IMG/VR virus record: IMGVR_UViG_3300034102_000810
Location: 1 to 28,317 of that record
Length of the DNA stretch: 28,317 nucleotides
Reading direction: 5' to 3' (one strand)
From: a virus
The notes below the pieces were generated by a model. It did no database searches. It saw nothing but the letters and a program-made list of their open reading frames with translations, and was not told where the DNA came from. Positions 1-28,317 of the stretch are shown piece after piece. The translations under genes and the position numbers were made by a program. Position 1 is the stretch's first letter; each line of letters opens with the position of its first letter.

Positions 1-75
1 GAATATCATAAGTTCTGGGCTGAACTATTAATTAAATTCATTGATGAACAAGGAATACTTGACATGGCCCTTTGA
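1..75 (+). CDS. C-terminal end of an upstream protein (partial)
   Basis: An open frame runs from the first base to a TGA at 73-75 and encodes 24 residues, beginning EYHKFW and ending DMAL. The start lies outside the window. The fragment is too short to assign a family. It is followed by a non-coding gap that holds a late-promoter motif for the next gene. Confidence 0.55.
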   Translation, partial: EYHKFWAELLIKFIDEQGILDMAL

Positions 76-108
76 TTTGTAATAAAATAACTCTGTCAGG
101 GTTCAAGG

Positions 109-116
109 GATAAATA
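109..116 (+). promoter_or_regulatory. Putative T4-type late promoter
   Basis: GATAAATA fits the NATAAATA late-promoter core of T4-like phages and lies 26 nt upstream of the ATG at 142. No -35 box is expected for this class. The motif is short, so chance occurrence in AT-rich DNA is possible. Confidence 0.5.
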
Positions 117-141
117 AGGCTCATATAATTTTAAGATCTTT

Positions 142-582
142 ATGAGCTATGAAAACCCTTGGATCTACAATGGAGAGGTTTTTGAGTCTGATCATATTCA
201 AGATCACTTTGGTTTTGTTTATCGTATTGACTGTCTTGAAAATAATCGTAGCTATCTCGGTAGAAAATATTTCTGGAGTTTCCGCAAAGAGAAAGGAAAA
301 TCTAGAAGAACTAAAAAGGAGTCCGATTGGAAAAAGTATTATGGATCTTGTCCAGAACTTAAAGAAGATATAAAAAAATTAGGGAAAGATAAGTTTCGAA
401 GATTCATAATTTCTCTTCATGATTCTGTAGGTAAAACCAATTATGAAGAGACTCGTCAGTTATTTGTAAATAATGTTCTGATAGAATCTTTAGATCATAA
501 CATTCCAAAGTATTATAATTCAAATATTCTTGGCAGATATTACAGGAAAGATTATTTTGAAAAAGGTCTTGACAAACTCTGA
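142..582 (+). CDS. GIY-YIG-like endonuclease-family protein
   Basis: 146 residues. The N-terminal part reads GFVYRIDC (24-31), then YLGRKYFW, which resembles the two halves of a GIY-YIG nuclease core. A basic stretch follows (RKEKGKSRRTKK), then DWKKYYGSCPELKEDIKK and a GKDKFRR motif, as I recall from GIY-YIG-related proteins of T4-like phages. Such proteins are often homing or DNA-nicking enzymes, and its position just upstream of a tRNA array would suit a mobile gene. The catalytic Arg and Glu cannot be assigned with certainty, so activity is unproven. A late-promoter motif precedes it, and its last codons overlap a sigma70-like -35 box for the next gene. Confidence 0.55.
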   Translation: MSYENPWIYNGEVFESDHIQDHFGFVYRIDCLENNRSYLGRKYFWSFRKEKGKSRRTKKESDWKKYYGSCPELKEDIKKLGKDKFRRFIISLHDSVGKTNYEETRQLFVNNVLIESLDHNIPKYYNSNILGRYYRKDYFEKGLDKL

Positions 583-597
583 ACCTGCTGGTAGTAT
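569..597 (+). promoter_or_regulatory. Sigma70-type promoter inside the end of the GIY-YIG-like gene
   Basis: TTGACA (569-574), a 17-nt spacer and TAGTAT (592-597). The -35 box is perfect and the -10 box matches 4 of 6. It points at the small ORF at 630. The 13 bases at 568-580 recur exactly at 3547-3559, where they again carry a -35 box. Confidence 0.5.
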
Positions 598-629
598 AAG
601 AGGGTTCTTGGTCGTTAAGGATTACTTTC

Positions 630-770
630 ATGGAAAACCAACTGACTAATGTTGATCTAAAAGATAGTATTATTGACCGCATTCATTACCTTGCAGAACT
701 TGGGGATTATCTCAATGCCTGTGCGGTTTATGAAGAGTTTCGGGAAACGATTCAAGACGCAAATAAGTGA
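630..770 (+). CDS. Small acidic protein of unknown function (46 aa)
   Basis: The ORF starts at ATG 630, with AAGGA-like purines upstream (617-622), and ends at TGA 768-770. The product has helical, acidic character: DSIIDRIHYLAELGDYLNACAVYEEF. It may form a short helical hairpin. It sits behind a sigma70-type promoter, and its stop codon lies within the left arm of a 14-bp inverted repeat. I do not recognise a family. Frame, start context and promoter make it a likely real gene. Confidence 0.6.
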   Translation: MENQLTNVDLKDSIIDRIHYLAELGDYLNACAVYEEFRETIQDANK

Positions 771-801
771 TTATTTGTAACAAAACTAAATAATCACTTA
801 T
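763..801. repeat. 14-bp perfect inverted repeat at the end of the 46-aa gene
   Basis: The arm at 763-776 is the exact reverse complement of 788-801, with an 11-nt loop. The left arm contains the stop codon of the upstream gene, and the right arm contains most of a TATAAT box (799-804). No U-run follows, so this is not a classical intrinsic terminator. It could stabilise the mRNA 3' end, act as an operator, or weaken read-through. Confidence 0.75.
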
Positions 802-804
802 AAT
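775..804 (+). promoter_or_regulatory. Sigma70-type promoter for the lysozyme gene
   Basis: TTGTAA (775-780), an 18-nt spacer and a perfect TATAAT (799-804). The -35 box matches 4 of 6. The promoter overlaps the inverted repeat at 763-801, so a protein bound to the repeat or a cruciform would affect it. Confidence 0.45.
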
Positions 805-910
805 GATCTTCGTCATGAGATTTTGAAGTGACATTAGAGCCGTGGAAAGTGCCCTCCGAGAGGCTGGGTATACCCCCTTTCTATACGGATGTAGAGTTCA
901 ATTAAAATTA

Positions 911-1546
911 ATGCAACAATTCTTTACTGTAGCCCTGCCCCTTCTGGCATCGGTTACAACCAATACGACACTACTGCCAGTGTTTCCTCCATTGACAGCG
1001 CCACCAGCGCCATTTTCCGTTATTAAGGAGTTTGAAACAAAGACAGCAATCCGCGAGGTTGCTCCCGAAAAACCAAAAGAGAAAAGGCTAATTTGTAAAG
1101 GGTGTTCAGAACACGAATCACTTGCTTTGGATTATTTCCAAGAGCAAGGAATTAAAGACAGAAACGCCCTCGCTACTATCCTGGGCAATATTAAGCAAGA
1201 ATCTATGTTCGTGCCTAATATTTGTGAAGGTGGTAGTAGGACCAGTTATCATGGCTGCCGTTTAGGTGGTTATGGTCTGATCCAATGGACATCTGCCGAT
1301 CGTTATCATGGATTGGGTGATTTTGCTAAGAGGTATGGTGGTTCTCCATCAACACTTCCTACGCAACTTCGTTATCTAACGACTGAGGTTCAATGGAAAC
1401 GAATTGAAAACAGGATGAAAACTCCTGGTAAATCTATCAATCGTTACATGGACTATGCGTATAGTTGGATTGGTTGGGGCATTCATGGTGCTCGCACATC
1501 TTATGCTCATGAATATGCTAACCGACTGATCACGGTAGAAGTTTGA
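911..1546 (+). CDS. Phage tail-type lysozyme (Phage_lysozyme2-like)
   Basis: I chose ATG 911 over an in-frame GTG at 842 because the product then starts MQQFFTVALPLLASV, a hydrophobic export-like N-terminus. The product is 211 residues. A Pro-rich linker (about 23-34) and a CKGC pair (62-65) precede the enzyme domain (about 68-211). That domain has ALATILGNIKQES with a candidate catalytic Glu (residue 97), YGLIQWT (121-127), and the C-terminal WIGWG. These are hallmarks of the lysozyme domain found in phage tail proteins, which cleaves the glycan strands of peptidoglycan. The protein may act in lysis or at the tail tip. A sigma70-like promoter lies upstream and a consensus tRNA promoter directly downstream. 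Confidence 0.75.
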   Translation: MQQFFTVALPLLASVTTNTTLLPVFPPLTAPPAPFSVIKEFETKTAIREVAPEKPKEKRLICKGCSEHESLALDYFQEQGIKDRNALATILGNIKQESMFVPNICEGGSRTSYHGCRLGGYGLIQWTSADRYHGLGDFAKRYGGSPSTLPTQLRYLTTEVQWKRIENRMKTPGKSINRYMDYAYSWIGWGIHGARTSYAHEYANRLITVEV

Positions 1547-1569
1547 TACAATAGAATAGGAGGAAGGGG

Positions 1570-1598
1570 TTGACAATACTCCTTCCCCACTCTATACT
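1570..1598 (+). promoter_or_regulatory. Strong sigma70 promoter for the tRNA array
   Basis: TTGACA (1570-1575), a 17-nt spacer and TATACT (1593-1598). Transcription would begin almost exactly at the 5' end of tRNA-Ser (1607), leaving nearly no leader to process. Confidence 0.8.
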
Positions 1599-1606
1599 CT
1601 AAATAT

Positions 1607-1693
1607 GGAGAGGTGTCCGAGTGGTTTAAGGAGCAGACCTGGAAAGTCTGTGTGGAGGTAACTTCACCGAGGGTTCGAATCCCTCCTTCTCCG
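1607..1693 (+). tRNA. tRNA-Ser(GGA)
   Basis: Class II cloverleaf of 87 nt. The acceptor is GGAGAGG/CTTCTCC with discriminator G. The anticodon arm is CAGAC-CTGGAAA-GTCTG and the T loop is TTCGAAT. The long variable arm fits serine. CCA is not encoded. It is the first gene of the array and sits at the start of a consensus promoter transcript. Confidence 0.93.
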
Positions 1694-1722
1694 TTGACAA
1701 TCCAACCTTTTAATGGTATGAT
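1694..1722 (+). promoter_or_regulatory. Sigma70 promoter abutting the end of tRNA-Ser(GGA)
   Basis: TTGACA (1694-1699) begins at the base after the tRNA discriminator. A 17-nt spacer leads to TATGAT (1717-1722), 8 nt before tRNA-Arg. Confidence 0.8.
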
Positions 1723-1730
1723 TGTCTTAT

Positions 1731-1804
1731 GTCTCAGTAACTCAGTGGAATAGAGTATCCGCCTTCTAAGCGGTTAGTCGTTGGTTCGAATCCAACCTGA
1801 GACG
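1731..1804 (+). tRNA. tRNA-Arg(TCT)
   Basis: The acceptor GTCTCAG/CTGAGAC is fully paired, with discriminator G. The anticodon loop CTTCTAA gives TCT, which reads AGA and AGG. The outermost anticodon-stem pair is a T-T mismatch. It has its own promoter immediately upstream. Confidence 0.92.
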
Positions 1805-1805
1805 C

Positions 1806-1836
1806 TTGACTTTTTGAGAAAAAAGTCTTATAAATA
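1806..1836 (+). promoter_or_regulatory. Composite early (sigma70) and late (TATAAATA) promoter
   Basis: TTGACT (1806-1811), a 17-nt spacer and TATAAA (1829-1834) form a sigma70 promoter. The same bases extended to 1836 spell TATAAATA, the perfect T4-type late core. The element begins one base after tRNA-Arg and lies 22 nt upstream of a small ORF. Confidence 0.6.
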
Positions 1837-1857
1837 AAAACACTTAGGTCGAAAACA

Positions 1858-1956
1858 ATGTCTTATCCAATGCCCAAACAGTTTACCATTCTTGATTGCC
1901 TCTATTGGCATATCGAGGGTGCTCCCCTGTTTGCAGATATGGATAGACATATGTAA
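1858..1956 (+). CDS. Micro-protein of 32 aa, unknown
   Basis: The ORF runs ATG 1858 to TAA 1954-1956. The product starts MSYPMPKQFTILDCLYWHIEG. There is no clear Shine-Dalgarno sequence. It stands alone between a composite early/late promoter and a good intrinsic terminator, and that complete transcription unit is the main reason to believe it. I recognise no family. Confidence 0.45.
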   Translation: MSYPMPKQFTILDCLYWHIEGAPLFADMDRHM

Positions 1957-1984
1957 GATGTTTAATTCATAAAAGCAAAAGACA

Positions 1985-2018
1985 GGGGAGAGAAACCAAA
2001 AGTTTTCTCCCCTTTTTT
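1985..2018 (+). terminator. Intrinsic terminator after the 32-aa ORF
   Basis: GGGGAGA pairs with TCTCCCC (stem ends at 2012) and is followed by TTTTTT. It closes the short transcription unit that starts at 1806-1836 and separates the first two tRNA genes from the rest of the array. Confidence 0.8.
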
Positions 2019-2129
2019 ATTGCCTGTGACAGTTTCCTAAGTGTCCACCAACCTTCTCCCAAAGATCAAACGGTGGTATTCTTAAAGGGTGGTTGAGAGA
2101 CCACCAGCACCTTGAAAATTTAATTCCAT
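2019..2129. other. Spacer with a 6-bp hairpin, no gene seen
   Basis: No start-to-stop frame of note. GGTGGT (2088-2093) and ACCACC (2100-2105) form a perfect 6-bp hairpin with no T-run, 25 nt before tRNA-Lys. GACA and TGTC halves near 2029-2043 form an imperfect second hairpin. No convincing promoter for tRNA-Lys is visible. Confidence 0.4.
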
Positions 2130-2202
2130 GGGTATGTAACTCAGTTGGTAGAGTAGCGGGCTTTTAACCTGTAAGTCGTCGGTTCGAACCCGACCATACC
2201 CA
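2130..2202 (+). tRNA. tRNA-Lys(TTT)
   Basis: The acceptor GGGTATG/CATACCC is perfect, with discriminator A. The anticodon loop is CTTTTAA and the T arm is GTCGG-TTCGAAC-CCGAC. All arms are canonical and CCA is not encoded. Confidence 0.95.
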
Positions 2203-2230
2203 TTGACCGCCGCAGTTCGGTCATTAAATA
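2203..2230 (+). promoter_or_regulatory. Possible weak promoter for tRNA-Tyr
   Basis: TTGACC (2203-2208) starts one base after tRNA-Lys. A 16-nt spacer leads to TAAATA (2225-2230). The position repeats the pattern of a -35 box abutting a tRNA 3' end, but the -10 box is poor. A GACCG/CGGTC hairpin lies in the spacer. Confidence 0.3.
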
Positions 2231-2241
2231 TAAACTGTTCT

Positions 2242-2323
2242 GGGAGGATTTCCGAGTGGTTAAAGGAATCTGACTGTAAATCAGACGGCTCTGCCTTCAC
2301 AGGTTCAAATCCTGTTCCTCCCA
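2242..2323 (+). tRNA. tRNA-Tyr(GTA)
   Basis: Class II cloverleaf of 82 nt. The acceptor is GGGAGGA/TCCTCCC with discriminator A. The anticodon arm is TCTGA-CTGTAAA-TCAGA, with a long variable arm as expected for bacterial tyrosine tRNA. Confidence 0.94.
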
Positions 2324-2327
2324 CCTT

Positions 2328-2401
2328 GACCCATTAGTGTAGCGGTCTATCACGCCACCCTGTCACGGTGGAAATCACGGGTTCGAATCCCGTATGGGTC
2401 G
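2328..2401 (+). tRNA. tRNA-Asp(GTC)
   Basis: The acceptor is GACCCAT/ATGGGTC with discriminator G. The anticodon arm is CCACC-CTGTCAC-GGTGG. It lies only 4 nt after tRNA-Tyr, so the two are probably co-transcribed and separated by host RNases. Confidence 0.94.
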
Positions 2402-2470
2402 TTGAAGGTAAGGAAAGCAAAAGGAGCATGGGAACCAGAAATGGAGATACCGCACCTGCCTTCAAAACAA

Positions 2471-2542
2471 GTTCCTATCGACTAGCGGTTAGGTCACCAC
2501 CCTTTCAAGGTGGCAGCACGGGTTCGAATCCCGTTAGGAATA
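2471..2542 (+). tRNA. tRNA-Glu(TTC) with encoded CCA
   Basis: The acceptor is GTTCCTA/TAGGAAT (first pair G-T) with discriminator A. The anticodon arm is CCACC-CTTTCAA-GGTGG. CCA is encoded at 2543-2545, which most tRNAs of this array lack. The 69-nt spacer before it is purine-rich and holds no obvious gene. Confidence 0.9.
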
Positions 2543-2546
2543 CCAA

Positions 2547-2620
2547 CGGAATGTAGCTCAGTTTGGTAGAGCACTCGCTTTGGGAGCGAGATGTCGCAGG
2601 TTCGAATCCTGTCATTCCGA
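2547..2620 (+). tRNA. tRNA-Pro(TGG), first copy, with encoded CCA
   Basis: The acceptor is CGGAATG/CATTCCG with discriminator A. The anticodon arm is CTCGC-TTTGGGA-GCGAG. CCA is encoded at 2621-2623. A second, different tRNA-Pro(TGG) lies at 10583. Confidence 0.94.
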
Positions 2621-2623
2621 CCA

Positions 2624-2696
2624 CGGGAGGTAGCTCAGATGGTAGAGCACGGGATTGAAGATCCTGGTGTCGGTGGTTCAATTCCACCCCTTTCGA
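2624..2696 (+). tRNA. tRNA-Phe(GAA)
   Basis: It starts at the base after the encoded CCA of tRNA-Pro. The acceptor CGGGAGG/CCTTTCG contains two G-T pairs. The anticodon arm is CGGGA-TTGAAGA-TCCTG and the T loop is TTCAATT. CCA is not encoded. Confidence 0.9.
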
Positions 2697-2698
2697 CT

Positions 2699-2829
2699 TG
2701 GGTTGCTGCCCGATATGAGAAACACTCCTGTATTTCTAGGATACGGTAGGGTGAAAACTCGGAATTACCTCTGCCCCGTCTCTTGGGGATGCGAATTGAG
2801 GAAAGGTAAAGGGAAGAGACAGCAACCCA
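2699..2829 (+). ncRNA. Candidate structured RNA between tRNA-Phe and tRNA-Ile
   Basis: A 10-bp perfect stem (2699-2708 with 2820-2829) closes a 131-nt element that fits no tRNA. Inside are CCGA/TCGG (2710-2713 with 2759-2762) closing a sub-domain with AGAAA/TTTCT, and a CCCC/GGGG hairpin (2774-2777 with 2785-2788). The loop of that hairpin, GTCTCTT, is complementary to AAGAGAC at 2814-2820, so a pseudoknot is possible (base 2820 is shared with the outer stem). Phage T4 also carries stable non-tRNA RNAs in its tRNA cluster (its RNAs C and D). The function here is unknown and the folding was done by eye. Confidence 0.45.
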
Positions 2830-2833
2830 TATT

Positions 2834-2905
2834 GGAATCGTAGCTCAGTGGTAGAGCACTCGGCTGATAACCGAGCGGTCACAAGTTCAAATCTTGTCGG
2901 TTCCA
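2834..2905 (+). tRNA. tRNA-Ile(GAT)
   Basis: The acceptor is GGAATCG/CGGTTCC with discriminator A. The anticodon arm is CTCGG-CTGATAA-CCGAG. It lies four bases after the closing stem of the structured element at 2699-2829. Confidence 0.94.
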
Positions 2906-3017
2906 CTCTGGTGAGCCTTAGTCCATCTGAGGAAAAAAGTCTTAGGATCTAGTCAATCTTTAGAGACAAGTATTCCAACAAGGAGAATAAAGGTAGGGGA
3001 ATGACTATCCCCTTTAT
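2906..3017. other. Non-tRNA spacer with two hairpins
   Basis: No coding frame stands out. CCTTAG/CTGAGG (2916-2921 with 2927-2932) is followed by an A-run, and AGGGGA/TCCCCT (2995-3000 with 3008-3013) lies just before tRNA-Met. Neither has a U-tract. The spacer could be a processing signal or part of a small RNA, but nothing decides this. Confidence 0.35.
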
Positions 3018-3089
3018 GGCAGTGTAGTTCAGTGGTAGAACAAGAGATTCATACCCTCTATGTCGGTAGTTCAATTCTACCCACTGCCT
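3018..3089 (+). tRNA. tRNA with CAT anticodon (Met or lysidine-type Ile)
   Basis: The acceptor is GGCAGTG/CACTGCC with discriminator T. The anticodon loop TTCATAC gives CAT, and the innermost anticodon-stem pair is A-C. Whether it is Met or an Ile2 read through lysidine modification cannot be told from sequence. A second CAT tRNA is at 10947. Confidence 0.85.
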
Positions 3090-3090
3090 T

Positions 3091-3162
3091 GTGTCGTTAG
3101 CCTAGTGGTCAAGGCATCTGTTTGTGAAACAGAGGAGATGAGTTCAATTCTCATACGACACC
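3091..3162 (+). tRNA. tRNA-His(GTG)
   Basis: The acceptor is GTGTCGT/ACGACAC with C73. The anticodon arm is TCTGT-TTGTGAA-ACAGA. The position before the first acceptor base (3090) is T, whereas bacterial tRNA-His normally encodes G there as an identity element. It lies one nt after the preceding tRNA. Confidence 0.9.
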
Positions 3163-3164
3163 CC

Positions 3165-3238
3165 GCCCGATTAGCTCAGTGGTCTAGAGCAATTGTCTAG
3201 TAAACAATAGGTCGTCAGTTCAAATCTGACATTGGGCT
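3165..3238 (+). tRNA. tRNA-Thr with AGT anticodon
   Basis: The acceptor is GCCCGAT/ATTGGGC with discriminator T. The anticodon arm is ATTGT-CTAGTAA-ACAAT, so loop positions 34-36 are A-G-T. An unmodified or inosine A34 in threonine tRNA is rare in bacteria, where A34 is mostly confined to Arg(ACG). The rest of the cloverleaf is sound. Confidence 0.85.
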
Positions 3239-3242
3239 CTTA

Positions 3243-3318
3243 GTTCAGGTGGCAGAGTGGTCGAATGCAGAAGTCTGCAAAACTTCTATCATCGTGGGTT
3301 CGAATCCCACCCTGAACT
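3243..3318 (+). tRNA. tRNA-Cys(GCA)
   Basis: The acceptor is GTTCAGG/CCTGAAC with discriminator T, the usual cysteine identity base. The anticodon arm is GAAGT-CTGCAAA-ACTTC and the T arm is GTGGG-TTCGAAT-CCCAC. Confidence 0.92.
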
Positions 3319-3323
3319 CCTAT

Positions 3324-3394
3324 TGAGAAATCGTCTAATGGTAGGACACCTCCCTTTGAAGGAGTTTATCTAGGTTCGAGTCCTAGTTTCTCAG
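3324..3394 (+). tRNA. tRNA-Gln(TTG) with encoded CCA
   Basis: The acceptor is TGAGAAA/TTTCTCA with discriminator G. The anticodon arm is CCTCC-CTTTGAA-GGAGT. CCA is encoded at 3395-3397, after which tRNA-Trp begins at once. Confidence 0.9.
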
Positions 3395-3397
3395 CCA

Positions 3398-3469
3398 GTT
3401 GGGTTGGTCTAATGGTAAGATGCAGGTCTCCAAAACCTTGCGATGGGGGTTCGAATCCCTCACCCTTCG
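3398..3469 (+). tRNA. tRNA-Trp(CCA) with mismatched acceptor stem
   Basis: The anticodon arm is CAGGT-CTCCAAA-ACCTT, the T loop is TTCGAAT and the discriminator is G, as expected for tryptophan. The acceptor GTTGGGT/ACCCTTC has two T-T mismatches at pairs 2 and 3, so charging or processing may be weak. Confidence 0.78.
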
Positions 3470-3472
3470 CCT

Positions 3473-3546
3473 GTCCTTTTAGCTCAGTGGAAAAGAGCAG
3501 TAGGCTACGAACCTATGTGTCGGGAGTTCGAATCTCTCAAAGGACG
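3473..3546 (+). tRNA. tRNA-Arg(ACG)
   Basis: The acceptor is GTCCTTT/AAAGGAC with discriminator G. The anticodon arm is GTAGG-CTACGAA-CCTAT. ACG is the normal inosine-modified bacterial arginine anticodon and would complement the Arg(TCT) at 1731. Confidence 0.94.
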
Positions 3547-3547
3547 C

Positions 3548-3576
3548 TTGACAAACTCTTCAGAGTTTGTTACTAT
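3548..3576 (+). promoter_or_regulatory. Sigma70 promoter with a palindrome filling the spacer
   Basis: TTGACA (3548-3553), a 17-nt spacer and TACTAT (3571-3576). ACAAACTCTTCAGAGTTTGT (3551-3570) is a 9-bp perfect inverted repeat with a 2-nt centre. It occupies the spacer and overlaps the -35 box, so it could be an operator. The promoter would drive tRNA-Asn and the structured segment downstream. Confidence 0.72.
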
Positions 3577-3637
3577 ATAAAGAGATAGAGGTTAAGACAC
3601 TGTTCGTTCTTGAGGCGTATCACTCTTAATCCATCAT

Positions 3638-3709
3638 TCCCTTGTAGCTCAGCGGTAGAGTCGTCGGCTGTTAACCGATTTGTCGCAAGTTCGAATCTTG
3701 CCGGGGGAG
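3638..3709 (+). tRNA. tRNA-Asn(GTT)
   Basis: The acceptor TCCCTTG/CGGGGGA includes two G-T pairs, with discriminator G as usual for asparagine. The anticodon loop is CTGTTAA and the T arm is GCAAG-TTCGAAT-CTTGC. Confidence 0.92.
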
Positions 3710-3711
3710 TT

Positions 3712-3876
3712 GGAAGGTCTGGAAATGTTCGGATCTTCCTCTAAATCCTAAGTTCGCTTAGGTCGGGGACTTGATCACCCCCGTTCGTAGGTGCCAAAAC
3801 CGCTCCTCATCCCGAGTATTCTGTGGGTGAGTGAATGTCAAGAGTGGGGACATAGGTAAAGTCCTCAACGCCTACC
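3712..3876 (+). ncRNA. Candidate multi-hairpin RNA between tRNA-Asn and a tRNA-like remnant
   Basis: Six helices can be drawn by eye without conflict. They are 3712-3719 with 3732-3739 (8 bp); 3747-3752 with 3757-3762, closing a TTCG tetraloop; 3764-3768 with 3779-3783; and 3787-3793 with 3869-3875 (7 bp). The last of these encloses 3806-3813 with 3825-3831 (7 bp, one bulge) and 3846-3851 with 3861-3866 (6 bp). Such density is unusual for a spacer and suggests a stable RNA transcribed from the promoter at 3548. No coding frame fits. It does not resemble RNase P RNA, tmRNA or 6S RNA in anything I can recognise. Confidence 0.5.
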
Positions 3877-3880
3877 ACAA

Positions 3881-3952
3881 CCTCTGGTAGTCTATTGGTA
3901 AGGACAGGTGGACAACACACATGGAAACTGGGTTCGATTCCTAGACAGAGGA
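3881..3952 (+). pseudogene. Degenerate tRNA-like element
   Basis: The acceptor CCTCTGG/ACAGAGG has 6 of 7 pairs, the discriminator is A, the D arm is GTCT/GGAC and the T arm CTGGG-TTCGATT-CCTAG is good. The middle fails: 3907-3923 gives no five-pair anticodon stem, and any seven-base loop lacks T33. The nominal anticodon in standard register would be AAC (Val). It is probably a decayed tRNA, or a tRNA-shaped RNA kept for another reason. Confidence 0.65.
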
Positions 3953-3956
3953 ACAA

Positions 3957-4038
3957 GTCGATGTGGCGGAATTGGTAGACGCGCTGGGTTTAGGTTCCAG
4001 TGTCTTTAGACGTGGGGGTTCAAGTCCCTTCATCGATA
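3957..4038 (+). tRNA. tRNA-Leu(TAG)
   Basis: Class II cloverleaf of 82 nt. The acceptor is GTCGATG/CATCGAT with discriminator A. The anticodon arm is CTGGG-TTTAGGT-TCCAG, and a long variable arm is present (TGTCTTTAGACGT). It is the only leucine tRNA seen here. Confidence 0.93.
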
Positions 4039-4039
4039 C

Positions 4040-4068
4040 TTGACAATTGAAACTATATAGTTTATAAT
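4040..4068 (+). promoter_or_regulatory. Perfect consensus sigma70 promoter
   Basis: TTGACA (4040-4045), a 17-nt spacer and TATAAT (4063-4068) match the consensus at all 12 positions. It starts two bases after tRNA-Leu and points at tRNA-Gly, tRNA-Val and the gene at 4241. Confidence 0.9.
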
Positions 4069-4076
4069 TGTCTCAT

Positions 4077-4148
4077 GCGGAATTAGTTCAGTGGTAGAAC
4101 GCCATCCTTCCAAGTTGGATGTCACCGGTTCGAATCCGGTATTCCGCT
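4077..4148 (+). tRNA. tRNA-Gly(TCC)
   Basis: The acceptor is GCGGAAT/ATTCCGC with discriminator T. The anticodon loop CTTCCAA gives TCC. The stem CCATC/GTTGG has one T-T mismatch. It lies 8 nt after a perfect promoter. Confidence 0.92.
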
Positions 4149-4151
4149 CTT

Positions 4152-4223
4152 GGGCGATTAACTCAGCGGTAGAGTGGCCTCCTTACAAGTGGTAAGTCAC
4201 TGGTTCGATTCCAGTATCGCCCA
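4152..4223 (+). tRNA. tRNA-Val(TAC)
   Basis: The acceptor is GGGCGAT/ATCGCCC with discriminator A. The anticodon loop CTTACAA gives TAC. The stem GCCTC/GTGGT has one T-T mismatch and one G-T pair. It is the last tRNA of the main array, 17 nt before the next protein gene. Confidence 0.92.
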
Positions 4224-4240
4224 TTATTAAGATACAAAGA

Positions 4241-5194
4241 ATGGATATTAATGTTTATGATAAACTTGGTGATGTAGTTAAATCTATCAATCTTGAAGAC
4301 TCTATTGAATATGTTGATGGTAGAGTATACAAAGGAGACAAATTTTACTACAAAGGTATAGGAATTCCATATCAGTTTCATCATATTCATCCGGATGATA
4401 TGTCGGATGAATATGATTTTATTGATGTATGTGATGTTTTCTACATTGGTAATTTAGTTTCGAAAAAAGTCTTCGCAGGAAAGACTGGAATATTTCAAGA
4501 AAAATATCAAACTCATTTTACCGATTGGATTGGTGCTTGTGGTATAAAGGAACTCAACATATTTGAAAATTTATATGATGAGAGTGGATTTGAATTCAGT
4601 GCAATTGAAGTTTTTGAATATCAAATTATTGATGAACAAAATCAACAATATTATTTGAAGGTTGATTATCCAGAAGGTAGAAATAATTACTTAACGAGTC
4701 CTGATCCAAAAAAACTTAGGCTTCTTTTGGACTATATGATTCAAAATGATTGGAACTTTCCTTGGGATAAAAATTGTCTTACAGATATTAACTCAGAATC
4801 TAAAATAACTGACGTAGCTGATATCTTTAAGTCCTCAGATATTTCTCATAAGATTGGAACAGTTTATGCTTTGTTGCATAGTCTTTATCAAAATGATCAA
4901 AATGCATACTTTGAATTTTGTGAATCAAATTCTTTAATGCACTATAATAGAATGAGTTTTATTCTTAATACTCTTTCTATTCTTCAATATAATAATGTAG
5001 ATGTTAGTCATTTATATTCAACAACTCCGGTTGAAACTTATAAAAATATAATTTATAATTACTTGATTACTGGAAAAAATTGTGGTTTCTGTGGGGTTGG
5101 TAGTTGTAAAGGAAGAAAGGATTCTAATCAATCTTATGGTGAGGAAATTCGAAACGAATATATTAAAATGGCTAAAGTTCAATTGAACTTATAA
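4241..5194 (+). CDS. Unknown 317-aa protein with a C-terminal CxxC cluster
   Basis: I do not recognise this protein. It is soluble and acidic, with no signal peptide or membrane segment. The N-terminal half is rich in aromatic and acidic residues (FHHIHPDD near 47-54). The second half reads as helical. The C-terminal region has a KNCGFCGVGSCKGRK motif with three cysteines that could bind metal. Its composition is AT-rich, with strong T and A bias at third positions, more so than the neighbouring metabolic genes. It follows the tRNA array directly and is likely read from the perfect promoter at 4040. It could be a cargo or moron gene. Confidence 0.75.
   Translation: MDINVYDKLGDVVKSINLEDSIEYVDGRVYKGDKFYYKGIGIPYQFHHIHPDDMSDEYDFIDVCDVFYIGNLVSKKVFAGKTGIFQEKYQTHFTDWIGACGIKELNIFENLYDESGFEFSAIEVFEYQIIDEQNQQYYLKVDYPEGRNNYLTSPDPKKLRLLLDYMIQNDWNFPWDKNCLTDINSESKITDVADIFKSSDISHKIGTVYALLHSLYQNDQNAYFEFCESNSLMHYNRMSFILNTLSILQYNNVDVSHLYSTTPVETYKNIIYNYLITGKNCGFCGVGSCKGRKDSNQSYGEEIRNEYIKMAKVQLNL
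5175..5190. repeat. 16-bp perfect palindrome adjoining a late promoter
   Basis: AAGTTCAATTGAACTT reads the same on both strands. Its last base is the first base of the TATAAATA late core at 5190-5197, and it lies in the final codons of the 317-aa gene. It is a plausible protein-binding site. Confidence 0.7.
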
Positions 5195-5197
5195 ATA
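5190..5197 (+). promoter_or_regulatory. Late promoter for the Dps-like gene
   Basis: TATAAATA is a perfect T4-type late core 21 nt before the ATG at 5219. It overlaps the TAA stop of the preceding gene, suggesting late expression of the Dps-like protein. Confidence 0.7.
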
Positions 5198-5218
5198 CTT
5201 GAAAAAAGTATCTGTATA

Positions 5219-5737
5219 ATGGAAACACTTTTTAAACTACTGAGTGATGCTCAGGCTAGTCTTTTTGTTCTCTTTCAAAAGACATGGGTATACCACTGGA
5301 ATGTAGTTGGTGACGATTTTTATCAGTTCCATAAGTTATTTGGAAAACATTATGAAGCAATGTTTGATCAGATAGATCGTCTCACCGAACACATGAGGTA
5401 TCTAAATATCAAACCAGTGCCAACTCTATCAAGAATTACTGAAGTATCTCATATTTCAGAAGCAGATAGTTCTCTAGATAGTATGGGAATGATTCGTGAT
5501 CTTATTTCCAGTCACCAAAAAATTGTAGAACTTCTAAGACAAGTTGCAGAAGAATCTGAAACACAAAAATCAAGAGGAACTACAAATCTAGTTGATGATC
5601 TGAATGAAGAACATGGTAAGTTTATCTGGATGTTGAGATCATTTACCGATAAACCAAGTAAGAAAGTTCAAGAAGAATTAGAAACTACGGAAGAAACTAC
5701 GGAAGAAACTGAAGAAGAAATTACAACTGAAGAATAA
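5219..5737 (+). CDS. Dps-like ferritin-family protein
   Basis: 172 residues. The first ~145 form the four-helix core of Dps proteins: a KTWVYHWNVVG segment (21-31) carrying the ferroxidase His, then HYEAMFDQIDRLTEHMR (44-60) with the acidic ligands, and later helices ending near WMLRSF. Dps proteins oxidise and store iron and protect DNA from peroxide. Cyanomyoviruses commonly carry such a gene. The C-terminus is an acidic tail of ETTEE-type repeats (about 151-172) encoded by near-identical short DNA repeats, unlike typical Dps tails. The late promoter suggests it could be packaged or active late in infection. Dps assembly into dodecamers is known for the family but not shown here. Confidence 0.8.
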   Translation: METLFKLLSDAQASLFVLFQKTWVYHWNVVGDDFYQFHKLFGKHYEAMFDQIDRLTEHMRYLNIKPVPTLSRITEVSHISEADSSLDSMGMIRDLISSHQKIVELLRQVAEESETQKSRGTTNLVDDLNEEHGKFIWMLRSFTDKPSKKVQEELETTEETTEETEEEITTEE

Positions 5738-5753
5738 TTTAAGGTATTGATCA

Positions 5754-6005
5754 ATGTTAAAAGTAAGATGTAAGGTGTGTAACACCGAGTTGGAGTCGCA
5801 TCCAACAAAATCAGTATGTTGTGGATGTGATAATATGACACTGGTAAAGGGAGACACCATCACTGCTGTTGACCTAAATCAGGTAGTTATGTTAAACTCA
5901 CTAAAGGAAAATAAAAAGGATAGCCTGTTCAGTCCATCTGAACTTGCTTTCCAAGAGTCCAGACGAGCTCGTAAGGTTCGTAAACTGGATTTTGAAATCC
6001 GATAG
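5754..6005 (+). CDS. Small zinc-ribbon-like protein
   Basis: 83 residues. Cys6-x2-Cys9 and the cluster Cys22-Cys23-x-Cys25 in SVCCGCDN could bind one zinc, followed by a basic C-terminus (RRARKVRK). It resembles small conserved hypothetical proteins of cyanophages, and I know no function. It begins 16 nt after the Dps-like gene and is probably co-transcribed. The last G of its TAG stop is also the first base of tRNA-Ser(GCT), so coding sequence and tRNA overlap by one base. Confidence 0.75.
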   Translation: MLKVRCKVCNTELESHPTKSVCCGCDNMTLVKGDTITAVDLNQVVMLNSLKENKKDSLFSPSELAFQESRRARKVRKLDFEIR

Positions 6006-6093
6006 GAGAATTGGCCGAGTGGTTTAAGGCGGGAACCTGCTAAGTTCTTGAGGAGTTTACGCTTCTCCGTTGGTTCGAATCCAACATTCTCCG
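6005..6093 (+). tRNA. tRNA-Ser(GCT)
   Basis: Class II cloverleaf of 89 nt. The acceptor is GGAGAAT/ATTCTCC with discriminator G. The anticodon arm is GGAAC-CTGCTAA-GTTCT, followed by a long variable arm. It reads AGC and AGT. Its first base is the last base of the preceding stop codon. Confidence 0.93.
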
Positions 6094-6096
6094 TAT

Positions 6097-6181
6097 GGAA
6101 AGGTGGCCGAGTGGTTTAAGGCAACTGTCTTGAAAACAGTCGATGTGAAAGCATCCGGAGGTTCGAATCCTCTCCTTTCCG
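6097..6181 (+). tRNA. tRNA-Ser(TGA)
   Basis: Class II cloverleaf of 85 nt. The acceptor is GGAAAGG/CCTTTCC with discriminator G. The anticodon arm is ACTGT-CTTGAAA-ACAGT. With Ser(GGA) and Ser(GCT) it completes coverage of all serine codons by wobble. It lies 3 nt after the previous tRNA. Confidence 0.94.
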
Positions 6182-6294
6182 TTTAGAAAAGTTACAAATT
6201 TAATTATTGCTTAATCAGTGTGTCGCAATGAACACATAAAGTTGCCCTTTGGGCTTCCATGATTATTATATACTTATGTACAAGTTAATACCTT
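6182..6294. other. Intergenic region before the small-protein string
   Basis: No gene seen. GCCC-TTT-GGGC (6244-6254) is a compact hairpin without a U-run. A weak promoter can be proposed: TTGCCC (6242-6247) and TATATA (6267-6272), spacer 19. It would serve the genes from 6295. Confidence 0.35.
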
Positions 6295-6444
6295 ATGGAT
6301 CAACATACCTACGAAAATTGGGTGAAGATCAAAGAGACCTTTGAGGTCTCAGGTAACATGGATAATATGTTCTACAAAAGAGCATGTGAAATCGTAAAAA
6401 CCAAAAAAGATCCTCTAGCTAAGTTTCTTGGAGATGAAAAGTGA
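6295..6444 (+). CDS. Conserved-type cyanophage small protein (49 aa)
   Basis: The sequence MDQHTYENWVKIKETFEVSG followed by MDNMFYKRACEIV resembles a small hypothetical protein that I recall from several cyanomyoviruses. It is soluble and helical. It ends at TGA 6442-6444, overlapping by one base the ATG of the next gene, which supports both. It is the first gene of a six-gene string of tiny proteins. No function is known. Confidence 0.7.
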   Translation: MDQHTYENWVKIKETFEVSGNMDNMFYKRACEIVKTKKDPLAKFLGDEK

Positions 6445-6644
6445 TGGAACCTCAGGACGAATTAATAAGTCGTAGTGAAGTCCAGGAGATGATTGATGCC
6501 GCAATTCGTAGACACAACCGTAATGCTTCAATTATTAGTATGTGTGTTGGTTGGGTGGTTCTTTCTTTATTTGCTGAGGGACTTCTAAGACTTATTGGAG
6601 TTATTCCACCAGTGTTACCATGGCTAAACATTACCCTGAAATAA
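6444..6644 (+). CDS. Small single-pass membrane protein (66 aa)
   Basis: ATG 6444 overlaps the preceding stop as TGATG. I prefer it to the in-frame GTG three bases earlier. A charged N-terminal helix (SEVQEMIDAAIRRHNRN) leads into a hydrophobic segment of about 20 residues (ISMCVGWVVLSLFAEGLLRL), then a Pro-containing tail. The N-terminus is probably cytoplasmic. Its end overlaps the next gene by 25 nt. No family recognised. Confidence 0.68.
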   Translation: MEPQDELISRSEVQEMIDAAIRRHNRNASIISMCVGWVVLSLFAEGLLRLIGVIPPVLPWLNITLK

Positions 6645-6799
6645 TAGGTATAGTTTTTCTATTAGTATTTGCTACTACAATGTTCTATCAAGGGACATGT
6701 ATTATAAGAGGACAACGTGGTTATTCTCTTCGTGATTATTTGAAACAAGATAGTACAAACATGCGTAAAAGAATTGAAGAACTACTCAAAGACAAATGA
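6620..6799 (+). CDS. Small membrane protein with basic helical tail (59 aa)
   Basis: One membrane segment near residues 8-23 (IIGIVFLLVFATTMFY) is followed by a basic, helical cytoplasmic-type tail ending RKRIEELLKDK. The start lies inside the preceding gene, and the stop overlaps the next start as ATGA, a translational-coupling arrangement. No family recognised. Confidence 0.65.
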   Translation: MAKHYPEIIGIVFLLVFATTMFYQGTCIIRGQRGYSLRDYLKQDSTNMRKRIEELLKDK

Positions 6800-6927
6800 T
6801 ATTTCTTACAGAGGAAGATCTAAAAGAACTACAAGAAAGAGTTCTGCAACAAAAAATGTCTGAGTTGTTTGAAGAACCTTGCACATATGAGGACGATGAT
6901 AACTATGGAATTCCAAGAACTTATTGA
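6796..6927 (+). CDS. Small acidic protein (43 aa)
   Basis: The ATG overlaps the preceding TGA as ATGA. The sequence begins with a helix, MIFLTEEDLKELQERVLQ, and has an acidic cluster YEDDDN near the end. It has no membrane segment. The following gene starts within it. Unknown function. Confidence 0.6.
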   Translation: MIFLTEEDLKELQERVLQQKMSELFEEPCTYEDDDNYGIPRTY

Positions 6928-7018
6928 GTTCGTCACAAAACAACTTTTAATTTTCGTTGTGTTTATGTGTGGTCTTACCATAGGTTATATGTACGGACAT
7001 AAAGATGGAGGTGGTTAA
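6905..7018 (+). CDS. Small membrane protein (37 aa)
   Basis: The sequence MEFQELIEFVTKQLL leads into a hydrophobic segment (LIFVVFMCGLTIGYMYG), and the protein ends in GHKDGGG. It overlaps the previous gene by 23 nt in another frame. It is plausible because the whole string 6295-7110 is packed in this manner. Unknown function. Confidence 0.55.
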   Translation: MEFQELIEFVTKQLLIFVVFMCGLTIGYMYGHKDGGG

Positions 7019-7020
7019 AT

Positions 7021-7110
7021 ATGAATAGTTTAACTTTGTTGGCTAGTATTTGTGTATTTGGATCAATTGGATTATTTATTTTTTGGGGACTGGGACACGC
7101 TTATCCATAA
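7021..7110 (+). CDS. Membrane micro-protein (29 aa)
   Basis: Almost the entire product is one hydrophobic helix (LTLLASICVFGSIGLFIFWG), ending GHAYP. It starts 2 nt after the preceding stop, with GGAGGTGG upstream as a strong ribosome-binding site (7006-7014). It is similar in size to the small single-helix subunits of photosynthetic complexes, but I cannot match it to any of them. Confidence 0.6.
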   Translation: MNSLTLLASICVFGSIGLFIFWGLGHAYP

Positions 7111-7125
7111 ATTGGGAGAGGACAA

Positions 7126-7791
7126 ATGAAGATTTTTTTAGATACTGCTGATGTTTCTTTTATTAAATCAGCATATGAAACGGGTTTATTGGATGGAGTC
7201 ACTACAAATCCATCACTTATTTTAAAAAGCGGAAGACAACTTTTGGAGGTTATTCAAGAGATTGCATCAGATTTTCCAGATTTACAAAGCATTTCTGCAG
7301 AGGTTGTTGCCGATACAGCAGAAGAAATGCTTTCGCAGGCACAACATTATTTTACAATCGCACCTGCTGTTACAATTAAAGTTCCTTGCACAGTAGAAGG
7401 ACTTAAAGTTTGTAAGACACTTTCCGATAAAGGAATTAAAGTTAATGTAACTCTTGTGTTCTCAGTCGCTCAGGCAATTCTTGCATCAAAGGCAGGAGCA
7501 ACATTTATCTCACCTTTCGTTGGTCGTTGGATGGATAATTCAATTGATGGAATTGAACTTATCAAGAACATTCGTAAGGCATTTGATTACTCGGGAACAT
7601 CCACTCAGATTCTTGCAGCATCTCTTCGTGATGTAAGACAGGTAGAACAATCTGCTCTTTCTGGTGCTGATGTAGTTACAATTCCTCCCATTGTATTCTG
7701 GGCAATGTATAAGAACATTATGACTGATAAGGGTCTGGAACTCTTTCAGAAGGATTGGGAAGAAGTGTTGAATTCTGTTAATAAGAAGTGA
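7126..7791 (+). CDS. talC: Transaldolase TalC
   Basis: 221 residues, the usual length of the short TalC/fructose-6-phosphate-aldolase-like class found in cyanophages. The N-terminus MKIFLDTADV, TTNPS (26-30) and the Schiff-base lysine in VTIKVP (Lys85) are all present. Transaldolase exchanges three-carbon units between pentose-phosphate intermediates. In infected cyanobacteria, phage talC is known to help steer carbon from the Calvin cycle to the pentose phosphate pathway for NADPH and nucleotide precursors. A good ribosome-binding site (GGGAGAGG) precedes it. Its stop overlaps the GTG start of zwf by 3 bases (shared GTGA), so these genes form an operon with gnd. Confidence 0.95.
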   Translation: MKIFLDTADVSFIKSAYETGLLDGVTTNPSLILKSGRQLLEVIQEIASDFPDLQSISAEVVADTAEEMLSQAQHYFTIAPAVTIKVPCTVEGLKVCKTLSDKGIKVNVTLVFSVAQAILASKAGATFISPFVGRWMDNSIDGIELIKNIRKAFDYSGTSTQILAASLRDVRQVEQSALSGADVVTIPPIVFWAMYKNIMTDKGLELFQKDWEEVLNSVNKK

Positions 7792-9119
7792 AAAATATTG
7801 TAATCTTTGGTGCAACGGGAGACTTGTGCCGTAGGAAACTTATACCAGCACTTTATACTCTTCATAAGAAAAATCTTTTACCAAAAGGATTAAAAATTAT
7901 TGGAGCTTCCAGAACTAATCATTCTAAAGAAAGTTGGGTGGAAGTATTGGGAAGTTATTCCCAAGAGTTTATTAAGAGACTTGAATATGTTCCTTGTGAT
8001 TTAAGTGATTCAGAATCCCTTAAATTATTGGAATCCTATGAAGACACAACTTATTTTCTTTCTGTTCCACCAGAAAGATATGCTGATGCTATTACAAACC
8101 TAAAAGAAGCAGGTAAGTTAGATGACGCAGAAAAATCAAGAGTCATTATTGAGAAACCTTTTGGCACCGATCTTCAATCTGCTAATTATCTACAATCTGT
8201 GGTGGCTGGATATTTACGGGAAAAACAAGTATATCGCATTGACCATTATCTCGGTAAAGATACTGTTAATAATATCCTTGCCACCCGCTTTAGCAATATA
8301 TTATTGGAACCACTTTGGAACAGGAACTTTATAGAAGAAGTCCAAATCTTTGCAACTGAAACAATTGGTTGCGAAGGTCGTGCCCAGTATTATGATACTG
8401 CTGGTGCCGTAAGAGATATGCTTCAAAACCATATGCTTCAGGTGCTTGCACTAATTGCAATGGAACCTCCTTGTAAAAATGATGCTAAAGAAATTCGCAG
8501 AGAAAAGGTTAAGGTTCTTGCCGCAACTAGACTTGGTGATAATGTAGTTCTCGGTCAATATGATGGATATAAAGGTGAAGATGGAGTAAATCCAGATTCA
8601 CAGACTCCAACTTTTGTTGCGGGTGATCTTTATATTGATAACTGGAGATGGAAAGGGGTTCCATTTCACTTTATGACAGGTAAAAAGATGCCTGTGAATT
8701 GTGTTGAGGTTGTAATTAAATTTAAGTCTCCACCACAACAATTATTTGATGGACACGAATGCAACGATAGAATTGTAATGAGATTGCAACCAGATCCACA
8801 TTTGGATATGCGTATTGACATCAAATCTCCTGGACTAAATGATAATGTAGAATCAGCAATTCTTCAGTATCATTATCCAGTAGAAAAAGCAATTGATGGT
8901 TATGTAAAACTTTTTTATGATGCAATAAATGAGGATCAATCCCACTTTGTCCATGCTGATGAAGTGTTAGAGTCTTGGAGAATTGTTGATGATCTTTTAT
9001 GTACTGGAGATCAATGTCGCATTATGACAATGCCATATCTTTATAATGAAGGTGTTTGGGGGCCTTCATCTAAAACAGAACTTGTTACAAAGTGGGACTA
9101 TCCACTTAAATTAAAATAG
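7788..9119 (+). CDS. zwf: Glucose-6-phosphate 1-dehydrogenase
   Basis: 443 residues against roughly 500 for the bacterial enzyme. The dinucleotide-binding GATGDL (8-13), EKPFG (122-126) and the active-site motif RIDHYLGKD (150-158) are intact, with D replacing the usual final E. The enzyme oxidises glucose-6-phosphate to 6-phosphogluconolactone and reduces NADP+. It starts with GTG inside the talC stop, so translation is probably coupled. With gnd it forms the oxidative branch that makes two NADPH per hexose. It is shorter than cellular homologues, as is typical for phage metabolic genes. Confidence 0.95.
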   Translation: MKNIVIFGATGDLCRRKLIPALYTLHKKNLLPKGLKIIGASRTNHSKESWVEVLGSYSQEFIKRLEYVPCDLSDSESLKLLESYEDTTYFLSVPPERYADAITNLKEAGKLDDAEKSRVIIEKPFGTDLQSANYLQSVVAGYLREKQVYRIDHYLGKDTVNNILATRFSNILLEPLWNRNFIEEVQIFATETIGCEGRAQYYDTAGAVRDMLQNHMLQVLALIAMEPPCKNDAKEIRREKVKVLAATRLGDNVVLGQYDGYKGEDGVNPDSQTPTFVAGDLYIDNWRWKGVPFHFMTGKKMPVNCVEVVIKFKSPPQQLFDGHECNDRIVMRLQPDPHLDMRIDIKSPGLNDNVESAILQYHYPVEKAIDGYVKLFYDAINEDQSHFVHADEVLESWRIVDDLLCTGDQCRIMTMPYLYNEGVWGPSSKTELVTKWDYPLKLK

Positions 9120-9128
9120 GAGTAAAAA

Positions 9129-10154
9129 ATGAAAGTAGGATTAATTGGACTGGGTAGAATGGGCGAAGGTATGTCTCGCCGTATGATGAAGGCAGGAATA
9201 GAAGTTTGGGGTTATCGCAGAAACTATGAAAAAGCACAAGAAGCATTTGAAAACGGATATGTTAACGGTGTTACAACTTCTATACAAAGCCTTGTTCAAG
9301 TAGTAAAAAATGGTGGCACTCAACCAGGTATTTTTCAGATGGTTGTACCTGCTGAAACTGTAGAGGAGACGATTAATGAACTACTACGATATTGTGGTGA
9401 AGGAGATATTATTATTGATCATGGCAATAGCAATTTTAAGGACAGTCGGAAGAGAGCAGAACGCCTGGCAAAGGTTGGCATCCAATATATTGATTGTGGC
9501 ACTAGCGGCGGTGTTTATGGTCTGGATCGTGGATACTGTCTTATGGTTGGTGGCGGAGATACTGCGGTCTCCACTTGTTCAAGCATTTTTAATGCCCTCT
9601 CCCCAGGAATTGACGCTGCCCCCAGGACTCAATTTGACTCGGACATAACTTCTGCTGAATATGGATGGTTGCATTGTGGTGGTCCAGGTGCAGGACATTT
9701 TGTAAAGATGGTGCATAATGGCATTGAATATGGTATAATGCAAGCATACGCAGAGGGATTTAACATCATCAAAAACTCTAATGCAGGTGCTCAGTATGTT
9801 AGAGAAGGTGACGCAGAGGTTGCCCCGATGGCAGACCCAGAATCCTATTGCTATGACATTGACGTTGCTGAGGTTGCTGAGTTATGGCGTCGTGGTAGTG
9901 TGGTTGGGTCTTGGTTACTTGATCTTACTGCTGATGTGTTACGCAGGGATGGTAGCCTTAAACAATTCTCTGGAGGGGTTTCCGACAGCGGTGAGGGTCG
10001 TTGGACTGTTTCTGCCGCTGTGGACCTTGGTGTACCCGCTCCTGTCATTACTACTGCCCTTTATGAAAGATTTAATAGTCGCAATCTGGGTACTTTCGCA
10101 TCCAAGGTTCTAAACGGAATGCGTTACATGTTTGGTGGACATCACGTAAGATAG
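9129..10154 (+). CDS. gnd: 6-phosphogluconate dehydrogenase (decarboxylating)
   Basis: 341 residues, well below the ~470 of the classical cellular enzyme and similar to the short class. The N-terminal Rossmann motif GLGRMGEGM (7-15), CGTSGGVYG (123-131) and the catalytic block GPGAGHFVKMVHNGIEYG (185-202, with Lys193 and Asn197) are present. It converts 6-phosphogluconate to ribulose-5-phosphate with NADPH release. It starts 9 nt after zwf with an AGGAG ribosome-binding site. The reading frame at 9700-10100 is richer in G and C than zwf, perhaps reflecting separate origin. Confidence 0.95.
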   Translation: MKVGLIGLGRMGEGMSRRMMKAGIEVWGYRRNYEKAQEAFENGYVNGVTTSIQSLVQVVKNGGTQPGIFQMVVPAETVEETINELLRYCGEGDIIIDHGNSNFKDSRKRAERLAKVGIQYIDCGTSGGVYGLDRGYCLMVGGGDTAVSTCSSIFNALSPGIDAAPRTQFDSDITSAEYGWLHCGGPGAGHFVKMVHNGIEYGIMQAYAEGFNIIKNSNAGAQYVREGDAEVAPMADPESYCYDIDVAEVAELWRRGSVVGSWLLDLTADVLRRDGSLKQFSGGVSDSGEGRWTVSAAVDLGVPAPVITTALYERFNSRNLGTFASKVLNGMRYMFGGHHVR

Positions 10155-10163
10155 GAGTTTTCA

Positions 10164-10331
10164 ATGAAACGATTCAAAGATTTTTCGGATTATGAGTTGC
10201 AACTTTTAGCAGATGCTATTTGGATGAGACAAAGACGTTTTATTGCTGGCGATCGTAGGTTTATGGAGTATGGAGTAATACTGGATGAGATTCGTGAAAG
10301 AATAAATTATGTACCAGGAATATTTTCATAA
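10164..10331 (+). CDS. Small soluble protein (55 aa)
   Basis: AGGAG lies 6 nt upstream of ATG 10164. The product, MKRFKDFSDYELQLLADAIW and onward, is helical with a basic middle (MRQRRF, GDRRF). The TAA stop overlaps the next ATG by one base. No family recognised, but the start context and overlap are good. Confidence 0.65.
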   Translation: MKRFKDFSDYELQLLADAIWMRQRRFIAGDRRFMEYGVILDEIRERINYVPGIFS

Positions 10332-10453
10332 TGTTATTAGGTAAAATACTGATGTTCATTTCAGTTCCTTTCGTACTAATAACTCTTTATTTCGGAACAA
10401 GGGGAGGTTATTACGATTCTAGTGATTACGATGGAAATGGAACAGCACACTAA
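10331..10453 (+). CDS. Small membrane protein (40 aa)
   Basis: The N-terminal hydrophobic stretch LLGKILMFISVPFVLITLYFG forms one membrane segment, followed by a polar Tyr/Asp/Gly-rich tail (GGYYDSSDYDGNG). It starts on the last base of the previous stop and overlaps the next gene by 23 nt. Unknown function. Confidence 0.55.
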   Translation: MLLGKILMFISVPFVLITLYFGTRGGYYDSSDYDGNGTAH

Positions 10454-10592
10454 TCTGGTATTTAAGTTTGTAGAATTTGTACTAAATAGTCCCATATCAA
10501 TCTTTATTATTGGTATGGGCTTGACAGTCGTTCCTACATTAGGTATAATGTATGTACATTCAACAAATGATGAAAATAAAAACGGGCATTAG
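10431..10592 (+). CDS. Small membrane protein (53 aa) whose gene ends inside a tRNA
   Basis: One membrane segment lies near residues 21-42 (PISIFIIGMGLTVVPTLGIM), with a polar tail. The TAG stop (10590-10592) falls within tRNA-Pro, so the last ten bases of the gene are tRNA sequence. A perfect consensus promoter lies inside the coding region (10521-10549). The double use of DNA here is unusual. The protein is plausible but unconfirmed. Confidence 0.55.
   Translation: MEMEQHTNLVFKFVEFVLNSPISIFIIGMGLTVVPTLGIMYVHSTNDENKNGH
10521..10549 (+). promoter_or_regulatory. Perfect sigma70 promoter embedded in a coding sequence
   Basis: TTGACA (10521-10526), a 17-nt spacer and TATAAT (10544-10549). It lies within the 53-aa gene and 34 nt upstream of tRNA-Pro, so it probably drives the tRNA and the antitoxin-like gene. 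Confidence 0.85.
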
Positions 10593-10656
10593 CGCAGTTT
10601 GGTAGCGCGCCTGCTTTGGGAGCAGGATGTCGGGGGTTCAAATCCCTCATGCCCGA
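10583..10656 (+). tRNA. tRNA-Pro(TGG), second copy
   Basis: The acceptor CGGGCAT/ATGCCCG is perfect, with discriminator A. The anticodon arm is CCTGC-TTTGGGA-GCAGG. It has the same anticodon as the gene at 2547 but a different body, so it is not a recent duplicate. CCA is not encoded. Confidence 0.94.
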
Positions 10657-10676
10657 CTTAATAAATACACAAAAAA

Positions 10677-10847
10677 ATGCAATTTTATACGGTGGAACAA
10701 TTTCAAGAACGTTGGGAAGAAATGATTGGAAGAGTTGAAAGTGGTGAACATATAGGAATAACTAACGGAAAGAATAGATGTGTAATGATTCCTGCGGATG
10801 AGGAACTCATACGCATATATACGGAAGAAAATAACGAAGCACCTTAA
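10677..10847 (+). CDS. Orphan Phd/YefM-type antitoxin-like protein (56 aa)
   Basis: The sequence has the compact form of the prevent-host-death N-terminal domain: a start like MQFYTVEQFQERWEEMIGRV, then ESGEHIGITNGKNRCVMIPA, in which GE-x-I-x-I-T-N-G-K is the family signature. In toxin-antitoxin systems this domain binds DNA and represses its own operon, while a C-terminal tail neutralises the toxin. Here the tail is only about 12 residues, and no toxin gene follows, because tRNAs come next. It may act as a free-standing regulator or neutralise a host toxin. It lies 20 nt after tRNA-Pro, probably on the same transcript. Confidence 0.65.
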   Translation: MQFYTVEQFQERWEEMIGRVESGEHIGITNGKNRCVMIPADEELIRIYTEENNEAP

Positions 10848-10854
10848 TATTCTT

Positions 10855-10942
10855 GCGAGTGAGACTTGGTAGTCAGAGGAGTCTTATAAACTCTTTCCGC
10901 CAGATTAGCGGCTTTGACCTGGTTCGAATCCAGGCACTCGTA
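10855..10942 (+). tRNA. Unusual class-II-shaped tRNA with TAT anticodon
   Basis: The acceptor is GCGAGTG/CACTCGT with discriminator A, and the T arm is CCTGG-TTCGAAT-CCAGG. The anticodon arm GGAGT-CTTATAA-ACTCT gives TAT, which would read ATA (Ile). A long variable arm with stem CCGC/GCGG is present, a feature of Leu, Ser and Tyr tRNAs rather than Ile. Position 8 is A instead of T and the D stem has only three pairs (GAC/GTC). Identity is uncertain, and it may be a divergent or non-standard tRNA. Confidence 0.65.
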
Positions 10943-10946
10943 CTTT

Positions 10947-11019
10947 GCTGGTTTAGCAATCTGGCGAATGCAATCGACTCATAATCGATGGGAGGCGAGT
11001 TCGATCCTCGCAACCAGCA
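10947..11019 (+). tRNA. tRNA with CAT anticodon, second copy (Met or lysidine-type Ile)
   Basis: The acceptor is GCTGGTT/AACCAGC with discriminator A. The anticodon arm ATCGA-CTCATAA-TCGAT is close to both elongator Met and Ile2 tRNAs of bacteria. It differs clearly from the CAT tRNA at 3018, so one of the two may be a tRNA for ATA codons. Confidence 0.9.
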
Positions 11020-11022
11020 CTG

Positions 11023-11040
11023 GACACTTTTTCAAGTGTC
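11023..11040 (+). repeat. 7-bp perfect hairpin upstream of a promoter
   Basis: GACACTT and AAGTGTC flank a TTTC loop. No U-run follows. It lies four bases after the tRNA and just before the -35 box at 11045, so it could end the tRNA transcript weakly or serve as an operator. Confidence 0.55.
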
Positions 11041-11044
11041 TCCC

Positions 11045-11073
11045 TTGACTTTTCTAAGTCTAGACCCTATAAT
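11045..11073 (+). promoter_or_regulatory. Strong sigma70 promoter
   Basis: TTGACT (11045-11050), a 17-nt spacer and TATAAT (11068-11073), 11 of 12 consensus positions. It drives the two-gene unit at 11098-11573. Confidence 0.85.
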
Positions 11074-11097
11074 AACAAGGTAAACAAATTCAAACAA

Positions 11098-11316
11098 ATG
11101 TCACTCACTGATAAATTCAAAAAAGATCTTCAAACTCTGAAGTCTGCTGCTAACGGAGAGTCCTATCTTGATGTGAAGAATCCAAAACTCTTCAAGAAAG
11201 TCCGTAAGTTTTATGAATCTAATGGTGTAATTTTCTCCGGAGATCCTTTGGATGATTATGATATTCTTATGGAATATATCTATAGTGATCTTGAAGCCGA
11301 AGGAGTTCTTGCGTGA
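11098..11316 (+). CDS. Conserved-looking small soluble protein (72 aa)
   Basis: It starts MSLTDKFKKDLQTLKSAANGE and ends YIYSDLEAEGVLA. It is helical with mixed charge and has no membrane segment. It lies 24 nt after a strong promoter and overlaps the next gene's GTG by 4 nt. I recall similar short proteins from cyanomyoviruses, without known function. Confidence 0.75.
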   Translation: MSLTDKFKKDLQTLKSAANGESYLDVKNPKLFKKVRKFYESNGVIFSGDPLDDYDILMEYIYSDLEAEGVLA

Positions 11317-11573
11317 CAGTTGAGATACTTCCTAAAATTCTTCTTGAACGAGAGGGATATAGGTTTGTTCAAAAGGGTATCATCGAACTCAATGGTATGC
11401 CTGATTATAGAATGCAAAAGAAAGATCATTACACTAAACGATGGAATGATATCTATCTTTTTGATAATGTGCTACAATGTTCTACTGCAATGGAGGATAT
11501 TGAGTATGCGAAATGGTTAGATCCAGATCGAGTTCCTTGTTATGTGAAGGATGATGGTGATGATGATGTATAG
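11313..11573 (+). CDS. Small soluble protein (86 aa), translationally coupled
   Basis: The GTG start (GTGA overlap with the preceding stop) gives MTVEILPKILLEREGYRFVQ and a C-terminal acidic run, DDGDDDV. The middle is rich in aromatic residues (HYTKRWNDIYLF). No family recognised. The overlap with the upstream gene supports the GTG start. Confidence 0.72.
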   Translation: MTVEILPKILLEREGYRFVQKGIIELNGMPDYRMQKKDHYTKRWNDIYLFDNVLQCSTAMEDIEYAKWLDPDRVPCYVKDDGDDDV

Positions 11574-11620
11574 TCTCGGTTATGACTTAAAACTAAGCCC
11601 TGGTCGGGAGCAACCCCCTT

Positions 11621-11848
11621 ATGTCTAAAACAAGTGTCTTAAGATATCTTGGGAACCTTCTTCTCGTAATTGGTTATCAAACTATGTTATGGGGAGATTT
11701 TAAATATGGTTTGGTGGTTAAAGTTATTGGAGGTCTTCTCACAGTACCATTTGCAATCAAACTTAAACTTTGGGATGTGTTATTCTTATGCGCTTTCTTT
11801 GGTATTACCGAGATATCAAAGTTAACCCAACTTTTCTTGGTTTCTTAA
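11621..11848 (+). CDS. Small multi-pass membrane protein (75 aa)
   Basis: Two to three hydrophobic segments are visible: LGNLLLVIGYQTMLWG (about 9-25), YGLVVKVIGGLLTVPFAI (29-46) and VLFLCAFFGITEI (53-65). It has no recognised motif. The TAA stop lies in the loop of an 8-bp hairpin (11836-11855). Confidence 0.65.
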   Translation: MSKTSVLRYLGNLLLVIGYQTMLWGDFKYGLVVKVIGGLLTVPFAIKLKLWDVLFLCAFFGITEISKLTQLFLVS

Positions 11849-11985
11849 AACCAAGTGGTGGAGTCAAATTTGACCCCTTATGTCCTCGTCGGATGGACAT
11901 TAAATATGCCGACTGGTGTGGATGGGGAAACCCCGCCGAGTTTCCAATTTTCTCGTACTCAAAATTGGTGGCGAGCCTGAGTTTC
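11849..11985. other. Structured intergenic segment with possible micro-ORF
   Basis: CTTGGTTT/AAACCAAG (11836-11843 with 11848-11855) is a perfect hairpin that spills over from the gene end. GTCAAATTTGAC (11863-11874) is a 12-bp palindrome, ATGTCC/GGACAT form another hairpin near 11879-11899, and GGGG-AAA-CCCC follows. A 24-codon frame (ATG 11906 to TGA 11980, starting MPTGVDGETPPSFQF) reads like real protein but lacks a ribosome-binding site. A second frame through the same bases is also open. The segment could be a leader or small RNA ending at the terminator at 12012. Confidence 0.35.
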
Positions 11986-12012
11986 AAAGGTGGGATTTCT
12001 CCCACCTTTTTT
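11986..12012 (+). terminator. Strong intrinsic terminator between convergent genes
   Basis: A 10-bp perfect stem, AAAGGTGGGA/TCCCACCTTT, with a TTTC loop ends in six T residues. It stops plus-strand transcription just before the end of the minus-strand gene at 12011. It has no T-run in the opposite direction. Confidence 0.9.
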
Positions 12013-12625
12013 AATGTAAACTTGTAAAAGACATTAAGATTACATATCTAGGATATACTGAACTTACTTCTGGATTTGGTGTCAAAGCCGTGTGATGTAA
12101 TCTTGGATCAAAAATAGTTAGTGAATTTTCTGTCCCGTCAAGAACCAAAGATCCATTTCTTGTTCGTACTAAAGTGCCATATTTTTTACTAGGATTTTGC
12201 AAATAAAAAATGCAACTAATTATTTGACCTTCGTGATGGGAATGATAATGATTGTCTGTATATGATTGCACATCCTCATCAAAATATAAAGTATTTTTTA
12301 CATCTTCATCTGTATAAGATCCTACTTTGTTTATCCAACAGGATTCAAATTTTGCATCAAGTTGTAAATATTTTTTAGAATAATCACTTACAGAAGTGAG
12401 TACTTTTTTAGTTAAGTTTTTCCAACACTCTTTCTCTAAGAGTTTTTTTGTAAAAAACTTTTCTGCCATGATTGGAGGATGAAGTTCCTCTATTTTTCTG
12501 TGAGTTTTTAAATATAATTCTGCTTCTTCTATGAGATTTATTTGATCCTCTTTTGAAAGAGTATTGTATGATTTGTAAAAATATTTCTCATCAAAATAAA
12601 ATAGTTTGTTCAAAGTATCTTGCAA
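12011..12625 (-). CDS. 2OG-Fe(II) oxygenase-like protein
   Basis: 204 residues from a TTG start at 12625; a stop codon lies four codons upstream in this frame. The C-terminal half has the double-stranded beta-helix pattern: WINKVG (97-102), the metal-binding HYHSHHEG (126-133), SCIFYLQNP (137-145), then FDPRLHHTALTPNP (172-185) with the distal His and Arg193 for 2-oxoglutarate. This resembles the putative 2OG-Fe(II) oxygenases common in T4-like cyanophages. They hydroxylate or oxidise small molecules, proteins or nucleic acids, and the substrate is unknown here. It is the only minus-strand gene, and its start overlaps the -35 box of the divergent glycan operon, so the two may interfere. Confidence 0.7.
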   Translation of the reverse strand: MQDTLNKLFYFDEKYFYKSYNTLSKEDQINLIEEAELYLKTHRKIEELHPPIMAEKFFTKKLLEKECWKNLTKKVLTSVSDYSKKYLQLDAKFESCWINKVGSYTDEDVKNTLYFDEDVQSYTDNHYHSHHEGQIISCIFYLQNPSKKYGTLVRTRNGSLVLDGTENSLTIFDPRLHHTALTPNPEVSSVYPRYVILMSFTSLH

Positions 12626-12648
12626 ATTCCCATTCTAATTGGTATAAT
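12620..12648 (+). promoter_or_regulatory. Sigma70 promoter of the glycan operon
   Basis: TTGCAA (12620-12625), a 17-nt spacer and a perfect TATAAT (12643-12648). It is the only good promoter I can find for the 12 genes up to 22861. No late-promoter motif is seen there, which suggests early or middle expression. Confidence 0.78.
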
Positions 12649-12681
12649 ATATAGTATGAGATTATTATTTTTGATCAAAAA

Positions 12682-13743
12682 ATGAGTCAATACATTAAGA
12701 AGGCACTTGTGCTTGGTGCCGGTGGCTTTATTGGAAGTCATATGGTTAAGAGGTTGCGATCCGAAGGATATTGGGTTCGTGGTGTAGACCTCAAAAGACC
12801 TGAGTATTCTCCTACTGAAGCAAATGAATTCGTCCAGGGAGATCTTCGTGACGTAGATTTTGTTCGTCGTGTCCTTGAATATAAAGGTGATCGCGGAAAC
12901 TTTTATCAGTCGGTTCCTTATCGTTATATTCAATCGTTTGATGAGATCTATCAGTTTGCTGCTGATATGGGTGGCGCAGGATTTGTATTTACTGGTGAAA
13001 ATGATGCAGACATCATGCATAATTCTGTGACAATTAATCTCAATGTTCTGGAAATGCAACATCAGATGAATGAAAGAGTTGGTAAAAATATTACCAAAAT
13101 TTTCTATTCTGGATCTGCTTGTATGTATCCAGAACATAATCAACTAGATCCCAATAATCCTGATTGCCGTGAAGAATCTGCTTACCCTGCCAACCCAGAT
13201 TCGGAATATGGTTGGGAAAAACTCTTTTCTGAAAGACTATACTTCGCATATCATAGGAATTACGGTATACCTGTTCGTGTATCTCGGTATCATAATATCT
13301 TTGGCCCCGAAGGAACCTGGGAAGGTGGTCGTGAAAAAGCCCCCGCAGCAATCTGTCGCAAAGTCGCATATCTCCCAGAGGAAGGTGGAGCAATCGAGGT
13401 GTGGGGAGATGGCTTACAAACTCGTTCCTTCCTGTATATTGACGAATGCATCGAGGCAACCCGTAGAATGATGAACTCGGAGTTCATTGGACCAGTAAAT
13501 ATTGGTTCTGAGGAAATGGTAACAATCAATCAACTAGTTGAGACCGCTGCTAAGGTTTCTGGTAAAGAAGTTAAAAAACAACATAAACTTGATGCACCTC
13601 TTGGAGTCCGTGGACGTAACTCCAATAACGATGTGGTTCGTAGAGAACTTGGTTGGGATTACTCGCAAACCCTAGAAGAAGGTATTCGTAAGACATACGC
13701 ATGGATTTCTGAACAAATTGCTAAGAAGAATAATGAAAATTGA
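12682..13743 (+). CDS. GDP-mannose 3,5-epimerase (GME-type)
   Basis: 353 residues, close to the plant and bacterial enzyme. The Rossmann motif GAGGFIG (12-18) binds NAD. The block ADMGG (94-98), SGSACMYPE (143-151), YGWEK (176-180), HNIFGPEGTWEGGREKAPAA (204-223) and WGDGLQTRSF (241-250) are GME hallmarks. The catalytic Cys147, Tyr176, Lys180 and Lys219 line up with Cys145, Tyr174, Lys178 and Lys217 of the Arabidopsis enzyme with a constant offset of two. GME converts GDP-D-mannose to GDP-L-galactose or GDP-L-gulose. It is first in the glycan operon, so it probably sets which activated sugar the downstream fucosyltransferase-fold enzymes receive. GDP-mannose would come from the host. Confidence 0.9.
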   Translation: MSQYIKKALVLGAGGFIGSHMVKRLRSEGYWVRGVDLKRPEYSPTEANEFVQGDLRDVDFVRRVLEYKGDRGNFYQSVPYRYIQSFDEIYQFAADMGGAGFVFTGENDADIMHNSVTINLNVLEMQHQMNERVGKNITKIFYSGSACMYPEHNQLDPNNPDCREESAYPANPDSEYGWEKLFSERLYFAYHRNYGIPVRVSRYHNIFGPEGTWEGGREKAPAAICRKVAYLPEEGGAIEVWGDGLQTRSFLYIDECIEATRRMMNSEFIGPVNIGSEEMVTINQLVETAAKVSGKEVKKQHKLDAPLGVRGRNSNNDVVRRELGWDYSQTLEEGIRKTYAWISEQIAKKNNEN

Positions 13744-14302
13744 AATTATTAAAGAACATGTAAAAAATCTGGAAGTTGGTCATCTTAGAGATATGTCTCT
13801 AAATCAAAATGACTGGTTACCTGCAGGACAAAGTGAGTATAGATTGTATGCTTATCTCTCTACGTTTTTCAATAGGAGTACTATTTTGGACATTGGTACT
13901 CGTACTGGTGGGTCCGCTCTTGCACTTTCTTATAATCCAACTAACCAAGTAATCAGTTATGACTTGGTAGAACAAGGTGCGGGTTCTATCGAAAAAGAAA
14001 ATATTACTTGGAAGATTCAAGATTTCATGGAAGATGAAACTCTTGATTGGGATAATATTTCAATTGTTATGATTGATGTAGATCCACACGATGGTTCTCA
14101 AGAACGTGTTATGATGAATTGGCTACGTGATAAGGGTTGGAAAGGTATCATGATTCATGATGATATTGGTCCTGGTTGGCCTGATATTCAACTGATGTGG
14201 GATGAGATCCCTGAAGAAAAGTTTGATGTTACTGAGATTGCCCATATGAGTGGCACTGGTATTGTCAACTTTGGAAACGCACACGAAATTAGTATTGTCT
14301 GA
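13733..14302 (+). CDS. Class I SAM-dependent methyltransferase-like protein
   Basis: ATG 13733 (overlapping the GME gene by 11 nt) is preferred to an earlier in-frame TTG at 13718, and gives 189 residues. Motif I is ILDIGTRTGGSA (51-62), followed by the acidic end of strand 2 (ISYDL). IVMIDVDPHDG (111-121) is the post-II region, and a distinctive IHDDIGPGWP follows (141-150). The metal-like Asp pair and overall layout resemble cephalosporin-hydroxylase or TylF-type sugar O-methyltransferases. In this operon it may methylate a sugar. Its stop overlaps the next start (TGATG). Substrate unknown. Confidence 0.7.
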   Translation: MKIEIIKEHVKNLEVGHLRDMSLNQNDWLPAGQSEYRLYAYLSTFFNRSTILDIGTRTGGSALALSYNPTNQVISYDLVEQGAGSIEKENITWKIQDFMEDETLDWDNISIVMIDVDPHDGSQERVMMNWLRDKGWKGIMIHDDIGPGWPDIQLMWDEIPEEKFDVTEIAHMSGTGIVNFGNAHEISIV

Positions 14303-15159
14303 TGAAAATTACAGTACTTGGATCTAGTGGGCAAATCGGTGCCTATTTAACAGACTATTTGCGTAAAAAGGGACACTATGTTTACGAGTTTGATGTCGTA
14401 AATAATCCTCACGAGGATATGACTTTAATTCCAAATCTTCTTTTGGAAGAAAGAATTGCAGATTCTGATTTTGTATTCTTCCTTGCATTTGATGTTGGTG
14501 GATCTCGTTATCTCAAGAAGTATCAACATACTTTCCAATTCATTGATAACAATGGTCGTTTGATGGTCAATGCATTTGGACTTCTTAAAAAATATAACAA
14601 GAGGTTTATTTTTGCATCATCTCAGATGAGTAATATGAGTTATTCTCCATATGGAGTTCTCAAGAATGTTGGTGAACTTTATACCAAGTCATTGAATGGA
14701 TTGATTGTTAAGTTTTGGAATGTTTATGGAATTGAAAAGGACCACGAAAAATCCCATGTCATTACGGACTTCATCCGTAAAGGTTTTGAAACTGGCGTTA
14801 TTGACATGCTTACTGATGGCCAAGAAGAAAGAGAGTTTCTATACGCAGAAGACTGTTGCGAAGCACTTGAAACAATCATGGAAAACTACGACGATTTTAC
14901 TCCTGAAGACAATCTTCACATCACCAGTTTCCACTCTACAAAGGTCATTGATATTGCGAGCATGATTTGTGGCCAATTTAATTTGATTGGTAAGTATGAT
15001 GTTAAGGTCAAACCATCAATTGAAAAAGATAGTGTTCAACTTGATAAGAGAAACAGACCAGATACCTATTTGATGAAGTGGTGGACTCCTAAAACTACAA
15101 TTGAACAAGGAATTGCTAGAGTATTTGAGGCAATGAAGAATGAACAAGTTCAAAATTAA
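14302..15159 (+). CDS. SDR-type NAD-dependent sugar epimerase/dehydratase
   Basis: 285 residues of the extended short-chain dehydrogenase family. The nucleotide-binding motif GSSGQIG (7-13) and the catalytic set Ser106-Ser107 with Tyr117-x3-Lys121 (SPYGVLK) are present. EREFLYAEDCCEAL is the usual C-terminal domain signature. It probably acts on a nucleotide sugar, as an epimerase, reductase or dehydratase. It might reduce or isomerise the GME product, but the reaction cannot be assigned. It overlaps its neighbours by 1 nt upstream and 20 nt downstream, so it is part of the operon. Confidence 0.8.
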   Translation: MKITVLGSSGQIGAYLTDYLRKKGHYVYEFDVVNNPHEDMTLIPNLLLEERIADSDFVFFLAFDVGGSRYLKKYQHTFQFIDNNGRLMVNAFGLLKKYNKRFIFASSQMSNMSYSPYGVLKNVGELYTKSLNGLIVKFWNVYGIEKDHEKSHVITDFIRKGFETGVIDMLTDGQEEREFLYAEDCCEALETIMENYDDFTPEDNLHITSFHSTKVIDIASMICGQFNLIGKYDVKVKPSIEKDSVQLDKRNRPDTYLMKWWTPKTTIEQGIARVFEAMKNEQVQN

Positions 15160-15940
15160 TCTCTATTGTAACGATTCTCTCCTCCCATCTACTTCAGATA
15201 AAAATACTTCTAAGTATACTGAATGGGTTTATGATGGATCTGGTCAAGTAAGTCTTTATGTAAATCAAAGATCACTTGATATTTTTCAAGATGTCTCTAC
15301 TACACCAAAGTACATTTGGCTTCTTGAATCTAAACAAGTTATTCAAGGAGTTTATGATTGGATTCTTGCAAACTATGATTTTGTTGCTTCCAGAGTAGAT
15401 GGTATTCTTTCCCCAGATAAAGAACTTTGTGAAAAGTATCCCAAGTTTCAATATGCACTAACTAATGCAACTCCATGGATTGAGGATCGTCAAATTTATG
15501 AAAAGACAAAACTTGTGTCTATGATCTCATCAAATAAATCTATGGTGCCTGGACACCGAAAACGACTTGAATTTGTGAATAAGTTTAAAGATCAAGTTCA
15601 TCTTTATGGTCGTGGATTCCGTGATCTTGAGAGGAAAGAAGATGGCATGAAAGACTACATGTTCTCTATTGCAGTAGAGAATGCCGTCTATGATACATAC
15701 TTTACAGAGAAACTAACTGATTGTTTCGCAACAGGGACAATCCCCATCTTCTATGGTTGTAGGGGAGTTACTGAGTATTTCAACGAGGATGGTATCATAT
15801 TCTTGGATGATGACTTTGATGTTTCTACATTGACAGAAGAACTTTATTATTCTAAAATGGATGCGATTAAAGATAACTTTGAACGCGCAAACAATCTGCC
15901 AGTGGCAGAAGATTACCTCTACGAAACTTACTGGAAATGA
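15140..15940 (+). CDS. GT10-like fucosyltransferase-fold glycosyltransferase
   Basis: 266 residues. The C-terminal half carries the GT10 signature: VSMISSNK (126-133), HLYGRGF (154-160), FSIAVEN (175-181) and YFTEKLTDCFATGTIPIFYG (187-206), where the conserved Glu-Lys contacts the GDP-sugar in the family. Known members transfer L-fucose from GDP-fucose in alpha-1,3/4 linkage. Downstream of a GDP-mannose epimerase it might use GDP-L-galactose instead. It has no membrane anchor, so it is cytoplasmic. Its start lies 20 nt inside the previous gene and its stop overlaps the next start. Confidence 0.8.
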   Translation: MNKFKINLYCNDSLLPSTSDKNTSKYTEWVYDGSGQVSLYVNQRSLDIFQDVSTTPKYIWLLESKQVIQGVYDWILANYDFVASRVDGILSPDKELCEKYPKFQYALTNATPWIEDRQIYEKTKLVSMISSNKSMVPGHRKRLEFVNKFKDQVHLYGRGFRDLERKEDGMKDYMFSIAVENAVYDTYFTEKLTDCFATGTIPIFYGCRGVTEYFNEDGIIFLDDDFDVSTLTEELYYSKMDAIKDNFERANNLPVAEDYLYETYWK

Positions 15941-16716
15941 GTACTTATAAAGGCTGGGAAGCAGAAGAACAGATTGCGGTTGATTATCTTGAGACTTGTC
16001 GTAGTGCAGTTGAAGATGATGAAGTCTTTGCAAAATTTAAATCACTTCAAGCATATAAAAATATTCTTGAACATGTAACTCCTCGTCAAGGGGCAGAATA
16101 TCTTCAAATTGCCATGGAAATGGCTGAAGATGGTCTACTTGAAAATCTTGAGAAGTTTAAAGAGAATGATCTTATCGGAACCCCCGATAGGTTCTCTTAT
16201 CCAGAAACGGGTAAAATTTCTCCAACCACAATCAGATACATTAAAAATATATTTGAGATGGCGACTCTCATTGGGGAATCTCCAATTAGTCGTGTAGTGG
16301 AAGTTGGTGGTGGATATGGTGGACTCTGTAAGACCTTAAGTGTGGTCTGTGATTTTGATGAGTATATTTTAGTAGATCTTCCTGAAGCGGTTAAAGTTCA
16401 AGAAAAGTATCTTAAGAACTTTCCAGAACTTCATGCAAAGTGTAAGTTTGTAAGTTGCGATGATCTTGAAGAAGTTAAAGATGTAGATCTTTTTATCAGT
16501 AACTATGCACTTTCTGAGTGTGATTATGATACTCAAGTCAAGTACTATAATAAATTAGTTGCAGATTCTAAGTTTGCTTACATCATTTACAACCTTGTCA
16601 ACTTTAACGATTTCTACTATAATAAGTTTACTGAAATGATGAGTGAATCATTTGAATTTACCACTAGTAAGGATTATGAAAACACTGTAATTCTCGCAAA
16701 GGCTAAGGAGTCATGA
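15937..16716 (+). CDS. Putative sugar O-methyltransferase
   Basis: 259 residues. A helical N-terminal part leads to VVEVGGGYGGL (120-130), a glycine-rich SAM-binding motif I of the form seen in putative sugar O-methyltransferases of surface-polysaccharide clusters (NanM-like). Then come ILVDLPEAV, CKFVSCDDL and FISNYALSECD. The operon setting supports methylation of a glycan residue, such as a non-reducing terminal sugar. The gene overlaps both neighbours by 4 nt. The acceptor is unknown. Confidence 0.78.
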   Translation: MSTYKGWEAEEQIAVDYLETCRSAVEDDEVFAKFKSLQAYKNILEHVTPRQGAEYLQIAMEMAEDGLLENLEKFKENDLIGTPDRFSYPETGKISPTTIRYIKNIFEMATLIGESPISRVVEVGGGYGGLCKTLSVVCDFDEYILVDLPEAVKVQEKYLKNFPELHAKCKFVSCDDLEEVKDVDLFISNYALSECDYDTQVKYYNKLVADSKFAYIIYNLVNFNDFYYNKFTEMMSESFEFTTSKDYENTVILAKAKES

Positions 16717-17504
16717 ACCGTATTGGAGACTATGGTGATCTGGAAGATCGCATTGTTAAGTGGATTTCAGATTATTGCATTACACACCCTAAAATTAAAA
16801 GTCTTGTAGTAGGAATCTCTGGAGGTATTGATTCCTCTGTGGTTTCTACTCTTTGTGCTTTGACTGGTATGCCAACTTATGTTGTTGGAATGCCAATCAA
16901 TCAACTAGAAAATCAGGAATCTCTTTCTGATGCTCATGGAGAATGGCTTACTAAAAAATTTAACAATGTTGAATTTATTAAAACAGACATGAGTAAGGTA
17001 TATGATTCTTTTTTGCAAACGGTCTCTTCAGACTTAGGAGAACAGTTCGCAATTAATAAACTTGCACAGGCCAATACTCGTTCTCGTCTTCGGATGATAA
17101 CTCTTTACCAAATTGCCGGAACTGTCAATGGTATTGTTGTGGGTACAGGTAATAAGGTTGAGGACTATGGTGTAGGTTTCTATACCAAGTATGGTGATGG
17201 CGGTATTGATATTGCACCTATTGCTGATCTTTATAAGACTGAAGTGTGGATGCTTGGTGAATATCTTGGTGTAGATGAACGAATCATTTCTGCACCTCCC
17301 ACAGATGGTCTTTGGGATGATGGTCGTACCGATGAAGATCAGATTGGAGCTTCTTACGCAATGCTTGAATGGGTTATGGAAAAGGGTCTTCAAGAAGATC
17401 CTTTGTTCTTGAATGAAGAACAGAGTAATGCTATTAATGTATATCAGAAGTTTCACACACAAAACAAACATAAGATGGTAGAAATTCCGACATTCAAACT
17501 ATGA
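16713..17504 (+). CDS. nadE: NH3-dependent NAD+ synthetase
   Basis: 263 residues, the normal size of ammonia-dependent NadE. The ATP-pyrophosphatase P-loop SGGIDSS (36-42), GTGNKVED (144-151) and the NAD-site block DIAPIADLYKTEV (166-178) are present. NadE adenylates and amidates nicotinic acid adenine dinucleotide to give NAD+. It has no glutaminase domain, so it uses ammonia. Its place in a glycan operon, directly before a UDP-sugar dehydrogenase that would consume two NAD+ per turnover, suggests cofactor supply. A role as amidotransferase on sugars cannot be excluded, although the NadE motifs are intact. It overlaps both neighbours by 4 nt. Confidence 0.9.
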   Translation: MNRIGDYGDLEDRIVKWISDYCITHPKIKSLVVGISGGIDSSVVSTLCALTGMPTYVVGMPINQLENQESLSDAHGEWLTKKFNNVEFIKTDMSKVYDSFLQTVSSDLGEQFAINKLAQANTRSRLRMITLYQIAGTVNGIVVGTGNKVEDYGVGFYTKYGDGGIDIAPIADLYKTEVWMLGEYLGVDERIISAPPTDGLWDDGRTDEDQIGASYAMLEWVMEKGLQEDPLFLNEEQSNAINVYQKFHTQNKHKMVEIPTFKL

Positions 17505-18646
17505 AAATTGGACTTATTGGCGCAGGAAGACTAGGAATTTGTCTTGCACTTCTTATGGAGAATGCAGGATATGATGTTCTTGTCTCCGATATTCGTGAGG
17601 ATTATGTGGAAAACCTCAATAAAAAAATCATTTCTAGTACAGAACCATTTGTACAAGAACATCTAAAACAGGCTAAGTATATTGAAGCCACTACTGATAA
17701 CAAAAAAGTTATTAGAGAATGTGATATTATCTTTACTTTAGTTGCAACTCCATCTTTGGATGATGGTTCTTATGATGTAAGTTCTGTATGGAATGTTGTT
17801 CGTGATTTCCAAGAATCACCAGATGTGGAAGGAAAAACTCTTGTGGTTGGATGTACTACAAATCCAGGAGATTGTTCAAGGTTTCAAGAACAACTTAAAT
17901 CATATGGTGTGAGTGTGATTTACAACCCAGAATTTATTGCACAGGGATCTATTATTAGAGATCTTACTCATGCAGATATGGTTTTGCTTGGTGGAGATAA
18001 TTCCGAAGTTTTGGAAACTCTTTCTCAAATGTATAAGAAAATTCAAGTCAATAAACCAATCATTTCTGTTATGTCATCCACATCTGCGGAAATAGTTAAG
18101 ATTGCAATTAATTGTTATATGACAACTAAAATTAGTTTTGCAAATATGATTGGAGAGGTTCTAGTTCTTTCTGGACTTGAAAATGAAATAGAGGATGTTC
18201 TTTCGTCAATTGCAAGTGATAGTAGAATCGGAAGTAAATATTTGAGATATGGATTTGGATTTGGTGGACCTTGTTTACCCAGAGATAATAGGGCTTTTGG
18301 TAAATATGCAGAGAAACTAGGACTGAAATATAATTTGGGAAAAACAACTGACGATTTTAATAATGAACATGCAAAGTTCTTAAAAAATTACTTTATTAAT
18401 AAAAATACTAAGAACCTTCCATTCCACTTTGAATATATTTCATACAAGAAAGGAACTGATATCTTAACTGAAAGTCAACAATACAAACTTTGTCTTGACC
18501 TTTTGGAATCTGGATATGAAGTTTATGTATCTGATAACCCACATATTATTAAACAAGTGGAAGTCTTGTTAACTAATCAATATGGTGATAAAATACACTT
18601 TGGAGAGCCACCAGAAAAAATTAATACGTTTGCAATTAAATTATGA
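17501..18646 (+). CDS. UDP-glucose/GDP-mannose dehydrogenase family protein
   Basis: 381 residues. GLIGAGRLG (4-12) is the NAD site and CTTNPGD (118-124) corresponds to the usual T-x-P-G motif. NPEFIAQGSIIRD (142-154), Lys200 and Asn204, and the catalytic Cys258 in GFGGPCLPRD (253-262) complete the family set. The enzyme oxidises the C6 alcohol of a nucleotide sugar twice to the uronic acid. UDP-glucose to UDP-glucuronate is the commonest reaction, but GDP-mannose or another sugar is possible. It follows nadE with a 4-nt overlap. The product would be a charged sugar for the glycan assembled by the transferases downstream. Confidence 0.88.
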   Translation: MKIGLIGAGRLGICLALLMENAGYDVLVSDIREDYVENLNKKIISSTEPFVQEHLKQAKYIEATTDNKKVIRECDIIFTLVATPSLDDGSYDVSSVWNVVRDFQESPDVEGKTLVVGCTTNPGDCSRFQEQLKSYGVSVIYNPEFIAQGSIIRDLTHADMVLLGGDNSEVLETLSQMYKKIQVNKPIISVMSSTSAEIVKIAINCYMTTKISFANMIGEVLVLSGLENEIEDVLSSIASDSRIGSKYLRYGFGFGGPCLPRDNRAFGKYAEKLGLKYNLGKTTDDFNNEHAKFLKNYFINKNTKNLPFHFEYISYKKGTDILTESQQYKLCLDLLESGYEVYVSDNPHIIKQVEVLLTNQYGDKIHFGEPPEKINTFAIKL

Positions 18647-19503
18647 TTGGATATAATAGACTAGGAAGTAATGGTCGTCTAGGAAATCAGATGTTCCAGT
18701 ATGCAGCACTTCGAGGTATTGCTGCAAAAAGAGGATATGAATGGTGTATTCCTCCAGACACTTATGACCATAAAGATAATTATGGGCTCTTTGAAACATT
18801 TGAACTAACCAATGTTAAGGAATCCAACATTGGATTTGTTGATGGTCAATATATACAAGAGAATGATCATTGTTTTATTCCAGATTTTTTTGAAGAAGCT
18901 CCAGACAATGTGAGTCTTGATGGGTATTTTCAGACTGAAAAATATTTTAGTCACATCGCAGAAGAAATCCGTGAGGACTTCACATTTAGAAAAGATTATC
19001 TCACTCCTTGCAAAGAGTATATTGATAGCCTACCTTCTAGTCCTATCTTCCTTCATATTCGTCAGAGTGACAACATTGGGCGTGAACAGTACCATCCCAT
19101 TCTTCCCATTTCATTCTTTGAAGAATCACTAAGTCATTGGTCCGAAGATACTCCTTGTTTTGTCTTTACTGATGATATCGAGTGGTGTAAGAATCAAGAA
19201 TTTTTTAAACAGGATCGTTTCCTGTTTAATGATAGTAATAGTAGGTATACATATAGGACTATTGATGGTACAGGACAACTGCAAAATACTCTCTTGCCAC
19301 AGGTTGATCTGTGTCTCATGAGTCTTTGTTCTGGTGCCATTATTGCAAATTCTTCGTTCTCTTGGTGGGGAGCATGGTTGCAAAATGATCGCGGTAAAGT
19401 AATTGCTCCAGACCCTAAGAAATGGTTTGGTACTGCAATGTCTAACCTAGATACTTCGGACATTGTTCCTGAACGTTGGACTATTCAAGAATGGAGTAAG
19501 TGA
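18643..19503 (+). CDS. GT11-like fucosyltransferase-fold enzyme, copy A
   Basis: 286 residues of family GT11 (alpha-1,2-fucosyltransferase). GRLGNQM (11-17) and GAIIANSSFSWWGAWL (231-246) are classic motifs. The family's HxRRxD donor-binding motif is changed to HIRQSD (138-143), with the second Arg replaced by Gln, so substrate or activity may differ. It is the first of three paralogues (with 19503 and 21204) sharing nearly identical DNA at the GNQMFQ segment. It is cytoplasmic and carries no anchor. It overlaps both neighbours. Confidence 0.85.
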   Translation: MIGYNRLGSNGRLGNQMFQYAALRGIAAKRGYEWCIPPDTYDHKDNYGLFETFELTNVKESNIGFVDGQYIQENDHCFIPDFFEEAPDNVSLDGYFQTEKYFSHIAEEIREDFTFRKDYLTPCKEYIDSLPSSPIFLHIRQSDNIGREQYHPILPISFFEESLSHWSEDTPCFVFTDDIEWCKNQEFFKQDRFLFNDSNSRYTYRTIDGTGQLQNTLLPQVDLCLMSLCSGAIIANSSFSWWGAWLQNDRGKVIAPDPKKWFGTAMSNLDTSDIVPERWTIQEWSK

Positions 19504-20399
19504 TGGCTATTTCTTTTAAAGGTTTGGGTAATGAAGGTCGTCTGGGAAATCAGATGTTCCAGTATGCATTCATTAGGGGGGTTGCTGCCAATCGTGGATT
19601 TGATTGGGTAATTCCGCCAGAAGATGCAGATCGTATGGATAATTACGGCCTCTTTGATGCATTTGAACTTAAGAATTGTGATAGAGAGGAGAACACTGGA
19701 GAGCCTTTCTATAAGACATTTGAGTATCGTGATATGCACTTTAATGAAGAGATCTTCAATAAGTGCGAAGATAATACTAATTTCTCTGGCAACTTTCAGA
19801 CAGAAAGGTACTTTGAGAATATTGCAGATGAACTAAGAGAAGACTTTACTTTTAGTAAATCATATTTGGAACCTTGTCAAGAATATATTGACAGTCTTGG
19901 CGGAAAAGAAAATTGTATCTTCCTTCACGTTCGTCGTGGAAGTCCAAATTTAACTGGACGTAGAGGTGAGAAGTGGTCCTATCAAATGGTTCAGGAATAC
20001 CATCCCCTTTGCAAGAAAGAATATTATCTTGAAGCCTTGAAACAGTTCCCAGAAGATAAGACAGTGATTGTGGTATCAGATTTGATTGATTGGTGCAAAC
20101 GTCAAGATTGGTTGCAAGGTGATAGGTTCCAGTTTTCCGATTCATCTTATGAGACCTTCGGAGACGGTGCTGCCGTACCCTACATCGATCTTTGTCTGAT
20201 GTCCCTGTGTGGTGGTGCAATCATAGCTAACTCCTCTCTGAGTTGGTGGGGAGCATGGTTGCAGAATAATGCAGGTAAAGTTGTTGTACCCGATCCTTGG
20301 TTTGGGCCTGCTTATTCTCACTATAATATGAAAGATATGATCCCCGAGAGGTGGATTAAAATTCAAAATGATCCATCCCCAATCCCTGCAGAAACATGA
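19503..20399 (+). CDS. GT11-like fucosyltransferase-fold enzyme, copy B
   Basis: I chose ATG 19503, which overlaps the previous stop as TGATG, over a GTG three bases earlier. The product is 298 residues. GRLGNQM (12-18) and AIIANSSLSWWGAWL are conserved. The donor motif reads HVRRGS (142-147), where Ser replaces the usual Asp. An insertion with charged residues follows (GRRGEKWSY), shared with copy C but not copy A. It probably adds a related sugar at a different acceptor. The next gene starts within its last codons (ATGA). Confidence 0.87.
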   Translation: MAISFKGLGNEGRLGNQMFQYAFIRGVAANRGFDWVIPPEDADRMDNYGLFDAFELKNCDREENTGEPFYKTFEYRDMHFNEEIFNKCEDNTNFSGNFQTERYFENIADELREDFTFSKSYLEPCQEYIDSLGGKENCIFLHVRRGSPNLTGRRGEKWSYQMVQEYHPLCKKEYYLEALKQFPEDKTVIVVSDLIDWCKRQDWLQGDRFQFSDSSYETFGDGAAVPYIDLCLMSLCGGAIIANSSLSWWGAWLQNNAGKVVVPDPWFGPAYSHYNMKDMIPERWIKIQNDPSPIPAET

Positions 20400-21217
20400 A
20401 CGATTTAACATTCTTACTTCCTTGTCGTATTGAATCAGAAGATAGACTCAAAAATGTAATTACTTCGGTTACTTATCTTTTAAAGAATTTTCAAGACTCT
20501 AAAGTAATATTGAAAGAAGTGGATACTCATTCCCACTTTAAATTCAGAGCTTTACCTATAATTAATAAATATGCAGACACTCGCAACTTAACGCATATTT
20601 TTGAAGAAAATGATGAGAAGTTTTTTCACAAAACTAGAATCTTAAATGATCTATTAGTTGCTTCTGAGACTCCAATCGTTTATAATCATGATGTAGATGT
20701 TGTACTACCAAAAAGTAGTTATGAAACTGCTTACAATGCAATCGTATCTGGGAATATTGATGTAGTATATCCTTTTGGGTGCGGAGTATATCAGTGGGCT
20801 GTAAATTATTCTGAGTCAACTTTTAATCAATTTCTTGATTCTAATTTTAACTTCGATGTTTTGAATGACTCTAAATTTAGAGTAGCCTCTTCTATTGGTT
20901 GGGGTCAAATGTTGAAGAGAGAAGTTGAAATTAAATCGGGTCTTTGGAATGAAAACTTTATTTCTTGGGGTGCAGAAGATTGTGAATTTTATTTCAGATT
21001 AAACTCTTTTGGATTTAAAGTCGGAAGAGTAAATGCAGATATCTATCATTTTGAACATGGTAGAACATTTAATTCACACTACCACAATCCAAAGTTTATG
21101 GATAATCATAATCTATGGCAAAACATTAGAACTTGGGATGCACCTAAATTGCAACAGTATTATCAACAACAAGAGTACATTAAAAAGAGAGGAGAACAAT
21201 TAAATGTTAGCGTTTAA
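20396..21217 (+). CDS. GT2/GT7C-type glycosyltransferase
   Basis: 273 residues. LTFLLPCRIESEDR begins a GT-A fold. HDVDVV (98-103) contains the metal-binding DxD. WGAEDCEFYFRL (191-202) is the W-G-x-E-D motif of galactosyl- and N-acetylgalactosaminyl-transferase C-terminal domains (chondroitin-synthase and beta-1,4-galactosyltransferase type). The enzyme should transfer a hexose or N-acetylhexosamine from a UDP-sugar. It sits between GT11 copies B and C, so it may add the residue that these enzymes decorate. ATGA overlap upstream, 14-nt overlap downstream. Confidence 0.82.
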   Translation: MNDLTFLLPCRIESEDRLKNVITSVTYLLKNFQDSKVILKEVDTHSHFKFRALPIINKYADTRNLTHIFEENDEKFFHKTRILNDLLVASETPIVYNHDVDVVLPKSSYETAYNAIVSGNIDVVYPFGCGVYQWAVNYSESTFNQFLDSNFNFDVLNDSKFRVASSIGWGQMLKREVEIKSGLWNENFISWGAEDCEFYFRLNSFGFKVGRVNADIYHFEHGRTFNSHYHNPKFMDNHNLWQNIRTWDAPKLQQYYQQQEYIKKRGEQLNVSV

Positions 21218-22058
21218 TGAACTGGGAAACATCGGCCGTCTAGGAAATCAGATGTTTCAATATGCAGCACTACGAGGTATTGCAACTGCAAAAGGATATG
21301 ACTGGTGTATCCCCCCATACAATACTCGTAGAATTGATAACTATAGTTTGGCTAATTGCTTTACCTTAGGAAGTGTAAAGTCAACTAATCTTTATATTCT
21401 TGATAGAGGTTTTGCTCCAGTTGTAGCCGAAAAACATTTTCATTTTGACGAAGAACTTCTCCAACTTTGTCCTAATGATGTGTCTCTACATGGATTCTTT
21501 CAGACGGAGAAATACTTTTCACATATTAAAGACCAAATTCGTGAAGACTTTGCATTTCATAATGATTTATCTGAACCAGTCCAAGGATTTCTTTCAGAGT
21601 TAAAGGATCCAATCTTCCTTCATGTTCGTCGTGGAGATCCTAATCTGGTAGATGCTCGTGGATTTAAGTGGTCATATACTGAATGTTCAGATCAACATCC
21701 CCCACAACCTCTGGAATATTATGAGAAAGCTCTTGCAATGTTCCCAGAGGATCAGGAAGTTGTAGTTGTTTCAGATTCTCCTGAATGGGTAATTGAACAG
21801 GAACTATTCAAACCAGATCGTTTCTATGTTTCTACACCTGAAGAGAAGTATCCAGATGGATCTTATACTCCATACGTGGATCTATGTATCATGGCTAATT
21901 GTAAGGGTGGTATCATTGCAAACTCTACACTTTCTTGGTGGGGTGCTTGGTTGCAAAATAGTGCTGGTAAGATCGTAGCTCCTGAGATGTGGTTTGGGCC
22001 TTCTTATGCCCATAATGACACTAAGGATCTTTATTGTGAGGGCTGGGAAGTTATCTGA
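21204..22058 (+). CDS. GT11-like fucosyltransferase-fold enzyme, copy C
   Basis: 284 residues. GRLGNQM (11-17), the intact donor motif HVRRGD (140-145) and IIANSTLSWWGAWL are present, so this copy looks most like a canonical alpha-1,2-fucosyltransferase. A ribosome-binding site (GAGAGGAGAAC) lies upstream in the previous gene. The N-terminal 25 residues are nearly the same as in copy A, while the middle region resembles copy B, suggesting duplication with recombination. The stop overlaps the next ATG by one base. Confidence 0.88.
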   Translation: MLAFNELGNIGRLGNQMFQYAALRGIATAKGYDWCIPPYNTRRIDNYSLANCFTLGSVKSTNLYILDRGFAPVVAEKHFHFDEELLQLCPNDVSLHGFFQTEKYFSHIKDQIREDFAFHNDLSEPVQGFLSELKDPIFLHVRRGDPNLVDARGFKWSYTECSDQHPPQPLEYYEKALAMFPEDQEVVVVSDSPEWVIEQELFKPDRFYVSTPEEKYPDGSYTPYVDLCIMANCKGGIIANSTLSWWGAWLQNSAGKIVAPEMWFGPSYAHNDTKDLYCEGWEVI

Positions 22059-22861
22059 TGGAAACTGTTGTAATGGATAAAAACAAATCTGCTTATAAAC
22101 TCAAGGGTATGGGGCCCATCTATTATATTAATTTAGATGGACAACCAGAAAGACAGGCGTATATGGAATCAATGTTCTCACATTGGGAAGTTGACAACTA
22201 CGAACGTATTTCTGCTTATGATGGCCGTGAAGATGATTTGAGTGATATTATTCATGGAAGGTATCCAGAAAATATGAGTTCTGGGGAGGTTGGTTGTGTA
22301 ACTTCACATCTTAAACTCCTTAAACATTTTTTGGAGACATCTGATTCTCCGTACTGCATTGTTATGGAAGATGATGTTGATATTAGTGTTGCGAAGTATT
22401 GGAGTTTTACTTGGAACCAATTTGTTGCAAGACTTCCATATGATTATGATGTAGTTCAACTCGCCATTATTTGTCCAGGAACTCTACATGTAAATCTTCA
22501 TCGTAGGTTTGTAAATGATTTTTCCACAGCTTGTTATATCATTACTCGCCATCATGCTGAAAAGGTTGTAAGATTGCATTGTCGTGGTGATAAGTACAAG
22601 CTTGACCATGCAATCAAACCTCGTGCTGTTGCAGATGATTTAATTTACAATTCTGGAAATACTTTTTCAATCCCTCTCTTCTTGTATAGAATTGAATTAG
22701 GTTCATCTATTCACCCAGAACATATTGAAATTTTCCATAGAGGATCTCATGATGGTCTTCGTAATCTTTGGGAGACTCGTGGATCGGATTTGGAAATCGC
22801 AAAACTTATGGATTATGATCCTTATCTGGGAAGAACCTCCGAGGCTCAACCACCTTCTTAA
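22058..22861 (+). CDS. GT25-type glycosyltransferase
   Basis: 267 residues. IYYINLDGQPER (21-32), SGEVGCVTSH (75-84) and the metal-binding EDDVD (104-108) are the family-25 signatures known from lipooligosaccharide galactosyltransferases and collagen glucosyl/galactosyl transferases. Viral relatives glycosylate virion proteins. It could therefore act on the phage glycan or directly on a protein. It is the last gene of the operon. The ATG at 22058 overlaps the previous stop, and the family domain begins near residue 20. Confidence 0.85.
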   Translation: METVVMDKNKSAYKLKGMGPIYYINLDGQPERQAYMESMFSHWEVDNYERISAYDGREDDLSDIIHGRYPENMSSGEVGCVTSHLKLLKHFLETSDSPYCIVMEDDVDISVAKYWSFTWNQFVARLPYDYDVVQLAIICPGTLHVNLHRRFVNDFSTACYIITRHHAEKVVRLHCRGDKYKLDHAIKPRAVADDLIYNSGNTFSIPLFLYRIELGSSIHPEHIEIFHRGSHDGLRNLWETRGSDLEIAKLMDYDPYLGRTSEAQPPS

Positions 22862-22872
22862 CCTATTCTTAG

Positions 22873-22901
22873 TTGACAGAATCTGAAGAAACTGTTAAGA
22901 T
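22873..22901 (+). promoter_or_regulatory. Promoter for the porin gene
   Basis: TTGACA (22873-22878), a 17-nt spacer and TAAGAT (22896-22901). The -35 box is perfect, the -10 box matches 4 of 6. A 7-bp hairpin with a 13-nt loop (AACCGTG 22912-22918 with CACGGTT 22932-22938) would lie in the mRNA leader. Confidence 0.6.
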
Positions 22902-22973
22902 AACCTGACTTAACCGTGACTCAACTACTTGCACGGTTATTCATTATGTCCTATAGAACAAAAACAAATTTTT

Positions 22974-24491
22974 ATGAAACTCAAACAACTGATGCTCGCA
23001 CCTGTTGCTCTGGGAATGGTTGCTCCTGTTGCTGCGAATGCTGCGGACCTTAATATGGCAGCAGTCAACCAATATTCTACTGAACAGGTTACGAGTGTTT
23101 CGCAACTTTCTGATGTCCAACCTACCGATTGGGCATATCAAGCACTCAGTAACCTTGTAGATCGTTATGGTTGCGTAGCTGGTTATCCTAACGGCACCTA
23201 TGGTGGTGGTAAAGCAATGACTCGTTATGAGGCCGCAGCACTTCTGAATGCTTGCCTTGATCGTGTAACCGAAGTGACTGATGAACTCAATCGTCTTCAA
23301 AAAGAATTTGCTGCTGAACTTGCAGTAATTCGTGGTCGTGTTGATAAACTGGAAGCACAAGTCGGCACTCTGGAAGCACAACAATTCTCTACCACTACCA
23401 AACTGCGTGGTGAAACTAAGTGGGTTCTGGGTGGTCTTTCTTATGGTGGTGATCGTAAAGATGATTACGATGCTCTTCGTGAAGCAGTTTCATTCAACTA
23501 TGATGTGAAACTGAACCTGGATACTTCTTTCACTGGCAAAGATCTGCTGCGTACTCAACTTCGTGCTGGTAACTTTGATGACAGTGGTTTCGGTGCTGCT
23601 CCTACTTCCCTCACTAAACTGGATGCTGGTTTCCAAGAAAATCTTGGTAATGCTGATGGTGGTGATGTAGTGGCAATTAACCGTCTGTACTACAAGTTCC
23701 CTGCGGGTAAGGATGTAACCATTACTGCTGGTCCTCGTGTTCGCCAAGATGATATCCTGCCTGTGTGGCCTTCTGTCTACACTGCCGATAAGATCCTGAA
23801 CATCTTCCAGTTCAACGGTGCTCCTGGTGCCTACAGCAAAGTTCTGGGTGGTGGTTTCGGTGCTTCGGTTAAGAAAGGTGGTTGGACTCTTGGTGGTGCC
23901 TATGTTGCTGGTGATGCAGACAAGGGCGATAGTGCTGAGGGTGGCATGTTCAATGGCAACTCTGCTGCTTCTACCACTGCTCAACTTGCCTACACCACTA
24001 AGAACTGGAACCTGACTGGTGCTTATACTTATTCTAACAATGGTGTAAGTATTCAAGGCACTCCTACTCTGACTTCTGCACTTCCTAATAGTGCAACTGG
24101 TGGGCAGACTAACTCGTTCTCTCTTGCTGGTTACTGGCAACCTTCTACCTCTGGTATTATTCCTTCAATCTCTGCTGGTTGGGGGTATAATAACTCTGGT
24201 TATACTGAAGGCGGTGATACCATTTCTCAGTCTTGGTATACTGGTCTGGTTTGGAAGGATGTACTCGCTAAGGGTAATGCTCTTGGTTTTGCAGTTGGAC
24301 AACCTACCTTTGTTACCAAGCAGAACGATGTAAATGCTCAAGATGGCAACTATGCTTTTGAGGCATACTACAAGATGCAAGTTACAGATAACATCGCTGT
24401 AACTCCTGCTGTGTTCTATCTGAGCAATCCTACTGGCAACGATGGTCTTGATACCTTCGGTGCTCTGGTTCAGACGACCTTTAAGTTCTGA
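22974..24491 (+). CDS. Cyanobacterial-type SLH/OprB porin
   Basis: I chose ATG 22974 because it gives a signal peptide (MKLKQLMLAPVALGMVAPVA, cleavage near ANA-AD). The mature protein has an SLH domain (about 48-96: QPTDWAYQALSNLVDRYGC, RYEAAALLNACLDRV), a coiled coil (97-137), and a beta-barrel ending in TTFKF with the C-terminal Phe typical of outer-membrane proteins. This is the architecture of major cyanobacterial outer-membrane porins. 505 residues. Codon choice is more selective and GC-richer than in the glycan operon, like psbA, which points to a host gene under strong expression. A phage porin could raise nutrient uptake or mask receptors. Confidence 0.9.
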   Translation: MKLKQLMLAPVALGMVAPVAANAADLNMAAVNQYSTEQVTSVSQLSDVQPTDWAYQALSNLVDRYGCVAGYPNGTYGGGKAMTRYEAAALLNACLDRVTEVTDELNRLQKEFAAELAVIRGRVDKLEAQVGTLEAQQFSTTTKLRGETKWVLGGLSYGGDRKDDYDALREAVSFNYDVKLNLDTSFTGKDLLRTQLRAGNFDDSGFGAAPTSLTKLDAGFQENLGNADGGDVVAINRLYYKFPAGKDVTITAGPRVRQDDILPVWPSVYTADKILNIFQFNGAPGAYSKVLGGGFGASVKKGGWTLGGAYVAGDADKGDSAEGGMFNGNSAASTTAQLAYTTKNWNLTGAYTYSNNGVSIQGTPTLTSALPNSATGGQTNSFSLAGYWQPSTSGIIPSISAGWGYNNSGYTEGGDTISQSWYTGLVWKDVLAKGNALGFAVGQPTFVTKQNDVNAQDGNYAFEAYYKMQVTDNIAVTPAVFYLSNPTGNDGLDTFGALVQTTFKF

Positions 24492-24516
24492 TCTAATCAG
24501 TAAAATTTGATACACT

Positions 24517-24543
24517 GGGGTGCTTGACACCCCTTTCTTTTTC
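24517..24543 (+). terminator. Intrinsic terminator after the porin, overlapping a promoter
   Basis: GGGGTG/CACCCC (24517-24522 with 24528-24533) with a 5-nt loop is followed by a T-rich tract (TTTCTTTTTT). The loop and right arm also contain the -35 box TTGACA of the next promoter. Confidence 0.85.
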
Positions 24544-24552
24544 CTATATAAT
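24524..24552 (+). promoter_or_regulatory. Perfect sigma70 promoter for the hli unit
   Basis: TTGACA (24524-24529), a 17-nt spacer and TATAAT (24547-24552), all 12 positions consensus. It lies inside the porin terminator and 28 nt before the first hli ATG. Confidence 0.92.
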
Positions 24553-24579
24553 TGTGTAACAATTCGTAATAAAACGAAA

Positions 24580-24774
24580 ATGACTGTAACTACTAATGAT
24601 CGTGGCCAACAAAACATGTGGGCCAAAGAACCTAACATGTACTACGAAAACTATGGGATGTACTCACCTGCAGAAGTAAAGGAGACATACAATGGACGCT
24701 GGGCAATGGTCGGTATTATTGCTGGGGCTATTTCTTATGCTTTCACAGGTAAACTTTTCTTCGGTGTCTTCTGA
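24580..24774 (+). CDS. hli: High-light-inducible protein Hli, copy 1
   Basis: ATG 24580 gives 64 residues, starting MTVTTNDRGQQ. The single membrane helix has the chlorophyll-binding motif ETYNGRWAMVG-x-IAG. Hli proteins bind pigments in the thylakoid membrane and protect photosystem II. Phage copies are thought to keep photosynthesis running during infection. It is driven by a perfect host promoter, so it is probably expressed early. Its stop overlaps the next ATG as TGATG. Confidence 0.93.
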   Translation: MTVTTNDRGQQNMWAKEPNMYYENYGMYSPAEVKETYNGRWAMVGIIAGAISYAFTGKLFFGVF

Positions 24775-24860
24775 TGATTGAAGTACTCTGGACCATTACT
24801 ACAGTTGCATTTTTTGTAACTCTAGGATATTCTGTAGAACAACTTGCTGAAACTTACTGA
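24774..24860 (+). CDS. Membrane micro-protein between two hli genes (28 aa)
   Basis: The product is one hydrophobic helix, IEVLWTITTVAFFVTLGYSV, with a short polar end (EQLAETY). It overlaps the hli stop by one base and lies 12 nt before the second hli. The setting suggests a partner in the thylakoid membrane, but no family is recognised. Confidence 0.6.
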   Translation: MIEVLWTITTVAFFVTLGYSVEQLAETY

Positions 24861-24872
24861 GAGGAAACTAAA

Positions 24873-24995
24873 ATGAAAAACTTTGGATTTACTGAATTTG
24901 CAGAAAAACTTAACGGTCGCCTTGCAATGATTGGTTTTGTTGCTGGCGTTGGTGCTTATCTTACGACTGGTCAAGTTATCCCTGGTGTATGGTGA
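24873..24995 (+). CDS. hli: High-light-inducible protein Hli, copy 2 (short)
   Basis: 40 residues, an unusually short Hli. The core AEKLNGRLAMIGFVAGVGAYLTTGQ carries the E-x2-N-G-R-x-A-M-x-G chlorophyll-binding motif and one membrane helix. GAGGAAAC upstream is a good ribosome-binding site. It overlaps the next gene by 7 nt. It probably pairs with another Hli to bind chlorophyll and carotenoid. Confidence 0.92.
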   Translation: MKNFGFTEFAEKLNGRLAMIGFVAGVGAYLTTGQVIPGVW

Positions 24996-25279
24996 CAGAA
25001 CATAAACATCATGACATGTTAGGTCAACTTTCTATTGCCCTACAAACACTGGTAGAATCTGGTACATGGGATAATGGAGATCAACTCTCCGTTGAGATTG
25101 GTGGAGTTGCGGTAACAGGAACTGCAACTCATCCAGATGCAAATCCAAAATGGGCTAAACCATTTGGAACTGTATCTTATCAAAATGATGCATTCATCGT
25201 TATTAAAAATAAATCAAAGAATCCTGCGATTCCTTCTCAACCAAATCCTGAACTTAAACAACAACATTCTATTAATTAA
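24989..25279 (+). CDS. Small soluble protein of unknown function (96 aa)
   Basis: The sequence begins MVTEHKHHDMLGQLSIALQT. The middle, GDQLSVEIGGVAVTGTA, has beta character, and the tail is rich in Pro, Asn and Lys (NPAIPSQPNPELKQQ) and probably disordered. It sits between hli and the peroxiredoxin in one operon, 4 nt before the latter. I recognise no family. Confidence 0.7.
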   Translation: MVTEHKHHDMLGQLSIALQTLVESGTWDNGDQLSVEIGGVAVTGTATHPDANPKWAKPFGTVSYQNDAFIVIKNKSKNPAIPSQPNPELKQQHSIN

Positions 25280-25283
25280 TATT

Positions 25284-25820
25284 ATGCCTCAACTAGCTCC
25301 TGAAGAAAAATCTGTAGTCCCTTCAGTGGACTTTATGTTCCGTGAAAATGGAGAGTTTGTAACTCGTTCTAGTGAAGAACTCTTCAACGGAAAAAAAGTA
25401 GTTTTGTTTGCACTCCCTGGTGCTTTCACTCCCACTTGTAGTGCTTATCAACTTCCTGGATTTGAAGAGAAGTATCCAGAATTTAAGGAAGCTGGTATTG
25501 ATGAAATATATTGTCTTTCTGTAAATGATGCCTTTGTGATGAACGCATGGGCAAAAGATCAAATGATCACTAATGTTAAACTGATTCCTGATGGAAACGG
25601 TGAATTCACTAGTGCTATGGGTATGCTTGTGAAGAAGTTTAATCTTGGATTTGCATCTCGTTCGTGGCGTTATGCTTCTGTCATTAATGACGGTGTGATA
25701 GAACAGATCTTTATGGAAGATGGTATTGGTGATAATGCCTCCGAAGATCCTTATGAGTGGTCCACTCCAGAAAAAATTCTAGAATATGTAAAGACTTCCA
25801 CCACTACAGTGGCGGTCTGA
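25284..25820 (+). CDS. Peroxiredoxin (Prx5/AhpC-TSA superfamily)
   Basis: ATG 25284 gives 178 residues, the usual domain length. PGAFTPTCS (45-53) holds the peroxidatic Cys52, and the Arg in SRSWRYA is the probable active-site arginine. KLIPDGNGEF is conserved in the Prx5-like group. The enzyme reduces hydrogen peroxide and organic peroxides at the expense of thiols such as thioredoxin or glutaredoxin. No second Cys is evident in the usual resolving position. Beside hli genes and near psbA it would protect photosynthesis of the infected cell from oxidative damage. A terminator follows 5 nt after the stop. Confidence 0.9.
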   Translation: MPQLAPEEKSVVPSVDFMFRENGEFVTRSSEELFNGKKVVLFALPGAFTPTCSAYQLPGFEEKYPEFKEAGIDEIYCLSVNDAFVMNAWAKDQMITNVKLIPDGNGEFTSAMGMLVKKFNLGFASRSWRYASVINDGVIEQIFMEDGIGDNASEDPYEWSTPEKILEYVKTSTTTVAV

Positions 25821-25825
25821 TTTTC

Positions 25826-25848
25826 TCCCCCGAAAGGGGGATTTTTTT
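25826..25848 (+). terminator. Intrinsic terminator after the peroxiredoxin
   Basis: TCCCCC/GGGGGA with a GAAA tetraloop (25832-25835) is followed by seven T residues. It ends the hli-peroxiredoxin transcript. Confidence 0.93.
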
Positions 25849-25859
25849 ATGACTAATTA

Positions 25860-25867
25860 AATAAATA
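25860..25867 (+). promoter_or_regulatory. Late promoter for the tail-fibre-like gene
   Basis: AATAAATA fits the NATAAATA late core and lies 18 nt before ATG 25886. Together with the terminator upstream it marks a switch from an early unit to a late structural gene. Confidence 0.6.
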
Positions 25868-25885
25868 CCTAAAAAAGGTATAAGG

Positions 25886-27277
25886 ATGGCCATCCAAAAG
25901 ATAGTTAAGAAGAAAACTGCAATATCCAATCCAAATACTTATGTTGGTACTTATGGTGATATATTCTTAAACTATGATATTCCTGATCTAAGGTTTGCGG
26001 ATGGTTCTACTCCTGGGGGTATTTCTCTTTCATTTGGATCTGGTGTTGTAACTTATTCTGCAATTGCTGGTGTTGCCACAGTTTCTCAAGGACTTACTGG
26101 ATCTCCCAATTTAAATGTTGGTATAGTTACTGGAACATTATTTTATGGAAATGGATCTAATCTAGCTGGGGTGATAACTTCTTTAGTTGGTTACGCCACA
26201 CAGGGATATGTGAATAATGCAATATCTGGGTTTGTAACTTCTGGTGGAACAATTAATTATTCAAATTATGCGAATGTTTCTGGTATCTCTACAGTATCAC
26301 AAGGACTGACCGGAACTCCAGATATTTCTGTAGGTAGAGTAGGAATTTCTTCATATCTAACAGTAACTGGAGTATCTACTTTCCTTAATAATGTTCATAT
26401 TGAAGGTAGTAGATCTTTAATCATTGGTGATAATGATGAACTTCAATTATTTCATAGTGGCGTAGATAGTTACATTGATAATGATAGTGCTGGAAACTTA
26501 ATTATTAGAGATGGAGGTACGGGAATTCAACTTAGAAGATCTGGAGGCGGGCCAACTGCTGGGTTGATGGCTGCATTTAATAATGATGCAGGAGTTGAGT
26601 TATATTATAATAGTATACTTAAACTCCAAACATTCCAAAATGGAGTTGCAATTAATGATTCTGTAGCAATTGGAACCGCTGCTGGTAATCCCCCATATAG
26701 ACTCACAGTAAGTGGTATTGGTGCAACAATCACTCAAGGTCTTGTAAACGCTATCGCAGATTTAACATCAAGTGTTGATGGATATGGACAAGTCAACATT
26801 AGAAACTCTCGTTCTTCTCCTAATGCCTCTGGTGATCTAGTTATTACTGCTGATATTGGAACAGATGTTTCAAATTATATTGATCTTGGTATCAATAATA
26901 CAGGATTTAGTACATCATCTTGGACAATTAACGGTCCATTAGACGCATACTTATATACATCTAGTGGAAATTTATCTATTGGTGCGGGTTCTACAAATAA
27001 GTATCTTTCGTTATTTGCTGGTGGAACTCTCGCATCAAATGAACAAGTACGAGTTACTACTACTGGTGTTGGAATTGGCACTACAAATGCAACATCAAGA
27101 CTTACAGTTAGTGGAAATTCTTTAATTACTGGTATTTCGACAATAGGCCTTGGAAATACATCAACACCACCAAGTAATTCTCAAATGAGTTTTGAATTGG
27201 TATCTAATACTCAACTAAGAATTAAAGTTCGTGGAACTGATGGAATCTTAAGATCAGCAGATATAACTCTTACATAA
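25886..27277 (+). CDS. Tail-fibre-like structural protein with repeats
   Basis: 463 residues. The N-terminal part MAIQKIVKKK, YVGTYGDIFLNYDIPDLRFADG and GISLSF resembles baseplate- or fibre-attachment segments of cyanophage structural proteins. Two copies of a repeat with the core STVSQGLTG or ATVSQGLTG followed by a P-x-(I/L)-x-VG element occur at about 69-79 and 140-152, separated by glycine/serine/threonine-rich beta sequence. Elements such as LQLFHSGVDSYIDNDSAGNLIIRDG are typical of viral fibre repeats. It is expressed from a late promoter. It could be a host-recognition fibre and an acceptor for glycosylation, but neither is shown. The family assignment beyond structural is uncertain. 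Confidence 0.7.
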   Translation: MAIQKIVKKKTAISNPNTYVGTYGDIFLNYDIPDLRFADGSTPGGISLSFGSGVVTYSAIAGVATVSQGLTGSPNLNVGIVTGTLFYGNGSNLAGVITSLVGYATQGYVNNAISGFVTSGGTINYSNYANVSGISTVSQGLTGTPDISVGRVGISSYLTVTGVSTFLNNVHIEGSRSLIIGDNDELQLFHSGVDSYIDNDSAGNLIIRDGGTGIQLRRSGGGPTAGLMAAFNNDAGVELYYNSILKLQTFQNGVAINDSVAIGTAAGNPPYRLTVSGIGATITQGLVNAIADLTSSVDGYGQVNIRNSRSSPNASGDLVITADIGTDVSNYIDLGINNTGFSTSSWTINGPLDAYLYTSSGNLSIGAGSTNKYLSLFAGGTLASNEQVRVTTTGVGIGTTNATSRLTVSGNSLITGISTIGLGNTSTPPSNSQMSFELVSNTQLRIKVRGTDGILRSADITLT

Positions 27278-27281
27278 GGCC

Positions 27282-27315
27282 TTGCCTCAGACGGAAAACC
27301 GTAGTATGATAAATA
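27282..27315 (+). promoter_or_regulatory. Composite early/late promoter of psbA
   Basis: TTGCCT (27282-27287), a 17-nt spacer and TATGAT (27305-27310) form a sigma70 promoter. GATAAATA at 27308-27315 overlaps it and fits the late core. This is the second such composite in the window, after 1806-1836. It would allow psbA to be transcribed throughout infection. Confidence 0.65.
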
Positions 27316-27478
27316 GGTAAACAAATGTTACGGATCTCTAATAAATCTTAACATTGTCAAACACCCGTTAACCGAGACCTATGGGTGTATAAATTACGTC
27401 TCTCATACCCAGTCTGAGGGTGACTGGGGAATAGTATCACCACCATTTCCCTGATGGTCTTACTACTCTTTTAAACAA
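27316..27478 (+). promoter_or_regulatory. Structured psbA leader
   Basis: About 160 nt of leader holds ACACCC/GGGTGT (27361-27366 with 27383-27388), a perfect 7-bp hairpin CCCAGTC/GACTGGG (27408-27414 with 27422-27428), and ACCAT/ATGGT near 27453-27469 just before the start codon. GTCTGAGG (27412-27419) is also complementary to CCTCAGAC at 27285-27292, upstream of the transcription start. Only read-through RNA from the fibre gene could form that pairing. There is no good Shine-Dalgarno sequence next to the ATG. Confidence 0.5.
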
Positions 27479-28317
27479 ATGACTGCTTCAATCGCTTCAC
27501 GTCAACAACAATCGAATATTTGGGAACAATTTTGCAACTGGGTTACTTCAACCGATAACCGTCTTTATGTTGGTTGGTTCGGTGTCCTGATGATCCCAAC
27601 GCTGCTTGCTGCTGCTACTTGTTTCATCATCGCATTCATCGGTGCTCCCCCTGTGGACATTGATGGTATCCGTGAACCCGTTGCTGGTTCACTCATGTAC
27701 GGAAACAACATCATCTCTGGTGCTGTTATTCCTTCGTCCAATGCTATTGGACTTCACTTTTACCCCATCTGGGAAGCTGCTTCTCTGGATGAATGGCTCT
27801 ACAACGGTGGTCCATTCCAACTGGTTGTTTTCCACTTCCTGATTGGTATCTACTGCTACATGGGTCGTGAGTGGGAACTCTCTTACCGTCTAGGTATGCG
27901 TCCTTGGATTATGGTTGCTTATAGCGCACCTGTTGCTGCTGCGAGTGCAGTGTTCCTGGTCTATCCCTTCGGTCAAGGATCCTTCTCTGATGCAATGCCT
28001 CTGGGGATTTCGGGAACTTTCAACTACATGCTTGTGTTCCAGGCAGAGCACAACATCCTGATGCACCCCTTCCACATGCTTGGAGTTGCTGGTGTCTTCG
28101 GTGGTTCTCTGTTTAGTGCTATGCACGGTTCTCTGGTTACTTCCTCGCTGGTTCGTGAAACCACTGAGAATGAGTCGCAGAACTACGGTTACAAGTTCGG
28201 TCAAGAAGAAGAGACTTATAACATCGTTGCTGCTCACGGTTATTTTGGTCGCCTTATCTTCCAATATGCTTCCTTCAATAACTCACGTTCACTACACTTC
28301 TTCCTCGCTGCATGGCC
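27479..28317 (+). CDS. psbA: Photosystem II D1 protein PsbA (3' end beyond window)
   Basis: The first 279 codons of D1 are present and uninterrupted, starting [19 protein letters not shown]. The redox Tyr in FLVYPFGQ, the Mn-ligand Asp in GSFSDAMP, the Glu-His of FQAEHN and the chlorophyll-ligand His of HPFHMLG are all intact, as is the PEST-like segment [24 protein letters not shown]1 is the fast-turning reaction-centre subunit. Phage copies are known to be expressed during infection and to sustain photosynthesis. Its codon use is more biased than in the glycan operon. No intron is seen in the portion visible. Confidence 0.98.

Follow-up and report, generated by a model that had tools for sequence, protein, structure and literature searches.

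RNAs C and D of phage T4 (rnaC, or species 1, and rnaD, or species 2) are noncoding RNAs beside the phage tRNA cluster. GOLLD and ROOL are phage RNAs that are often found near tRNA islands (PMC12286853). Two structured cyanophage RNAs, manA (RF01745) and wcaG (RF01761), occur mostly in potential 5' UTRs (PMC2864571). In C. difficile, the abiF RNA (RF03085) serves as an antitoxin to AbiF (PMC12373285).

We analyzed a 28,317-nucleotide stretch of viral DNA (IMG/VR record IMGVR_UViG_3300034102_000810), referred to here as the window. Its tRNA array runs from about 1606 to 4224, and further tRNAs follow up to 11020. The window also encodes a transaldolase, sugar-phosphate dehydrogenases, PhotoRC-II RNA, and wcaG RNA, a content consistent with a T4-like cyanophage. 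Immediately beyond the array, at 7126-10154, are the transaldolase and two pentose phosphate-type dehydrogenases. The wcaG RNA (11880-11982) is directly upstream of a run of nucleotide-sugar and glycosyltransferase genes (12682-19503) that includes epimerases, GT10, GT11, and a UDP-glucose dehydrogenase. This location is in line with the proposed link between wcaG and exopolysaccharide genes.

The array contains a newly described RNA element at 3711-3880, in the tRNA-adjacent position already known from T4 RNAs C and D, GOLLD, and ROOL. A search of openly accessible journal papers found no described equivalent. Rfam 15 gave no match in 3711-3880 at the gathering cut-off or at E values up to 5, and none for modules C2, C3, TLS2, I, K, G, and F in relatives.

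Fold and conservation of the element

The plus strand of 3711-3880 has a minimum free energy (MFE) of -61.3 kcal/mol, compared with a mean of -46.5 kcal/mol (sd 4.0) for shuffled sequences (z -3.73). None of 200 shuffles folded as stably, and the minus strand was unremarkable (z -0.49). The first-pass annotation had described a dense set of helices of 5-8 bp in this region. These helices are present essentially as described, including the UUCG hairpin and a 7-bp stem around two hairpins, except that hairpin A reaches 12 bp. Its view that no coding frame fits also agrees with our analysis: there is no ORF of at least 60 aa across the stretch, and we rejected a protein-coding reading on this basis. 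An 8-codon ORF beginning at an AUG in hairpin A was dropped as well, since our reading of the alignment shows AUA at this position in some relatives.

The natural unit is 3711-3880, which is composed of three separable modules and has the adjoining TLS1 as a frequent partner (Table 1). Core module B begins with a single-stranded CUAAAU, followed by the UUCG hairpin (3747-3762; stem 3747-3752/3757-3762), one unpaired U, and a second hairpin (3764-3783; stem 3764-3768/3779-3783) with an invariant UUGAUC in its loop. Module C1 is built from helices P1 (3787-3793/3869-3875, 7 bp), P2 (3804-3812/3825-3834), and P3 (3845-3851/3861-3867); the inner pairing (P2 and P3) obtained by comparison differs partly from the window's own MFE structure. 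The UUGAUC loop of B and the unpaired CCAAAACC junction of C1 are near-invariant over many contigs.

Table 1. Positions of the element, its neighbors, and nearby signals in the window
Feature	Position	Strand	Remarks
Promoter-like site TTGACA-17-TACTAT, palindromic spacer	3548..3576	+	10/12 match; upstream of D, tRNA-Asn, and the element
Module D, conserved structured spacer between promoter-like site and tRNA-Asn	3580..3636	+	recurs in other arrays
tRNA-Asn (gtt)	3637..3710	+	usual upstream neighbor of module A
Module A, 12-bp hairpin 3712-3723/3728-3739	3711..3740	+	six pairs with both-side changes
Module B (core), two hairpins	3741..3783	+	near-invariant across contigs
Module C1, three-way junction	3787..3877	+	covariation, 53 sequences
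TLS1, tRNA-like RNA with acceptor, D, and T arms	3881..3952	+	weak tRNA-Leu(caa) call

Base changes among relatives were scored against 500 shuffled alignments. The results are to be read as counts and not as P-values (the A+B and C1 structures come from the same alignments that were scored, and the shuffles ignore relatedness): both sides changed at 8 pairs in the A+B alignment, compared with 2.9 in shuffles (0/500; 28 sequences, 98.7% of cells paired), and at 11 pairs in the C1 alignment, compared with 7.2 (0/500; 98.4% of cells paired). In A+B, these pairs fall in hairpin A and, in two cases, in the first B hairpin; the second B hairpin shows one-sided changes only. Both-side cells in C1 numbered 129, compared with 38.7 in shuffles. 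Sliding the pairing partners collapsed the covariation for A+B, C1, and TLS1 alike. The z-score and the covariation strongly support the earlier proposal that this cyanophage tRNA array contains a structured noncoding RNA. We regard it as virtually certain that T4-like cyanophages have a conserved, structured noncoding RNA at 3711-3880 and its equivalents.

The first-pass annotation had also placed a tRNA-like remnant downstream of the element. TLS1 is indeed tRNA-like, but it is a conserved RNA and not a remnant. The tRNA model barely reaches it (29.6 bits against a 29-bit cut-off), and its anticodon arm is shortened to 3 bp with a GACAA loop. All three of these pairs covary, which rules out a decayed tRNA. 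The 5-nt GACAA or GAUAA loop on this short stem, in place of a 5-bp stem and 7-nt loop, also sets TLS1 apart from decoding tRNAs. The TLS1 alignment (22 sequences, 98.7% paired) has 6 both-side pairs, compared with 2.9 in shuffles (2/500), and its covariation score was exceeded by 0/500. By BLAST, TLS1 occurs without A, B, or C1 in five isolates, DSL-LC03, S-RIM32, S-CREM1, S-RIM8, and S-SZBM1.

Exchange of modules among viral tRNA arrays

We compared the element to sequences from other phages and viral contigs. BLAST matched 35% of the query to S-PM2, an isolated cyanophage with a known host, at an unannotated site between tRNA-Thr and tRNA-Ala; this phage has A, B, and TLS1. BLAST also gave a short match in S-SRM01, where A is followed by C3-C3b-C2 without B. 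A pattern scan of IMG/VR matched at least 119 contigs, and no fewer than 98 loci, including the window and S-PM2, have the full core B pattern. A scan with a 15-base piece of C1 returned many true C1 sequences among the matches listed, the rest being chance. We counted modules over 173 oriented contigs that each carry two or more tRNAs: 126 have A, 119 have B, 88 have TLS1, and 86 have C1, figures that are biased by the fetching route (contigs were obtained through B or C1). The carriers of B, C1, and TLS1 are nearly all tRNA arrays of uncultured viruses, and tRNA-Asn is to the left of A in 108 of the 126 contigs with A.

The neighbors of each module vary. We recorded 26 arrangements around 61 distinct B elements, using a module list from domain clustering and reading that is non-exhaustive and in which several modules are based on few contigs. 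The arrangement tAsn-A-B-C1-TLS1 occurs in 11 elements, tAsn-A-A2-B-C2-tVal in 8, and tAsn-A-B-tThr in 4, and S-PM2 has tThr-A-B-C5-TLS1. C1 has at least 10 different left neighbors, including B, C2, P, TLS2, K, I, A, and D. A loop-loop pairing between A2 and B through GAUC, noticed by eye, was dropped because some A2 variants do not keep it. By sequence comparison, more than 100 related viral contigs bear the element or parts of it, variously combined and with base changes that preserve the predicted fold. Modules have very probably been exchanged between elements.

Other spaces in these arrays are also folded. In a sample of 100 nonredundant inter-tRNA spacers of 60-220 nt, drawn from contigs picked for B or C1, the mean z-score was -2.85 and 67% were below -2. 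Other DNA from these contigs had a mean of -0.63, with 14% below -2; the reverse complements of the spacers averaged -2.32. Module D has matches in 101 contigs (27 sequences; 5 both-side pairs, compared with 2.2 in shuffles, 0/500). Module J, a 136-nt spacer between tRNA-Phe and tRNA-Ile (window 2698-2833; -47.4 kcal/mol), is closed by GGGUUGCUG/CAGCAACCC and has relatives in 9 contigs. A C4-like spacer lies between tRNA-Asp and tRNA-Glu (window 2403-2470), and the same module follows B in contigs L031 and L055. Module F (GGGGUUCGGCUCUACCCC...AACAAAAGGGCCGCCA; L232:2380-2500, L233:2216-2319, L229:2575-2640) could, judged by eye, form an H-type pseudoknot.

Known RNAs are present in the same arrays. 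We found abiF RNA motifs among tRNAs at L003:4729-4765, L067:577-613, L231:3073-3109, and L233:2635-2671, manA together with wcaG in L231, and wcaG in L067 and L096. A permuted cyanobacterial tmRNA (RF01851; ARAGORN tag ANNIVAFSRSNTTALV) lies inside the viral tRNA array of L223 (1930-2230). The presence of known RNAs suggests that the arrays collect functional RNAs. Although phage tRNA arrays are commonly interpreted as a source of tRNAs, more than two dozen recurrent folded cassettes occupy the inter-tRNA spaces here. Should these RNAs be released and active, they would represent a store of phage functions that annotation based on proteins overlooks.

Proposed processing and function

A palindrome-containing promoter had been proposed upstream of the element, and a promoter-like site is present there (Table 1). 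Taken alone, this match is weak: the whole region has 17 such sites, compared with 10.6 +/- 3.3 in shuffles. Two contigs, L090 and L119, have a promoter-like site only 8 nt upstream of A, which suggests that a transcript can start with A. Another site in the window, at 4040-4068, is a perfect 12/12 match (TTGACA-17-TATAAT, palindromic spacer) before tRNA-Gly, and it recurs before tRNA-Gly in 71 contigs.

Nearly all elements begin about 3 nt or less from the end of the tRNA on their left, and most stop 3-5 nt short of the next tRNA or TLS1 on their right. The features 3' of elements are tRNAs or TLS1, with no protein genes. Such flush edges are needed for excision by tRNA-end processing, and compact packing alone could look identical. 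We propose that the element would be transcribed within the tRNA array, sometimes from its own promoter, and excised by the enzymes that trim the neighboring tRNAs ("tRNA punctuation"). The cuts would fall at the tRNA-Asn 3' end and, through RNase P, at the TLS1 5' end. The product would be a stable RNA of about 170 nt. We consider release by tRNA punctuation moderately probable.

The weakest step of this model is a role in trans, in which the RNA might bind a host protein and serve as a decoy or antitoxin-like RNA during host takeover or counter-defence. A protein-binding role in trans is a tentative suggestion, as is the complete model as far as action in trans, and counter-defence in particular is doubtful. 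The protein-binding, antitoxin-like RNA is our leading candidate function; this hypothesis stems mainly from the recurrence of abiF RNA in the same arrays, which is an association only. Type III antitoxins, which have a repeated motif upstream of a toxin gene, were a poor fit, as each module has one copy and is followed in the window by tRNA genes. PHROGs and Pfam scans identified no toxin gene beside the element. Exact B patterns gave 0 matches and 1 match in 84,980 cellular genomes; B was never beside a toxin gene in these scans, and no host RNA to mimic was identified. The single match, in a Pseudonocardia metagenome-assembled genome (MAG), lacks the first B hairpin and looks like chance, and on these exact-pattern scans we rejected host mimicry by B. 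For the candidate cassettes, counter-defence may be taken as a reasonable hypothesis, no more. A broader speculation, which we think unlikely in its full form, is that the arrays could be assembly lines of combinatorial noncoding RNAs: RNAs made of core B, exchangeable domains on its 5' and 3' sides, and a tRNA-like partner without a decoding role would be freed by tRNA punctuation, and phages would swap them, matching different host proteins or defences.

The main rival to counter-defence is antitermination. In this case, the element would act in cis on the array transcript, as an antitermination RNA or as a stability or processing spacer, and would have no separate product. The put RNA of phage HK022, the model for such an antitermination RNA, has two adjacent hairpins that act on RNA polymerase, and core B consists of two hairpins one nucleotide apart. 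A promoter-like site (at least 10/12) lies within 500 nt upstream of 62 of 79 distinct A copies, two of them at 8 nt, a raw count that includes any chance matches. A terminator-like site is present downstream of the element (4380-4417), but it falls within an ORF, and no T-run of five occurs from 3501 to 4240. C1 and TLS1 are also found without B, which an antiterminator based on B does not explain. We judge a purely cis-acting element to be unlikely.

Hairpin-rich cassettes could also spread by recombination at tRNA genes as a selfish or neutral mosaic, with folds kept to avoid tRNA misfolding. The free swapping of partners and the generality of structured spacers in such arrays agree with this idea, but neutral spacers would not keep the unpaired loop of B and junction of C1 near-invariant, and we find it improbable. 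The idea that decaying tRNAs and spacers merely fold by chance is contradicted by the covariation and the near-invariant loops over many contigs and has a negligible probability, even though partial tRNA-like stretches do exist in arrays.

Comparison with known RNAs

The element differs from each of the described systems. Although manA and wcaG can also sit among tRNAs, for example in S-CREM1, they are different families found mainly in potential 5' UTRs, whereas the element precedes a tRNA or TLS1. This position, outside the 5' UTR of any protein-coding gene, speaks against a riboswitch or cis-regulatory leader. The abiF RNA is a separate cassette that recurs in the same kind of array; the element is neither an abiF RNA nor an array of repeats. 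GOLLD (often >800 nt), which combines a conserved 3' portion with a variable 5' portion, and ROOL are RNA cages and much larger than the element, which has no Rfam match.

The first-pass annotation had compared the element to the stable RNAs of T4, as a possible cyanophage counterpart. On the T4 region, the A+B and C1 covariance models reached at best 6.6 and 7.5 bits (E 0.7 and 1.1), and over rnaC and rnaD themselves nothing except a 10-nt fragment of 2.1 bits. The analogy is one of place and not of sequence. rnaC is strongly folded (z -4.6) and has a T-arm-like hairpin at its end, recalling the TLS1 that is often 3' of the element. Whereas rnaC and rnaD lie at the end of their cluster, the element lies between tRNAs. 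If the RNAs of these arrays prove to be released and active, work on the role of T4 RNAs C and D and of other stable phage RNAs next to tRNAs would gain a family variable enough for mutation and pull-down tests.
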